From positions 1,674,001 to 1,738,000 of the forward strand of contig NZ_LR882982.1 in NCBI RefSeq assembly GCF_904831005.1: a stretch of DNA of 64,000 nucleotides, in the 5' to 3' direction. Positions 1-64,000 of the stretch are shown piece by piece. Below the pieces are notes generated by a model that made no database searches, was not told where the DNA came from, and saw nothing but the letters and a program-made list of their open reading frames with translations. This stretch comes from Microbacterium hydrocarbonoxydans (GTDB lineage Bacteria; Actinomycetota; Actinomycetes; Actinomycetales; Microbacteriaceae). Each line of letters opens with the position of its first letter. Position 1 is the first letter of the stretch. The position numbers and the translations under genes were made by a program.

Positions 1-498
1 GTCTTCACGCAGACGCACGTTCACGCGCTCCTGCCGTGAGGACGGGATGTTCTTGCCGACGAAGTCCGGGCGGATCGGAAGCTCGCGGTGCCCGCGGTCG
101 ACGAGGATCGCGAGACGCACGACGGCGGGACGACCGATCGACTGCAGCGCGTCGAGGGCTGCGCGGATGCTGCGTCCGGAGAACAGCACGTCGTCGACCA
201 GCACGACCGTCTTGTCGTCGATGCCGCCGGCGGGGATCTCGGTCGGTCGCGGAGAACGCGTCGGGTGCTTCGCGAGATCGTCACGGAACATGGTGACGTC
301 GAGCGCACCGACTGCGACGGTGGTCGTCGCGATCTCTCCGATCACGGACGCGAGCCGCCGGGCGAGTGTCACGCCGCGGGTCGGGATGCCCAGCAGGACG
401 AGGTTCTCAGCCCCTCGATTCGACTCGAGGATCTCATGTGCGATGCGGGTCAGAGCCCGCGAGATATCGGCTTCGTGCAAGACGGTGCGTGCACTCAT
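1..498 (-). CDS. pyrR: PyrR bifunctional pyr regulator / uracil phosphoribosyltransferase (3' end cut by window)
   Basis: Minus-strand frame from ATG at 498, starting [16 protein letters not shown], open to the window edge after 166 codons. The family is usually about 175-190 residues, so only a short C-terminus is missing. The phosphoribosyltransferase PRPP-binding motif [13 protein letters not shown] lies at about residues 96-108. The family pattern [14 protein letters not shown] is near residue 38. PyrR binds pyr mRNA when UMP is high and represses pyrimidine synthesis; it also has weak uracil phosphoribosyltransferase activity. A purine-rich Shine-Dalgarno stretch precedes the start, and just upstream is a sequence resembling the PyrR RNA-binding loop. 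The pyrB/pyrC/car genes would be expected beyond the window edge (inference). Confidence 0.95.
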
Positions 499-567
499 GA
501 GCCGCTCCCTTCTCCGCCTCACAGGACGGTGTTAAAGGTTGCTTGTTCCCGCCAGTCTAGCGCGACC
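499..567 (-). promoter_or_regulatory. pyrR leader with candidate PyrR-binding RNA loop and -10-like box
   Basis: On the minus strand the 69-base leader contains GTCCTGTGAGGC (527 to 516). This matches the known PyrR anti-antiterminator loop consensus (R)UCCNGNGAGGY. It is bracketed by CCG and CGG, so a small hairpin can form, and the Shine-Dalgarno GGAGAAGGGAG follows within a few bases. No terminator-type hairpin is seen, so translational repression, as described for mycobacterial PyrR, is the likelier mode (inference). A TAGACT hexamer at 559 to 554 could be the -10 box; no good -35 was found. Confidence 0.5.
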
Positions 568-1149
568 TCAGCGCCACCCGAGCACGTCGCGCACCACGGC
601 CTGTGAGAACGGAGCGCCGTCGTCGGGCACTCCCCGCAGAGACTCGTGCGAGACCATGGCGCCTTCCGCGCCCGCGGCGGCTGTGATCCCCTCGAGCGCT
701 GCGCGGATGCGCGGCCCCGCCGCTCTCGAGTACTCCACGTCGCCGCGGCGGGAGACGTGCGGAAAGGCGACGAGTTCGGCGACACCGGTGGCCGCCCGAC
801 GAGCCGCCACCACGACGAGCGTGGGCGGGATCGAATGCTGCAGCGCGCGAGGAAGGGGAAAAGGCAGATCGTCTGTCAGCAGCCCCTGCCAGAACCCTCG
901 TCGGGACCGCTTCTCGTCGCCGATCTCGAGGGCGGCCGCCGTCCATTCCGTGTTCTGCGTGCGCACGGCGAGGTCGGGACCGTCGGCTCGACTCTCGAAC
1001 CCCTGCTCCTGGAAGAACTCGGTGGCGATCTGCACCAGTCGCGGAGCATCCGACCTCACGATCCAGCGTGCACCGCGAAACGGACCGTCGAACTGCAGGC
1101 GTGAGGTGCGAGCGTGTCGCCCCGAGCCCTGCGGATGCGAGCCGGACAC
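568..1149 (-). CDS. Hypothetical protein of unknown function, 193 aa
   Basis: GTG start one base after the TGA of the upstream MBL/Rieske gene, so the two are very likely cotranscribed and translationally coupled. The protein is soluble, with no signal peptide, membrane segment or motif I recognise. It contains two basic/aromatic stretches (RGARWIVRSD, KRSRRGFWQGLL) and ends DVLGWR. The first 15 or so residues (MSGSHPQGSGRHART) look unstructured, and a later start is possible. The composition is ordinary for this genome. Its only clue to function is being the last gene of a three-gene group (SNF2 helicase, MBL/Rieske, this one) upstream of pyrR. Confidence 0.7.
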   Translation of the reverse strand: MSGSHPQGSGRHARTSRLQFDGPFRGARWIVRSDAPRLVQIATEFFQEQGFESRADGPDLAVRTQNTEWTAAALEIGDEKRSRRGFWQGLLTDDLPFPLPRALQHSIPPTLVVVAARRAATGVAELVAFPHVSRRGDVEYSRAAGPRIRAALEGITAAAGAEGAMVSHESLRGVPDDGAPFSQAVVRDVLGWR

Positions 1150-1150
1150 G

Positions 1151-2728
1151 TCAGCCGGCCTCGCTCAGCACAGCCTCGGTGACGTCGTCGATCTTCGACG
1201 CGCGAATCGGGTGCCCGCTCGTCGACAGGCACCGGCCGGACTTCAGGTCCCACTTCCAGTCGTGCATGCTGCAGGTCAGGATGCCGTCGTCGTCGACCGT
1301 TCCGGTTCGGGTGAGATCGGCTCGCAGATGCGGGCAGCGGCGCTGCACGACCCAGTCGCCGACCTCGGCGTCCTCGGTCTGATCGGTCTGCTCCTGATAC
1401 CAGTTCTCGACGTACTCGATGCGGTCGACCGAGAGGCACTTGAGGAAGGTCGTGAGGAACTCGTTGAACTTGCCGCTGCGTCCGACGCTGAACTGCATCG
1501 AGAGGAAGATCGAGTTGGACCAGTCGATCTCGTGGTCACGGATGTTGGTCGAGACGAGGTCGGCAGGGATCGTGTACCAGTAGATGCACTCCTCCCCCGC
1601 GTACTCGCGCACCTTGGCGCGGGGGAAGTCCACGACCATGTCGAGGTCACCGATCCTGAACCGCACGCAGCCTCCGACGCCGAGCCGGATCGTGCGGGAC
1701 TTCTTGAGCAGGGGCTCCCACCAGTTCTTGAGCTCGTCGAGCATCTGCTCCGGCGGCAGCACCTCGGCGCGGGTGGCGACCTCATCGCGGATCTCGTTCT
1801 GACGGCTCGCCCGCTGCTCCTCGAGGTACTCCCACTTCTCGTCGAAGATGTGGGCGAGCTCTTCCTCGGTGTACAGCGACTGCTCGGTCGACACCTCGCC
1901 GCTCTGCACGGTCACGACGGTCCCCGGCACGAAGAGATGCCCCGCGTACTGCGGGGAGAGCTCCTTCATGTGCGCGAGGAACTGCTTCTGATCCGTGAAG
2001 ATCGACTCGCCGTTGCGGCCGACGCCGTTGAAGTCGAAGAGATCATCGCGCAGGAACATGGGCGGCCCCGCCATCGGGAAGACATGGGGCGCGTCGACCT
2101 TGTCGATGTAGTACATCGCTCGCTTGTTCTGCGCTTCGCGCTTGAGCCGTGCGAAGTTCTGCTTCGCGTCGAGCGGGAGGTCGTAGACCATCGGCCACCA
2201 GATCGCACCCGAGACCTGCGTGAAATACGCATCGGGCTTGCCGAAATGCAGCAGGCTCTCGAGATCGAGAGGGTGCGAGTCGTTCTGATTGAGCACGGAG
2301 CCCGTGCCGTCGTCGACGCTCAACGACGAATCGCCGATCGGGCCGTCGCTGGGAGCACGCAGCGGCGTGATCATGATCTTGAGCTCACCGCGTTCGATGA
2401 TCTCGCCCGCCGGCGCATAGGTGATGTTCGTGTACCCGAGCGCACGGATGTCCTGCTCGAGGTCGTCGATGGGGTACTCCGGCAGGAGCACCTCGATGTC
2501 CTTGCGGATGTACCGCTCGAGCAGCGCCGGATCGAAGTGATCCCGATGGCGATGCGAGATGTAGAGGAAGTCCGCCTCGCGCCCGAAGCGCTCCCAGTCC
2601 AGACCGCGGTTGTCGGGGAACGGGAACCACGAACCGAAGAACGACGGCCCCAGAACCGGGTCGCAGATGATGTTCCCGCCGACCGTCTCGATGAACATCC
2701 CGGCGTGGCCGAGTCCGGTGATCCGCAT
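1151..2728 (-). CDS. Metallo-beta-lactamase fold protein with C-terminal Rieske [2Fe-2S] domain
   Basis: A 525-residue protein. The N-terminal half is an MBL-fold hydrolase: the metal motif SHRHRDHFD at residues 58-66 gives the H-x-H-x-D-H signature. The C-terminus has a Rieske centre: C465-x-H467 (CPHL) and C486-x2-H489 (CSMH) bind a [2Fe-2S] cluster. The middle section has several Trp/Tyr-rich stretches (GAIWWPMVYDLPL). The combination recalls CMP-N-acetylneuraminate hydroxylase-type proteins, which pair a Rieske domain with an MBL-like domain, but here the Rieske part is C-terminal and the substrate is unknown. A strong Shine-Dalgarno (AGGAGG) lies 6 bases before the ATG. A redox role is inferred from the cluster. 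It would need an electron donor, and none is encoded nearby. Confidence 0.85.
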   Translation of the reverse strand: MRITGLGHAGMFIETVGGNIICDPVLGPSFFGSWFPFPDNRGLDWERFGREADFLYISHRHRDHFDPALLERYIRKDIEVLLPEYPIDDLEQDIRALGYTNITYAPAGEIIERGELKIMITPLRAPSDGPIGDSSLSVDDGTGSVLNQNDSHPLDLESLLHFGKPDAYFTQVSGAIWWPMVYDLPLDAKQNFARLKREAQNKRAMYYIDKVDAPHVFPMAGPPMFLRDDLFDFNGVGRNGESIFTDQKQFLAHMKELSPQYAGHLFVPGTVVTVQSGEVSTEQSLYTEEELAHIFDEKWEYLEEQRASRQNEIRDEVATRAEVLPPEQMLDELKNWWEPLLKKSRTIRLGVGGCVRFRIGDLDMVVDFPRAKVREYAGEECIYWYTIPADLVSTNIRDHEIDWSNSIFLSMQFSVGRSGKFNEFLTTFLKCLSVDRIEYVENWYQEQTDQTEDAEVGDWVVQRRCPHLRADLTRTGTVDDDGILTCSMHDWKWDLKSGRCLSTSGHPIRASKIDDVTEAVLSEAG

Positions 2729-2802
2729 GCAATCCTCCTGAAGTGAACCGTTCGATTCTACCGGCGGCCCCCTGTGCGGCTGCGGTGACCGGCCGGGAGA
2801 AA
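2729..2802 (-). promoter_or_regulatory. Gap between the SNF2 helicase and MBL/Rieske genes: SD and possible -10
   Basis: The 74-base gap carries the AGGAGG ribosome binding site for the MBL/Rieske gene and a minus-strand TAGAAT hexamer at 2760 to 2755, a good actinobacterial -10 match. No convincing -35 was found at 16-18 bases. No strong terminator hairpin is visible. Confidence 0.35.
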
Positions 2803-5800
2803 TCAGGTGCCGTCGAAGAGACCGCGGATGTCGTCGGCCGTGAGCGACTGGGCGAACAGCTGCTCGTCATCCATCACGGCGGTGAACAGCCGCGCCTTCC
2901 GTCGCTGCAGCTCGAGCACCTTCTCCTCGATCGTTCCGGTCGAGATCATCCGATAGACGAAGACCTGGCTGGTCTGGCCGATCCGGTGCGTACGGTCGAT
3001 CGCCTGCGCCTCAGCCGCCGGATTCCACCACGGGTCGAGCAGGAACACGTAGTCGGCCTCCGTGAGCGTGAGACCGAACCCGCCGGCCTTGAGGCTGATG
3101 AGGAACACCGGCTGCTCCCCCGTCTTGAAGGAATCGATCACCTCCTCACGTCGACGCGTCGACCCGTCGAGCCGGGCATACGGAATGCCGGCTTCGCGGA
3201 GCCTGGCCTCGGCGAGATCCAGGAAGGACGTGAACTGACTGAAGACCAATGCTCGATGGCCCTCGGCCTGCAGCTCGATGACGCGATCCAGCAATGTGTC
3301 GAGCTTGCTCGAACCGATCTCCGCGTCATTCTCGTCGATGAGCTCCGGCGCGAGGCTGAGCATGCGCAGCAGAGTCAGTGACCGGAAGACGATGAAGCGG
3401 TTGCGATCCAGATCGTCGAGGAGTCCGAGCACCTTCTGTCGCTCGCGCTGCAGCACGACGTCGTAGCGCTCTCGGTGCGCCGGAGTGAGCTCGACCTCGA
3501 GGATCTGCTCCTGCTTCGCCGGCAGGTCGGCGGCGACCAGCTCCTTGGTCCGTCTGAGCATGAGCGGACGGATGCGCCGGCGCAGCTGGGAGAGCCTGCG
3601 GGCGCGATACTCGCCGCCCTCCTCGTTCTCGGGGACCTTGCCCTTCTCGATCGGCTGGATGTACCGATCCCGGAACTTGCGCGCCGAGGGGAAGAGACCC
3701 GGGGCCGCCAGCTTCAGCAGCGACCACAGCTCGGACAGGCTGTTCTCCATCGGAGTTCCGGTGACGGCGTATGTGGCGTCGGATCGGAAGGTCGAGATCG
3801 CGCGATGCAGCTTGGTCTTCGGATTCTTGACGAACTGCGCCTCGTCGAGGATCAGCCCCGCCCACTCGACCTCGCGGAACTCCTCCTCATCGAGCCTCGC
3901 GACCGTGTATGAGCTCACGACGACATCAGCCGTGGCCGCGGCATCGCGAAGCGGTGCCGATCGTGTCGAACTCGTGCTCGCGACGACCGCGATCCGCAGC
4001 TCCGGGGTGAAACGCGCGGACTCCGAGCGCCAGGTGCTGAGCACTGACGTGGGGGCGAGCACCAGGAAGGGTCGGGTCTCCCCGCTCTCACGTGTGTGCT
4101 GGATGAACGTCAGGAGCTGCAGCGTCTTGCCGAGCCCCATGTCGTCTGCGAGGATTCCGCCGAGACGATGCCTCCACAGGAAAGCGAGCCAGTCGAAGCC
4201 CGCCTTCTGATAGGACCGCAGGTCGGCGCGGAGGCCGACCGGAACCTGAGTGGCGGGCACGCCGTCGGCGCGACGCAGCCCTTCGGCTGTCGCGCGCCAG
4301 CTGACGGCCGGCTGTGCCTCGTCCGCGAGATCCTCGAACTCCTCCCACAGATCCACCTGGTAGCGGTTGATCCGCGGCCCCGTCTCCCACTCGTCCAGCT
4401 CCCCCGCCTCCTCGATGAGGTCACGGAGGCGGTCGAGTGCCGGATGGTTGAGGGAGAAGTAGCCCCCGTCAGCGAGGAGAAGCTTCTTCCGTCCCTTGCT
4501 GAGCGCCGAGAACAGCGGGCCGAAGGGTATCCGTCGTCCGTCGATCGAGACGAGGATGCCGAGATCGAACCAGTCCGCGTCCGTGGATTCCACCGTCGTG
4601 ACGGTGACCTGAGGATCGCCGGTGAGCTCGCGATAGTCCTTGCGCGCCCCCTCGGACTCGACGTGCACACCGATCGCCTCCCAGGCGGGCACGAGCTGCG
4701 CGACGAAATCCGCTGCATCGATGTCATGCAGGGAACCGGCAGGCCGGAAGCGCGTGACCCTGTGCTCCTGCCAGACGGACTCGATCTCAGCTCGGCGAGC
4801 GGCCTCGGCGGGGGCGTCTCGCACGGCCGAGGGCGTCCATGCGAAGGGCACCGTGCCGAAACTGCCGTACGACCAGCCGAAGTCGTAGCTCACGACATCG
4901 CCCCGCTCGAAGACGACCGTGAGCACGGGCGTCGGCTGCGGTACCTCCGGCAGCGTCACCGGCCCCACTGCACGCACCGAGGCACGCCGCGCGAGCAGCG
5001 GATAGGCGCCGTCGATGAAAGCCTGCTCCTCGTTCGCGGGGACGACCACGGGCGCGGACGCCGCGAGCAGGGTGCGCGTCTGCTCGCTCAGCGGAGCCTC
5101 TGCGAGGACGATCTCGATCCGGTTCCCGGTGAGTCGAGCGGTGTAGATCCCGGTTCTGCCGATCGGGTGCGCAGAGGAGGACTCGATCGGGTCACCCTCG
5201 ACCGACACCTCGGCCCCGACCGACAGAGAGCCGTCGTCGGATCGGGTGATCGCGGCCGTCACGGCCGCAGCGGCCGCCATGCGCACGGACGAGTTCTTCT
5301 GGCTCGTCACGAGCGGGATGCCGAGCTCGGCGCCCGCACGAAGATGCCCCCACAGGAGATTCGACTCGATCTGATCGACGACGAGCCATTCGCCCGCGTT
5401 GCCCGAGAGAAGGGAGTCGCGCGAGATGCTCAGAAGATCGCCGAACCATCGCGTCTGCGCTCGACCGAACTGCGCGGCGTCGCGACGGACCGCGTCCCAG
5501 CCGGCGTGGCCCTGGATCCACGATCCTGTCTGCGCGCTGCGCATGAGGGGCCGGATCGCCAGCACAAGCTCACCCGAGGGGCGGGCCAGATCGCGGAGGG
5601 TGGCTGCGCGCATCGGTCGAGGACCCCAGTGGTTCTCGGCGCGGGATTCGCGGTGGCGAAGCTCGACGCCGAGTGCGAGCGGCAGTGCGTGGCGGGCCGC
5701 ATCGGGTTCGAGCAGCGTGCGCCACGACGTCGCGCTGGGCCGGGGCGGGTTCTTCGACGGCTCGGGAGCGACCTCGAGTGCAGCCGCCTGTTGAGAGTAC

Positions 5801-6093
5801 TCGTGCACGTTGGAGGCCAGGACCGTCGCTACGACGTGCTTGCATCCCGAGCGCACCGGGCAGGAGCACCTTGTCGTGCGCATCCGGCGTCTGCCGTTGG
5901 AGGAGACGAACGTGATCTCGGTGAGATAGGGCTCGTCCTGGCCACCGCGGACGTGGCCCTCGAGCTCGAGCAGGTCCTCGTGCCAGACGACGTCGAGCAC
6001 GTTGCCCTCGCGGAAGTACGCGAGGCCTCTCTTGTACCCACCGGCGTCCGTGATCTGCATGATCTCACGGAGATCGACGTGCGGCGCGGACAT
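2803..6093 (-). CDS. SNF2/Rad54-family helicase with N-terminal SWIM zinc finger
   Basis: A 1096-residue protein. The SWIM zinc finger is near the N-terminus (C76-x-C78-x5-C84-x-H86, CSCPVRSGCKH). A long middle region follows, then the SNF2 ATPase core. Motif I is ADDMGLGKT (about residues 646-654), motif II is LDEAQ (the usual DEAH read as DEAQ), and motif III is TGTPMEN. The C-terminal lobe has LKAGGFGLTLTEADYV and QAIDRTHRIGQ. SWIM-SNF2 proteins are ATP-driven dsDNA translocases that remodel protein-DNA complexes; the bacterial members are poorly characterised. ATG start at 6093. The gene follows nusB by 56 bases and precedes the MBL/Rieske gene. Confidence 0.93.
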   Translation of the reverse strand: MSAPHVDLREIMQITDAGGYKRGLAYFREGNVLDVVWHEDLLELEGHVRGGQDEPYLTEITFVSSNGRRRMRTTRCSCPVRSGCKHVVATVLASNVHEYSQQAAALEVAPEPSKNPPRPSATSWRTLLEPDAARHALPLALGVELRHRESRAENHWGPRPMRAATLRDLARPSGELVLAIRPLMRSAQTGSWIQGHAGWDAVRRDAAQFGRAQTRWFGDLLSISRDSLLSGNAGEWLVVDQIESNLLWGHLRAGAELGIPLVTSQKNSSVRMAAAAAVTAAITRSDDGSLSVGAEVSVEGDPIESSSAHPIGRTGIYTARLTGNRIEIVLAEAPLSEQTRTLLAASAPVVVPANEEQAFIDGAYPLLARRASVRAVGPVTLPEVPQPTPVLTVVFERGDVVSYDFGWSYGSFGTVPFAWTPSAVRDAPAEAARRAEIESVWQEHRVTRFRPAGSLHDIDAADFVAQLVPAWEAIGVHVESEGARKDYRELTGDPQVTVTTVESTDADWFDLGILVSIDGRRIPFGPLFSALSKGRKKLLLADGGYFSLNHPALDRLRDLIEEAGELDEWETGPRINRYQVDLWEEFEDLADEAQPAVSWRATAEGLRRADGVPATQVPVGLRADLRSYQKAGFDWLAFLWRHRLGGILADDMGLGKTLQLLTFIQHTRESGETRPFLVLAPTSVLSTWRSESARFTPELRIAVVASTSSTRSAPLRDAAATADVVVSSYTVARLDEEEFREVEWAGLILDEAQFVKNPKTKLHRAISTFRSDATYAVTGTPMENSLSELWSLLKLAAPGLFPSARKFRDRYIQPIEKGKVPENEEGGEYRARRLSQLRRRIRPLMLRRTKELVAADLPAKQEQILEVELTPAHRERYDVVLQRERQKVLGLLDDLDRNRFIVFRSLTLLRMLSLAPELIDENDAEIGSSKLDTLLDRVIELQAEGHRALVFSQFTSFLDLAEARLREAGIPYARLDGSTRRREEVIDSFKTGEQPVFLISLKAGGFGLTLTEADYVFLLDPWWNPAAEAQAIDRTHRIGQTSQVFVYRMISTGTIEEKVLELQRRKARLFTAVMDDEQLFAQSLTADDIRGLFDGT

Positions 6094-6115
6094 ACCCTCA
6101 TCCTTCCCGCGGGTA

Positions 6116-6134
6116 CCGACATCGGGGATGTCGG
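6116..6134 (-). terminator. Stem-loop between nusB and the helicase gene
   Basis: A perfect inverted repeat with 8-base arms (CCGACATC / GATGTCGG) and a 3-base loop, flanked on both sides by the self-complementary CCGCGG. It begins 16 bases after the nusB stop codon. There is no U-tract, so it may be a weak terminator, an mRNA processing or stability element, or an attenuator separating the housekeeping run from the accessory genes downstream. Confidence 0.4.
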
Positions 6135-6149
6135 ACCGCGGCTCAGCCC

Positions 6150-6560
6150 TCAGACGGCGCGTGCGACGCGTGCGAGCACGCCGTGCACGAAGGCGCCCGA
6201 ATCGTCGGTCGAGAACTCCTTGGCGAGTTCGACGGCCTCATCGATCGCGACCGCAGTCGGGACCTCGGGGTTGAAGAGGATCTCCCACACGCCGATGCGC
6301 AGGAGTGCGCGGTCGACCGCGGGCATCCGCTCGAGCTTCCAGTCACGGCTGTGGGTCGTGATCTGCTCGTCGATCTCGTCGCGGTGGTCCACGATGCCGT
6401 CGACGACTTCGCGCGCGTACAGCCATGACGCCTCGCGGGCAGGCTCGGACGCCGCACGCTTGGCCTCGGAAGCCAATGCCACCGCGACCTCGTCGCCGCG
6501 CACGTCAGCGGAGAACAGGATGTCGAGTGCGCGCTTGCGCGCTTTCGTACGGGCGCTCAC
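6150..6560 (-). CDS. nusB: Transcription antitermination factor NusB
   Basis: 136 residues, the normal NusB size. The all-helical family features are present: an N-terminal MSARTKARKRALDILF, then RDWKLERMPAVDRALLRIGVWEI and an IDEAVELAKEFSTDDSGAFVHGVL C-terminal helix region with the conserved F/V and GVL. NusB pairs with S10 (NusE) to bind boxA RNA in rRNA antitermination. GTG start 3 bases after the efp stop; it closes the aro-efp operon, as in many Actinobacteria. Confidence 0.97.
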   Translation of the reverse strand: MSARTKARKRALDILFSADVRGDEVAVALASEAKRAASEPAREASWLYAREVVDGIVDHRDEIDEQITTHSRDWKLERMPAVDRALLRIGVWEILFNPEVPTAVAIDEAVELAKEFSTDDSGAFVHGVLARVARAV

Positions 6561-6563
6561 GCC

Positions 6564-7124
6564 TTACTTCTCGCGGCCGAGGTAGTCGCCGGTGCGCGTG
6601 TCGACCTTGACCTTGGTGCCGGTCTCGACGAAGAGCGGCACCTGGATCTCGTATCCGGTCTCGAGCGTGGCGGGCTTGGTGCCGGCCGACGAGCGGTCGC
6701 CCTGCACACCGGGCTCGCTGTACGTGATCTCGAGGATCACGGATGCCGGGAGATCGATGTACAGCGGGTTGCCGTTGTTGAGCGCGATCGTGACCTGCTG
6801 GTTCTCGAGCAGGAAGTTCTTCGCGTCGCCGACGGTCGCTGCCGGGACCGTGATCTGGTCGTAGTCGGTCTGGTCCATGAACACGTAGCCGTCGCCGTCG
6901 GTGTAGAGATACGTGTAGTCACGACGGTCGACGTTCTCGATCTCGACCTTGGCGCCGGCGTTGAACGTCTTGTCGACGACCTTGCCGCTCATCACGTTCT
7001 TGAGCTTGGTGCGGACGAACGCACCGCCCTTGCCGGGCTTGACGTGCTGGAACTCGACGACGCTCCAGAGCTGCCGCTCGATGTTGAGGACGACGCCGTT
7101 CTTGATGTCTGCGGTAGATGCCAT
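6564..7124 (-). CDS. efp: Translation elongation factor P
   Basis: 186 residues, full length. It begins [19 protein letters not shown], and the loop [15 protein letters not shown] carries the lysine-tip region of domain I. The C-terminal oligonucleotide-binding domain ends with [23 protein letters not shown], matching the family signature. EF-P rescues ribosomes stalled at polyproline. I chose the ATG at 7124 because the sequence upstream in the same frame is the non-coding gap after aroQ. The tip loop keeps Lys in PGKGG; which modification, if any, it carries cannot be read from sequence. Confidence 0.98.
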
Positions 7125-7198
7125 GCGCTGAGAGTTCCGTTCGTGGGTGAAAGTTCGTGGGGCCCCGCACCTGTCCGGGCGCGGGCCGACAGTCGATT

Positions 7199-7636
7199 CT
7201 ACGGGATGAGGGCCGCGAGCTGCCGCACAGCGCTCGTATACCCCTCGACGCCCTCTCCGATCACGCGCACGGCCGCGACATCGTGCAGGTAGGAGTGGTG
7301 ACGGAACTCCTCCCTCGCGTACACGTCGGAGATGTGCACCTCTGCGAAAGGCAGCGCGACCCCGGTGAGGGCGTCGCGCAGCGCCACCGAGGTGTGCGTG
7401 AGACCGCCGGGGTTGATCACGATGGCGGCGCAGTCCTCGCGCGCGGCGTGGATCGCGTCGATGAGCACCCCTTCGTGATTGCTCTGGATCGCCCGCAGGT
7501 CGAAGCCGGCCTCGGCGGCCGCCGCGCGCGCGAGACTCTCGACGTCGGCCAGCGTCGCGGTGCCGTAGACATCGGGCTCGCGGGTGCCGAGCAGATTCAG
7601 GTTCGGTCCGTTGACGAGCAGCATCCGCCTGGTCAT
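7199..7636 (-). CDS. aroQ: Type II 3-dehydroquinate dehydratase
   Basis: 145 residues. The start [25 protein letters not shown] contains the family N-terminus (NGPNLNLLG) and catalytic Tyr. [31 protein letters not shown] and [19 protein letters not shown] match the type II dodecameric enzyme. It dehydrates 3-dehydroquinate to 3-dehydroshikimate, step 3 of the shikimate pathway. The ATG at 7636 overlaps the aroB stop (ATGA), so aroB and aroQ are translationally coupled. A second in-frame ATG at 7624 is possible. Confidence 0.97.
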
Positions 7637-8721
7637 TCGCCGATCTCCTGGTAGGCCGCGAACAGCAGGGATTCGTCGGGCGCCTGCAGCACGGTCGGCT
7701 TGGCGATGTCGTCGAGCAGGATGAAGCGCAGCATCCCGCCCCTGCTCTTCTTGTCGCGCTGCATCGTGGCGAGCAGCTGCTGCCACGCGCCCGCACGATA
7801 CGAGACGGGAAGACCCAGCGACTCGAGCACCGTGCGGTGCCGCTCTGCCGCCGCATCCGACAGTCGCCCGGCGAGCCGGGAGAGCTCGGCCGCATACAGC
7901 ATCCCCACCGAGATCGCGGCGCCGTGCCGCCAGCGGTACCGCTCGGAGTGCTCGATCGCGTGTCCGAGGGTGTGTCCGTAGTTGAGGATCTCGCGCTGTC
8001 CCGCTTCACGGAAGTCGCTCGATACGACGGTCGCCTTCATCTGGATCGCGAGTTCGACAGCGCGACGGAACTCGGGAGTCGCGGTGTCGACGGCCCGGCT
8101 CGGGTCTGCCTCGATGATGTCGAGGATCTCGGGTTCCCAGATGAACCCGGCCTTCACGACCTCGGCGAAGCCGGCCGTCGCCTCGTTCGGACTGAGGCTC
8201 GCCAGCTCGTCGAGGTCGCCGATCACCGCGCGCGGAGCCCAGAACGCCCCGACGAGGTTCTTGCCTTCGGCGGTGTTGATTCCGGTCTTGCCGCCGACAG
8301 AGGCATCGACGAGTCCGAGCACCGTGGTCGGCACGTGCACGACCTGCACGCCGCGCAGCCAGGTCGCCGCGACGAAGCCGGCGAGATCCGTGACGGCCCC
8401 GCCGCCGTAGCCGACCACGGCATCCGTGCGGGTGAAGTCGGCCTGCCCCATGACCTGCCAGCAGAAGGCGGCGACCTCGATGCGCTTTCCCTGCTCGGCG
8501 TCCGGCACTTCTGCCAGCAGCACCTCACGCGGTCCCTCGCCCACGTCGGCGAGGAGCCGATCACGCAGCTCGGCAGCACGCGCGGCGAGTGTCGGCGGAT
8601 GCACGACGAGCACCTTGCGCACTCCCGGTGCGAGTGCGGCGGACACGCGGTCGAGGATGCCTCGTCCGATGGTGATGTCGTAGGGGCTCTCCCCCGTGAC
8701 GCTGATGGTCGTCGTGCTCAT
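7633..8721 (-). CDS. aroB: 3-Dehydroquinate synthase
   Basis: 362 residues. The NAD-binding segment is [20 protein letters not shown], followed by the hallmark [20 protein letters not shown]. The metal-ligand histidines lie in [13 protein letters not shown]. The enzyme makes 3-dehydroquinate from DAHP, step 2 of the shikimate pathway, with NAD and a divalent metal. The start [21 protein letters not shown] at 8721 overlaps the aroK stop as ATGA; a longer upstream frame exists but has no family sequence. Confidence 0.97.
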
Positions 8722-9236
8722 ACCTGTTCTCTCCTCCATGCAACGATGTCCTCGGCGATCCGCTGCATCGGCCGCCGCGACGTGTCGAAAGTCACCGTCG
8801 CCACCTCGTCGTACCACGCTCTGCGCTGTGCGAAGATCTCCGTCCACCGGGCGACCGGGTCCTCTCCGTCGAGCAGCGGTCGCCCTCCCGTGGTGATCCG
8901 GTCCGCCACTGCGGATTCGCTCACGGTGAGGAAGACCACGGGGTGCTCGAGCAGCAGAGCACGGGTTCCGGCGTCGGTCACCGCGCCGCCCCCGAGCGAG
9001 ATCACGCCGCCCTCTGCGAGTGCCGCCGCGACTGCCGAGCGCTCCAGAGCGCGGAAGTGCTGCTCGCCGTACTGCTCGAAGATCGACGGGATCGACCCGT
9101 GTGCCGCGACCACACGCTTGTCGGTGTCGATGAACGGCAGCTCGAGCGCGCGTGCGACACGGCGCCCGATGCTGGTCTTGCCGGCCGCCATCGGACCGAC
9201 GAGCACCAGCGTCAGGGGCTCAGCCCCGCTCGTCAT
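8718..9236 (-). CDS. aroK: Shikimate kinase
   Basis: 172 residues, the normal AroK size. Walker A-type loop [17 protein letters not shown] at about residues 11-27, then the shikimate-binding [18 protein letters not shown] and the LID region [10 protein letters not shown] follow. It phosphorylates shikimate at O3 with ATP. The ATG at 9236 lies 17 bases inside the 3' end of aroC, so the start of this gene and the end of aroC share sequence in different frames. Confidence 0.97.
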
Positions 9237-10449
9237 GCGCGATGAGCGCGGCCTCTGATGCCGGGGCCGTGCGCAGCTCTGCGGGGATGCCCGCGAGGTA
9301 GCTCTCGACGTTGCGCCGGGTCTCGCGGATGCTGTCGCCGCCGAACTTCTCGAGCACAGCGTGTGCGAGCTCGACGGCGACCATGGCCTCGGCGACGACG
9401 CCCGCGGCGGGAACCGCGCAGACGTCCGACCGCTGGTGGTGCGCCGTGGCGTCTTCTCCACTCGCGACGTCGATGGTGCGGAGTGCGTGCGGAACGGTCG
9501 CGATCGGCTTCATGCCCGCACGGACGCGGAGGACCGTGCCGGTGGACATACCGCCCTCGGTGCCGCCGGCGCGGTCGGAGCCGCGGGTGATCCCGTCGGG
9601 CGTCGCGAACAGCTCGTCATGTGCTGCGGAGCCGCGGCGGCGAGTGGTCTCGAAGCCGTCGCCGACCTCGACCCCCTTGATCGCCTGGATGCTCATCAGC
9701 GCCTGAGCGAGACGCGCGTCGAGGCGACGGTCCCAGTGCACGTGCGAGCCGAGCCCCGGGGGCAGACCGTATGCGAGCACCTCGACGATGCCGCCGAGCG
9801 TGTCGCCGTCCTTCTTCGCATCATCCACCTCGGCGACCATGCGCTCGGAGGTGGCCGGGTCGAAGCAGCGCAACGGATCGGCATCGAGTGCGTCGACGTC
9901 ATCGGGTGTCGGCAGCGCGGCCCCGTCGGGAACCCGCACCGGGCCGATCGACAGCGTGTGGCTCACGAGACGGATGCCGAGCTCACCCAGGAACGATCGG
10001 GCGACGGCGCCCAGAGCGACGCGCGCTGCCGTCTCGCGAGCACTGGCTCGCTCGAGGATGGGGCGCGCCTCGTCGAAGTCGTACTTCTGCATGCCGACGA
10101 GGTCGGCATGACCGGGGCGCGGGCGGGTGAGCGGTGCTCCCCTGCCGCGCGACTTCTCGGTGAGGTCGACGGGCTCGGGGTTCATGACCTCGATCCACTT
10201 CGGCCATTCTGTGTTGCCGATACGCAGTGCGATCGGGCTGCCGAGTGTCTTGCCGTGGCGCACGCCTCCCGAGATCGTCAGTTCGTCCTGCTCGAACTTC
10301 ATCCGGGAGCCGCGACCGTAGCCGAGCTTGCGTCGAGCCAGATCGGCTTGGATCGCCTCGGACGACACCGGGACGCCGGAGGGAAGACCCTCCATGACGG
10401 CAATGAGTTCTGGACCGTGGGATTCGCCGGCCGTGAGCACGCGGAGCAT
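9220..10449 (-). CDS. aroC: Chorismate synthase
   Basis: 409 residues. N-terminal [25 protein letters not shown] is the family signature. The FMN/EPSP site motif [15 protein letters not shown], then [17 protein letters not shown] and the C-terminal [15 protein letters not shown] region are all present. It converts EPSP to chorismate using reduced FMN. The enzyme for the step before it (aroA, EPSP synthase) and the first enzyme (DAHP synthase) are not in this window. 48 bases separate it from aroE. Confidence 0.98.
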
Positions 10450-10497
10450 TGCTCTAGTCTCCCATGCGTTTCGGGCGACCTCGTCCCGCGTTTCGCC

Positions 10498-11316
10498 CTA
10501 CGACGCGAGAACGTCGCGCATCGCCGCCACGACCGCGTCCTCGTCGGGAAGCCGGCGCGACGGATCGCCGTCGCGGAACACTCGGATCTGACGAACGGCC
10601 TGATGCAGGAGCATCCCGAGACCGGAGATCGCCGGCCCGCCGGCCCAGCCCGTGGCCACTGTCGAGGGCCATGGCGAGTAGGCGACGTCGAACAGCGTTC
10701 CGCCCGTCTCCGACATGCGCGCGACCGTTCCCGGATCGACGCTCGCCCCTCCGGGAAGGGTCGCGATGGTCAGATCGACCGGATCGGCAGCGGCCGAGAA
10801 CTCGAGGGTGGAGACCGCGACGCCGAGCCGCTCACCGAGCGCCACGAGCGGCGCAGCGCGCTCGGGACGCCGCGCGCGCACGTCGATGCGCGCCGCGCCC
10901 ATCTCCGATGCGGCGACCAGAGCCGATGCAGCTGTGGCACCCGCACCCAGGATCCTCACGTGCCCGACGCGGGTGAGACCCTCGTCGCTCAGGGCGTCGA
11001 CGATTCCTCCCACATCGGTGTTGAAGCCTCTGACGGTAGTCCCGAGAAGCAGCGTGTTGACGGCCCCGGTGAGTTCGGCGTGCTCGTCGAGCGAATCGGC
11101 GGCGAGCCGCGCCTGCTCCTTGAGCGGCATCGTGAGGGACAGCCCCCTCCACGAGTCGTCGAGCGCTGTGAAGGCCGCGGCGAAGTCCTGCTCGCCGACC
11201 TGCCGGCGCGAGTAGTCCCAGTCGAGTCCGAGGATCTCGTACGCCGCGGCGTGCAGCTGGGGCGACCGCGAATGCGCGATCGGATCGCCCCAGACCGCCA
11301 GACGATGAGCGGTCAT
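10498..11316 (-). CDS. aroE: Shikimate dehydrogenase
   Basis: 272 residues. The shikimate-binding motif HSRSPQLHAAAY is near the N-terminus. The catalytic Lys lies in LTMPLKEQA and the Asp in NTDVGGIVDAL; the NADP Rossmann loop is LGAGATAASAL. It reduces 3-dehydroshikimate to shikimate. The ATG at 11316 overlaps the mltG stop as ATGA, so its translation is probably coupled to mltG; sequence upstream in this frame belongs to the mltG shadow. Confidence 0.95.
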   Translation of the reverse strand: MTAHRLAVWGDPIAHSRSPQLHAAAYEILGLDWDYSRRQVGEQDFAAAFTALDDSWRGLSLTMPLKEQARLAADSLDEHAELTGAVNTLLLGTTVRGFNTDVGGIVDALSDEGLTRVGHVRILGAGATAASALVAASEMGAARIDVRARRPERAAPLVALGERLGVAVSTLEFSAAADPVDLTIATLPGGASVDPGTVARMSETGGTLFDVAYSPWPSTVATGWAGGPAISGLGMLLHQAVRQIRVFRDGDPSRRLPDEDAVVAAMRDVLAS

Positions 11317-12812
11317 CCGGCCGAGCATCCGCCGTCGGGATTCGCCTTGCACCACTGGTCCCACTTCTCGACGCCCTGGAGGTGCTCCTCGTACGTCTCC
11401 GAGAACTGCGTCTCGCCCGTCTCGAGGTTGATCGTGACGAAGTAGAGCCACGGGCCGTCGGCCGGGTGCATCGCGGCATCGATCGCCTTGTCGCTCGCGC
11501 TCGCGATCGGCGTGATCGGCAGCCCGGTGTGCACGTAGGTGTTCCAGTCGTTCGGATCTTCGAGCGCCTCGGCCGAGCTCGACACGACGCCCTCGTGCAG
11601 CGAGCCGTAGCCGTACTGCGCGGTCGAGTCCATCTGGAGCTTCATGTCGATGTCGAGTCGGTTCTGGATCACCCGCGACACCTTCGGGAAGTCCGCGGTC
11701 AGGCCCTCTCGCTGGATGATCGACGCGATGGTGAGGATACGCTGCGCGTCCTCAGCCGGGACACCGGCCTTGTCGAGGGACTCATGAGTGCGGTCGACCA
11801 TCCGCTGGATGACCTGCTGAGCGGTGACTCCGGGATCGAACGTGTACAGCGCGGGGAAGAGCCATCCCTCGAGCGTCTGCGCGTTCACGCCGTATACCGA
11901 CGGATCGGCGACTGCCGCCTCGAGATCCGCGAGCGGGATGCCGAGCGATTCGGAGATGCTCGGCAGCGACGACTCGATGGTCGCGCCCTCCCCCACGTTC
12001 GCAGAGTTCTCGAGCTTGTTGGCGGGATCCCGCAGAGCCTCCAACGCGGCCTCTGCGGTCATCTTCTCCTGCAGGCGGTAGTTGCCCGGATAGAAGGTGA
12101 CGGCGATGCCCTCGTCGACGAGATAGTCGTAGAAGACGGTCTCGGTGCGGGTGACCCCCGCCTCGTAGAGCGCGGTGGAGACCGGTGAGCCGGTGTCGCC
12201 CTCCTTCACCGTGACGACCACCTCTCCCGACGCGAGACCGGGCTCCCAGTCGTCGGGCTCGCCCCATCCGAGGGCGTCGCTGATCTTGTCTCCGTAGGTG
12301 TTCATCGCCCAGACGCCCGTGGCCACCAGCCCTCCGATGACGGCGAGGACGATGATCAGAGCGACCAGACAGCCTGTGCGTCGCTTCTTCTTGGGAGGTT
12401 TGGCGACGGCCTCCTCGTCGGTGTGACTGTGGAACAGGTCTTCCAGCCGCCCACCCGCCGCGGGGCCCGCCGTCGTCGCCGGGGACGCGGGCGTCGTCGT
12501 CGGTCGATCCCCGTCGCCTGCCTGCTCGACGCGCACCGTCGGCGCTGGACCGCGATCAGACACCTGCGCGTCGTCGTCGACATGCTGTTCGGGCGTCGCG
12601 GGCGCCGGAGCGACCGCTGCATCGGGTGAGGGCGACTCGGCGGCGGCGGCGGGTCGGGACGCGGCCTCTCGAGCAGCGCGTCGGGATCCGGGTGCCGGGG
12701 GTGTGTCGTCGACCGTCGGGATCTGCTGCGTCGGCTCCGGCAGGTTCTCGAACAGGTCGCTGAGGCGGGCGTCCGGATCGTGCCGGGGGGAAGCACTATC
12801 GCGTTCGGGCAT
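11313..12812 (-). CDS. mltG: Endolytic murein transglycosylase MltG (YceG)
   Basis: 499 residues. About 150 N-terminal cytosolic residues are Pro/Ala/Asp-rich and low in complexity. A basic stop-transfer (PKKKRRTGC) and one transmembrane helix (LVALIIVLAVIGGLVATGVW) follow. The extracytoplasmic YceG domain contains the catalytic Glu in ILTIASIIQREG. MltG cleaves nascent glycan strands and so sets their length at the membrane. The long cytosolic tail is typical of actinobacterial members. Two bases separate it from ruvX upstream and it overlaps aroE downstream. Confidence 0.95.
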   Translation of the reverse strand: MPERDSASPRHDPDARLSDLFENLPEPTQQIPTVDDTPPAPGSRRAAREAASRPAAAAESPSPDAAVAPAPATPEQHVDDDAQVSDRGPAPTVRVEQAGDGDRPTTTPASPATTAGPAAGGRLEDLFHSHTDEEAVAKPPKKKRRTGCLVALIIVLAVIGGLVATGVWAMNTYGDKISDALGWGEPDDWEPGLASGEVVVTVKEGDTGSPVSTALYEAGVTRTETVFYDYLVDEGIAVTFYPGNYRLQEKMTAEAALEALRDPANKLENSANVGEGATIESSLPSISESLGIPLADLEAAVADPSVYGVNAQTLEGWLFPALYTFDPGVTAQQVIQRMVDRTHESLDKAGVPAEDAQRILTIASIIQREGLTADFPKVSRVIQNRLDIDMKLQMDSTAQYGYGSLHEGVVSSSAEALEDPNDWNTYVHTGLPITPIASASDKAIDAAMHPADGPWLYFVTINLETGETQFSETYEEHLQGVEKWDQWCKANPDGGCSAG

Positions 12813-12814
12813 TG

Positions 12815-13288
12815 TCAGGAAGACTCCTCATCGAGCGGAATCGTGACACCGGGCGGGTTTCCGGTGCTCTTCTCCGTGTCGATCGCCTGCTGCAGCAGAA
12901 CCACCGCGGCGACCTGATCCACAATGCTACGAGAGTTCTTCTGGGTTCTTCCCGAAGATCTCAGCGCGGCGTGTGCGGATACCGTGCTCAGACGCTCGTC
13001 GACGAGTCTCGTCGGGATCCGCGTGCGGGTCGAGAGCGCGGCCGCGAACTCCCTCGCGTCGAGCGTCGATGCCGTATCTGCGCCCTGCATGTTGACGGGG
13101 AGTCCGACCACGAGCTCCATGGGCTCGTATTCCGCGGCGATGGCCGCGATCCGATCGATCGACTGCTCCGAGCGAGGCACCGTCTCGACGGGAACAGCGA
13201 GCATGCCGTCGGGGTCGCACCGTGCGACCCCGACGCGAGCCCTGCCGACGTCCACGCCGAGTCGCACGCCGCGACGAAAGCCGCTCAC
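12815..13288 (-). CDS. ruvX: Holliday junction resolvase-like protein RuvX (YqgF)
   Basis: 157 residues with an RNase H-like YqgF fold: VRLGVDVGRARVGVARCD at the N-terminus, VVGLPVNMQG, and VDERLSTVSA. The final acidic motif is around SIVDQVAAVVLLQQAID. The role is probably 16S rRNA 5' maturation, as for the E. coli homologue; the resolvase name is historical. GTG start overlapping the alaS stop (GTGA). Confidence 0.94.
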   Translation of the reverse strand: MSGFRRGVRLGVDVGRARVGVARCDPDGMLAVPVETVPRSEQSIDRIAAIAAEYEPMELVVGLPVNMQGADTASTLDAREFAAALSTRTRIPTRLVDERLSTVSAHAALRSSGRTQKNSRSIVDQVAAVVLLQQAIDTEKSTGNPPGVTIPLDEESS

Positions 13289-15945
13289 GCTGACTGCAGC
13301 TCCTGCGAGACGGCCTCGAGCGCTGCCGAGAGCGCAGCGGCATCCGTTCCGCCGCCCTGCGCCACGTCGTCTCGCCCGCCGCCGCCACCGCCGAGCACCG
13401 ACGCGGCGCGCTTCGCGAGAGCTCCGGCCTTGGCGCCGGCAGCGCGAGCCGCATCGTTCGTGGCGACGACGACCACGGGGCGATCGTTCACGATCCCGCC
13501 GAGAGCGATGACAGCAGCCTCGGACCCCAGTCGGTCGCGTACTCCGAGCACGAGCTCGCGCACGTCGTCGGCCGAGGCCACGGTGCCGAGGGACTGCGCC
13601 GCGACGCGGAACGCACCGACCCGACCCGCAGCCTCCGCGATCGCGGGAACCTGACCCGCTCGCTCCTTCGCCTCGAACTGAGCGATGCGCTTCTCAGCGG
13701 CCTTGAGATTCGACGACAGGTCGGCGATCCGCTCGGCCAGCTGGTCACGCGGCGTCTTGAGCGACGAGGTGAGCTGCGAGACCAGGGCGCGCTCGGCCGC
13801 CAGCTCACGGAACGCGTCGCGCCCCACGAGAGCCTCGATCCGTCGGTTGGACGCTCCGACCGACGACTCGCCGACCACGCTGACCAGCCCGATCTCGGCG
13901 CTGGTGTTCACATGGGTGCCCGCGCAGAGCTCCCGCGACCAGGGTCCGCCGATGTCGACCATGCGCACGACGTCGCCGTACTTCTCGCCGAACAGCGCCA
14001 TGGCGCCCGCATCCTTCGCCTCATCGAGCGAGACGATGCGCGTGGTCACCTCGAGGGCGTCCTGCACGGCGCGGTTCGTGATCTCCTCGATCTCGCTGCG
14101 GGCGTCGGCCGACAGGGCCTGGGACCAGGCGAAGTCGAATCGCATGTATCCGGCACGGTTCAGTGAGCCCGACTGCGTGGCTGTGGGGCCGAGCGTGTCG
14201 CGAAGCGCCGCGTGCACGAGGTGCGTGGCGGAGTGAGCCTGACGCGCGGCACGCCTGTTGGCGGCGTCGACGACGGTCGTCGCGGCGTCATCGACCGCGA
14301 CGGAACCGCGAGTGACCTCGACCGTGTGGCTGATGAGTCCGGGAACCGGGCGCTGCACATCGAGCACCTCCAGCTCGAATCCGGGCCCCACGATCACGCC
14401 CTTGTCGGCGACCTGGCCACCGGACTCCGCGTACAGCGTGGTCTCGGCCAGCACGACCTCGGCGATCTGGCCCTCGTGCGCGGTCCGCGCAGGCTGACCG
14501 TCGACGAGGATGCCCAGGATCCGTGAATCGACCTCGAGCTCGCTGTACCCGTCGAACCCCGTCTCCCCGAGTGCACGCAGGTCGCGGTAGACCGACACGT
14601 CGGCGAGCTGGCGCTTGCGGTTCCGGGCATCTGCCTTCGCGCGGGACCGCTGCTCCTGCATGAGGGAGTCGAAGGCGGCGCGGTCGACATCGAGTCCGGC
14701 CTCTTCGGCGACCTCGAGCGTCAGGTCGATCGGGAATCCGTAGGTGTCGTGGAGGAGGAAGGCCTCGCGCCCGCTCAGCGACGCGTCGCCCTTCTTCTTC
14801 GTCTCGTCCAGCGCCAGGTCGAGGATGGTCGATCCCTGTGCGAGGGTGCGGCGGAAGGTCTCCTCCTCCGCGAAGGCCGAGGCCGACAATGTGGCCCAGT
14901 CCTTCTCGAGCACCGGGTACGCCGACTTCATCGCATCGCGCGACGAGGCGAACAGCTCGGGGAAGACCGGCTCATCGACGCCCAGCAGGCGCATGGCGCG
15001 GACGCTGCGTCGCATGAGACGACGCAGGATGTAGCCGCGCCCCTCGTTCGACGGGCGCACGCCGTCCGAGAGCAGCATGAGCGAAGAGCGCACGTGATCG
15101 GCGACGACGCGGAAGCGGACGTCGTCCTCGTGCACAGCGCCGTATCGGCGACCCGAGAGCTCGACGGCGCGGTCGAGGACCGGCCGCACCTGATCGGTCT
15201 CGTACATGTTCTCGACGCCCTGCTTGAGGAAGGCGACCCGCTCGAGGCCCATGCCGGTGTCGATGTTCTTCTGGGGCAGCTCCCCCACGATGTCGAACTC
15301 CGTCTTGCCGCGGATGTTCTCGATGAAGTCCTGCATGAAGACCAGGTTCCAGATCTCGAGGAACCGGCTGTCATCCGCTGCCGGACCGCCGTCGTTCCCG
15401 TACGCAGGGCCGCGGTCGAAGAAGATCTCGCTGTCCGGACCACCGGGACCCGGCTGGCCCGTGTTCCAGTAGTTGTCCGCACGGCCGAGGCGCTGGATGC
15501 GCTCCGGCTTGAGGCCGATGATGTCGCGCCAGATCGCCTCGGCCTCATCATCGGTCTCGTAGACGGTGACCCACAGGTCTTTCTCGTCGAAACCGAGACC
15601 GCCATCGGCCTCGGAGCTCGTCAGCAGCTCCCACGCATAGCGGATCGCGCCTTCTTTGAAGTAGTCGCCGAAGGACCAGTTGCCCATCATCTGGAAGAAC
15701 GTGCCGTGGCGGGCGGTCTTGCCGACCTCTTCGATGTCGTTGGTGCGGATGCACTTCTGCAGGTCCGCGATCCGCGGATGCGGCGCGGGCACGACCCCCG
15801 TGAGATACGGGATCATCGGCACCATCCCCGCGACGGTGAACAGCAGGGACGGATCGTCGCTCACGAGGGAGGCGGACGGGACGATGACGTGGTCGTTCTT
15901 CTCGAAGTAGTCGAGATAGCGCTGCGCGATGTCCGCAGTTTTCAT
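13285..15945 (-). CDS. alaS: Alanyl-tRNA synthetase
   Basis: 886 residues, full length. N-terminal class II catalytic core (MKTADIAQRYLDYFEKNDH; TVAGMVPMIPYLTG; FFQMMGNWSFGDYFKEGAI). The editing domain has zinc ligands HSATHLVHAALR and CAGTHVNTSAEIG. The C-terminal C-Ala domain has a Gly-rich LGGGGGGRDDVAQGGG. It charges tRNA-Ala and edits Ser and Gly. ATG at 15945, followed directly by ruvX. Confidence 0.99.
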   Translation of the reverse strand: MKTADIAQRYLDYFEKNDHVIVPSASLVSDDPSLLFTVAGMVPMIPYLTGVVPAPHPRIADLQKCIRTNDIEEVGKTARHGTFFQMMGNWSFGDYFKEGAIRYAWELLTSSEADGGLGFDEKDLWVTVYETDDEAEAIWRDIIGLKPERIQRLGRADNYWNTGQPGPGGPDSEIFFDRGPAYGNDGGPAADDSRFLEIWNLVFMQDFIENIRGKTEFDIVGELPQKNIDTGMGLERVAFLKQGVENMYETDQVRPVLDRAVELSGRRYGAVHEDDVRFRVVADHVRSSLMLLSDGVRPSNEGRGYILRRLMRRSVRAMRLLGVDEPVFPELFASSRDAMKSAYPVLEKDWATLSASAFAEEETFRRTLAQGSTILDLALDETKKKGDASLSGREAFLLHDTYGFPIDLTLEVAEEAGLDVDRAAFDSLMQEQRSRAKADARNRKRQLADVSVYRDLRALGETGFDGYSELEVDSRILGILVDGQPARTAHEGQIAEVVLAETTLYAESGGQVADKGVIVGPGFELEVLDVQRPVPGLISHTVEVTRGSVAVDDAATTVVDAANRRAARQAHSATHLVHAALRDTLGPTATQSGSLNRAGYMRFDFAWSQALSADARSEIEEITNRAVQDALEVTTRIVSLDEAKDAGAMALFGEKYGDVVRMVDIGGPWSRELCAGTHVNTSAEIGLVSVVGESSVGASNRRIEALVGRDAFRELAAERALVSQLTSSLKTPRDQLAERIADLSSNLKAAEKRIAQFEAKERAGQVPAIAEAAGRVGAFRVAAQSLGTVASADDVRELVLGVRDRLGSEAAVIALGGIVNDRPVVVVATNDAARAAGAKAGALAKRAASVLGGGGGGRDDVAQGGGTDAAALSAALEAVSQELQSA

Positions 15946-16002
15946 AGGGGTGCCAGGTGTCCTTGCGTACAGGGTGAATGGAGCTGCGCGGGTGGCGCGG
16001 GA

Positions 16003-16191
16003 TCAGTCGGCGGTCGGCTCGGTGAGTCGCGCCTGCTGCTCACGGTAGGCGTCGCCGATGATGCCGGTGAACTCGTTGAAGCGCGCGTCGACCTCGGCCA
16101 GGATGTCGTGACCCCTCGGGTCCTTGTTCATGAAATGTGCCGCGACGAAGCCGCCGATCACACCGATCAGGAACCACAGCACGTTCTTCAT
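16003..16191 (-). CDS. Small single-pass membrane protein, 62 aa
   Basis: Begins MKNVLWFLIGVIGGFVAAHFMNK: one N-terminal transmembrane helix with a GxxxG-like stretch, then a short charged soluble tail (HDILAEVDARFNEF) ending LTEPTAD. Family unknown to me; it resembles small YtxH-like membrane proteins only in layout. It lies between the rpsD terminator hairpin and alaS, on the same strand, 57 bases before alaS, and is likely the first gene of the alaS transcript. I prefer the ATG at 16191; upstream sequence in the same frame overlaps the rpsD terminator. Confidence 0.75.
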   Translation of the reverse strand: MKNVLWFLIGVIGGFVAAHFMNKDPRGHDILAEVDARFNEFTGIIGDAYREQQARLTEPTAD

Positions 16192-16250
16192 GTCGCCATC
16201 CTTGCCTCTGACCCGCGAGGGCGCGGTAGTTCCATCGTATGCGGAAACGA

Positions 16251-16283
16251 CAGAAGGCGTCGGGGTGAACCCGACGCCTTCTG
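16251..16283 (-). terminator. Terminator hairpin downstream of rpsD
   Basis: Perfect inverted repeat with 14-base arms (CAGAAGGCGTCGGG / CCCGACGCCTTCTG) and a 5-base loop, starting 14 bases after the rpsD stop. On the minus strand it is followed by TCGTTT, a weak U-tract. This is the strongest hairpin seen in the window and most probably ends the rpsD transcript. Confidence 0.8.
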
Positions 16284-16297
16284 CGGAAAAGCTGAAC

Positions 16298-16927
16298 TCA
16301 GCGAGCTGCGTAGTACTCGACGACGAGCTGCACTTCACAGGTCACGGGGACCTCGGCGCGCTTCGGACGACGAACCAGGCGAGCCTGGAGCTTGTCGAGC
16401 TCGACCTCGAGGTAGCCGGGAACGGGAGGCAGCACCTCGGCGTGACCGCCGGCGGCTGCGACCTGGAAGGGCTCGGTGCCCTCGCTCTTGGCCTTGACGT
16501 GGATGAGCTGACCCGGCTTCACGCGGAAGGACGGGCGGTCGACGAGCTGACCGTCGACGAGGATGTGGCGGTGCACGACGAGCTGACGGGCCTGTGCGGT
16601 GGTGCGGGCGAAGCCCGAACGCACGACCAGGGCGTCGAGACGCATCTCGAGCAGCTCGACCAGGTTCTCACCGGTCAGGCCGTCCTGACGGCGAGCCTCG
16701 TTGAACGTGTTGCGCATCTGCTTCTCGCGGATGCCATACTGCTCGCGCAGACGCTGCTTCTCACGCAGACGGACGGCGTAGTCGCTGTCTGCCTTGCGCT
16801 TGGTGCGGCCGTGCTCGCCCGGAGCGTAGGGACGCTTCTCGAGGTAGCGGGCGGCCTTCGGGGTGAGCGGGATGCCGAGGGCACGGCTCAGACGTACCTT
16901 GCGGCGGTCCTGGGACTTCGTGGTCAC
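16298..16927 (-). CDS. rpsD: 30S ribosomal protein S4
   Basis: 209 residues, normal length. N-terminal MTTKSQDRRKVRLSRALGIPLTPK, then the S4 RNA-binding domain (LEMRLDALVVRSGFARTTAQARQLVVHRHI). S4 nucleates 30S assembly on 16S rRNA. No CxxC zinc motif is present at the N-terminus, so this is the zinc-independent form. GTG start at 16927 with Shine-Dalgarno GGAAGGAAAA. It is transcribed alone, between rarA and a strong hairpin. Confidence 0.98.
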   Translation of the reverse strand: MTTKSQDRRKVRLSRALGIPLTPKAARYLEKRPYAPGEHGRTKRKADSDYAVRLREKQRLREQYGIREKQMRNTFNEARRQDGLTGENLVELLEMRLDALVVRSGFARTTAQARQLVVHRHILVDGQLVDRPSFRVKPGQLIHVKAKSEGTEPFQVAAAGGHAEVLPPVPGYLEVELDKLQARLVRRPKRAEVPVTCEVQLVVEYYAAR

Positions 16928-17088
16928 GAAGTTTTCCTTCCGATGACGTGGTCGCGTCTCTCACGACTCACGGACGTATCGTCCGCGTTCTGCCTTGGAG
17001 CGCACGCCGGGGCGCCAGCAAGGTGGGGTGTGAACGAGGAGATGCCCGAAAACACGGTTTCGAGCCGATCAAGTCTAACAGATTCGCG
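16928..17088 (-). promoter_or_regulatory. rpsD upstream region
   Basis: 161 bases between rarA and rpsD. A minus-strand TAGACT at 17077 to 17072 could be the -10, which would give a leader of about 140 bases. That length leaves room for autoregulation by S4, but I see no recognisable S4 operator. No gene fits here. Confidence 0.3.
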
Positions 17089-18420
17089 TCAGCGCCCGTC
17101 GAGGATCCGGCGGATGCGCTCGAGGCGAGCCGAGATGTCGCGTTCGGCGCCCAGGTTCTTGGGCTCGTAGTACCTCTTGCCGCGCAGCTCGTCGGGCAGG
17201 TACTGCTGCGGAAGGATGCCGAACTCGCTGTCATGCGGGTAGACGTATCCGCGGCCGTGACCGAGTCTTCTGGCGCCCGGGTAGTGCGCGTCGCGCAGAT
17301 GCAGCGGAACGCGCCCGAATCCTCCGGAGCGGATGTCGGCGATCGCCTGGTCGATTCCGACGTACGCCGCATTCGACTTCGCGGTGGTCGCGAGGTAGAC
17401 GGTCGCCTCGGCGAGCGGGATGCGCCCCTCCGGCATGCCGATGAAGGCGACGGCGTCCGCTGCCGCGACCGCGATCGAGAGGGCCTGCGGGTCGGCCAGA
17501 CCGACGTCCTCCGACGCGGAGATGACCAGCCGGCGGGCGATGAAGCGAGGGTCCTCCCCCGCTTCGATCATCCTGGCGAGGTAGTGCAGCGCCGCATCGG
17601 GATCGGATCCGCGGATGGACTTGATGAAGGCGCTGATCACGTCGTAGTGCTCATCGCCCTGCCGGTCGTAGCGGAGCAGAGCCTTGTCGACGGCTTGAGC
17701 CACGTCGTCGGCGGTCGCGGCGGGAACCGCGCCCTCCTCGCCCTTCGAGAGGGCGACGGCCGCTGCGGCCTCGAGGCCGGTGAGTGCGCGGCGCGCGTCG
17801 CCGGAGGCGAGCCTGATGAGTGCGGCCCGCGCGTCGTCGGCCAGGGTCACCGCGCCGTTGAGTCCGCGAGCATCGGTCACCGCGCGGTCGACCAGAAGGC
17901 CGATGTCGTCGTCGGTGAGGGGCTGCAGGGTCAACAGCAGCGACCGCGACATGAGCGGTGAGATCACCGAGAACGAGGGATTCTCGGTCGTCGCGGCGAT
18001 GAGGAGCACCCACCCGTTCTCGACGCCCGGAAGCAGGGCGTCCTGCTGCGCCTTGGTGAAGCGGTGGATCTCGTCGAGGAAGAGGATCGTCGTCTGGCCG
18101 TAGAGATCGCGCTGTGTGATCGCCTCCTGCATCACCTCGCGCACATCCTTGACGCCTGCTGTGATCGCGGACAGCTCGACGAACCGTCGGCCCGATGATC
18201 GCGCGATCGCCTGGGCGAGCGTGGTCTTGCCGGTTCCCGGAGGACCCCACAGGATGATCGACACGGCACCGGGAGACGACGCGGCGGGATCCGCCAGCGC
18301 CACGATCGGAGAACCCGCGCGCAGCAGGTGCTTCTGACCGGCCACCTCGTCGAGGGACACCGGGCGCATGCGCACGGCGAGGGGCGTCTGCCCGGAGAGC
18401 AGTGCGGCGGCGGCGGTCAT
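17089..18420 (-). CDS. rarA: Replication-associated recombination protein A (AAA+ ATPase)
   Basis: 443 residues, RarA/MgsA/WRNIP1 family. Walker A is WGPPGTGKTTLAQAIA (about residues 55-70), Walker B is ILFLDEIHRF, sensor 1 is ATTENPSF, and the RarA-specific C-terminal tetramerisation domain includes DAHYPGARRLGHGRGYVYPHD. RarA acts at stalled replication forks. Basic N-terminus (PLAVRMRPVSLDEVAGQKHLL) as in the clamp-loader-like family. ATG at 18420; divergent from the small membrane protein gene. Confidence 0.96.
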   Translation of the reverse strand: MTAAAALLSGQTPLAVRMRPVSLDEVAGQKHLLRAGSPIVALADPAASSPGAVSIILWGPPGTGKTTLAQAIARSSGRRFVELSAITAGVKDVREVMQEAITQRDLYGQTTILFLDEIHRFTKAQQDALLPGVENGWVLLIAATTENPSFSVISPLMSRSLLLTLQPLTDDDIGLLVDRAVTDARGLNGAVTLADDARAALIRLASGDARRALTGLEAAAAVALSKGEEGAVPAATADDVAQAVDKALLRYDRQGDEHYDVISAFIKSIRGSDPDAALHYLARMIEAGEDPRFIARRLVISASEDVGLADPQALSIAVAAADAVAFIGMPEGRIPLAEATVYLATTAKSNAAYVGIDQAIADIRSGGFGRVPLHLRDAHYPGARRLGHGRGYVYPHDSEFGILPQQYLPDELRGKRYYEPKNLGAERDISARLERIRRILDGR

Positions 18421-18529
18421 CCGTCAAGGCTAACGCGACGCACCGACACTGCGGGCAGGATCAGCGTGACCACACGACGGTAGGCTCTCTGGCGACGGTG
18501 CACATTCACGTCGAGTAAGGGAGCACGCC
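18421..18529. promoter_or_regulatory. Divergent promoter region, rarA / small membrane protein gene
   Basis: A 109-base intergenic region between divergent genes. A plus-strand TAGGCT at 18481-18486 is a plausible -10 for the rightward gene, and its Shine-Dalgarno is AAGGGAG. No convincing -35 was found. Confidence 0.3.
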
Positions 18530-18829
18530 ATGGCAGGACGCGGGTCGAAGAGCGCGCACTCGCGCGCCGAAGCGGAGCGCGCGCGTCTCCACACCGCACG
18601 CAAGGCCTGGCATGACGGGCAGATCCGCCGCCGCGTGCGCGACAACACGATCGCGAGCGTCGTCGCGTCTCTGATCGTCCTGGCGGCGATCGGCAGCCAG
18701 GTGGCCTACGCCCAGGCGAATCCCTCGGCGCCTTCCACCCCGGCGCCCACGGTCGAGCCGACCGAGGCTCCGGTGCCGACGGATCCGCTCATCCCCGAGC
18801 CGGTTCCGTCCGCCACCTCCCCCGAGTAG
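18530..18829 (+). CDS. Small membrane-anchored protein with Pro/Thr-rich tail, 99 aa
   Basis: N-terminal basic cytosolic segment (about residues 1-38, many Arg/Lys/Ala), one transmembrane helix (about residues 40-62), then an extracytoplasmic tail almost wholly of Pro, Thr, Ser, Glu and Ala. Topology is inferred from the positive-inside rule. Function unknown; no recognised domain. Shine-Dalgarno AAGGGAG lies upstream of the ATG. Convergent with the hemD fusion gene. Confidence 0.75.
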   Translation: MAGRGSKSAHSRAEAERARLHTARKAWHDGQIRRRVRDNTIASVVASLIVLAAIGSQVAYAQANPSAPSTPAPTVEPTEAPVPTDPLIPEPVPSATSPE

Positions 18830-18869
18830 CGCCGCGAGGACGCGCCCGTCACCGGCCCGTCGTGGATCG

Positions 18870-19997
18870 TCAGTCCTCTGTCACCGCGAGCCGATAGCCA
18901 CGCTTCACGACGGTGTGCACGAGCTCGTTCCCGCCGAGTGCCTCCCGCAGCCTCGCCACCGCGACTTCGACCGCGTGCGCGTTGCGTTCGGCACCGGGCA
19001 GCACGCTTCCGAGTTCGGCACGTGACAGCACGCGCCCCCCTGCCGAGGCGAGCGCATCGACCAGTGCGACGGCAGACCGTGACAGCGCGATGAACTCACC
19101 GCCGACGAGCACGCCGCCGCTGCGGACCTCGACCCGGCCGGCATCCGTGGCCAGCGACGGGGCGCGTCCGCCGCCGAAATAGGCGATGACGGTCCGAGCG
19201 AGCGAGCCGAGGCGTCCGCGGTCCGCGATCGTGGTGCGCAGATTCGCAGCATGCAGAGGAGCGGCGGTGATGGGGCCGACCGCCGCCAGCAGCAACCGGC
19301 CCGAGTCCGCACGCCGCCTGATCGCTTCGAGTGCGCCTGCCTGCTCGGCCACCGCGATCCATGACGCGGCCCCGGGGGCCGAGGTGAACAGCACCGCGTC
19401 AGCCTCGCCGGCGGCCGCCTGCAGCGCAGAACGCCTCACGATCTCGGGGTTCGGGGGCGGACCCCACCGGTACACGGTGATGCTCAGCACATCGGCTCCG
19501 GCCGCCTCGAGCATCTCGTCGAGTCCGTCGGAGCCGGCCCCGTGATGCTGGACGACGACGCGCTTCCCCGCGACACCCGAGGCGAGCAGGTACTCCCCGA
19601 CCTCTGCAGACGTCTCGGATTCGGCCACCCAGTCGGCGGCGAAACCCGCCTGCTGGATGGCTCCATGTGCCTTCGGTCCCCGCGCCACGAAATGCGCGCC
19701 CTGCAGAGCGTCGTCGAGCTGTGCATCGAGAGCGTGCTCGTGGGCGGCATCCATCCATCCGCGGAACCCGACACCGGTGGTGGCGACCACGATGTCGGGC
19801 GGCGCGGCGATCACTCGTTCGGTGCGTGCCAGCAGTTCGGCATCGTCGGCGTTGGTCACGATGCTCAGCGCCGGAGCCCGGTGCACGATGGCCCCGCGGC
19901 GCTCCAGAGCGGTCGCCAGGTCCGCGGAACGACGATCGGCCGCGACGATGATCGTGCAGCCGGCCAGCGCGGAGTCCAGAGTTCGTGCGGTCGTCAT
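18870..19997 (-). CDS. hemD: Uroporphyrinogen-III synthase fused to an OmpR/PhoB-type DNA-binding domain
   Basis: 375 residues. Residues about 10-265 are a HemD fold (two alpha/beta lobes; motifs VVATTGVGFRGW, VVVQHHGAGSDGLDE, ADAVLFTSAPGAASW). Residues about 285-375 form a winged helix of the trans_reg_C type (LSRSAVALVDALASAGGRVLSR, HAVEVAVARLREALGG, ending VVKRGYRLAV). The first half would close hydroxymethylbilane to uroporphyrinogen III, and the second half suggests direct transcriptional control. This fusion is known in Actinobacteria next to nitrite or nitrate assimilation genes. The ATG overlaps the cobA stop (ATGA). No receiver domain is present. It could be purely regulatory. Confidence 0.88.
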   Translation of the reverse strand: MTTARTLDSALAGCTIIVAADRRSADLATALERRGAIVHRAPALSIVTNADDAELLARTERVIAAPPDIVVATTGVGFRGWMDAAHEHALDAQLDDALQGAHFVARGPKAHGAIQQAGFAADWVAESETSAEVGEYLLASGVAGKRVVVQHHGAGSDGLDEMLEAAGADVLSITVYRWGPPPNPEIVRRSALQAAAGEADAVLFTSAPGAASWIAVAEQAGALEAIRRRADSGRLLLAAVGPITAAPLHAANLRTTIADRGRLGSLARTVIAYFGGGRAPSLATDAGRVEVRSGGVLVGGEFIALSRSAVALVDALASAGGRVLSRAELGSVLPGAERNAHAVEVAVARLREALGGNELVHTVVKRGYRLAVTED

Positions 19998-20761
19998 GTC
20001 ATGCTCTCGGCGATCATGGCCGTCGTCGGCAGCAGCAGGCCCGCGCGCGCGACCTCGCCGAGCACGATGACCGAGGGGTTGACGACCTGCGCCGCTGCGG
20101 CGTCGCCGACCACGCCGCGGAGCGTGCTGCGGATCGTGCGCTGCCTCTCGGTGTGCCCGTTCTCGACGATCGCCACGGGGGTGTCACCGGAGACGTGATG
20201 ATCGTGCGCGGCAGCCACCAGTCTCGGCAGGGAGGCGACCCCCATCAGCACCACGGTCGTGACCGACGGATCGCCGAGCGAGGCGAGCGCGCCCGGTGTC
20301 AGGTCGCCGTGGCCGTTCACGATGTGCACGGCCGACGCGACCCCCCGATGTGTCACGGGGATCCCCGCTGCCTGCGGCACAGAGATCGCGCTGCTGACGC
20401 CGGGCGTGACCGAGACCGGCACGCCCGCGGCCTCGCAGGCGAGCACCTCCTCGCCGCCGCGTCCCAGCACGAAGGGGTCGCCACCTTTCAGACGCACCAC
20501 TCTGAGCCCTGAGAGCGCCCGCTCCACCAGCAGCGCGTTGATCTCGTGCTGCGGCACCGGATGGTGGCCCGGACGTTTGCCGACGTCGATCACCTCGACG
20601 TGGGCCGCCAGGTCGTCACGCAGCTCTTCGAAGGGACCGAGACGATCGGCGACGACCACGTCGGCGGCCATGAGCAGACGGTGGGCGCGCACCGTCATGA
20701 GGTCGGCGGGTCCGGGGCCGCCGCCGATCAGATCGACCCTGCCGACTCGCGCTCGCCTCAT
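19994..20761 (-). CDS. cobA: Uroporphyrinogen-III C-methyltransferase
   Basis: 255 residues, SUMT only: VDLIGGGPGPADLMTVRAHRLL is the N-terminal SAM-dependent methylase signature, VVRLKGGDPFVLGRGGEE the second, and VTPGVSSAISVPQAAGIPVTHRG the third. It methylates uroporphyrinogen III to precorrin-2, the first committed step to sirohaem, the cofactor NirB needs. The dehydrogenase/ferrochelatase (CysG N-terminal or Met8-like) needed to finish sirohaem is not fused and is not in this window. ATG at 20761 overlapping the nirD stop. Confidence 0.95.
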   Translation of the reverse strand: MRRARVGRVDLIGGGPGPADLMTVRAHRLLMAADVVVADRLGPFEELRDDLAAHVEVIDVGKRPGHHPVPQHEINALLVERALSGLRVVRLKGGDPFVLGRGGEEVLACEAAGVPVSVTPGVSSAISVPQAAGIPVTHRGVASAVHIVNGHGDLTPGALASLGDPSVTTVVLMGVASLPRLVAAAHDHHVSGDTPVAIVENGHTERQRTIRSTLRGVVGDAAAAQVVNPSVIVLGEVARAGLLLPTTAMIAESMT

Positions 20762-21126
20762 GATGCGGCTCTCCCGGGGAGGCCCACGTAGACATCCCGG
20801 CCGTCGACGACGACCGGCCACACCCGCAACGGGCCGCCGACCTTCCCCTGCGTCTCGAGGCATTCGCCGGTGCGCAGATCGAAGACCTGCTTGTGCAACG
20901 GCGAGGCCACCGTCGGCGCATCTCCCCTGCTGCCGACGATTCCTCGGGAGATCACGTGAGCTCCACTGAAGGGGTCGAGATTGTCGACCGCGTGCACTGT
21001 TCCGTCGGGAAGCAGGAAGAGCGCGACCTGCTCGCCCTCGATGAGCGCGGCTCGACCGCGCTCGGTCTCCAGATCGTCGAGAGAGCACACGCGCACCGCC
21101 CGTCCGGCATCGGTGGCGAAGGTCAT
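20758..21126 (-). CDS. nirD: Nitrite reductase (NADH) small subunit
   Basis: 122 residues with a Rieske-like fold. The usual cluster ligands are absent: SGAHVISRG and SPLHKQVFDLRTGECLE occupy the places of C-x-H and C-x2-H. Loss of the cluster ligands is typical of NirD. It partners NirB in assimilatory nitrite reduction to ammonium in the cytoplasm. ATG at 21126 overlapping the nirB stop (ATGA). Confidence 0.95.
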   Translation of the reverse strand: MTFATDAGRAVRVCSLDDLETERGRAALIEGEQVALFLLPDGTVHAVDNLDPFSGAHVISRGIVGSRGDAPTVASPLHKQVFDLRTGECLETQGKVGGPLRVWPVVVDGRDVYVGLPGRAAS

Positions 21127-23699
21127 CTGCGCACCTCCAAGGCAGTGCCGGCGATCAGCACACCGCCGCGCCGTTCCTCCGGGGTGGCCGGTCGGATCTG
21201 ACCGCGCTCGGCCACGTAGGCGAGCGAGGGATCGGGCGTGTCCCCGGCGTTCACGAACGAGCGGAACCGTTCCAGCTTGACCGGATCGCGGAGTGTGGCC
21301 GCCCACTCGTCCTCATAGCGATCGACATGCTGCGCCATCGCGGCATCGAGGTCGGCGCAGATGCCCAGACTGTCGTCGAAGATCACACGGCGCAGCCCGT
21401 CGAGACCGCCTTCCAGCTCCTCGCACCAGGGTGCTGTGCGCTGCAGTCGATCCCCGGTGCGGATGTAGTACATGAAGAATCGGTCGATCGCGCGGATCAG
21501 AGCGTCATCGTCCAGGTCGGACGCCAGGAGCTCGGCGTGTCGAGGGGAGAATCCTCCGTTGCCGCCGACGTACATGTTCCATCCGGTCTCCGTCGCGATG
21601 ACGCCCACGTCCTTGCCGCGCGCCTCCGCACACTCCCTGGCGCAGCCCGACACGCCGAGCTTGAGCTTGTGCGGCGCGCGCAGACCCCGATAGCGCAGCT
21701 CGAGTCTCACGGCCATGCCCACGGCATCGAGGACCCCGTATCGGCACCACGTCGACCCGACGCACGACTTCACCGTGCGCAGCGATTTTCCGTAGGCCTG
21801 GCCCGACTCGAAGCCGGCGTCGACCAGCCGCTGCCAGATCAGCGGCAGCTGCTCGAGTCGTGCGCCGAACATGTCGATCCGCTGACCGCCGGTGATCTTC
21901 GTGTACAGAGCGAAGTCCTTCGCGATCTGACCGATCGCGATGAGCCCCTCCGGGGTCACCTCGCCCCCTGCCATCCTCGGCACGACCGAGTACGTCCCGT
22001 CCTTCTGCATGTTCGCCATCACGTGGTCGTTCGTGTCCTGCAGAGTGGCGTTCTCGCCGTCGAGCACGTGGGCGCCGACCAGAACCGAGAGGATGCTCGC
22101 TATCGCAGGCTTGCAGATGTCGCAGCCACGTCCCCGACCGAACCGCTCGACGATCGCGCTGAACGTGGTGAGCTGAGCAACCCGAACCGCGTCGAACAAC
22201 TGCCGTCTCGAGAGATCGAAGTGCTCGCACAGCGCATGAGAGACGCTCTGTCCGAGCTTCTGGAGCTCCTGTCCGACGACCTTCTTGACCATCAGCACGC
22301 AGGATCCGCAGGTGGCGCCCGCCTTCGTGCAGCCCTTCACACCGGCAGCGTCCGTGCAGCCCTCCTCATGCACGGCCTGGCGGATGCGTCCGGCCGTCAC
22401 GTTCGAGCACGAGCACACGACAGCCTCGTCGGGCAGCTCGCCGCCGGGGACCTCGTTGCCTCCCTCCGGCAGGAGGTATGCGGCGGGATCGGCCCCCAGC
22501 CTCGACCCGACCAGGGGGCGCAGAGCCCCATACGCGGTCGCGTCTCCGACCAGGATGCCTCCGAGCAGGGTCTGCGCATCGTCCGAGAGGACGAGCTTCT
22601 TGTAGACGCCGGCCACCGGATCGGCGTAGACCACGTCGAGCGCATTCGGGGTCGCGGCCATGGCATCGCCGAAGCTCGCGACATCGACGCCCGACAGCTT
22701 GAGCTTCGACGAGTCGTCGTAGCCCGGGAATGCGGCGTCGCCTCCGAGCAGTCGCGTCGCGGCGACCTCTGCCATGGCGTATCCCGGTGCCACCAGGCCC
22801 ACGCACCGACCGTCGAAGCTGGCGACCTCGCCGATCGCCAGGATGTGCGGGTCCGACGTCGAGCACCGCTCGTCGATGATGACTCCGCCGCGAGGATCCA
22901 CGTGGAGATCGGCGTTGCGGGCCAGCTCGTCACGAGGGCGCACGCCGACCGTGAACACGACGACGTCGGCGCGCTCGACCGAGCCGTCCTGGAACTCCAA
23001 AGCGGTGACGGCGCCACCGGCATCCGGATCCAGGCGGGTCGTGCGGGACTGCGTGCGCACCGAGATGCCGCGCGCCTCGAGAAGACGCTTGAGCATTCCG
23101 CCACCCGCCGAGTCGAGCTGAGCCGACATCAGGCGATCGGAGTACTGGACCACCGTCGGCTCGACATCCATGCCCTGGAGCGCGCCCGCGGCCTCGAGTC
23201 CGAGAAGCCCACCGCCGATCACGGCGCCGCGCAGCGGACGCCCGAGCGTGCCGCCGCGCTGCTCGACGAACTCCTTGAGACGCTGCACGTCGTCGAGGGT
23301 CCGGTACACGAAGCAACCCGGCAGGTCTGCACCGTCGACCGCGACCTTCGCGGCATAGGAACCCGTCGCGAGCACCAGGGTGTCGTAGGCGATCGTCTGA
23401 CGAGAGCGTGTGGTGACCGTCCTGGCCGATCGATCGATGCGAAGGACGCGGTCGTCGGCCATGAAGCGCACGCGGAAGTCGTCGAACACCGACCTGTCGA
23501 GCTCCAACCCCTCGGGCGTCACACCGGCGAAGAAGCCCGTCAGCCCCACTCGGTCGTAGGGGTGGAGCCCCTCGTCTCCGATCACGGTGACGTGCAACGG
23601 CTTCTCGCTCCTGCTGATGAGACTCTCGACGAAACGGTGCGCCACCATGCCTGCTCCGACGACCACGATCTCCTCCGTGGTGAGGACGGCCTCGTTCAT
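21123..23699 (-). CDS. nirB: Nitrite reductase (NADH) large subunit
   Basis: 858 residues, full length. N-terminal FAD/NAD oxidoreductase (VVVGAGMVAHRFVESL; VIGGGLLGLEAAGAL). Mid-protein BFD-like [2Fe-2S] motif (VVCSCSNVTAGRIRQAVHEEG ... CTKAGATCGSC). The C-terminal sirohaem/[4Fe-4S] reductase domain has SCVGSTWCRYG and LGVSGCARECAEARGKDVG. It reduces nitrite to ammonium with NAD(P)H. It heads the nirB-nirD-cobA-hemD operon. The upstream region carries a GlnR-like box. Confidence 0.97.
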   Translation of the reverse strand: MNEAVLTTEEIVVVGAGMVAHRFVESLISRSEKPLHVTVIGDEGLHPYDRVGLTGFFAGVTPEGLELDRSVFDDFRVRFMADDRVLRIDRSARTVTTRSRQTIAYDTLVLATGSYAAKVAVDGADLPGCFVYRTLDDVQRLKEFVEQRGGTLGRPLRGAVIGGGLLGLEAAGALQGMDVEPTVVQYSDRLMSAQLDSAGGGMLKRLLEARGISVRTQSRTTRLDPDAGGAVTALEFQDGSVERADVVVFTVGVRPRDELARNADLHVDPRGGVIIDERCSTSDPHILAIGEVASFDGRCVGLVAPGYAMAEVAATRLLGGDAAFPGYDDSSKLKLSGVDVASFGDAMAATPNALDVVYADPVAGVYKKLVLSDDAQTLLGGILVGDATAYGALRPLVGSRLGADPAAYLLPEGGNEVPGGELPDEAVVCSCSNVTAGRIRQAVHEEGCTDAAGVKGCTKAGATCGSCVLMVKKVVGQELQKLGQSVSHALCEHFDLSRRQLFDAVRVAQLTTFSAIVERFGRGRGCDICKPAIASILSVLVGAHVLDGENATLQDTNDHVMANMQKDGTYSVVPRMAGGEVTPEGLIAIGQIAKDFALYTKITGGQRIDMFGARLEQLPLIWQRLVDAGFESGQAYGKSLRTVKSCVGSTWCRYGVLDAVGMAVRLELRYRGLRAPHKLKLGVSGCARECAEARGKDVGVIATETGWNMYVGGNGGFSPRHAELLASDLDDDALIRAIDRFFMYYIRTGDRLQRTAPWCEELEGGLDGLRRVIFDDSLGICADLDAAMAQHVDRYEDEWAATLRDPVKLERFRSFVNAGDTPDPSLAYVAERGQIRPATPEERRGGVLIAGTALEVRR

Positions 23700-23914
23700 G
23701 CTGCTCCATTCGCCGGGGGACGTCGTGAAGGCGACGATAGGAGCACGGTGTTTCCCGCATGTGACGCGCAGTGTTTCCTGCGTCGAACGTTCTGCTCACA
23801 GATCGGTAACGACCATTGTGAGAAGCGTCCACCACGACGGATGCTCCCTGGCGTACTAGGCTGAAGGTCGTCCTTTCCGCCTCCCGCGGGCCCTACCGCG
23901 CAAGGAGAATCACC
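23700..23914. promoter_or_regulatory. Divergent control region, nirB / DUF349 gene, with GlnR-like box at 23750-23788
   Basis: On the minus strand, read towards nirB: GTTCG, 6 bases, GAAAC, 7 bases, GTCAC, 6 bases, GAAAC (23788 down to 23750). The established GlnR box is gTnAc-n6-GaAAc repeated at 22 bases; here the two GAAAC cores are 23 apart. The second half-site (GTCAC-n6-GAAAC) is an exact match and the first is weak. A TATCGT 10 bases further down (23739 to 23734) could be the -10, which would place the box over the -35 region as for an activator. For the rightward gene, TAGGCT at 23857-23862 is a possible -10, and AAGGAG is its ribosome binding site. Confidence 0.5.
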
Positions 23915-25279
23915 GTGTCTGCCACAGAGCCGTCGAAGCCGACTCCCCCCGTTCCCACCCGTCCGGCCGCTCCGCTGCCACGGAAGATGCCCAAGCCCGC
24001 GGCTGCCACTCCGGCCGCCGCTGCCGCGCCGCTCAGTGCGGCGTCCGCCGCAGAGGCCGCGAAATGGGGCCGCGTGTCCGAAGACGGCACGGTCGAGGTG
24101 CGCGAGGGCGAAGACTGGCGCGTGGTCGGTCAGTACCCCGACGGCACTCCCGACGAGGCCCTGTCGTACTTCGTCCGCAAGTACGAGGACATCGCATTCA
24201 AGGTGAGCACCCTCGAGCAGCGCCATCAGGCCGGCGGAGCATCGGCCGGCGATCTGGTGAAGCAGGCCGGTCACCTCCGCGACGAGGCGACAGATGCTGC
24301 GGCGGTCGGCGACCTCGCCGGGCTGCGGGAGCGGCTCGACGCACTGACGTCCTCACTCTCCGAGGCGACCGCGCAGGAGGCGCAGCAGGCGAAGGAACTG
24401 GTCGACAAGGCCATCGCCGAGCGAACCGAGCTGGTCGAGCGTGCAGAGGCGATCGCCGCCCGCGATCTGTCGAAGGTGCAGTGGAAGCAGGTCACTGCCG
24501 AGCTCGGAGAGCTCTTCGACGCCTGGCAGGCTCATCAGCAGAACGGCCCCCGCCTCTCCAAGGGCGTGTCGCAGCAGCTCTGGAAGCGATTCCGCGATGC
24601 CCGGAGCACGGTCGACAAGGCCCGTCGTTCCTTCTACTCCGAGCTCGACGATTCTCACAAGGTCGCTCGCGACGCGAAGACGCGGCTCGTCGAGCGCGCA
24701 GAGGCACTCGCCCCGCGCGGAGTCGACGGCATCCCCGCCTACCGTTCGCTGCTCGACGAGTGGAAGGCTGCGGGCCGTGCGGGTCGCAAGGTCGATGACG
24801 CGCTGTGGGCGCGATTCAAGGCAGCCGGCGACGCTCTGTACTCCGCCCGCGCCGAACAGGCCGCTGCCGAGGAAGCAGAGTCCGGCCCCAAGATCGAGGC
24901 TCGTCAGGCTCTGCTCGAAGAGGCGAAGGCGGTCGCCGACGAACCCCACATCAAGCGTGCGCGTGCGCTGCTGACTCGTATCCAGCGGCAGTGGGACGAG
25001 ATCGGTCGCATCTTCCCGCGCGACAAGGAGCGCGCCCTGGACGACCGCCTGCGCGTGATCGAGCAGGCGCTCAAGGCTCGCGAAGACGTGGACTGGAAGA
25101 AGAACAACCCCGAGACGAAGGCGCGCGCCAACGACATGAGCTCGCAGCTGCTCGACGCGATCGAGAAGCTCGAGTCCGAGCTCGCCGCGGCAGAGAAGTC
25201 CGGCGACAAGAAGGCGGCCAAGGAGGCGGCGGATGCGCTCGAAGCGCGCCGCACCTGGCTGAGCGCACTCGGCGGCTGA
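23915..25279 (+). CDS. DUF349 domain-containing protein, 454 aa
   Basis: GTG start with a strong Shine-Dalgarno (AAGGAGAA). N-terminal Pro/Ala-rich disordered segment (about residues 1-45), then a small domain (WGRVSEDGTVEVREGEDWRV), then several DUF349 helical repeats with the repeated pattern W-x2-L..F (DLSKVQWKQVTAELGELFDAW; SLLDEWKAAGRAGRKVDDAL; ARALLTRIQRQWDEIGRI). Highly charged and mostly alpha-helical, with a coiled-coil tendency. Function is unknown in Actinobacteria; a ribosome- or RNA-associated role is sometimes proposed for DUF349 proteins. Confidence 0.9.
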   Translation: MSATEPSKPTPPVPTRPAAPLPRKMPKPAAATPAAAAAPLSAASAAEAAKWGRVSEDGTVEVREGEDWRVVGQYPDGTPDEALSYFVRKYEDIAFKVSTLEQRHQAGGASAGDLVKQAGHLRDEATDAAAVGDLAGLRERLDALTSSLSEATAQEAQQAKELVDKAIAERTELVERAEAIAARDLSKVQWKQVTAELGELFDAWQAHQQNGPRLSKGVSQQLWKRFRDARSTVDKARRSFYSELDDSHKVARDAKTRLVERAEALAPRGVDGIPAYRSLLDEWKAAGRAGRKVDDALWARFKAAGDALYSARAEQAAAEEAESGPKIEARQALLEEAKAVADEPHIKRARALLTRIQRQWDEIGRIFPRDKERALDDRLRVIEQALKAREDVDWKKNNPETKARANDMSSQLLDAIEKLESELAAAEKSGDKKAAKEAADALEARRTWLSALGG

Positions 25280-25336
25280 TCTCTCCACAGTTGCTCGACT
25301 CAGCAGAGAACGCGGGAATCGCTGCGCCACACTGGC

Positions 25337-25897
25337 GTGATGCATCCCGCGTTCCTGTATCTGGCCGGCTCGGCCCTCACCGTCGCGGAGTTGACCGCGG
25401 CGCGCATCGACGGCGACCTGTTCGAGATCGGCGACGGCTATATTCCCGCCGATCTGGTCGAGGCGCGCAGCACGCGCGCGTCATCGATCGCCCATCTGAT
25501 CCCCATCGACACGGCGGCATCCGGCCCCTCAGCCGCCTGGATCCATGGAGCGGGCGACGCGCCGCCGGCGATCCATCATGTGCGCCGTGCGGTCGAACGC
25601 CGCATCCGATCCACACGACGGGCGCGAATCGTCCTGCACGACACCAGCGTGGCGTCGACCGAGCTCGAGGTTCTCGGCGGAGTGCTCGTGATGACTCCGG
25701 CGCGAACCATGGTCGACCTCGCGCTCGGCCTGCATCGCGATGAATCGCTCATGCGCTGGCTCGTGCTGCTCTCCGAGGTGGACGAGACCCTGATCGATGC
25801 CGCGATCCGTCACATCGAGCGGCTCGCACGCGTGCCCGGCACGAAGGCTGCCCATGCCGCTCTCGTGAGGACGAGGAGCCGGATCAGGATGACGTGA
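25337..25897 (+). CDS. AbiEi antitoxin-like protein without a partner toxin, 186 aa
   Basis: The layout of short N-terminal part, then [26 protein letters not shown], then [37 protein letters not shown] resembles the C-terminal domain of type IV AbiEi antitoxins, a family common as single genes in Actinobacteria. The usual N-terminal winged helix is degenerate or absent. GTG at 25337 is directly followed by ATG at 25340, either of which may start the gene. No nucleotidyltransferase toxin (AbiEii) lies beside it. Its 3' end overlaps the convergent rel gene by 14 bases. The assignment is tentative. Confidence 0.6.
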
Positions 25898-28133
25898 CGC
25901 GGTAGACGTCGTAGACGGCGTCGATCCGACGCACGGCGTTCAACACGCGATCGAGGTGCACGGCATCGCCCATCTCGAACACGAAACGGCTGATGGCCAG
26001 CCGCTCGTCAGTGGTGCTCACCGATGCAGACAGGATGTTCACGTGATGCTCGCTCAGCACGCGAGTCACGTCGGACAGCAGTCCCGAACGATCGAGCGCC
26101 TCGACCTGGATGTGCACACGGAAGACGCTCTTCGTCGTGGGAGCCCACGACACGTCGACGAAACGATCTTCCTCGCTCGCCAGAGCCTTCACGTTGACGC
26201 AGTCCGCGCGGTGCACGGACACGCCGCTTCCGCGCGTGACGAACCCGACGATGTCGTCACCGGGCACGGGGGTGCAGCACTTCGCAAGCTTCACCAGGAT
26301 GTCAGCCGCTCCCCGCACGAGGATGCCGGAATCGCCGGCTCGCGGCTCCCGGGTCGCGATGGTGCCAGGCAGATCGATGGGGCCGGTCGCCGGATCGGTC
26401 GCGGCCACGAGGGCCGTCACCTTCTCGAGCACCGACTGCGTCGACACGTGACCTTCGCCGACAGCGGCGTAGAGCGCGGAGACGTCTTCATAGCGCAGCT
26501 GGTGAGCGACCTCGGTGAACGAGTCCTGACTCATCAGCCGCTGCAGCGGCAGATTCTGGCGTCGCATCGCGCGGGCGATCGCCTCTTTGCCCTGCTCGAT
26601 CGCCTCTTCACGGCGTTCCTTCGTGAACCATCCGCGTATCTTGTTGCGGGCACGCGTGCTCTTGACGAAGCTGAGCCAGTCCTGGCTCGGGCCGGCATCC
26701 GGGTTCTTCGAGGTGAACACCTCGACCACATCGCCGCTCTTCAGCTCGGACTCGAGAGGAACGAGGCGTCCGTTCACCTTCGACCCCATCGTGCGGTGAC
26801 CGATCTCGGTGTGCACGGCGTAGGCGAAGTCGACGGGCGTCGCGCCCGCGGGCAGCCCGATCACCCGCCCCTTCGGCGTGAAGACGTAGACCTCTTTCGC
26901 GCCGATCTCGAAACGCAGCGAATCGAGGAACTCCCCCGGGTCGGCCGTCTCGGCCTGCCAGTCGGAGATGTGCGCGAGCCATGCCATGTCGTTGTCGGCC
27001 GCGCGGACCTCGGCTTTGCCGCCGTTCATCCGCTCCTTGTACATCCAGTGCGCGGCGACACCGTACTCGGCCTGCTGGTGCATCTCGTGCGTGCGGATCT
27101 GGATCTCGACCGTGCGACCCGAAGGGCCGATCACCGTGGTGTGCAGCGACTGGTACAGGTTGAACTTGGGCGTGGCGATGTAGTCCTTGAACCGACCGGG
27201 AAGAGGCGTCCAGCGAGCGTGGATCGCGCCCAGCACGGCGTAGCAATCGCGCACCGATGCGACCAGCACGCGAATGCCGATGAGATCGTAGATGTCGTCG
27301 AACTCGCGACCGCGCACGACCATCTTCTGGTACACCGAGTACAGCTGCTTCGGCCGACCGACGACCTTGCCGCGGATTCGCAGATCGCGCAGGTCCTCGT
27401 CGATCTCGCCGACCACCTGGGTCAGGTACTTCTCGCGCTGCGGTGTGCGCTGGGCGATGAGGTTGTGGATCTCGTTGTAGATCTTCGGGTGGAGCACGGC
27501 GAACGACAGGTCCTCGAGCTCGGACTTGATCGCCTGGATCCCGAGCCGATTCGCCAGAGGCGCGTAGATCTCGAGTGTCTCCTTGGCCTTCTTCGCCGCT
27601 TTCTCGGGCGGGACGAAGCCCCAGGTGCGAGCATTGTGCAGGCGGTCGGCCAGCTTGATCAGCAGCACCCGGATGTCCTTCGACATCGCCACGATCATCT
27701 TGCGGACGGTCTCGGCCTGCGCGCTCTCGCCGTACTTGACCTTGTCGAGCTTCGTCACGCCGTCGACGAGCATCGCGACCTCGTCACCGAACTCGGCAGT
27801 CAGGTCGGAGAGCGCGTAACCCGTGTCCTCCACGGTGTCGTGAAGCAGCGCAGCTGCGACGGCTCTCGGGCCGAGGCCCATCTCGCCCAGGATCTGCGCG
27901 ACCGCCAGCGGGTGCGTGATGTACGGCTCGCCGCTCTGACGCTTCTGGCCCTCGTGCTTGACCTTCGCGACGGCGTAGGCACGCTCGATCACGGCGAGAT
28001 CGCCGCGCGGGTGGTTGGCCCGCACCGTGCGGATCAGGTTGTCGAGGTCGTTGATCCTGGGCGCGCGGGAGAAGATGCGAGGAACCAGTCGTCTCAGGCT
28101 GGAGCCCTGCGACGCCGTCTGCGGTTCCGCCAT
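25884..28133 (-). CDS. rel: Bifunctional (p)ppGpp synthetase/hydrolase, Rel
   Basis: 749 residues with the standard RSH order. HD hydrolase (HDTVEDTGY near residue 98; the metal-binding HD pair is intact), synthetase ([60 protein letters not shown]), TGS ([24 protein letters not shown]), then a zinc/helical region ([16 protein letters not shown]) and a C-terminal ACT domain. It makes and breaks the stringent-response alarmone. ATG at 28133 with a strong Shine-Dalgarno (GGAGGTGA). Last gene of the ruv-sec-rel run. Confidence 0.98.
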
Positions 28134-28201
28134 CCGCTCACCTCCGAATCACAACAGCTTACGCGTGCTCAGCGGGGTGCGGACCCGCGGAGCGGGGACT
28201 A

Positions 28202-29194
28202 TCAGGCCTCTGCGGTGGCGAGGCTTCGCGCCTCGCGGATCCGCGCGTCGCGAGCCTTGAGCTGCGGCTCGTTCTCGCGGAAGAGCGAGTACAGCGGAGC
28301 CGCGACGAACAGCGTCGAGTACGTCGCCACGAGGATGCCGACGAAGATCGACAGCGAGATGTCGGTGAGCGACTCGGCACCGAGCCAGAAGGCGCCGATG
28401 AAGAGCACCGCACCGACCGGAAGCGCGGCGACCACGGAGGTGTTGATCGAGCGGATCAGCGTCTGGTTGACCGCGAGGTTCACCGACTCTCCGAACAGGC
28501 GCGAAGACTGCTCGCCGTCCTCGGTCGTGTTCTCGCGGATCTTGTCGAACACCACCGTCGTGTCGTAGAGCGAATACGCCAGGATCGTCAGGAATCCGAT
28601 CACCGCCGCCGGCGAGATCTCGAACCCTGCGAGGGCGTACACGCCCACGGTGATCACGAGCACGTCGAGAAGACCGATGATCGCCGCGGCGGACATCTTC
28701 CAGGTGCGGAAGTAGATCGCGAGGATCAGGAACGTGAGCGCGAGGAAGATCGCCAGGCCCCACAAGGACTGCTTGGTCACGTTCTCGCCCCAGGCAGGGC
28801 CGATGAACGACGAGGTGACGCTGTCGGGCTCGACGCCGTACGCCTCGGCCAGCGCCGCGGACACCTGCTGAGTCTCGTCTGCGCTCATCTGGTCGGTCTG
28901 CACACGGATGTCCGCGTCGCCCACGACCACGACCTTCGTCGCGGCGTCGGGGACCACCGACTGCACGGCGGTCGTCGCAGTGTCCTGCTCGAGGGAGTCG
29001 GGCGCCTGAACGGTGAACTGCGAGCCACCGGTGAACTCGATCGAGAACTGAACCGGACGGAACAGCGGCACGAGCGCAGAGCCGACCACGAGGACGATCG
29101 CGATGATGAACCACAGCCGGCGCTTGCCGACGAACGGGAAGGAGGTCTTTCCCGAGTAGAGATTGTTGCCGAACTCGTTCATGGATGCCATCAC
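28202..29194 (-). CDS. secF: Protein translocase subunit SecF
   Basis: 330 residues with six predicted transmembrane helices. First helix LWFIIAIVLVVGSALVPLF, then the periplasmic P1 domain starting VQFSIEFTGGSQFTV, then the five-helix RND-type core with ILAYSLYDTTVVFDKIREN (the SecF signature) and INTSVVAALPVGAVLF. With SecD it uses the proton gradient to complete export by SecYEG. GTG at 29194 overlaps the secD stop (GTGA); the next codon, ATG at 29191, is also possible. Confidence 0.97.
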   Translation of the reverse strand: MMASMNEFGNNLYSGKTSFPFVGKRRLWFIIAIVLVVGSALVPLFRPVQFSIEFTGGSQFTVQAPDSLEQDTATTAVQSVVPDAATKVVVVGDADIRVQTDQMSADETQQVSAALAEAYGVEPDSVTSSFIGPAWGENVTKQSLWGLAIFLALTFLILAIYFRTWKMSAAAIIGLLDVLVITVGVYALAGFEISPAAVIGFLTILAYSLYDTTVVFDKIRENTTEDGEQSSRLFGESVNLAVNQTLIRSINTSVVAALPVGAVLFIGAFWLGAESLTDISLSIFVGILVATYSTLFVAAPLYSLFRENEPQLKARDARIREARSLATAEA

Positions 29195-30921
29195 GCGTCC
29201 CCCTCACTTCCGGAGCTGGTGGATCTCTCACCGGCGAGTGCTTCGGCGCGCTTGCGCTCTGCGATGGTCTGACGCCGCTCGGCCTCGCCGCGGGCGCGGG
29301 TGTTCTTCGCGCCGCGACCGGCGGAGGCCGTCGTGACCTCCCTGAATTGTGCGCGGCTCCGGTAGACGGAACCCAGCGATTCGGGGTCGAGGCCCGAGAG
29401 CTTGTGCCCGCCGCCGAAGAACGTGGTGCGTGCGAGGAGCTGCATCACCGGGTGCGTGAAGATCACGAAGATGAACACGTCGATGAGGGTCGTGAGACCC
29501 AGCGTGAACGCGAAGCCCTTCACGGTGGCATCCGCGAGGATGTAGAGCACGACGGCCGCGAGGATGTTGATCGACTTCGAGATGTAGATCGTGCGCTTGG
29601 CACGGCCCCAGCCGTCTTCGACCGCCGAGGTGATCGACTTGCCGTCGCGCAGCTCATCACGTATTCGTTCGAAGTACACGATGAACGAGTCGGCCGTGAA
29701 ACCGATCGACACGATGAGACCGGCGACTCCCGCGAGCGACAGACGGAACCCGAGGCGCCACGCCAGGATGCAGATGATGATGTAGGTGAGCACGGCCATC
29801 ACCGCGATCGACGCGATGATCACCGTACCGAGCGCTCGATAGACGATCAGCGAGTAGATCGCGACGAGTGCGAGTCCGATGAGTCCGGCGATCAGGCCGA
29901 TCTGCAGCTGCTGCGTTCCGAGCGTCGCAGAGACGGTGTCGCTGCTCTGCACGACGAAGCTCAGCGGCAGCGCGCCGAACTTGAGCTGATCGGCGAGCGT
30001 CGTGGCCGTCTCCTGGGTGAAGCTGCCCGAGATGCTCGGGCGGCCGTCGAGGATCTGACCGTTCATCTGCGGGGCGCTGATCACCGAGCCGTCGAGGACG
30101 AACGCGAACTGGTCGCGAGGGGTGACGCCGTCGATGCGGTTCTGATTGAGGCGCGTGCTCACCTGGCCGAACTTCTCGGTGCCCTCGCCGTTCATCTCGA
30201 GCTGCACGAGCCATGCGCCCGAGCGAGGATCGCGCCCCGCCGTCGCGTCGGTGATCACGTCACCGGTCAGCTCGGTCGGGCCGAGGAGGTACTTGGCCTG
30301 GTTCGTGGGATCGCACGCGATGAGCGGCTCGTCCTTGGGGGCGTTCGACGGATCCGTCGACGGGTCGGCGCAGTCGTACGCGAGGAACTCCGCACTCAGC
30401 TTGTCGGTGACCCACGCGAGGTCGCTGGCATCGGTGGGTTCCGCGGTGGGTGTGGCGTTGAGAGAGTCGTCAGGCGTCGGGTACGGCGTCTCATTGCCGT
30501 CCTCACCCACGAATGAGGTCGCCGCCGCCGTGGTGGCCAGCACGGGCCGGAACTCGAGCTGCGCACTGGACTGGATGCGCTGTCGCGTCTCCTCGTCGGC
30601 GTTGCCCGGGATCTGGACGACGATGTTCTGTCCGCCCTCGGTGGTAATGTCGGCCTCGGCCACGCCCGAGGCGTCGACGCGCTGGCGGATGATCGCCGCC
30701 GCCTGGTCGAGCTGCTCCTGCGAGGGAGCGGCGCCGCTCTCGGTCTCAGCGCTGAGGACGATCTGCGTGCCGCCCTGCAGGTCGAGGGCGAGCTCGGGCG
30801 TCCAGGAGCTCTTCTGGAACACGTACACGCCCAGCGCGTTGACGCCGAACAGGACCCCCGTCACCAGGAGCAGGCCGAGGAGGACCCGCCAGGCGTGACG
30901 GACCGGAGAGGATGAAGCCAC
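29191..30921 (-). CDS. secD: Protein translocase subunit SecD
   Basis: 576 residues. N-terminal helix (AWRVLLGLLLVTGVLFGVNALGV in about residues 10-32), a P1 domain with LALDLQGGTQIVL, and five C-terminal membrane helices including GLIVSIGFTADSFIVYFERIRDEL. An insertion of about 70 residues rich in Thr/Asp/Pro (about residues 150-215, including NETPYPTPDDSLNATPTAEP) lies in the P1 region, as is usual in actinobacterial SecD. The C-terminal cytoplasmic tail of about 70 residues is basic. It pairs with SecF. Confidence 0.97.
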   Translation of the reverse strand: MASSSPVRHAWRVLLGLLLVTGVLFGVNALGVYVFQKSSWTPELALDLQGGTQIVLSAETESGAAPSQEQLDQAAAIIRQRVDASGVAEADITTEGGQNIVVQIPGNADEETRQRIQSSAQLEFRPVLATTAAATSFVGEDGNETPYPTPDDSLNATPTAEPTDASDLAWVTDKLSAEFLAYDCADPSTDPSNAPKDEPLIACDPTNQAKYLLGPTELTGDVITDATAGRDPRSGAWLVQLEMNGEGTEKFGQVSTRLNQNRIDGVTPRDQFAFVLDGSVISAPQMNGQILDGRPSISGSFTQETATTLADQLKFGALPLSFVVQSSDTVSATLGTQQLQIGLIAGLIGLALVAIYSLIVYRALGTVIIASIAVMAVLTYIIICILAWRLGFRLSLAGVAGLIVSIGFTADSFIVYFERIRDELRDGKSITSAVEDGWGRAKRTIYISKSINILAAVVLYILADATVKGFAFTLGLTTLIDVFIFVIFTHPVMQLLARTTFFGGGHKLSGLDPESLGSVYRSRAQFREVTTASAGRGAKNTRARGEAERRQTIAERKRAEALAGERSTSSGSEGDA

Positions 30922-30982
30922 GTGTGATCAGCTTTCTGAGATGCCCGAGCGCGGAACGCTGCGGTGCCGCGAAGAAGGGTGC

Positions 30983-31390
30983 TTACTTGTCGTCGGCGTC
31001 GCGCTCGAGGCGACGGCGGGTCTCTTCAGGCGTCTCGACCACGGCGGCGTCGGCGGCGAGAGGGTCGATGTCGCTCACGACCGGGGTCTCGTCGTCGAAC
31101 TCTGCGACGGTGACGTCGTCCTTGGGCTCGACGATGCGCAGGATGGCCTGGCTGTGCACCTCGATGACCGTGCCGGGAGCGATCTCGATGAGGGCGGGCG
31201 AGTCGAGGTCTTCGTGGTCATACGCGACCACGGTGCCGTAGATGCCGCCCTGCATGAGGACCTTGGCGCCGGGAACCGTCTTGGATGCCTTCTCCTCCTG
31301 CTCCGCCTTCATCTGCTTCTGGCGCTTGCGTCCGTTGACGAACATGAACACGACGAGAACGGCAAGAAGGCCGAAGAGAAGGATTTCCAT
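30983..31390 (-). CDS. yajC: Preprotein translocase subunit YajC
   Basis: 135 residues: one N-terminal membrane helix (MEILLFGLLAVLVVFMFVN), a basic segment (GRKRQKQMKAEQEEKA), and the conserved core VLMQGGIYGTVVAY. The C-terminal tail is acidic (PLAADAAVVETPEET). Associates with the SecDF complex. It sits immediately upstream of secD (61-base gap). Confidence 0.95.
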   Translation of the reverse strand: MEILLFGLLAVLVVFMFVNGRKRQKQMKAEQEEKASKTVPGAKVLMQGGIYGTVVAYDHEDLDSPALIEIAPGTVIEVHSQAILRIVEPKDDVTVAEFDDETPVVSDIDPLAADAAVVETPEETRRRLERDADDK

Positions 31391-31464
31391 GGGTGGCTAG
31401 CGCCTTTCGCAGGTGCACGCACCAACCAGCGGGCGCACAGATTTATCGGGGGAAGTCTTCAGCG

Positions 31465-31470
31465 ATTATA
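31465..31470 (-). promoter_or_regulatory. Perfect -10 hexamer (TATAAT) upstream of yajC-secDF
   Basis: The minus-strand hexamer TATAAT overlaps the ruvB stop codon and lies about 75 bases before the yajC start. A consensus -10 is rare in DNA of this GC content. No good -35 at 16-18 bases (only TGACGG at 20). It may be an internal promoter giving yajC-secDF-rel expression independent of ruv. Confidence 0.4.
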
Positions 31471-32491
31471 GGTCATCGAAGCGAAGCGCCCCGTCAGGGT
31501 GAGCGACGCCCAGGTGGGCATATGCCTCGGGCATCGCCACTCGGCCGCGCGGGGTGCGACCGAGGAAGCCGATGCGCACGAGATAGGGCTCCACGACGCT
31601 CTCGACGGTCTCGGCCTCTTCGCCGACCGCGACGGCCAGGGTGCTGAGCCCCACCGGGCCCCCGCGGAACCTGCGCACCAGCGATTCCAGCACAGCGCGG
31701 TCGAGCCGGTCCAGACCGATCGGGTCGACGTCGTAGAGCTCCAGCGCCGCACGCACGCCATCGAGCGTCGCCGCTCCCCCGCCGTGCACCAGTGCGTAGT
31801 CCCGCACCCGCCGCAGAAGCCGGTTGGCGATACGCGGCGTGCCGCGCGAGCGTCGGGCGATCTCCGAGAGCGAGTCGCGCGGCAGGTCGACGCCGAGCAC
31901 GACGGCCGAGCGGGCGATCACCTGCTCGAGCTCCGGCTCGTCGTAGAACTCGAGATGGCCGGTGAAACCGAACCGATCGCGCAAGGGGTTGGGAAGCAGG
32001 CCGGATCGCGTCGTGGCACCGACGAGCGTGAACGGAGCGAGCTCCAACGGGATGCTCGTCGCACCGGCGCCCTTGCCGACCATGATGTCGATGCGGAAGT
32101 CCTCCATGGCGAGATACAGCATCTCTTCGGCCGACCTCGCCATGCGGTGGATCTCGTCGATGAACAGCACCTCGCCCGGGACCAGGCTCGACAGGAGCGC
32201 CGCCAAGTCCCCCGCATGCTGGATCGCCGGTCCGCTGGAGAGGCGCAGCGGTCGCTGGCTCTCATGCGCGACGATCATCGCCAGCGTCGTCTTGCCGAGC
32301 CCTGGTGGGCCCGCCAGCAGGATGTGATCGGGAGGACGATTCTGGATCCGTGCCGCGTCGAGCAGCAGCTGCAGCTGACCGCGCACCTTCTGCTGACCGA
32401 CGAACTCGCCGAGGCTGGTCGGCCGCAACGCCCCTTCGATCGCGAGCTCGGTCTCGTCCACCGGCTCCTCGGCGTCTCGAGCGTCAGACAC
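31466..32491 (-). CDS. ruvB: Holliday junction branch migration ATPase RuvB
   Basis: 341 residues. Walker A is [20 protein letters not shown], Walker B is [10 protein letters not shown], sensor 1 is [20 protein letters not shown], and the C-terminal winged helix ends around [18 protein letters not shown] hexameric motor with RuvA. GTG start at 32491 overlaps the last codons and stop of ruvA by 8 bases; I prefer it over further upstream in-frame starts because the family N-terminus ([13 protein letters not shown]) begins about 20 residues in. Confidence 0.97.
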
Positions 32492-33092
32492 GCGCGGGTC
32501 CCAACATCGCCAGCGTACGGCGCAGGAGCGGTGCGACGGCGGACTTCTCGGCATCCGTGGCCTCGGCGGCCGTCTGGCTCGCTGCCTCGGCCGCGACCTT
32601 CTCGGACCAGCCCAGCCCGACCAGCGCCGCAGTGACCTGATCGACGACGTCAGAACCGCCGCTCGTCGTGGCCTTCGAGGCGATTCCGCTCGGCTGCACC
32701 TTCCCGGCGAGCTGCACGACGATCAGCTTCGCCGTCTTGGGGCCGATCCCCGACACTCTGCGGAACGGCGCGTCGTCTTCGGCGTTGACCGCTTCGGCGA
32801 TCTGATCAACAGTCATATGCGACAGCACGCCGAGCGCGGATTTCGGCCCGACGCCCGTGACGCTGATGAGCAGCCCGAAGATCTCGAGTTCGCTGCGATC
32901 GGCGAAACCGTAGAGCGAGAGCGCATCCTCGCGGACGATCAGGCTCGTGTGCAGCAGCAGCCGCTCTCCCACGGTCGCCGTGTGGGCCACGTCGACGGGA
33001 ACCGCCACGGAGAAGCCGACACCCCCCACATCGATGACGACCTGGTCGGACGACGAGTGCAGGACAGAGCCGTGCAGCGAGGAGATCATCAC
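32484..33092 (-). CDS. ruvA: Holliday junction branch migration protein RuvA
   Basis: 202 residues. N-terminal OB domain ([25 protein letters not shown]), two helix-hairpin-helix motifs ([34 protein letters not shown]), and the C-terminal domain III that contacts RuvB ([18 protein letters not shown]). GTG at 33092 followed at once by ATG codons; ATG at 33089 may be the real start. 6 bases after ruvC. Confidence 0.97.
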
Positions 33093-33098
33093 TCCAGA

Positions 33099-33686
33099 CT
33101 AGGCGCGGGATCGTATGTATGTTCGAGCGACACGCTCGGCGTCGGCCCACGCACGCTGCGCAGGCGTCAGAGCCTCACCGCCCGGCGCGCCCGCCGCGCC
33201 CCGACGCCACGCATGACACAGGGCTATCGCCAGCGCGTCAGCCGCGTCGGCCGGCTGCGGCGGCGCGTCCAGGCGGAGGATGCGGGCGATCATCGCCTGC
33301 ACCTGCTTCTTGTCGGCGGAGCCGTACCCGGTGACCGCCGCCTTCACCTCGCTCGGCGTGTGGGTCGCGGCGGGAAGCCCCGCCTCTGCGGCCAGGAGCA
33401 GTGCGACGCCGCTCGCCTGAGCCGTGCCCATGACCGTGTGCGTGTTCTGCTGCGCGAACACGCGCTCCACCGCCACGGCATCGGGACGGTGCTCGGCGAG
33501 CACCTCACGGATGCCGGCCGCGACGAGAGCGAGTCGCTCGCCGATGGGCAGATCGGGGTCCGAACGGATCACTCCGACGTGCACGAGAGTCCCGCGTCGA
33601 GAGCGATCGACGTCGACGACCCCGACGCCACACCGCGTGAGTCCGGGGTCGATGCCGAGCACACGCAGCGAGGAGGTCACCTGCAC
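33099..33686 (-). CDS. ruvC: Holliday junction endonuclease RuvC
   Basis: 195 residues. RNase H-like nuclease with acidic residues in [10 protein letters not shown] (Asp), [14 protein letters not shown] (Glu) and [14 protein letters not shown] (Asp pair). It cuts junctions moved by RuvAB. The C-terminal 25 residues ([18 protein letters not shown]) are an Actinobacteria-type extension. First of the ruvCAB trio; 39 bases after the YebC-family gene. Confidence 0.97.
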
Positions 33687-33725
33687 AGGCTATGCGCCGC
33701 GCACGCCCTCGCCGCGTCGGCGCGC

Positions 33726-34487
33726 CTACGCGTCGTCGTTCTCGAGCTCAGCCTGCACCTCGGCCGACAGATCGAAGTTCGTGAAGACGTTCTGCACGTC
33801 TTCGCTGTCCTCGAGCGCATCGATGAGACGGAACACCTTGCGCGCCGTGTCGGCGTCGATCTCGACCTTGAGGTTGGGCACGAACTCGACGTCGGCCGAC
33901 TCGTAGTCGATGCCGGCATCCTGCAGAGCGCTGCGCACGGCGACGAGGTCGGTGGCCTCGGTGATGATCTCGAAGCCCTCGGCGTGCGGCTCGATCTCTT
34001 CGGCACCGGCTTCGAGAGCTGCCATCATGACGTCGTCCTCGGTGGTCCCCTCGGATCCGACGACGATCACGCCCTTGCGGCTGAAGTTGTAGGCGACGCT
34101 TCCGGGATCCGCGAGTGTGCCGCCGTTGCGGCTCAGTGCGGTGCGCACCTCGGCCGCGGCCCGGTTCTTGTTGTCGGTGAGGCACTCGATCATCATGGCG
34201 ACGCCGTTGGGTCCGTAGCCTTCGTACATGATCGAGGTGTACTCGACGGCCTCTCCGCCGATTCCCGCTCCGCGCTTCACCGCGCGGTCGATGTTGTCCT
34301 TCGGGACCGAGGTCTTCTTGGCCTTCTGAACGGCGTCGAACAGGGTCGGGTTTCCGGCGAGATCAGCTCCGCCGAGCTTCGCCGCGACCTCGATGTTCTT
34401 GATGAGCTTGGCCCAGGACTTGGCGCGCCTGGAGTCGATGATGGCCTTCTTGTGCTTCGTGGTGGCCCACTTGGAATGCCCGGACAT
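33726..34487 (-). CDS. YebC/PmpR-family DNA-binding regulatory protein (TACO1-like)
   Basis: 253 residues. Signature N-terminus [20 protein letters not shown], then [36 protein letters not shown]. Members were long named transcriptional regulators; recent work links the family to translation of proline-rich stretches. It stands just upstream of ruvC, the usual place in Actinobacteria. Start at 34487 chosen because the family N-terminus is exact there. Confidence 0.96.
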
Positions 34488-34646
34488 AAGTCTCCGCTCG
34501 TCGTATCCGCCCGTGGGCTCGGCCCAGGGCATCGTCCATTCTATCGAACCATGCCGCCGCACGTGACTGGACACGTCCTCGTCTGCTGCGGCGGACGAGT
34601 GCATGATGCTCTGGCGCGCGGACGGGCACGGGTGTAGTCCTGAGCC
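34488..34646. promoter_or_regulatory. Divergent region, yebC-type gene / PLP decarboxylase
   Basis: 159 bases. A minus-strand TAGAAT at 34543 to 34538 is a likely -10 for the yebC-ruv transcript. A stem-loop with 9 pairs (one G-U) and a 4-base loop lies at 34578-34599, ahead of the rightward gene. It has no U-tract and its role is unclear. No small gene seen. Confidence 0.35.
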
Positions 34647-36026
34647 ATGGATGACATCGTCGACGATGACAGGGTTCGCGGACTGGATGCGGCTCACCGT
34701 GCGGCGCTGGAGTTCCTCGGGTCTCTCGAGGACAGACCGGTGTGGCCACGCGCGACCCTCGCCGAGATGCTCGACGCGTTCGGCGGCCCGCTGCCCGACG
34801 ACGGCCTGGCCGCCGCTGACGTCATCACCGAGATCGCGTCGCGGGCGGATCCGGGGCTCGTCGCGATCCCCGGCGGCCGGTTCTTCGGATTCGTGATCGG
34901 CGGGACCCACCCGGCCGCCCTCGCCGCCGACTGGTTGGTCTCGACATGGGATCAGAACTCGGGCTCCGCCCTGCTCACTCCGACCACCGTGGCGCTGGAG
35001 CGCGTCGCGGGACGATGGATGCTCGACGTCCTCGGCCTGCCCGACTCCGCGAGCGTCGGTTTCGTCACCGGGTGCCAGATGGCGAACTTCACCTGCCTCG
35101 CGACCGCGCGCAACGCCGTGCTGGCCCGTGTCGGCTGGAACCTCAGCGAGCAGGGACTGCGCGAGGCGCCTCGGATCCGCTTCGTCGTGGGCGCGGATCG
35201 ACATGGCTCCATCGACCGCGCGGCCCGCTTCCTCGGTATCGGTCGCACCGAGATCAGCGTCGTCGAATCGGACGAGCAAGGACGCATGCGACCGGAGGAT
35301 CTGAAGGCAGAGCTCGCGAACGGCGCCGGCCCGCTCATCGTGTGCCTGCAGGCCGGCGAGGTGCACACCGGCGCATTCGACGACTTCGCATCACTCGTGC
35401 CGATCGCGCACGAGCACGGCGCCTGGGTGCATGTGGACGGGGCCTTCGGCCTGTGGGCAGCGGCGTCCGACTCGCTGCGACCGCTCACGACCGGCATGTC
35501 GGCCGCCGACTCCTGGGCGACCGATGCGCACAAGACCCTCAACGTGCCGTACGACTGCGGGATGGCGATCGTACGAGACCCTGTCGACTCGATCGCCGCC
35601 TTCCGTACCGGCGGCGACTACCTGATCTACACCAGCCTCGATCCCTGGGACGTCTCCCCCGAGCTGTCGCGTCGTGCGCGAGGCGTGCCCGCATGGGCGG
35701 CGATGCGCGGCCTCGGCCGAGTCGGGATCTCGCAGTTGATCGACAGGCTCCACGAGAACGCGGTGGCGATGGCCGAGGGTCTCGCGACGATCGACGGCAT
35801 CCGCGTCCTCAATCACGTCGGCTACACGCAGGTGATGTTCTGCCTCGATTCCGACGTCGCGACGCGGGCGCTGGGCGAGGCCGTGCTCGCTGAGGGCACC
35901 GCCGCGCTGACCGGCGCCGCATGGCGGGGCCGAGCCGCACTCCGCTGCTCGATGTCGTCCTGGGCGACGACTCGAGACGACATCGACCGCACGGTCGCCG
36001 CGATCCGCGGACTCGTGTCGGCCTGA
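34647..36026 (+). CDS. Group II PLP-dependent amino acid decarboxylase-like protein
   Basis: 459 residues, fold type [23 protein letters not shown] and [19 protein letters not shown] match the N-terminal part. [18 protein letters not shown] holds the phosphate-binding turn, [15 protein letters not shown] the Asp pairing with the pyridine N, and [14 protein letters not shown] the Schiff-base Lys. It resembles aromatic L-amino-acid/glutamate decarboxylases, but substrate cannot be deduced; many actinobacterial copies are annotated as aspartate aminotransferase family. ATG at 34647. Convergent with jetC (16-base gap) and close to the B6 genes. Confidence 0.85.
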
Positions 36027-36042
36027 GGCATCGCGGAGCCGA

Positions 36043-39000
36043 TCACGGCGCCTCCGTCGGCAGCCCCACCTTCGGCCGTGCCCATGACCTGCCCCTGGTG
36101 TCCTTCAGGATGTCGTACTCGACGTCGACGTGCGGCTCGATCGCGCTGTACTTGTCGTTCGGTGCACCGATCACGAGCTGGAAGCCCAGTCCGCGCCACG
36201 CGCCGATGGCCCTCTTCGTGAAGTGGGCGTCTGCTTTGATCAGCGCCTCGTCCATGAACACGGGGGCGTATCGCGGACGCTCCGCACCGGCGTCGCCCAG
36301 CTGATAGCGCAGCGCGGCTCCGACGATGAACGCCACGAGCTCCTGCGACTCACCGCCCGACTTCTCGCCGATGTGGTCGTAGAGGGCGACGTGCTCCCGA
36401 GTCACGGCGTGCACCCGCTCCGCGCTCACACGCACGTGGTTGCGCACGTCGATGAGCTCGGCGAAGTCGGGGGCCGTGCGACGCATCCTGGCGATCAGTC
36501 GACTCATCCTGCGATAGACGTTCTCGCGCTCGGCATCGCTCGTCGCCGCATCGATCAGACCGCGGACCTCACGCAGCTCCCTGCGGAACCGTCTGCGCGC
36601 CTCGGACTGGTTCTCGCGCGGAGAGATCTGCAAGCGGTGGTCGTCGTCGTAGAACGGCAGCTCCTCCATGATCCTGTTGATGGGCTCGATGCGATTCCTG
36701 ATCTCGCGGAGCGACCGGCTGAGCGTCGAATCGAGGCTCGTCAGATCGTTTCCGGAGAGCTTGAGAAGACTGTCGCGCCACTCCGACTCGAGTTCGTGAA
36801 GTCCGTTGGTCTCGAGCGCATCGAGGATCGATTCGAACTCGGCGACGGATTCATCGGGGTCGGGCAGGATCGTCAGCGTGTCCCACCGCTCGAGGAAGCC
36901 CGTCATCAGACGACGCATCTGCTCGCGCTGCTCGGCATGCGAGGCCGCGGCCGCCGTGCGGTCCTCGAGGAGACGTGTCGCAGCGGTTCGCAGCGCGGAA
37001 TCCAGCTGCGCGAGTCGTTCGGATGCGGTCACACTCACCGCTGTGTCGGCGCCGAGGAACCGCGCGTCGAGGAAGGCGCGATGGCGCTCCTCGACAGCGA
37101 GGCCGGCTGCGTCGGCGGCGTCGATGATCCGCTGACACACGTCGACCTGATCGGTGACCTCGACCCAGCGATCCTGGGCGAGCGTGAGTTCGCCGCCGAG
37201 TCGGGCGCTCTCGTCGCGCAGGCGTGCCGCGCGTGCGCGCAGTTCGTCTGCCTGGGACTGGAGATCGGCGATCTGCGGATGCTCGGCGGAGACCTCGGCC
37301 TGGACGCCGATCCACCTCGACCGCTCGGCTGAGACCGCATCCACATCGAGCTGCTCCCACGTGAGGTCCTCGATCTTGGCGCGTGCCTTCGCGGTGACGT
37401 CGAGGAGGTCGAGGCGGCGTTCCGCATCGGCGGCCGCGTCGGCCGCGGCATCCCGTCGCTCCTCGAGCTCCGCGATCTGCTCGTCGAGATCGCGCAGACG
37501 ACGCCCGTTCGAGAACCCGAGCAGATTCGCGCGACCGTGGCCGCCGTGCGAACCGCGGTCGCCCTGCGACACCTGCCCGGCGAGCGTCAGCGCACGTGGA
37601 TGCGCGGCGAGTTCGGCTGAGGAATCGACGCACACATACCCGAACCGCTCGTCGAGCCTGTGCTGAAGCCACCCGGTGAAAGGGGTCGTCCTGTGGTCGA
37701 GCCGCCCGGGAAGCGTGCGAGGGTCGGAAGGTCGCGACTCGGCCAGACCGGTCTGCACGCCTTCGTAGTTGATCCGCTCGGGAGTGCGCACCGACTCGAT
37801 CGCCGTGCGGAATCGCTCGAGGTCGGCGACGTCGACGAGCAGCGTGCGTGCGAAAGCACCGAGGGCCAAGTTGAAGGCTTCTCGCCAGGGCTCGAACTCG
37901 GTACGCACCTCGACGAGCTCTCCCACGAAGGGCAGATCGTCAGGCGCCAGCCCCGCCGCGGCGGCGAGCAGCGCGCGAGACTCATGAAGGTGCGCCGGAA
38001 TGCTGCCGCGCAGATGCTCGGTGCGCTCTCGTTCCTCACGCGCCTGAGCGAGTTCGCGTTCCGCCGTCCTGCGCGCGGACTCCGCGTCGGCGAAGGCCGC
38101 ACGCGCGCTGCGGAGCCCTCCCTCCGGCTGCTCATCACGCAGTCGAGCGAGCAGCTCCTCGTACTGCGACGCCGTGTGAACCTCGGCGCCGAGCTCCCGC
38201 ACGACGGCATCGAACCGCACACGCTCCCGTCGCACCTCGTCGAGACGGCGTTCGACCGCGCGCAGCTCCCGCTGAGCGGTGTCGAGCCGATCACCCCCCG
38301 ACTGGCGCAGGACGTCGAGGAGACCCTCGCGTTCGAGTTCGGCGGCGTCGACCAGGGCGTTCTTCTCGCGCAGGGCGAGCTGGAGGGCCCGCGTCCGATC
38401 ACGCAGCTCCCCCTCGACCTCCCGCAGCAGGTCGAGCCGGCGTTCCGCGCTCCACAGCGCAGCGAGCGAAGCGGGATCGGAGAAGACGCCGACCTCGTCC
38501 ACGACCCGGATCCGCTCCGCCGCCGTGTCGATCCTCGCTGCGATGTCGCGGATGGGCTGGAGAGCCGCGACCTGCTGCTTGGCGACCAGCATCCGAGTGC
38601 GCGTGCTCTCGAGCTCATCGAAGTGGGCGACGACCGCGTCAGCGGTCGCCATGGTCTCGGGCTCGTCGAGCACGAGCTTCTTGTAGAGGTCATCGACCGT
38701 GGTGATCTGCTGACCCGCCTGGATGCGTGCGAGAAGGCTGATCGCCTTCGCCCCTGATCCGGCGGCACCGATGCCGAGCACCGCATGCAGACGCGCAGAG
38801 AACTCGCGGTCCGTCGCCAGAGGCTCCAGCCCGAGGGCACGCGCAGATGCGTCGCTCAACCGCAGCGTCGCCGCCTGCTCGAGGCGCCCGAGATCGAACG
38901 CGCCCTCGATCGTCGCGCGCAGCCGCGTCGTGTCCTCGAGCGTGCGGGCATCGGCGGGGATGTACCAGCCGCGCACCGCTGTGAAGCGCGATCCGTCGTG

Positions 39001-39432
39001 ATCGAGCCAGGTCATCGCGACAGCGCTCCAGGTATCGTCGCCGTCGCCGCGCAGCACGCGGAGCTTCGTGCCCTCGTCGGTGCGGGACTCATCGATCTTT
39101 CCGCGACCGTACGACAGGATGTTCCGCTGCTCGTCGCCTCGCGGACGCCCCGTGACTCCCCCGTTGGATGCCCCGTTGAACGGGGTCGTGTGCGGCATCA
39201 TGAGGGCGATGTAGCCGTCCATCAGCGTCGACTTGCCCGAGCCCGATCCGCCGCAGAGCAGAGTCGCATCAGGTGAGAACCGCACTCGATGCGGCCCGCC
39301 GTCGTAGCCGCCCCAGTTGATGAGCTGCAGCTCTTCGGCGACCCACTGCTGTCCTCGGGAACTCGACGGGATCATGCCGAAGAGCGTGTCCATCATCGTC
39401 ATCGCGACACCGCCGTCTGTGCGCGCAACCAT
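36043..39432 (-). CDS. jetC: JetC / MksB-like SMC ATPase of a Wadjet-type condensin
   Basis: 1129 residues. Walker [10 protein letters not shown] at about residues 61-69, long heptad-rich arms (about 290-500 and 660-860) around a hinge-like globular middle, the ABC signature GEKSGGESQ at about 1017, and Walker [14 protein letters not shown] near 1055. The split ATPase head joined by coiled coils is the SMC plan, and the length suits the JetC/MksB family. In Wadjet, JetABC extrudes DNA and JetD cuts plasmids. Start: ATG 39432 has AAGGAG 8 bases upstream; ATG 39402 (overlapping the jetB stop as ATGA) is the alternative. It follows jetB and no jetD comes after it. Confidence 0.9.
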
Positions 39433-40061
39433 TCGCGGAGCTCCTTGAGGGTCTCCGCGCTCAGCACGACCTCGACGAGAGCGGTGATGCGATAGCGCCC
39501 GCTGGTCTCCTCCTGCACGATGCCCTCTCGGTCGAGTCGGTCCAGAGCGCTGCGGATCGCGCGCTGCTGCTTCGCGGTGCCGCCGTCGGCCTCGGCGAAG
39601 TAGCTGAGGACGGTCTGCTCGATGTCTTCGATGTCGATGCGCACGGATGCTTCGCCGGCCGCGGACTCCCGCTGATAGACGGTCCGCAGGTGCACGAGCA
39701 CCAGTGTCTCGGCCCGCGAGTAGGGAGCGTCCTTCAGCAGCACGGGCATGTCCACCTCATCGGATCGCAGCTGCTGCTTGTACGCGAAACCGCGTGCATG
39801 GTCCATGACGAGCCTCAGATAGATGTCGTTCAACCGGGACTCGATGACGTGCTGGTGATCGCGCAACAGTGTCCACTCGCGGGGGTTCCGCTCCGCGGCG
39901 ATGAACCGGCGTTGCAGCAGGTGCACCAGCACACGCCTGATCTCGGGATCGAGCGTTCCCCGGTCGCCGGGAAAATGCTCCTCGAGATCCTGCTCCATCG
40001 CCGTGGGGGCGATGAAGACCTCGTCGTCGGCGTCGACCTCGGCCAGATTCTCCTCAGGCAT
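39399..40061 (-). CDS. jetB: JetB / MksE-like protein (DUF4194)
   Basis: 220 residues from ATG at 40061. The DUF4194 pattern is clear: [43 protein letters not shown], then [25 protein letters not shown] and a winged-helix end ([24 protein letters not shown]). It is the MksE-type kite subunit bridging JetA and JetC. The start is inside the last codons of jetA (8-base overlap); GGAGAG sits 9 bases before this ATG, which favours it over the ATG 6 bases upstream. Confidence 0.9.
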
Positions 40062-41547
40062 CCTCATCCTCTCTCCTGCTGCGGGCGACCACCGTTCCGA
40101 AGGCGAATCGACGCGTGGTGCCGTCTGGTCGCAGAGCGTCGACCGTCGAGATCCCCTCGGCGTCGGTGAGACCGTTGCGGTGGGCGATCTCGAGGAGCCC
40201 GAGCAGGTCCACGGGCCGCCTCGTGGCATCCGGCACGCTGCGGAACGCCTCGGCGAGATCGAACTCTTCACCCAGGCCCGCGACGTACTCCTCGAGCTCG
40301 GCATAGCGCGGCCCGCCCCACGCCCGCGTGTCGCCGTCGACGAAGTCGACGTCGTCGGCATCGGCGAGTGGCGCGGGGGCACGCGGCGGTCGGATGTCGC
40401 TCGTGGTCTGGCGCAGGTGTCCGAGGTCCACCAGAGGCATGCTGCGCACCGGATCGACGACCGTCGCCGAACCCGACCAGCCGTGGAGGCCCGCGATGAC
40501 ATCTCTCAAGAGATCGTCGATCTGGCGGTCGCGCAGCGGATCGTGGGTCTTCACCTGTCCGGTGATGACGTGCGAAGCCCGACGTTGCGCGGCGAGCACC
40601 TCTTCGACGCCCAGCTCGACGCGGCGCCCGACAGCATCCAGCTCGGCGCGCTGCGACCCGTCGAGCATGCGGGCGAAAGGCTGGTCCAGGAGGCCGCTGA
40701 GCTGCTCGGTCAACGCGTCGATGCGATCCGGATCGCCGATCAGTCGCAGGGCGCCCGCGAACGCCCGTCCTTCCGGCGTCGACTGCATCACGTCCTGCGC
40801 CCGCTGCAGGTACTCGCGGAGCACTTCGCCGGTGGGCCGCTCATCGCGACGCAGGTGCGCGACGACGTCGCGTTGCATGGCCTTCAGCGACTCCGCGACC
40901 CGCGTGAAGTCCGCGGGCAGCTCGCGGGCGAGATGCAGCACGTTCTCCGCCTCTTCGAGAAGCTCGTCGTCGTCGGGCGGGTCGACTCGACCCGACTCCT
41001 CGATCCGGGAGATCTCGATGTCGAGAAGGTCGCGTTCGGCGCGGAGACGGGCGAGGCGGCGAACGGGGTCGGCCTCGGCGCTGTCGGAGAGATGCTCGAC
41101 GGCATCGAGCAGCGTGCGCACGCGCGAGTTGGAGACACGGGTGCGCCCGGCGCCCGTGCGGCCCGAGATCTCCAGCGCCTCGACCGCGTGTGCCGACAGC
41201 CGATAGACCTCGACGTCGTCATCGATCTGCTGCACGAGCCACCCGAGCCTGACCCAGTTCCGGCAGACATCTCTGCCGCTGCCCGAGGGCAGGCGCCTGG
41301 AATCGTCGTCACCGTCGCCTCCGCGCAGCTCGTCGAGCACCTCGGCGAGCTCTGCGTGGGCATCTGCGACCGGCACCGATGCGCGATCCGCAGTGAACAG
41401 GATCGTGAGCGACGCCACGACGAACGGAGCGAACCTCCCGTGCAGAAGGTCGAGCGTCGGGGTGCTGAATGCGGCGACAGCGCGCGAATACGCAGCCTCT
41501 GCTCGGGATCCAGTCACCCGATCGAGAGTAGTCGCGACCCCGCGCAC
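40054..41547 (-). CDS. jetA: JetA / MksF-like kleisin (DUF3375)
   Basis: 497 residues. The DUF3375 pattern is recognisable: [33 protein letters not shown] at the N-terminus, [31 protein letters not shown] (winged helix), then a helical middle with SRIEESGR, and the C-terminal [24 protein letters not shown]. Kleisin subunit joining JetB and JetC. GTG at 41547; an alternative GTG lies 30 bases downstream. Only 43 bases separate it from the pdxT stop upstream, on the same strand. Confidence 0.88.
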
Positions 41548-41590
41548 CCGCGGTCATGCCGGTACGCCCGGGCGGGTCGCGCGCGCTGCG

Positions 41591-42196
41591 TCACGCGGCA
41601 GCCGATCGTGCCACGACGTGCGCGAGGAACCGCTCGTGGAATCGCGTCTCGCCGTCGACCTCGGGGTGGAAGCTCGTGCCGAGCATCCGGCCCTGCTCCA
41701 CGGCGACGATCGCACCGTCGGACAGCGATGCGAGCACCCGGACCTGCTCCCCCACGCGGACGACGATCGGTGCGCGGATGAACGTCGCTCGCACAGCCGG
41801 AGCCCCGAGCGCAGGCACGTCGAGGTCGGTCTCGAAGGACTCGGTCTGACGGCCGAACGCATTGCGTCGCACCGAGATGTCCATGCCGCCGAACGACTGC
41901 TGCCCCTCGATGCCGTCGACGATGTCCTCTGCCAGGAGGATCAGCCCCGCGCACGTCCCGTAGACGGGAAGGCCGGCAGCGATCGACGCGCGGATGGGCT
42001 CCTGCATCCCGAATGCACGCGACAGCTTGTCGATCACGCTCGATTCCCCGCCGGGGATCACGAGCCCGTCGACGCCCGCGAGCTCGTCGGGGCGGCGCAC
42101 CAGCGCGACATCGGCTCCGAGGCCCGCGAGCAGGGCGGCGTGCTCGCGCACGTCGCCCTGCAGTGCGAGCACTCCGACCCGTGGGCTACCAGCCAC
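41591..42196 (-). CDS. pdxT: Pyridoxal 5'-phosphate synthase glutaminase subunit PdxT
   Basis: 201 residues, class I glutaminase: [13 protein letters not shown] (oxyanion region), [14 protein letters not shown] (catalytic Cys), and [17 protein letters not shown] (His and Glu). It feeds ammonia to PdxS for PLP synthesis from ribose 5-phosphate and glyceraldehyde 3-phosphate. The start overlaps the pdxS end by 11 bases, so the subunits are coupled. jetA follows 43 bases on. Confidence 0.97.
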
Positions 42197-43079
42197 GCTC
42201 GGCCAGGCGGTGCGGCGCGGGGAGGTCGGAGACGTTGATGCCGACCATCGCCTCGCCGAGTCCGCGCGAGACCTCGGCGATGACCTTGGCGTCGTCGAAG
42301 AACGTCGTCGCCTTGACGATCGCCTTGGCTCGCTCGGCCGGGTTGCCCGACTTGAAGATGCCGGAGCCGACGAACACCCCGTCGGCGCCGAGCTGCATCA
42401 TCATCGCGGCGTCCGCCGGAGTCGCGACGCCGCCCGCGACGAACAGTACGACGGGGAGCGTGCCGGTCTCGGCGATCTCGGCGACGAGCTCGTAGGGGGC
42501 CTGCAGCTCTTTCGCCGCGACGAACAGCTCGTCCTTGGGGAGAGCGGTGAGAGCGGCGATCTCACCACGGATCTTCCGGATGTGCTTCATCGCCTCGGAG
42601 ACATCCCCCGTGCCCGCCTCGCCCTTGGAGCGGATCATCGCGGCACCCTCGTTGATGCGACGCAGCGCCTCGCCGAGGTTGGTGGCTCCGCAGACGAAGG
42701 GGACCGCGAAGCCGTACTTGTCGATGTGGTTCACGTAGTCGGCGGGCGAGAGCACCTCGGACTCGTCGATGTAGTCGACTCCGAGCTCCTGCAGCACCTG
42801 CGCCTCGACGAAGTGGCCGATACGTGCCTTCGCCATGACGGGGATCGAGACGGCATCGATGATGCTGTCGATCATGTCGGGGTCGCTCATGCGCGAGACG
42901 CCGCCCTGTGCGCGGATGTCGGCGGGAACCCGCTCCAGTGCCATGACGGCGACCGCGCCGGCGTCTTCGGCGATCTTGGCCTGGTCGGCGGTGACCACGT
43001 CCATGATCACGCCGCCCTTGAGCATCTCGGCGAGACCGCGCTTGACGCGCGAGGATCCGGTGGTGGTCTGTTCGGTCAT
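42186..43079 (-). CDS. pdxS: Pyridoxal 5'-phosphate synthase lyase subunit PdxS
   Basis: 297 residues, strongly conserved (beta/alpha)8 barrel. Catalytic Lys in [11 protein letters not shown], then [41 protein letters not shown] and [34 protein letters not shown]. It builds the PLP ring with PdxT. Shine-Dalgarno AGGAGC before ATG 43079. Divergent from the MocR-type regulator, which is the expected controller. Confidence 0.98.
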
Positions 43080-43193
43080 AAGAGCTCCTGTCGGGGAAGC
43101 ACGATGTGCATGAGTGTGTCGAACGATGTCTCGTTTGATCTAGGCCAAACAGTAGCACTGTCGGTGACGACCTAGAATCGGGGGTGAGGAGAC
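43080..43193. promoter_or_regulatory. Divergent pdxS / MocR-regulator control region
   Basis: 114 bases. It holds an inverted repeat GTTTG-n8-CAAAC (43133-43150) and a partial direct repeat, GATCTAG (43138-43144) and GACCTAG (43169-43175). MocR regulators such as PdxR typically bind paired direct repeats in such regions. A plus-strand TAGAAT at 43173-43178 is a plausible -10 for the regulator gene, overlapping the second repeat; GGTGAGGAG is its ribosome binding site. Confidence 0.45.
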
Positions 43194-44501
43194 ATGAGCG
43201 ACCAGATCACCGGAACCACCGCGGCGGACATCGCCGACAGCGTGCGCGCTCTGCGTGACCGCGGCGTGCTGCGCGCAGGCAGCCCGCTGCCGCCCGTGCG
43301 CGAACTCGCCTCGCTTCTCGGCGTCAACCGCAACACGGCCGTCGCCGCATACCGTCAGCTCGCTCAAGCCGGACTCGTCGTATCCCGCGGACGCGCCGGC
43401 ACGATCATCGCCGGGCATGAGTCGGTGGCTCAAGAGGGGTATGCGCCCGACACCGTTCTGCGCGACGTGGGCACGGGCAATCCCGACCCTCGCCTGATTC
43501 CGGATCCGTCGCCGGCGCTGGCGACGGTCGCCGGGCGACCTGTGCTGTACGGGGAGCCGGTGATCGATCGCAGTCTCGATCAGTGGGCACGTGGCTGGAT
43601 CGCCGAGGACCTTCGTCACCCCGACTTCGGCATCACGATCACGAGCGGCGCGGTCGACGCCGTCGAACGGCTGCTCGCCCAGGCGCTGATGCGCGACGAC
43701 GCCGTCGCGCTCGAAGACCCCTGCTTCCTCGCCAGCATCCACACGGTACGCCTCGGCGGATATCGGGCGGTGCCCGTGCCCGTCGACGACCAGGGGATGA
43801 CGGTCGACGGTCTCCGCGCCGCCTTGGACGCCGGAGTGCGGGCCGTGATCTGCACCCCGCGCGCCCAGAACCCCACCGGCGCCAGCCTGACTGCCACCCG
43901 CGCCGCTGAACTGCGAGCCGTGCTCGTCGAGCATCCGTACGTGCTGGTCATCGAGGACGATCACTTCTCGATGCTGTCGCAACGCCCCTACGAATCCCTG
44001 ATCGGCCCGGATCACCGACGCTTCGCCCTCGTGCGCTCGGTGTCGAAGTTCCTCGGACCCGACATGTGCCTCGCCATCGCCGCGACCGACGCCACCACAG
44101 CCGAGCGCCTCGCGATGCGTCTGAGCCCCGGGACCACCTGGGTGAGTCATCTGCTGCAGCGTCTCACGCTCACCCAGCTCACCGACGACGCGGTGGTCTC
44201 ACAGATCGCCGACGCCCGTGAGCACTACGCCGCACGGAACGAGGCCTTCGCGGCGCGTCTGCGCGTGCACGGCCTCGACTCCCCCGTGACCGACGGCCTG
44301 AGCCTGTGGATCGAGCTGCCGAAGCCCGCACGACTGGTCGCCGAGCGGCTCATGCGGCGCGGCTGGTTGGCTCGCACCGGAGACGACTTCGCCCTGGGCG
44401 AGCGGGCGGATCCCTCCCACCACCTGCGCCTCACCGTGCACGACCTGACGGACGACGACGCCGAGACGCTCGTCAGCGACCTCGTCGCGGCCGTGCGATG
44501 A
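43194..44501 (+). CDS. MocR-family regulator (GntR-type winged helix + aminotransferase fold), PdxR/PtsJ-like
   Basis: 435 residues. The N-terminal winged helix is at about residues 5-70 (LPPVRELASLLGVNRNTAVAAYRQLAQAGLVVSRGRAGT). The rest is a fold type I aminotransferase: TSGAVDAVERLLAQAL, ICTPRAQNPTGASLT, VIEDDHFSMLSQ and the PLP Lys in RSVSKFLGPDM. It senses PLP and controls B6 genes. It sits between divergent pdxST and codirectional pdxY, which points to a B6 regulator; PdxR and PtsJ are the closest described types, and I do not choose between them. Confidence 0.9.
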   Translation: MSDQITGTTAADIADSVRALRDRGVLRAGSPLPPVRELASLLGVNRNTAVAAYRQLAQAGLVVSRGRAGTIIAGHESVAQEGYAPDTVLRDVGTGNPDPRLIPDPSPALATVAGRPVLYGEPVIDRSLDQWARGWIAEDLRHPDFGITITSGAVDAVERLLAQALMRDDAVALEDPCFLASIHTVRLGGYRAVPVPVDDQGMTVDGLRAALDAGVRAVICTPRAQNPTGASLTATRAAELRAVLVEHPYVLVIEDDHFSMLSQRPYESLIGPDHRRFALVRSVSKFLGPDMCLAIAATDATTAERLAMRLSPGTTWVSHLLQRLTLTQLTDDAVVSQIADAREHYAARNEAFAARLRVHGLDSPVTDGLSLWIELPKPARLVAERLMRRGWLARTGDDFALGERADPSHHLRLTVHDLTDDDAETLVSDLVAAVR

Positions 44502-44547
44502 CCATCCGCCGCGGGAGCACTCCCGCCCTCACTGAAAGGATCGGGGA

Positions 44548-45399
44548 ATGAAGGTCCTCTCCATCCAGTCCGCCGTCGCATACGGACATGTCGGAAACTC
44601 CGCCGCGGTCTTCCCGCTGCAGCGCATCGGCGTCGAGGTTCTGCCGGTCTACACGGTCAACTTCTCGAACCACACCGGCTACGGCGCCTGGCGCGGTCCA
44701 CTCATCTCGCCCGATGACGTCCGCGAGGTGATCACAGGCATCGAGGACCGCGGCGTGTTCGGCGAGATCGATGCGGTGCTGAGCGGCTACCAGGGCGGCG
44801 AGGGCATCGGCGACGTGATCATCGACGCCGTGGCGCGCGTCAAGGCCGCCAACCCCGACGCCGTGTACGCCTGCGACCCCGTGATGGGCAATGCGAAGTC
44901 CGGATGCTTCGTCGCCCCCGCGATCCCGATCCTGCTGCGCGAGAAGGTCGTTCCCGCCGCGGACATCATCACCCCGAACCAGTTCGAGCTCGGCTTCCTC
45001 ACCGGCACCGAGCCCGACACGCTGGAGTCGACGCTCGCGTCGGTCGATCTCGCGACCGCGATGGGTCCCCGCACGGTTCTCGTCACGAGCGTCGAACGCC
45101 CCGACCGCGAAGAGGGCACGATCGAGATGCTCGTGGCCGATCGGACCGGAGCGTGGATCGTGCAGACGCCGCGCCTTCCGATGAAGGCCAACGGCTCCGG
45201 CGACGTCACGGCCGCCCTCTTCACGGCGCACTACGTCGAGACCGGCGACGCGAAGGTCGCTCTGGAACGCACGGCGTCCAGCGTCTTCGATCTGCTCACC
45301 GCGACGCTCGAGTCGGGTGCGCGCGAGCTGCAGCTCGTCGAGGCGCAGGAGTTCTATGCGAACCCGCGCATGCAGTTCACCGCACGTCAGGTGCGCTGA
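44548..45399 (+). CDS. pdxY: Pyridoxal kinase
   Basis: 283 residues, ribokinase-like. N-terminal MKVLSIQSAVAYGHVGNSAAVFPLQRIGVEV is the pyridoxal kinase signature. Then GYGAWRG, LSGYQGGEGIGDVI, YACDPVMGN, and the catalytic-Asp region MKANGSGDVTAALF. It salvages pyridoxal to PLP with ATP. Shine-Dalgarno GAAAGGA upstream; 46 bases after the MocR gene, likely cotranscribed. Convergent with the HIT gene (6-base gap). Confidence 0.95.
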   Translation: MKVLSIQSAVAYGHVGNSAAVFPLQRIGVEVLPVYTVNFSNHTGYGAWRGPLISPDDVREVITGIEDRGVFGEIDAVLSGYQGGEGIGDVIIDAVARVKAANPDAVYACDPVMGNAKSGCFVAPAIPILLREKVVPAADIITPNQFELGFLTGTEPDTLESTLASVDLATAMGPRTVLVTSVERPDREEGTIEMLVADRTGAWIVQTPRLPMKANGSGDVTAALFTAHYVETGDAKVALERTASSVFDLLTATLESGARELQLVEAQEFYANPRMQFTARQVR

Positions 45400-45405
45400 C
45401 GCGCC

Positions 45406-45954
45406 TCAGTCCGTCGGCCACGCGGCCGCGACGGCCTCGCGCACCTCGCCGAGGAGTTGGGGCAGGGCCTTCGTCTTGGCGATGATCGGGAAGAAGTTGG
45501 CGTCCGACGTCCACCTCGGCACGATGTGCTGGTGCAGGTGGCCGTCGACGCCGGCGCCCGCGACGGCGCCCTGATTCATCCCGAGATTGAACCCATCGCA
45601 CCGCGACACCTCCCGGAGCACGCGCATGCCGATCTGGGTCAGGGCGCCGATCTCGGCGACCTCTTCCGGCGTGGCCTGGTCGTACGTGCCGATATGGCGG
45701 TACGGGCAGACGAGCAGATGCCCCGAGTTGTACGGGAACAGGTTGAGCAGCACGTACGCGGTCTCACCGCGTGCGACGATCAGCCGCTCGGCATCCGGGA
45801 ACTTCGGGGCCTCGCAGAACGGGCACTCCTCGCGCAGCGGCTCGGGGCCCGCCTGGATGTACGCCATCCGGTGAGGCGTCCAGAGCCGCTGGAACTCGTC
45901 GGGGACGCCCGCGAACTCGCCGGCGTCCTCCCACGGTCCTGAGGGCGTCGTCAC
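45406..45954 (-). CDS. HIT domain protein (AP4A phosphorylase/hydrolase-like)
   Basis: 182 residues. The catalytic histidine triad is [10 protein letters not shown] near residue 140. CPFCEAPKF (C-x2-C) is a zinc-ligand pair near the N-terminus, and [19 protein letters not shown] is the second core region. The actinobacterial family with this layout is usually described as Ap4A phosphorylase. GTG start overlapping the thrS stop (GTGA), so it is coupled to thrS. Confidence 0.9.
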
Positions 45955-47951
45955 GCCAGATCCCCTGCTGTCTGCACGAGCGTGTGCGCGTCGATCGCGG
46001 CGCGGATGCGCGCCACCGCGTCGACGATCGGCACGCCGTTCTCCTGCGTGCCGTCGCGGTAGCGGAACGAGACGGTGCCCGCATCGCGGTCCTTCTCCCC
46101 CGCGATCAGCAGCAGCGGGACCTTGCCGGTCGTGTGCGTGCGGATCTTCTTCTGCATCCGGTCGTCGGAGGTGTCGAGCTCAGCGCGCACGCCCTGGGTG
46201 CGCAGAGTGTCGATGACCTCTCCGAGGTAGTCGGCGAAGTCGTCGGCGACCGGGATGCCCACGACCTGCACCGGCGACAGCCACACCGGGAAGTCACCGG
46301 CGTAGTGCTCGAGGAGGATCGCGAAGAAGCGCTCGATCGAGCCGAAGAGCGCACGGTGGATCATGATCGGACGCTTCTTCTGGCCGTCCTTGTCCATGTA
46401 CTCGAGCTCGAAGCGCTCCGGCAGGTTCGGGTCGACCTGCACGGTCGAGAGCTGCCAGGTGCGGCCGATCGCGTCACGCGTCTTGAGGTCGATCTTCGGC
46501 CCGTAGAACGCGGCCTCGCCCGGCACCTCGGTGAGCTTGAGACCGGATGCCACGGCGACCCGCCGCAGCGCATCGGTCGAGGAGTCCCAGAACTCGTCGG
46601 AGCCGATCCACTTCGACTTCTCGTCGTCCTTCATCGACAGCTCGAGCTCGAAGTCGGTGAGACCGAAGTCACGGAGCATCGAGAGGATGAACTCCAAGAC
46701 CTTCGCGACCTCGCCCTCCAGCTGCTCGGGCGTGACGAACAGGTGCGAATCGTCCTGAGTGAAGCCGCGCACACGGGTGAGGCCGTGCAGCGCGCCGGAG
46801 AGCTCGTTGCGATAGACCGTGCCGTTCTCGGCGAACCGCAGCGGCAGGTCGCGGTAGCTGCGCGCACGCTCCTTGTAGATCAGGATGTGCATCGGGCAGT
46901 TCATCGGCTTCAGGTAGTAGTCCTGGCCCTGCTTGGTGATGTTGCCCTCGTCGTCGCGCTCCTCGTCCATGACGATCGGCGGGTACATGCCCTCCTTGTA
47001 CGTCACGAGGTGGTTCGAGGTGAGGAAGAGGTCTTCCTTGGAGATGTGCGGGGTGTAGACGTAGGTGTAGCCGCCCTCGATGTGACGCTTGCGCGCGTGC
47101 TGCTCCATCTCGCCGCGGACGACGCCACCGCGCGGGTGCCAGACCGACAGGCCCGAGCCGATCTCCTCGGGGAACGAGAACAGGTCGAGTTCCTTGCCGA
47201 GTCGACGGTGGTCGCGCTTGGCGGCCTCCTCGAGGCGGTGCTGGTACTCGCGCAGCTCGTCCTTCGACGGCCAGGCGGTGCCGTAGATGCGCTGCAGCTG
47301 GGGGTTCTTCTCGCTGCCGCGCCAGTAGGCGGCGGCGATACGGGTGAGGTCCCAGCCGTTGCCGATCATGCGGGTGTTGGGCAGATGCGGTCCGCGGCAG
47401 AGGTCCTTCCAGACGACCTCGCCGTCGCGGGTCGTGTTGTCGTAGATCGTCAGCTCGCCCTCGCCGACCTCGACCGACGCACCCTCGGCCGCCTCTTTGC
47501 CACCCTTGAGACCGATCAGCTCGAGCTTGAACGGCTCGTCGGCCAGCTCTGCTCGCGCCTCGTCGTCGGTGACCACGCGGCGCACGAAGCGCTGGCCCTC
47601 GCGGACGATGCGCTGCATCTCTTTCGTGATGGCCTTGATGTCCTCCGGTGTGAACGGGGTGTCGACACCGAAGTCGTAGTAGAAGCCGTCGGTGATGGGC
47701 GGCCCGATGCCGAGGTTCGCCTGCGGGTTGATCCGCTGCACCGCCTGCGCGAGCACGTGCGCGGCGGAGTGACGCAGGATGTTCAGTCCGTCAGGGCTGT
47801 CGATCGTCACCGGCTCGACCTCATCGGCGTCCGTCACAGTCGCGGCGAGGTCCTTGAGGGTTCCGTTGACGCGCATCGCGACGACTGAACGGTCAGAGAA
47901 CAGGGCGAAGCCGTCTTTCGGCTGAGCATTTTCAGGCACTGCACACTCCAT
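45951..47951 (-). CDS. thrS: Threonyl-tRNA synthetase
   Basis: 666 residues, class II. Domains in order: short TGS-like N-terminus, editing domain ([38 protein letters not shown]), catalytic core ([68 protein letters not shown]), and an anticodon-binding C-terminus. Cys/His zinc ligands are in the core. Start: ATG 47951 as annotated, but GTG at 47939 has GGAG 6 bases upstream and may be used. An upstream TAGCCT/TAGACC could hold a -10. Confidence 0.98.
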
Positions 47952-47997
47952 CTGGGTCTGGGTCTAGGCTACTCGCATGCCCGACGGCTGCTGACCG

Positions 47998-48357
47998 TCA
48001 CGACGCGACATCGGATGCGGTGTCCGCCGCGGTCGGGGCCAGGATGATGATCGCCGCACCGACGAGCGCGATCGCCGAACCGACCCAGTCCCATACCGTG
48101 GGCTTGAATCCGTCGACGATGATCCCCCATGCGAGCGACCCGGCGATGAACACACCGCCGTACGACGCGAGCACCCGCCCGAAGTTCGCATCCGGTTGCA
48201 GCGCGGCGATGAACCCGTATGCCCCGAGCGCCATCACGCCGAGCACCGCGAACACCCACCCTCGGTTCTCCTTCACCGCCTGCCAGATGAGCCAGGCGCC
48301 ACCGATCTCGGCGACGGCCGCGAGCACGAAGAGGATGCTGATGCGCAGTACGGTCAT
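47998..48357 (-). CDS. YnfA-family (UPF0060) membrane protein
   Basis: 119 residues with four transmembrane helices: [58 protein letters not shown] and [16 protein letters not shown]. Small-multidrug-resistance-like family; the E. coli homologue has reported efflux activity, but its role here is unknown. ATG at 48357; divergent from the DoxX-like gene. Confidence 0.9.
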
Positions 48358-48443
48358 GCACTCAGTGTGGCAAAGACCGTCCTCACCATCGATGCGTGGG
48401 CGGGTCGGCGCGCTTCGCGCAGCGTCGCGGGTAGCGTGAACGG

Positions 48444-48863
48444 ATGCTCACAGCACTGGCGCGTTGGATCCTCGCACTCGCACTCGGCGCGATCGGCGTC
48501 GTGCATTTCGTGAGCACCCGAGGCTTCCGTGTGGTGGTGCCCGACTGGGCCACCCGGCTGACGCGCCTCGACAAGGACGCGATAGTGATCGCCTCGGGAG
48601 CCGCGGAGGTCGCCCTCGCGATCGGCCTTCTCACTCTGCCCGAGGAGCGGCGACGCATCGGGTTCGCGACGGCCGCGTTCTTCGTCGCGGTCTTCCCGGG
48701 CAATGTGCATCAATGGCGCACGCATCGATCGACGCCGGGACTCGACACCGAGGCACGACGGTTCGGCCGGCTTCTCCTTCAGCCCGTCCTCGTGCTGTGG
48801 GCGCTGTGGTCGACCTCCGAGCCCGTTCCGACGCGGCGGCGATCGGGCCGTCGTACTCGCTGA
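48444..48863 (+). CDS. DoxX-like small membrane protein
   Basis: 139 residues with four hydrophobic helices: [60 protein letters not shown] and [13 protein letters not shown]. The pattern (GIVHF-like first helix, [12 protein letters not shown] second, FPGNVHQW third) fits DoxX-like proteins. Function unknown; possibly redox-linked, as proposed for DoxX. 56 bases before the photolyase gene. Confidence 0.8.
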
Positions 48864-48919
48864 TCAGCAGCACGCGCAACCCCACCCGGTCGGGCGGTCT
48901 TCCAGGTGAGAATGGAGCC

Positions 48920-50266
48920 ATGGCTTCCCCCTCGCTCGTCTGGCTCCGCGACGACCTCCGCCTCGCAGACAATCCGGCGCTGAGGGCCGCGATCGATCGC
49001 GGTGAGCCGCTGGTGGTGCTGTACGTGCTCGATGAGGAATCCCCCGGTGTCCGCGCTCTGGGCGGCGCGGCCCGCTGGTGGCTGCATCACTCTCTCGTGT
49101 CTCTTCGTGACCGCCTGCAGGATGCGGGCGCCGACCTCGTGCTCCGCCGCGGACCTGCCTCGCGGGTCGTGCCGGCGGTCGTCGACGAGACCGGCGCAGC
49201 GGCGGTCTATTGGAACCGCAGGTACGGAGGAGCGGAACGCGACGTCGACGCCGCTCTGAAGTCGGACCTCCGCGATGCCGGCATCGAGGTGACCTCATTC
49301 GCCGGCTCTCTGCTGCACGAACCGTGGACGGTGAAGACCGGAGCGGGAACGCACTTCTCGGTCTTCACCCCCTTCTGGCGAGCCTGCCTGGCACTTCCTG
49401 CGCCTCGGGCGCCGTTGCCGGAACCCCGACGTGTGGACGGTGCTCCGATGCCGTCATCCGACGACATCGACGCGTGGGGACTGCTCCCCACCCGGCCCGA
49501 CTGGGCATCCGGACTCCGCGAGACCTGGGAGCCCGGAGAGCCCGCAGCACGCGCGCGCCTGCGCACCTTCCTGCACGATGATCTCGGTGACTACGACCGG
49601 GCGCGAGACGAGCCCTCCGCCGGCGCGACGTCTCTGCTCTCTCCGCGCCTGCGATGGGGCGAGATCAGTCCGTTCACCGTGTGGCACGAGGCCACGGCGG
49701 TCGACGGCGCCGGGGGGTTCCTCTCCGAGCTCGGATGGCGTGAGTTCGCGTGGCACACCGCCTACCACTTCCCGCGGCTGGCGACCGAGAATCTCCGTCG
49801 CGAGTTCGACGCCTTCCCGTGGCCGCGGCTGAACGCATCGCACCTGCACGCCTGGCAGAGGGGCGACACGGGCATCCCCCTCGTCGATGCGGGAATGCGC
49901 GAACTGTGGCACACGGGATACATGCACAATCGGGTGCGCATGGTCACCGCGTCGTTCCTCGTCAAGAACCTTCTGATCGACTGGCGTCGCGGTGAGGAAT
50001 GGTTCTGGGACACCCTGGTCGATGCGGACGGCGCGAACAACTCGTTCAACTGGCAGTGGGTCGCCGGCTCCGGAGCCGATGCCGCGCCCTACTTCCGCGT
50101 CTTCAATCCCGAACTGCAGGCCACCAAGTTCGACCCTCAGCGCCTGTACATCTCGCAGTGGGCCTCGGATGCTCCGCAGGAGCCGATCGTGGATCTCCGC
50201 GAGACGAGGAAGAGCGCCCTCGCCGCCTACGACGTCGTCAAGCGGTCTCCCCGCCCGACCGACTGA
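48920..50266 (+). CDS. phr: Deoxyribodipyrimidine photolyase
   Basis: 448 residues. N-terminal alpha/beta antenna domain (SLVWLRDDLRLADNPALRAAID) and the C-terminal helical FAD domain (MHNRVRMVTASFLVKNLLIDW, GEEWFWDTLVDADGANNSFNWQWVAG, FNPELQATKFDP). Repairs UV cyclobutane dimers with blue light. ATG at 48920 with GGAG 3 bases before it; the longer in-frame upstream reading has no family sequence. Convergent with the lipoprotein gene. Confidence 0.95.
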   Translation: MASPSLVWLRDDLRLADNPALRAAIDRGEPLVVLYVLDEESPGVRALGGAARWWLHHSLVSLRDRLQDAGADLVLRRGPASRVVPAVVDETGAAAVYWNRRYGGAERDVDAALKSDLRDAGIEVTSFAGSLLHEPWTVKTGAGTHFSVFTPFWRACLALPAPRAPLPEPRRVDGAPMPSSDDIDAWGLLPTRPDWASGLRETWEPGEPAARARLRTFLHDDLGDYDRARDEPSAGATSLLSPRLRWGEISPFTVWHEATAVDGAGGFLSELGWREFAWHTAYHFPRLATENLRREFDAFPWPRLNASHLHAWQRGDTGIPLVDAGMRELWHTGYMHNRVRMVTASFLVKNLLIDWRRGEEWFWDTLVDADGANNSFNWQWVAGSGADAAPYFRVFNPELQATKFDPQRLYISQWASDAPQEPIVDLRETRKSALAAYDVVKRSPRPTD

Positions 50267-50278
50267 GCGCGCGTCCGC

Positions 50279-50758
50279 TCATGCCGCGTATCGCTCGACT
50301 CTGAGGACGCAGTCGAGCGTCTCGTCCTGCACCGCGACGGTCGTCGCCCAGTCCGCGCTCGCACCGGGATCGGTGGGATCGACGTTGACCTGAGTGAGTG
50401 AACGCGTGTCACCGCCCTCGGTCAGGAGCGATACGTAGATGCGGTATGACGCGGCGGCCTCGCTCGAGTTCGTCACGGTTCCCGAGATCTCCCACTGGTC
50501 GTCGACCCGCTCGCACTTCTTCACCTCGGCGTCGGCGAGTGCACCGACCAGCCCCTCACCCGAGCCCGGCGTGTCCACGATGTCGGTGACTCCCGCTTCC
50601 GCCTGCTCGGTCGCAGTCGGCGTCGGGGTCGGTTCGGGTGCCGCGTCCGTGCAGCCGGCGAGGAACATGACGAGCGCGACGGCGATGCCCGCCGCGACCG
50701 TGCCTCGGCCCGCCGTACGACGGCCTGTGGTGATCGGGGTACTCGTTGTGTTCAGCAT
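50279..50758 (-). CDS. Putative lipoprotein, 159 aa
   Basis: N-terminal signal with a lipobox (hydrophobic TVAAGIAVALVMFLAGC, Cys at residue 36), then a Pro/Thr/Glu linker (APEPTPTPTATEQA) and a beta-rich domain (VTNSSEAAASYRIYVSLLTEG, STVAVQ-like strands) reminiscent of FxLYD-type domains. Surface or membrane-anchored protein of unknown function. It lies directly downstream of the giant repeat protein gene (24-base gap), same strand. Confidence 0.75.
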   Translation of the reverse strand: MLNTTSTPITTGRRTAGRGTVAAGIAVALVMFLAGCTDAAPEPTPTPTATEQAEAGVTDIVDTPGSGEGLVGALADAEVKKCERVDDQWEISGTVTNSSEAAASYRIYVSLLTEGGDTRSLTQVNVDPTDPGASADWATTVAVQDETLDCVLRVERYAA

Positions 50759-50782
50759 CGGGTGGCCTTTCAGTGCGGAGTG

Positions 50783-53700
50783 CTATGAGGAGAGAGTCGA
50801 GGAGCCGCTGTTCCGCCGGCGGCGACCGGCGAGCAGCAGCACGAGTCCGGCGAGGAGGAGGATCATCGAACCGCCCACGAGCGGCGTCACGTCGCCCCCG
50901 CCCGTCGTCGGCAGCGGAAGAACCGGCGGGTCATCGCTCGGCGACGGGGAGGTCGGCGCCGTCGGCGCGGGAGAATCGGTCGGCTCAGGGGACGTCGTGG
51001 GGGTCGGCTCAGGAGACGTCGTAGGAGTCGGCTCAGGGGACGTCGTGGGAGTCGGAGACGCAGTGGGCGTCGGCTCGGGTTCGCGGCCGGGCAGGACTGT
51101 CGAGTCGTTCGCGGCATCCCTGACGGGCTCTCCGGTCTGGGCCTCCTGGCTGGTCACCACCGCCCGCGACGACACCACTGTGCCTTCCATCTCAGGCGTG
51201 ATGATCACTGTCGCGATGGCGATGACGCTCTGTCCCGGGAGCAGCACGCCCGGCTCGCCCGGCCAGCGGTAGTCGATCGGAGAGAGCCCCGGGAACAGAT
51301 CCGTGATCGACACTCCGGTGAGTATGGTCGTTCCGGTGTTCGTGACCCTGTATTCGAAGACCAGCGTGTCGCCCGCATAGCCGCGTTGACCGTCCTGAAC
51401 AGCGATGCTCATGTCCAGCTGGATACGAGGCGCATTCGGAATCTCGACGCGCACGGTGTCGCCGGCCTCGATCACCTCACCGCTCGGTGTGCTCGCTGCT
51501 GCCGACGCGGTGTTGTCGATGTGTCCCCTGTCGACGTCGGCCTGGGCGATCACGTACATGGCCGTGGCTGTCACCGATTCACCGGCGGCGAGCGTGCCGG
51601 GCGTTCCGGGCCAGGTGACCGTCGGCGTTCCGAGTCCCGGGAGGTCATCGGCGATCGACACGCCCCCGAGCGTCACGTTCCCTGTGTTCGTGACCGTGAG
51701 GACGTACTTCACTGAGCCACCCTGCTGGGCGGGGCCGGTGAGATCGGCGGTCTTCTCCAACGCGAGACCGGGAGCGGATTCGACGAGGACCGACCCCGCA
51801 TCGACGTCGCGCACGACCACGCCCGATGCGGTGCCCGTGACGACGGCATCCGAGGCGATGCCACCCGCGTCGACGTCAGCCTGGGTCAGCGTGTATCGCG
51901 CGACAGCGGTGGCCGTCTGGCCGGGAGCCAGCACTCCCGGTTCGCCCGGCCAGGCGATCTGCAGGCCTTCGAGGCCGAACTGCGCGTCGCCGAGAGTGAC
52001 CCCGCGCAGCGTGACGTTCCCGGTGTTGCGGAAGCTGAATGTGTAGTCGACTCGATCGCCCGGGTACCCGGTGGCCCCATCCGAGTAGGTCTGTTGCTTC
52101 TCGAGATCGATCGACGCGGCGGATGCAGCGGTCGGGATGATCGATGTCGGCGAGGTCGTGGCCACTGCGCTGCCGTCCGGAAGCCGGGCTCCCGCAGTGG
52201 CAGTGTTGCGGACTTCGCCCGCGTCGACGTCGGCCTGACGGATGACGTACGACGCGGAGGCGGCGACGGACTGCCCCGGAGCCAACACGCCCGGTGCTGC
52301 GGGCCAATCGTAGGAGATCGTCGAGAGTCCGGGGAGACCGTCCTCGAGTGCCACCGAGGTGGCGGTCAGCGTGCCGGTGTTCGCGATGACGAAGGAGTAG
52401 TCGATGCGGTCCCCCACCGCGCCCGCGCCCTGTCGGACGCCGTTCTTGGAGACCGAGAGCGCTCCGAGGCCTGCGACCAGCGGAACCTCGGTTCTCGCAG
52501 AGTCGTCGGACACACGGACTCCCGCCGGTTGCTCGCCCGTGCCGGTCGCGACATTGCGGACCAGTCCCGCGTCGACGTCGGCCTGCGACACCACGTGCGT
52601 CGCGGTGATGACGACGCTCTGGCCCGGTAGCAGACGACCGGGATTCGCGGGGTCGGGCCACGAGTAGACGACTCCGGTCAGTGCGGCCACCGAATTGTCG
52701 AGACGCACGTCGTGGAGGGTCGTGTTGCCGGTGTTCCGGATCCGGAACGAGTACTCGATCGCATCTCCCCGCACTCCCGAGTCACCGGCCGCCAGCGCCG
52801 CGGTCTGTGTCGTCTCGATCGCCCGGTCCGGGGCGGTGGGAGGATCCGTGTCGATCACGAACGGATCAGAGCTGTCTGACACCACGGTCCCGCGCGGCGA
52901 CGTGCCGAACGAGGTCGCGACGTTGCGGATCGAGCCCGCGTCCACATCGGCCTGGGTGACGGTGTAGCGTGCGACACCCGTCGCGCTTCCGCCGGGCGGA
53001 AGGATGCCAGTGGTCGAGGGGAACTCGATCTGCGGTGTTCCGAGTCCTGCAAGGTCGTCCTGAAGACGGATCAGCCGCAGAGTGACGTTGCCGGTGTTCG
53101 TGATGTCGAAGGTGTACTCGATGACGCTGCCGACACCGCCGCTGCCTTCCGCGTACGCACCGCCCTTGACCGTCCGGATGGACGGTGCGTGATCCGCCGT
53201 CGGGATCGGGTCGGTGGTGGAGGTGGCGGTGAGCATGCCTCCGCCGGCGCCCGTCGCTCGGATCGAGGCGGTGTTCTGCACCGATCCTCGGTCGACATCC
53301 TCCTGGCTGATGGCGTAGGGGGCGCGTCCTGTGACGATCTGCCCCGGCGCGACGACGCCGGCGGCGCCGGGCCAGTCGATCGTGATCGGACCGATCCCTA
53401 CGAGATCATCGGTGATCGAGACGTCGGAGAGCGTGACTGTTCCGGTGTTCTCGATCCGGAACCCGAAAGTCACACCGTCGCCTGCGTCGTCGGCGCCCGG
53501 TGCGTCGAGGGCTGCGGTCTTCGTGAAGAGGAGGCCGGGAGCGGCGATGACCGAAACCGTGGCGGGCGCAGTCGCAGTCGCAGGTGCTCCGGTGGGTGGG
53601 GTGCCGGTTCCGGTGACGAGGCTGGTGACGCTGCCCGCGTCGACGTCGGCCTGGGTGAGGACGTACGTCGCCGTCGCCCGCACCGACTGCCCCGGCACGA

Positions 53701-56700
53701 GCACACCCGCAGCACCCTCCCACACATACTCCGGAGCCGAGACCCCCGCCAGCGCATCCGCCAACACCGCACCGGTCAACGTCACCGTGCCCTCGTTCGT
53801 GAGGACATACGACCACGTCACGACATCGCCCGCCCTGCCGGTGGCCCCGGGAGCCAGAGCACCCGCATTCGACACCGACACCGCCGGCACCGCAGCGTCC
53901 GTCGACACCACACTCTCCGGCGACACCACCGTGATCGCCTCCGACCGCGCCGGCACACCCGACGCCGACGCCGTGTTCACCACCCGACCCGCATCCACAT
54001 CCGACTGCACGATGACGTACTCACCCGTCGCCGTCGCCGTCTGCCCCGGCGCGATCACCCCAGGAGCCCCCGCCACCGGCCACACCACATCCGAGAGCAC
54101 CACACCCGGAACCGCATCCGAGAGCACCACACCCGACACCGACACATTGCCCGTGTTCGTCACACCGAACTCATACGACACCACATCGCCGACACCACCA
54201 CCATCGACCAACGCACCCGACTTCGACACCACCAACCCCGGAGCCGGCAACACCGTACTCACCCGCACCGTGTTCGTCGACGCCACCACCGGCACACCAC
54301 CAGGAGCCCTCGCCGCCACCGACGCCGTGTTCTCCACGAACCCCGCATCCACATCCGCCTGCTTCAGATCATAGAAACCACGACCCGTCACCGACTCACC
54401 CACCCCGACCCGGCCAGGCACAGCAGGATCCGGCCACGCGATCGACACCCCATACAGATCCTCCATCGGATCCACCAGCACACCATCCGTGACCGTCACA
54501 TTGCCCGTATTCGTCACCACCACCGAATACTCGACCGTGTCACCCACCACACCGATATCACCCGCCGCCAACACACCCGACTTCACCGCAGACAACTGCG
54601 GAGTCCTGGGGATGACCACGGTCGCGAGGCCGTCGGCCTCCGTGATGTCGCCAGATGGGGTGGTCGCCGTGACGGACACCGTGTTCGCCACGGAGCCCGC
54701 GTCGATGTCGGCCTGCGTGAGCAGGTATGTCGCGGTGCCGAGCGCCTCGCCGCCGACCGGAAGCACGCCCTGAGCCGCGGGATCGTCGCTCGGCCACGTC
54801 ACGGCGATGGCGCTGAGTCCCGCGAGCTCGTCGGAGAGAGTGACGCCGCTGAGCGTCTGGTTGCCCGTGTTCGCGATAGAGAACGTGAACTGCACGGCCT
54901 CGCCGACCTGGCCCGTGGAGCCTGCCGTCAGCGCACCTGTCTTCTCGACCCTGATATCAGGGTCGGCTGCCGCCGTGGGCGTGCGCACCTCGTCCGACGG
55001 GTCCGACACAGGATCCCCGCCCGGAGTCGTGCCTGAGGCCGTCGCCGTGTTCACGACCGCTCCCGCATCCACATCCGCCTGCGTGATCGCATAGCTCGCC
55101 GTGGCGCTGGCGGTGGCGCCCGGGGCGAGTACGCCCGGTGCGTCGGGCCAGCGCACGACGGGCGCAGAGAGTCCGGGCAGCGGATCCGAGAGCGTGATTC
55201 CCGAGATGGTCACTGTGCCGGTGTTCTCGATCGTGAAGGCGTAGTCGACGATGTCCCCGACAGCTCCGTCTCCCCTGAGCGTGGCCGACTTGACGGTCTC
55301 GAGCTCCGGATCCGCCGGCGCGACCTCTGTCGTCGCCGGAGGCGTGCTCGCAGTGATCGTGTCGCCGACGGGCGGTTTGCCGCTTGCGGTCGCGATGTTG
55401 GTCACCGATCCTCGATCGACGTCGGCCTGCGTGATGATGTACGTGGCGGTCGCTGCGACCGAGTCACCGGGAACGAGGATCCCGGGCTCTGCCGGCCAAT
55501 CGAAGATCGGATCGCTGACGCCGACGAGCGCATCGGCCAGATCGACGAGCGTCAGCGTGACGTTGCCGGTGTTGGCGATGTCGAAGCTGTAGTCGATGCG
55601 GTCGCCCACGCCGCCCTGCCCCCGCACCGTGCCCGACTTCGTCGCGGCCAGGTCAGGACGCGCGGCGATCTGCACACCGGCCGCGGCGGATGCCGACACC
55701 TCCGCCCCGCGCGGAGGCGTGCCTCGGCCCTCGACGGCACTCGACACGCTGCCACGGTCGATGTCGGCCTGGGTGAGGACGTATGCGGACGTCGCCGTCA
55801 CCGTCTGACCGGGTAGCAGGACGCCGGGTCTCTCCTGATCCGGCCAGACGTATGCGGCCGCGGACGAGCCCTGGAGCTGATCGGCGAGGGTCACGCCGGT
55901 GAGCGTGACGTTGCCCGTGTTGCGCAGCGAGTAGCCCCAGGTGACGACGTCTCCGGCGATGCCCTCGGCATCCGGGGCCAGCGTCGCCGTCTTGCGCACA
56001 TCGACGGTCGCCTGAATGCCCTGAGTGTCGACCGTCTCGATCGCCGGCGGACTCGTGACGGGTCCGCCCCGAGAGCTGCCGCTCGCAGTAGCGGTGTTCG
56101 CGATCGAACCTGCATCGATGTCGTCCTGAGTGATCGTGTACTCGGCCGATGCGGTGGCTGTCTGTCCTGGTGCGAGTGATCCCTCAGCGCCCGGCCAGGT
56201 GATCTGCGGTGCGCTCAGACCCCGCATCGCATCGGTCAGAGTGATTCCGCTGATCGTCACATTGCCCGAGTTGGTGATCGTGAAGGCGTAGTCGACGTCG
56301 CCGCCGACGCCCCCGGCCCCGTCGACCACTGCGTCCTTCGTCACCGTCAGCGCCGCAGCAGGCTGGACCGTGTTGATGATGACGGGGTTGGAATCGGCGA
56401 CGACCTTCCGGCCGTTCGGAGTCAGTGCCTCGACGCCGGCGATGTTGCGCACGAAGCCGCGGTCGATATCGGCCTGGGTGAGGGTGTACCAGGCAGTGCC
56501 GACGACGGTCCCGCCGACCAGAAGCTCGCCCTCGGCACCGGGCCACTCGATCTCGGGCAGCGACAGCCCCGCGAGACGATCGATGAGGCGGCCGTCATGC
56601 ACCGTGACATTGCCCGTGTTCGTGACGACGAGTCGGTACTCGATGACATCGCCCACCTCACCGATGCCGCCGTCGAGAAGCTGACCGCTCTTGACCGTCG

Positions 56701-59700
56701 TGAGCTCGGCCGCCTCCTCGATCGGAACGGTGGTCGAGGCCGGACGCACGATCGACGCACCGTCGGCGGCCGTCGCGCTCAGCGTTGCGGAGTTCTGGGC
56801 GTAGCCTCGATCGACATCGGCCTGCGTGAGGGTGTATTCGGCGAAGGCGTCGGCTCCCTGCCCCGGGGCCAGCACGCCACGGTCGCCCGGCCATGCGACG
56901 TCGATCTCGGACAGACCCTCGAGCGGGTCGGAGACGGACACGTCGCTGAGCGTGACGTTGCCGATGTTCTCGAGACGGAACGAGAATCGCACGACGTCTC
57001 CGGCTCGGCCCGTCGCACCTGGCGAGAGCACACCGCTCTTGGTGAACGTGGCATCCGGCGCTGCATCGACGAGATCGACCACGACCTCCTCAGACGGATC
57101 GTCCACGCTCTCTCCCGACGGTGCAGTACCCGAGCCGGTGGCCACATTCGAGACCGCGCCGCGATCGACGTCCTCCTGCGTGATCACGTAGCGTGCTGTG
57201 CCGACCAGCGTCTCGTTCGGAGCGAGGACTCCGGCATCCCCCGGCCAGACGACCGCGATGTCGGACAGACCCTCGAGCACGTCGACGATCCCGACGTCGG
57301 TCAGGGTCACGTTGCCGGCGTTACGGACCTCGACGCGATACTCGATCACGTCGCCGACGGCACCTGTCCGACCCTCAGCGAGCTGACCGTACTTGGTCGT
57401 CTCGACCACGGGCGTCGCCGCGTCGAGCTGTGTGATCACCTCATCGGACACGCCGGTCACGACGACTCCGCCCGGCGCGGATGCTCGTGCCGAGGCGGTG
57501 TTCGTCACGTCACCGCGGTCGACGTCGGCCTGAGTGATGACGTACGTGGCCGTCGCCGTCGCGACCTCTCCCGGAGCAAGCACGCGCTCGACGCCCGGCC
57601 AGACGATCGACGGGGTGCCGAGCCCTGCGAGGGTGTCGGACAGCACGACGCCCGAAAGGGTGACGTTGCCGCGGTTCGCGATCGTGAAGGAGTACGTGAT
57701 GGTGGCGCCCGCGCCACCGCCTGTCGTCGTGTACGCCTTGGTGACCTCGAGGGCCGGGTCGGCGGTGAGCGGGATCGTCGCCGGAGCAGAGGACGAGACG
57801 GGTGCTCCGGTGGGTGGGGTGCCGGTTCCGGTGACGAGGCTGGTGACGCTGCCCGCGTCGACGTCGGCCTGGGTGAGGACGTACGTCGCCGTCGCCCGCA
57901 CCGACTGCCCCGGCACGAGCACACCCGCAGCACCCTCCCACACATACTCCGGAGCCGAGACCCCCGCCAGCGCATCCGCCAACACCGCACCGGTCAACGT
58001 CACCGTGCCCTCGTTCGTGAGGACATACGACCACGTCACGACATCGCCCGCCCTGCCGGTGGCCCCGGGAGCCAGAGCACCCGCATTCGACACCGACACC
58101 GCCGGCACCGCAGCGTCCGTCGACACCACACTCTCCGGCGACACCACCGTGATCGCCTCCGACCGCGCCGGCACACCCGACGCCGACGCCGTGTTCACCA
58201 CCCGACCCGCATCCACATCCGACTGCACGATGACGTACTCACCCGTCGCCGGCGCCGTCTGCCCCGGCGCGATCACCCCAGGAGCCCCCGCCACCGGCCA
58301 CACCACATCCGAGAGCACCACACCCGGAACCGCATCCGAGAGCACCACACCCGACACCGACACATTGCCCGTGTTCGTCACACCGAACTCATACGACACC
58401 ACATCGCCGACACCACCACCATCGACCAACGCACCCGACTTCGACACCACCAACCCCGGAGCCGGCAACACCGTACTCACCCGCACCGTGTTCGTCGACG
58501 CCACCACCGGCACACCACCAGGAGCCCTCGCCGCCACCGACGCCGTGTTCTCCACGAACCCCGCATCCACATCCGCCTGCTTCAGATCATAGAAACCACG
58601 ACCCGTCACCGACTCACCCACCCCGACCCGGCCAGGCACAGCAGGATCCGGCCACGCGATCGACACCCCATACAGATCCTCCATCGGATCCACCAGCACA
58701 CCATCCGTGACCGTCACATTGCCCGTATTCGTCACCACCACCGAATACTCGACCGTGTCACCCACCACACCGATATCACCCGCCGCCAACACACCCGACT
58801 TCACCGCAGACAACGCGGCTCCTGCAACGATGGGAACGGTCGCGGCGGCAGTGTCGTCCACGACTGCATCCGACGGCGCGACGGCCCGTGCGGTGAACGC
58901 GTTGACCACGGAGCCGGAGTCGACGTCGTCCTGCGTGAGCGTGTAGGCCGCGGCGGCGGCCGCCCGGGCGTTCGGGGCCAGAACTCCGGGCGCACCGGCA
59001 TCGGGCCAGGTGATCGAGAGAGGACCGAGTCCGGGCATGGCGTCGTCGAAGGAGACATCTTCGAGGGAGACGTCGCCCGAGTTGAGGATCGCGTAGCGGA
59101 ACTCCACGACGTCACCGGCTCGGCCCGTGGCTCCGGCCGCCAGGCTCCCGCCCTTCGTCGCGGTGATCGCGGGTGCGGTCTCGGCAAGCTCGGTCGTGAC
59201 GCGTGCGGGATCGGAGGAGACCGACGACTCGTCAGCTGCGACACCGTTCGCGATCGCACTGTTCACCACCTCACCCTCGTCGACATCGGCCTGCGTGACG
59301 GTGTAGTTGGCGGTGGCACTCACCTGCTGGCCGGGGACCAGAACCCCGGTCTGACCGCTCGGCCACGCGCCGAACGAGATGCCGGAGAGTCCCTCGAGCT
59401 CGTCCGTGACGGCGATGTCCGAGATCGTCGTGTTGCCGCTGTTGCGGATCACGAAGGAGTATGTGATCGGCGCTCCGATCCGGCCGTCACCCCCGAGTTC
59501 GTCGGTCTTCGTCAGCACGAGCGCCGGCTCGCGGGTCTCAGTCGTGAGGTCGATCCAGTCGGATGCCTCCACGACGGCTTCGGAGGGCGTGAGTCCGGTC
59601 ACCGTGGCTTGGTTCCGAATCCCCCCGCGATCGACGTCCGCCTGCGTCACGGTGTAGGTCGCAGACGCCGTGACTGAGTCATCCGGCCCCAGGGTTCCCG

Positions 59701-62700
59701 CATCGGCCGGCCATGCGCCGAACGCGATGTCGGAGAGGCCCGGCAGAGGATCGCTGAGGGCGATCCGGTCGACCGTCACGGTGCCGGAGTTGACGATCTC
59801 GAAGCCGAACTCCACCTCGTCGCCCACCGAGAGATCAGCATCCGGCGACGCCGACTTGATGAGGGTGAGCGCCGTTGTCTGAGGGATGGGCACGGATGCC
59901 GGCTGCGTCGCAGTCACCACGGCACCTGAGGGGGCGGTCCCTCGCCCCGTCACCAGGCTGATGATCGAACCGGCATCGACATCGGCCTGTGTGAGCACTG
60001 TCGTCGCTGTGGCCGTCACCGACGCTCCCGGAGCCAGCTCGCCCTCCGGACCCTCCCAGTCGTAGACGGGCTGGCTCGTACCGGGTAGCGCGTCCGAGAG
60101 CACGACCCCGGTGAGAGTCACAGTGCCTGAGTTCGTGAGGACGTATGTCCAGGTCACGGCATCGCCCTCCGCCGCTCCCGGCGGCAGCGAGCCGGAGTTC
60201 GTCACCGACACCGCCGGGCGAGCGGTCGGCATCACGACGGATACGGACGGCGAGGTCGCAGAGACCGGCTGCGGATTCTCGACGCGGGATTCCCCGGCCA
60301 CGGACGCCGTGTTGGTGATCGAACCCGAATCGACATGCTGCTGAGTGACCACGATCGTCGCCGTCGCGGTGACAGTCTCGCCGGGTTCGAGCGACCCCGG
60401 TGTTCCGCCCGCCCAGTCGAACACTGCATCGGAGATTCCGGGAAGACTGTTGCCGATCGCGTCGATGCCGTCCACGGAGACCGTGCCGGTGTTCTGGACG
60501 GTGTAGGTGAACGTGACGGTCTCGCCGAGCGCGGCTCGAGCCGGCGCCGACTGAGTGATGACCAGTTGCGCGCGCTGCTCCCCGGTCGGCACGTCGGCAC
60601 TCGCGGTCACCGGAGCGATGGGTCCGGACGGCGCGTCAGCGGTCGCGGTCACCGAGTTGCTGACGCGGCCCGCATTGACGTCGCCCTGTGTGATGACGTA
60701 GAAGGCCTGCGCCGTCGCCCGCTCACCCGGTGCGAGCACACCCGGAGCATCTGCGTCGGGCCAGGCGATCTGCGGCGTCAGGCCGGGGATCGCCTCGTCG
60801 AGCGTCACGCCGGTGAGAGTCACGTTCCCCGTGTTCACGAGATCGAAGTCGAAGCGGATGGTGTCGCTCGCGAGGCCCGAGCCCAGCACTGTGCCGATCT
60901 TCGACACGGACATCGACCCTGATCGCGTGATCGGGACGGCGACCTCGGCCTGCTCGCTGATCGGCACGTCGCCGGGCGCGATGGCGGATCCGGTGACGAT
61001 GTTGCTGATCGACCCCGTGTCGATGTCGTTCTGGGTGAGTACGTAGGTCGCTGTCGCGGTCAGCACCTGATTCGGCGCGAGGACCCCCTCGGGGCCGGGC
61101 CAGGTGTAGAGCAGCGGTGAGACCCCGTCTGCGAGGTCGACGAGCCCCACACCGCTCAGGCTGACATTGCCGACGTTGCGCAACGAGAACGAATAGGTGA
61201 CGGCGTCCCCGGCCCGTGCTGCCGCGCCGCCTGAGAGGGTCCCCGTCTTCGCGACCTCGATGTCAGGCGCCTGCGCGGCGGTTCGCGTCGTCACGGTGTC
61301 CGAGGGGTCAGTCACCGCCGGCCCTGACGGCGGCGTCCCGGTCGAGCTCGCCGTGTTCGTGACCGCGCCGGCGTCGAGATCCTTCTGAGTGATGCGATGC
61401 GTGGTGGAGGCCGTCACCGACTCCCCCGGCTGCAGAGTCCCGCTCGCGCCGGGCCATGAGCCGTAGACGAGCGGGCTGAGCCCGGGAGCCGGATCGGAGA
61501 TCGAGACTCCGGTGAGCGTCACGTTGCCCGAGTTGGTCGCACGGAGGGTGTACGTGATCAGGTCACCGAGTTGACCGCTGCCGCCCACCGACGCGGATTT
61601 CGTCGTGAGGGTGGAGGGCGCCGCAGCATCGGTGCCGAGAATGACGGGCTGAGAGGAGCCGGAGACGAGCGATCCCGTGGGCGGGCGTCCCGACACGGAG
61701 GCGATGTCGGTGATCGATCCGGCGTTCACATCGCTCTGGCGCACGACGTAGGTCGCCGTCGCGATGACGGTCTGGTTCGGCGCGAGCGTGCCGGCTGTGC
61801 CGGAGGGCCAATCGCCGTAGTCGATCGCCGACAGGCCGCTGTGCGGGTCGGCGACGACCACGCCGGTGAGAGTCACGTTGCCGGCGTTGCGCACCGTGTA
61901 CGTGTAGGTGATCGTGGAGCCCACGGCTCCGGAGCCGGACGTGTATGCGCCGGCCTTCTGGAGCGTGACCGCAGGGGTGGAGCTGAGCGGAACCGTGCCC
62001 GAACCGATCGCCGTCGTCGCCTGTCCCACCGAGGGCGAGCCTGTCGCCGTCGCCGCGTTCGAGACCGACCCGGCGTCGACGTCGGTCTGGAGCACCCGCG
62101 ACGTCGCCGTCGCCGTCACAGCCGACCCCGGGGGCAGGACCCCGGATGCGCCCGTGGGCCACGCTCCGTACGAGAGATCGCTGATTCCGGGGAGGGAATC
62201 AGTCGCCGACACGCCCGACAACGTGACGTTGCCGACGTTGCGGATGCTCACGCTCCAGGTGATCGTCTCGCCGGCGACACCGCTCGCTCCCGCGGGAAGG
62301 GTTCCCGTCTTGGCGACCTGCAGACGGGGGTCTGCGGCTGCGGTCGCCGTCGACACGGCGGCCGACGCGGCGCTGACGGGGACACCGCTGGGAGAGACCG
62401 CGCTGCCGGTCGCGACGTTCGTCACGACACCCGCGTCGAGGTCTGCCTGAGTGAGGGTGTGGTTCGCCCGTGCGACCACCTGTCCGCCCGGCGCCAACAC
62501 CCCTGCGTCACCGGGCCAGGTGTACTCGAACGGGGTCAGTCCTGCCAGCGGATCCGTGACGACGACGCTGCGGAGGGTGACATTGCCGGTGTTCGTCACC
62601 CGCACCGTGTACTCGATGATGTCGCCGACGCCACCTGCACTCTGCACCGTCGCCGTCTTCACCGTCGAGAGACCGGGGCCGGCCGGCACGGTCGCGAGCG

Positions 62701-64000
62701 TGACGGTGGGCGACGTGGCCGAGGCGTTCGCGCCCGAGGGAGCGACGCCCGTGACGCGCGCGGCGTTGCTCACGCTCCCGGAATCGACATCGGCCTGCGT
62801 CACCGTATAGGTGGCCGTGCCTGTGACCTCCTGGCCCGGCGCCAGAGTGCCCGCAGCTGCCGGCCAGCTGAGTGCGACGGTGCTCAGGCCCGTGTGCGGG
62901 TCGTTGATCGACACGCCCGTGAGAGTGACGTTGCCTGTGTTGCGAGCCGAGAAGGCGTATGTGATGACGCTGCCGACCGCACCGTTGCCCAGGGTGTACG
63001 ACCCGGTCTTGCCGAGCGTCAGCGCCGGCCCCGCCACCAGCGCAAGCGTGGCGGAGGCTGTTGCCGCGACGGCGGCACCCGTGGGAGGAGTCGCGGTGGC
63101 CGTCGCTGTGTTCGCGAGGGAACCGGCGTCGACGTCGGACTGCGTCAGCGCACGAGTGGCGGTGGCGGTCACACTCTGCCCGGGCTGCAGAACGCCCTCC
63201 GTGCCCGGCCATGCGGCGTATGCGAGTGGCGACAGGCCCGGCAGCGGATCCGCGATCGCGACGCCGGTCAGTGTGACGTTTCCCGCGTTCCGCACGGTGA
63301 AGCTGTAGGTGACCACGTCGCCGGAGCGACCGGTCGCGCCGGGAGACAAGGCGGCGGTCTTGTCCATCGTCAGTCGGGGCGCCGCAGCCGCGGTTGCCGT
63401 GACGACCTCCGGCGAAGAACCGTCGACGACCACGCCACCCGGCGCCGATGCCGACGCGCTTGCGCGGTTTCTGATCGCTCCCGCGTTCACATCGGCCTGA
63501 GTGATCACGTAGGTGGCCCTCGCGATCGCCGCCTGGCCCGGTGCAAGTACTCCCGCGACCCCGGGCCACGTGATCGACAGCGCCGACAGCCCGGCGAGCG
63601 GATCGTTCAGGGTGACGCCGGTGAGGGTCTGATTTCCGCTGTTCTCAGCGCGGATGCTGAACGTCACGACGTCGCCGACACGGTTGCCCGATGCCGCCGA
63701 GGAGCTCTTCGAGACGGTGAGTCCCGGCGCCGCCGCCGTTGTATCGACCACCGCCACAGCGGAACTCGCGCTGACGACGGGTCCGGCCGGCGGACGACCG
63801 CTCACGGACGCGGTGTTGCGTACTGAGCCGGCATCCACATCGGACTGGCGCACCGTGTACGTCGCCGTGCCCGATGCGGTCTGCCCCGGCGCAAGGGTGT
63901 TGGGAGCCCCGGGCCAGGTGATCGTCGGCGTGCTGAGACCCGCGAGGTTGTCGGTCAGGGTGATGCCGTTGAGACTGACGTTCCCTGCGTTGCGGATCGT
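50783..64000 (-). CDS. Giant sortase-anchored surface protein of DUF11/DUF7507-type repeats (5' end beyond window)
   Basis: One uninterrupted frame of at least 4405 codons; no start seen, as it runs off the window. About 37 tandem repeats of roughly 115-120 residues each end with a TQADVDAGSVxNTA-like motif. The consensus is an Ig-like fold of the DUF11 type (NTGNVTLTGV, WPGxxGVLAPGQ). The C-terminus has a Thr/Ser/Pro/Glu stalk (about residues 4270-4350 of the visible part), the sortase motif LPTTG (bases 50900-50914), a hydrophobic helix and an RRRR tail. So it is covalently attached to the cell wall, probably as a stalk or adhesin (inference). No sortase gene here. It contains the two near-identical blocks and three 24-base stalk repeats listed below. 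Confidence 0.95.
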   Translation of the reverse strand, partial: TIRNAGNVSLNGITLTDNLAGLSTPTITWPGAPNTLAPGQTASGTATYTVRQSDVDAGSVRNTASVSGRPPAGPVVSASSAVAVVDTTAAAPGLTVSKSSSAASGNRVGDVVTFSIRAENSGNQTLTGVTLNDPLAGLSALSITWPGVAGVLAPGQAAIARATYVITQADVNAGAIRNRASASASAPGGVVVDGSSPEVVTATAAAAPRLTMDKTAALSPGATGRSGDVVTYSFTVRNAGNVTLTGVAIADPLPGLSPLAYAAWPGTEGVLQPGQSVTATATRALTQSDVDAGSLANTATATATPPTGAAVAATASATLALVAGPALTLGKTGSYTLGNGAVGSVITYAFSARNTGNVTLTGVSINDPHTGLSTVALSWPAAAGTLAPGQEVTGTATYTVTQADVDSGSVSNAARVTGVAPSGANASATSPTVTLATVPAGPGLSTVKTATVQSAGGVGDIIEYTVRVTNTGNVTLRSVVVTDPLAGLTPFEYTWPGDAGVLAPGGQVVARANHTLTQADLDAGVVTNVATGSAVSPSGVPVSAASAAVSTATAAADPRLQVAKTGTLPAGASGVAGETITWSVSIRNVGNVTLSGVSATDSLPGISDLSYGAWPTGASGVLPPGSAVTATATSRVLQTDVDAGSVSNAATATGSPSVGQATTAIGSGTVPLSSTPAVTLQKAGAYTSGSGAVGSTITYTYTVRNAGNVTLTGVVVADPHSGLSAIDYGDWPSGTAGTLAPNQTVIATATYVVRQSDVNAGSITDIASVSGRPPTGSLVSGSSQPVILGTDAAAPSTLTTKSASVGGSGQLGDLITYTLRATNSGNVTLTGVSISDPAPGLSPLVYGSWPGASGTLQPGESVTASTTHRITQKDLDAGAVTNTASSTGTPPSGPAVTDPSDTVTTRTAAQAPDIEVAKTGTLSGGAAARAGDAVTYSFSLRNVGNVSLSGVGLVDLADGVSPLLYTWPGPEGVLAPNQVLTATATYVLTQNDIDTGSISNIVTGSAIAPGDVPISEQAEVAVPITRSGSMSVSKIGTVLGSGLASDTIRFDFDLVNTGNVTLTGVTLDEAIPGLTPQIAWPDADAPGVLAPGERATAQAFYVITQGDVNAGRVSNSVTATADAPSGPIAPVTASADVPTGEQRAQLVITQSAPARAALGETVTFTYTVQNTGTVSVDGIDAIGNSLPGISDAVFDWAGGTPGSLEPGETVTATATIVVTQQHVDSGSITNTASVAGESRVENPQPVSATSPSVSVVMPTARPAVSVTNSGSLPPGAAEGDAVTWTYVLTNSGTVTLTGVVLSDALPGTSQPVYDWEGPEGELAPGASVTATATTVLTQADVDAGSIISLVTGRGTAPSGAVVTATQPASVPIPQTTALTLIKSASPDADLSVGDEVEFGFEIVNSGTVTVDRIALSDPLPGLSDIAFGAWPADAGTLGPDDSVTASATYTVTQADVDRGGIRNQATVTGLTPSEAVVEASDWIDLTTETREPALVLTKTDELGGDGRIGAPITYSFVIRNSGNTTISDIAVTDELEGLSGISFGAWPSGQTGVLVPGQQVSATANYTVTQADVDEGEVVNSAIANGVAADESSVSSDPARVTTELAETAPAITATKGGSLAAGATGRAGDVVEFRYAILNSGDVSLEDVSFDDAMPGLGPLSITWPDAGAPGVLAPNARAAAAAAYTLTQDDVDSGSVVNAFTARAVAPSDAVVDDTAAATVPIVAGAALSAVKSGVLAAGDIGVVGDTVEYSVVVTNTGNVTVTDGVLVDPMEDLYGVSIAWPDPAVPGRVGVGESVTGRGFYDLKQADVDAGFVENTASVAARAPGGVPVVASTNTVRVSTVLPAPGLVVSKSGALVDGGGVGDVVSYEFGVTNTGNVSVSGVVLSDAVPGVVLSDVVWPVAGAPGVIAPGQTAPATGEYVIVQSDVDAGRVVNTASASGVPARSEAITVVSPESVVSTDAAVPAVSVSNAGALAPGATGRAGDVVTWSYVLTNEGTVTLTGAVLADALAGVSAPEYVWEGAAGVLVPGQSVRATATYVLTQADVDAGSVTSLVTGTGTPPTGAPVSSSAPATIPLTADPALEVTKAYTTTGGGAGATITYSFTIANRGNVTLSGVVLSDTLAGLGTPSIVWPGVERVLAPGEVATATATYVITQADVDRGDVTNTASARASAPGGVVVTGVSDEVITQLDAATPVVETTKYGQLAEGRTGAVGDVIEYRVEVRNAGNVTLTDVGIVDVLEGLSDIAVVWPGDAGVLAPNETLVGTARYVITQEDVDRGAVSNVATGSGTAPSGESVDDPSEEVVVDLVDAAPDATFTKSGVLSPGATGRAGDVVRFSFRLENIGNVTLSDVSVSDPLEGLSEIDVAWPGDRGVLAPGQGADAFAEYTLTQADVDRGYAQNSATLSATAADGASIVRPASTTVPIEEAAELTTVKSGQLLDGGIGEVGDVIEYRLVVTNTGNVTVHDGRLIDRLAGLSLPEIEWPGAEGELLVGGTVVGTAWYTLTQADIDRGFVRNIAGVEALTPNGRKVVADSNPVIINTVQPAAALTVTKDAVVDGAGGVGGDVDYAFTITNSGNVTISGITLTDAMRGLSAPQITWPGAEGSLAPGQTATASAEYTITQDDIDAGSIANTATASGSSRGGPVTSPPAIETVDTQGIQATVDVRKTATLAPDAEGIAGDVVTWGYSLRNTGNVTLTGVTLADQLQGSSAAAYVWPDQERPGVLLPGQTVTATSAYVLTQADIDRGSVSSAVEGRGTPPRGAEVSASAAAGVQIAARPDLAATKSGTVRGQGGVGDRIDYSFDIANTGNVTLTLVDLADALVGVSDPIFDWPAEPGILVPGDSVAATATYIITQADVDRGSVTNIATASGKPPVGDTITASTPPATTEVAPADPELETVKSATLRGDGAVGDIVDYAFTIENTGTVTISGITLSDPLPGLSAPVVRWPDAPGVLAPGATASATASYAITQADVDAGAVVNTATASGTTPGGDPVSDPSDEVRTPTAAADPDIRVEKTGALTAGSTGQVGEAVQFTFSIANTGNQTLSGVTLSDELAGLSAIAVTWPSDDPAAQGVLPVGGEALGTATYLLTQADIDAGSVANTVSVTATTPSGDITEADGLATVVIPRTPQLSAVKSGVLAAGDIGVVGDTVEYSVVVTNTGNVTVTDGVLVDPMEDLYGVSIAWPDPAVPGRVGVGESVTGRGFYDLKQADVDAGFVENTASVAARAPGGVPVVASTNTVRVSTVLPAPGLVVSKSGALVDGGGVGDVVSYEFGVTNTGNVSVSGVVLSDAVPGVVLSDVVWPVAGAPGVIAPGQTATATGEYVIVQSDVDAGRVVNTASASGVPARSEAITVVSPESVVSTDAAVPAVSVSNAGALAPGATGRAGDVVTWSYVLTNEGTVTLTGAVLADALAGVSAPEYVWEGAAGVLVPGQSVRATATYVLTQADVDAGSVTSLVTGTGTPPTGAPATATAPATVSVIAAPGLLFTKTAALDAPGADDAGDGVTFGFRIENTGTVTLSDVSITDDLVGIGPITIDWPGAAGVVAPGQIVTGRAPYAISQEDVDRGSVQNTASIRATGAGGGMLTATSTTDPIPTADHAPSIRTVKGGAYAEGSGGVGSVIEYTFDITNTGNVTLRLIRLQDDLAGLGTPQIEFPSTTGILPPGGSATGVARYTVTQADVDAGSIRNVATSFGTSPRGTVVSDSSDPFVIDTDPPTAPDRAIETTQTAALAAGDSGVRGDAIEYSFRIRNTGNTTLHDVRLDNSVAALTGVVYSWPDPANPGRLLPGQSVVITATHVVSQADVDAGLVRNVATGTGEQPAGVRVSDDSARTEVPLVAGLGALSVSKNGVRQGAGAVGDRIDYSFVIANTGTLTATSVALEDGLPGLSTISYDWPAAPGVLAPGQSVAASASYVIRQADVDAGEVRNTATAGARLPDGSAVATTSPTSIIPTAASAASIDLEKQQTYSDGATGYPGDRVDYTFSFRNTGNVTLRGVTLGDAQFGLEGLQIAWPGEPGVLAPGQTATAVARYTLTQADVDAGGIASDAVVTGTASGVVVRDVDAGSVLVESAPGLALEKTADLTGPAQQGGSVKYVLTVTNTGNVTLGGVSIADDLPGLGTPTVTWPGTPGTLAAGESVTATAMYVIAQADVDRGHIDNTASAAASTPSGEVIEAGDTVRVEIPNAPRIQLDMSIAVQDGQRGYAGDTLVFEYRVTNTGTTILTGVSITDLFPGLSPIDYRWPGEPGVLLPGQSVIAIATVIITPEMEGTVVSSRAVVTSQEAQTGEPVRDAANDSTVLPGREPEPTPTASPTPTTSPEPTPTTSPEPTPTTSPEPTDSPAPTAPTSPSPSDDPPVLPLPTTGGGDVTPLVGGSMILLLAGLVLLLAGRRRRNSGSSTLSS
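50977..51050 (-). repeat. Three 24-base direct repeats in the surface protein stalk
   Basis: Three tandem copies of a 24-base unit (starting near 50980, 51004 and 51028) coding for an 8-residue TTSPEPTP-type unit. Such short in-frame repeats can change copy number by slippage, altering stalk length without breaking the frame. Confidence 0.7.
53583..54596 (-). repeat. Near-identical 1014-bp block, copy A
   Basis: Matches copy B at 57801-58814 with a constant offset of 4218 bases and no gap; I found one mismatch (T54034 against G58252, a Thr-to-Pro change). It encodes about 338 residues, nearly three repeats, from LSAVKSGVLAAGDIG to GTPPTGAP. The offset is 1406 codons, so recombination between copies would remove or add about 12 repeats in frame. 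Most of the block has G- or T-ending codons, unlike its surroundings. Confidence 0.93.
57801..58814 (-). repeat. Near-identical 1014-bp block, copy B
   Basis: Second copy of the block described at 53583-54596, in the same orientation and frame. It differs at one base by visual alignment. The flanking sequences of A and B are unrelated at base level beyond the shared repeat consensus, so the identity has sharp edges. Confidence 0.93.

Follow-up and report, generated by a model that had tools for sequence, protein, structure and literature searches.

A homogenised, strand-skewed block pair in a giant surface-stalk gene of Microbacterium hydrocarbonoxydans and a possible role of NucS

The giant gene and its twin blocks

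The window analysed here is a 64,000-nucleotide stretch of Microbacterium hydrocarbonoxydans DNA holding most of a giant gene of about 6,100 codons, which lies on the minus strand and continues beyond the window (open frame at genome positions 1743106-1724783). The part within the window (50783..64000, minus strand) carries the C-terminal side, about 4,405 of the ~6,100 codons, as tandem units of ~117 aa, and the domain DUF7507 (Pfam PF24346) was found in tandem units in all three pieces of the protein that were scanned. Read directly, the translation shows an LPTTG motif (50900..50914, minus strand), then a hydrophobic stretch and finally RRRR, which together have the appearance of a putative sortase-type anchor; this anchor and a putative signal peptide were noted by eye in the translation. 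No sortase was found near the gene among the four window proteins scanned. The named relatives obtained in a single scan of genome contigs were from Microbacterium (three loci, Microbacterium sp. H83 and Leaf320). In its tandem DUF7507 units, its length as a surface protein and its putative sortase-type anchor, the predicted product resembles the DUF7507/CLIPPER_2 fibrillar adhesin stalks of PMC12617251, a report on isopeptide bonds whose portions cited here do not mention conversion among units.

Self-alignment and a repeat scan located two copies of one block in this gene, each spanning about 2.9 units on the minus strand. Copy A (57801..58814) lies closer to the N terminus and copy B (53583..54596) lies 4218 bp downstream of it in the gene. 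The initial annotation had described these blocks as 1014 bp long, gapless and different at one base by eye, and the alignment bore this out: the sole mismatch is 54034 T / 58252 G on the plus strand, read from the translation as Thr/Pro. As annotated, this offset is divisible by three and spans about 12 repeats, here units of ~117 aa. The block edges are sharp, with identity falling to ~25-60% per 100 bp immediately outside, and the intervening units (54597..57800, minus strand) are diverged and of ordinary composition. Since the second-longest exact repeat anywhere in the giant gene measures 23 bp, the identity over 1014 bp is far beyond chance. No third full-length copy was found among the candidates scored in the organism's own genome (one contig, 3,724,963 bp). 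An assembly error is a very unlikely source of the twin blocks, because the same layout appears in seven genomes and contigs of the drafts G174, G161, G162, G216 and G188 terminate within the block.

Concerted evolution across species

The block pair occupies the same two positions in seven species at an offset of 4203-4221 bp, and the five uninterrupted open frames among these genomes comprise 6075-6108 codons. Within each genome the copies are near-identical across the whole block or part of it, while they share 65-83% with the M. hydrocarbonoxydans copies. At four-fold sites outside the block, M. hydrocarbonoxydans differs by 0.51-0.63 from the five other genomes nearest to it. In the block tree both copies pair by genome in five of the seven genomes (support 100/100), whereas in both flank trees the sequences split by position. 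Blocks grouping mostly by genome and flanks by position indicate gene conversion. Of the two origins offered by the initial annotation, ongoing gene conversion is thus upheld and a recent copying event is contradicted by the shared positions and the divergence around them; its suggestion of length variation in the stalk found no variant among the seven genomes. Trees and spacing together suggest that the blocks are an ancient pair of three-unit segments homogenised by gene conversion with the stalk length unchanged.

Several other origins were considered and rejected. A 12-unit duplication as the origin of the offset left no 1406-aa signal among the top 25 lags when the block was omitted from the lag scan. 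A foreign origin is opposed by a plasmid search without a match and by a composition that tracks identity. A diversity-generating retroelement would entail many adenine differences, and the copies differ at one base. Beyond the genus, nine of ten giant DUF7507 genes from other genera contained no homogenised stretch, and the remaining one (G513) carried 190 nt of homogenised sequence with no skew. Seven of these ten candidate orthologues measure 6075-6172 codons; their similar length is weak evidence because the genes were picked for long frames.

Base skew and replication direction

The strongest feature of the identical tracts, and one that the initial annotation missed, is a strand-specific base skew. 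Their coding strand is high in G+T and low in A+C (four-fold sites of copy A: A.02, C.16, G.67, T.16), and the skew fades or disappears where the copies have diverged (rho 0.56 between skew and identity, 77 windows). Of the 515.8 log units gained by a free model, 496.5 are recovered by a one-parameter model favouring G and T jointly; the free model does somewhat better because T is often favoured above G. Changes from G/T to A/C were found at 13 of 228 homogenised sites versus 379 of 1049 flank sites, and G-T exchange at 16 of 228 versus 49 of 1049, a rise that is not significant; in homogenised tracts, therefore, G/T-to-A/C changes are suppressed and G-T exchange is not. The four-fold A+G fraction rises from 0.49 to 0.69 in these tracts. 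GC content shows a slight drop, of 0.01-0.07 across the seven genomes.

These properties resemble those of the repeats termed GRINS, known from polyketide synthase (PKS) genes. The published definitions ask for a length of ~1 kb (or of at least 500 bp), a match elsewhere within that gene at >80-90% identity, and GC and TA skew above 25%, or 15% in PMC9899208 (PMC10394414, PMC9899208). GRINS are described from cyanobacteria, Firmicutes and some eukaryotes and are believed to make antibiotic assembly lines evolve faster (PMC10394414). The block pair shares with the GRINS of PKS genes the ~1-kb size, the within-gene identity above 90% (one difference in 1014 bp), the skew (GC ~0.33 and TA ~0.29, derived from base frequencies) and, on the trees, gene conversion; unlike them it sits in a surface-stalk gene, encoding a DUF7507 protein rather than an assembly-line PKS, and is a single pair traced across species. 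By the published criteria it qualifies as a GRINS pair. The founding abstract reportedly names further gene families besides PKS, and the origin of GRINS has reportedly been called unknown. In GC-biased gene conversion a repair preference behaves like selection on composition. The block pair shares this mimicry, but its bias sets G+T against A+C on one strand while GC falls slightly. The antigenic-variation vls cassettes of Borrelia comprise silent cassettes and an expression site, whereas both sites here are expressed parts of one gene (PMC11499132). In the table rows drawn on, vls AT skew is about zero (e.g. B31, GC 0.554, AT 0.046), so that vls is enriched in G without T, in contrast to the joint G and T enrichment of the block pair (PMC11499132).

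The sign of the skew was compared with replication direction in 27 actinobacterial PKS loci. All 15 co-directional loci were keto, and of the 12 head-on loci 9 were amino and 3 keto (Fisher p 4.7e-5), so that the sign mostly tracks replication direction. In genome G1189, the sign is reversed between two clusters that share an arm and lie on opposite strands. The regions had been picked by frame size and orientation among those listed, not by composition, and stretches with <30 four-fold sites were dropped. The counts leave out regions with no scored stretch in their target genes (co-directional G965, G878b, G1182a and G1277c; head-on G866h2, G1173, G1294, G1157, G1282, G1277h, G1214h and G1238h2, plus one small ORF in G1314), the opposite-strand ORFs of six head-on regions (G1190, G1173, G1294, G1282, G1277h, G1290h) and G973 (keto, k 3.2), excluded because its replication direction is unsure. 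The chromosomal dnaA was used as the origin; in G1180 and G1233, where dnaA lies at the contig start, the arms were assumed to meet midway, and G878 was assumed to be circular.

A proposed NucS veto and its rivals

In a census limited to 20 Microbacterium genomes, NucS was present in all and MutS in none. Work on M. smegmatis found that G-G, G-T and T-T mismatches arising on the lagging-strand template are rejected by NucS more than 500-fold, and that other mismatches pass (PMC11551767). Such rejection predicts both a G/T-favouring pattern and a sign set by replication direction. Near a replication fork, the lagging-strand template of the recipient copy would pair with a donor strand. These bacteria have NucS/EndoMS instead of MutS as their mismatch endonuclease, and it would reject G-G, G-T and T-T heteroduplexes and ignore the others. 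Because of this rejection, G or T could replace A or C on that template and never the reverse, and every round of conversion would remove new A/C mutations and propagate G/T ones. The giant stalk gene being co-directional, its coding strand would turn G+T rich, and copies escaping conversion would relax in composition. Both the role of NucS and this strand geometry we infer. On balance, we consider it likely that old twin blocks are homogenised by conversion at constant stalk length, that they form a GRINS pair and that a NucS veto drives their G+T skew. Several observations count against this account: some identical windows lack skew (G+T as low as 0.35), escaped parts in two genomes retain intermediate composition, T is frequently preferred above G, skew is absent or opposite in four of a further 12 repeat genes from Microbacteriaceae, GRINS occur in lineages not known to carry NucS, and three of the 12 head-on PKS loci are keto, G866h1 strongly so (+50.9).

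The best-surviving rival, which we regard as unlikely, accepts gene conversion and assigns the skew to a strand-biased factor other than NucS, such as a preference of the polymerase or nuclease that acts during gap repair. The cyanobacteria, Firmicutes and eukaryotes carrying GRINS are not known to have NucS, in line with this rival. Homogenised repeats in ten plasmid genes of hosts taken to be of the MutS type nevertheless depart from the G+T bias, the genes with a clear signal differing in pattern, and the mismatch classes match those given for NucS closely (PMC11551767). Less probable still is a mutation bias between the replication strands, such as would arise if the exposed strand is deaminated, intensified in recombining tracts. 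Leading strands are generally G+T rich and the sign of the skew does track replication direction, but deamination alone would keep the purine content, which shifted, and G/T-to-A/C changes are reduced rather than increased with no significant rise in G-T exchange. We give yet lower weight to the proposal that a G-rich strand, through an R-loop or quadruplex, triggers recombination and keeps skewed tracts homogenised. Skew and identity do correlate, and the Borrelia vls cassettes are both G-skewed and recombining (PMC11499132). However, in head-on genes the G+T-rich strand is the template strand, which is at odds with a transcription R-loop, and neither structure predicts T enrichment or free G-T exchange. 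A switch in which inter-block recombination removes or adds 1406 codons, as in-frame direct repeats would permit, is very improbable given the almost constant spacing and length across species. A recent 1-kb duplication with composition inherited from its source is barely credible despite the single difference, being refuted for the pair as such by the block and flank trees and lacking a further source among plasmids or the candidates scored in the genome.

Extending the NucS veto beyond this gene, we lean somewhat towards the view that in NucS bacteria the lagging-strand template of converted repeats shifts to G+T, since the heteroduplexes through which A or C would enter it are precisely those that NucS vetoes. 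GRINS would then be scars of a 'keto-biased gene conversion', with a composition recording recombination activity, fork direction and mismatch system. New here are the single G+T parameter covering most of the skew, the suppression of G/T-to-A/C changes and the PKS sign by replication direction; relative to the portions of the GRINS literature cited, the replication-direction rule and the NucS explanation are new. As a putative NucS fingerprint, the skew could account for a puzzling class of gene repeats. If this is true, GRINS skew would have one simple cause predicting its sign, shape and spread, giant repeat genes would carry a sequence-only marker for live recombination, and biased gene conversion would act on strand skew rather than on GC content.

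Concerted evolution of a block pair in a giant stalk gene

The initial annotation reported two 1014-bp blocks within a giant gene, here called copy A (57801-58814) and copy B (53583-54596). Analysis of the pair confirmed a single difference and an offset of 4218 throughout, with identity falling immediately outside the edges. The source genome is one contig of 3,724,963 bp, in which the open frame of the giant gene runs on the minus strand from 1743106 to 1724783 (~6,100 codons). Read by eye, the protein has a signal-peptide-like start, tandem repeats of ~117 aa and a C-terminus consisting of LPTTG, a hydrophobic stretch and an arginine tail. Those repeats that were scanned are Pfam DUF7507, which excerpts of PMC12617251 describe as a stalk domain with predicted internal isopeptide bonds, newly named CLIPPER_2. 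Outside the block pair, no exact repeat in the gene is longer than 23 bp. The linker before LPTTG (window ~50915-51060, minus strand) contains a short tandem repeat of proline and threonine, in which 23 bp recur exactly at an offset of 48. By Pfam, the gene adjoins a DNA photolyase gene (48464-50266, plus strand) and lies near a threonyl-tRNA-synthetase-like gene (45951-47951, minus strand). Named relatives were found at three loci, all Microbacterium.

The block was matched in 186 of the 366 Microbacterium genomes searched, with a best E-value < 1e-50 in 13 (the source genome G000, and G071, G303, G129, G174, G073, G301, G161, G162, G216, G188, G278 and G340). Both copies were in register in seven of the 13, at offsets of 4218 (G000, G071), 4221 (G303, G073, G129, G301) and 4203 (G278). 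The blocks of five relatives are 78-83% identical to the source block and those of G278 65-66%, and the longest exact tract common to both copies within one genome ranged from 186 to 956 bp in the seven genomes. The copies have partially diverged in G303, G129 and G301, and those of G278 are homogenised over only ~340 bp. In the block tree, copies paired within the genome at 100/100 support in G000, G071, G073, G278 and G303; those of G301 and G129 were not resolved as pairs and were placed beside G073 and G303. Copies A and B separate by position in both flank trees (support at least 100/99, the right flank with a long-branch warning). Together with the nearly constant span of the frame, the within-genome pairing of blocks between positional flanks indicates that the copies overwrite each other while length stays put. 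The proposed length variation of the stalk was therefore not borne out, as offsets remain within 4203-4221 in seven genomes and the uninterrupted frames, five in the genus, are 6075-6108 codons long.

Shorter frames after an upstream stop occur at loci L020 (G071, 4366 codons) and L024 (G301, 4609 codons), reflecting either an indel in the assembly or a genuine break in the frame. Contigs of the draft genomes G174, G161, G162, G216 and G188 stop inside the block; the first three drafts share ends that match almost exactly over 63 to 512 bp, and G216 and G188 have no such ends > 40 bp. Locus L037 (G340) holds an identical pair of 127 bp at 2100 bp (six units, not twelve), also G+T skewed. Among ten giant DUF7507 genes of other genera of the family (L053-L072), picked for long frames, seven have 6075-6172 codons, and no skewed homogenised pair was found in the ten.

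Base composition and substitution in homogenised tracts

Four-fold sites are A.02 C.16 G.67 T.16 in the block vs A.09 C.43 G.40 T.08 in the rest of the gene. Two-fold sites agree (T-ending at 28/49 in the block vs 127/774 outside), and GC content is 0.677 vs 0.690 for the source block and 0.01-0.07 lower in the block across seven genomes. Over 77 windows, identity between copies correlated with G+T fraction (rho 0.56, p 1e-7), whose mean rose from 0.41 at < 70% identity to 0.88 at > 97%. In diverged copy parts the skew is weaker or absent: parts that escaped homogenisation have C.50 G.38 (G301) and C.57 G.35 (G278). Two observations count against the NucS explanation proposed below, namely the intermediate composition of escaped parts in G303 and G129 (C.34-.35 G.46) and identical windows with a G+T fraction as low as 0.35. 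Letting a single parameter per genome favour G and T equally gained 496.5 log units, compared with 515.8 for the free model, 389.5 for C-only, 251.4 for G-only, 161.0 for purine, 113.7 for T-only, 45.5 for A-only and 27.2 for GC. The free model thus stays somewhat ahead and T is often above G, which again counts against the explanation.

Four-fold differences between the source genome and G303, G129, G073, G301 and G071 were 0.26-0.36 in the block vs 0.51-0.63 elsewhere. The contrast was smaller in close pairs (G303-G129, 0.20-0.21 vs 0.19-0.40; G073-G301, 0.20-0.23 vs 0.25-0.39), and G278 showed none. When changes were polarised on two close pairs with one common outgroup, G/T to A/C changes occurred at 13/228 homogenised vs 379/1049 flank sites (p 1e-23) and G-T exchange at 16/228 vs 49/1049 (p 0.18); A/C to G/T changes (1/10 vs 386/1313) are a sample too small to judge. 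Suppressed G/T to A/C change with ordinary G-T exchange is what vetoing a single class of changes would produce and a raised mutation rate would not. Conversion of the pair is active and behaves like a fixation bias.

Replication direction and the sign of the skew

With dnaA taken as the origin (near 2.615 Mb), the giant gene (1.724-1.743 Mb) is co-directional with the fork, gene and dnaA both being on the minus strand; the giant gene of G071 is co-directional too. In G303, G129 and G301 it lies ~20-130 kb from the point opposite dnaA, where direction is unsure. The sign was tested elsewhere on modular polyketide synthase (PKS) genes because GRINS (~1-kb skewed, gene-converted repeats within one gene) are known there. 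In a first sample of 28 regions, with stretches counted at dlnL > 3, 54 of the 71 scored stretches in co-directional genes counted, 53 of them keto (G+T favoured) and one amino (A+C favoured); in head-on genes 31 of 47 counted, 23 of them amino and 8 keto. In a second sample of 11 regions, whose orientation was fixed before sequence retrieval, 39 of 60 scored co-directional stretches counted (36 keto, 3 amino) and 70 of 116 head-on ones (12 keto, 58 amino). Since stretches are copies of one another, the fair count is by locus: 15 keto and 0 amino co-directional, 3 keto and 9 amino head-on (all data pooled, Fisher p 4.7e-5). The three keto head-on loci (G866h1, +50.9; G1182h, +6.3; G969h, +3.9) count against the explanation. 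Genome G1189 carries two clusters on the same arm, on opposite strands and with opposite signs (head-on -262.9, co-directional +248.1), so the sign seems to be set by the fork and not by transcription. The two-class shape held in both signs: in 73 strongly skewed first-sample stretches, the keto model reached 2036.7 of the free model's 2168.0, with C-only at 1634.1, G-only at 1336.1 and purine at 970.4. Among the frames listed, large modular PKS genes appear to be co-directional far more often than head-on.

A proposed NucS explanation and its relation to known repeats

NucS was present in 20/20 and MutS in 0/20 Microbacterium genomes tested, both searches being confined to that genus. In M. 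smegmatis, NucS blocks heteroduplexes carrying G-G, G-T or T-T mismatches on the lagging-strand template more than 500-fold, and other mismatches go through (PMC11551767). MutS overlooks mainly C-C. Rejection of mismatched heteroduplexes by NucS would enrich G and T together, leave G-T exchange unhindered and reverse the skew in head-on genes, given a heteroduplex geometry that we infer; all three expectations match the observations. PMC11109965 deals with NucS in Streptomyces, and a review names the same mismatches as preferred by NucS and puts recombination between 90%-identical sequences ten-fold higher when NucS is missing (PMC8228993). GRINS in cyanobacteria, Firmicutes and some eukaryotes, reported in excerpts of PMC10394414, count against this explanation.

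Control repeats came from 21 giant plasmid genes whose hosts presumably use MutS; ten of them, a small control, reached 40 or more four-fold sites in homogenised stretches. The Loktanella gene fits G-only (272.7 vs keto 159.6, T factor 1.04), GC enrichment is the best one-parameter model for Nitratireductor, R. rhizoryzae and Mesorhizobium, Gloeothece shows AT enrichment, Acaryochloris is split between keto (4.2) and AT enrichment (4.6), and no skew signal was found in the genes of Variovorax, Roseivivax and Sinorhizobium (two genes). On plasmids of two Loktanella salsilacus strains (L136, L137) a giant DUF11 gene measures 18.2 and 13.9 kb; ~8.4 kb of homogenised, G-only-skewed repeats are present in the longer version and none in the shorter. 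The G+T model was best for two Streptomyces plasmid PKS regions and for the total of 12 other Microbacteriaceae repeat genes or pieces (181.6 vs C-only 139.1 and G-only 111.7; free 238.4), with skew absent or opposite in four of the 12. In one further genus, the DUF7507 repeat genes L084, L083 and L080 are unskewed or weakly reversed (G470, k 0.59), and that of G614 is head-on by dnaA.

By the criteria in the excerpted texts of PMC10394414 and PMC9899208, the block pair is a GRINS pair; the former places GRINS among PKSs most commonly in actinobacteria. In openly licensed literature, the top-ranked papers from 2021 on name GRINS or NucS and none names both, and the titles and abstract starts of the papers listed gave no link of GC skew or gene conversion in PKS repeats to the replication strand. 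To the extent of these searches, what is new is how a single pair behaves over the long term in several species, the G+T rule with one parameter, the dependence of sign on replication direction and the proposed explanation by NucS.
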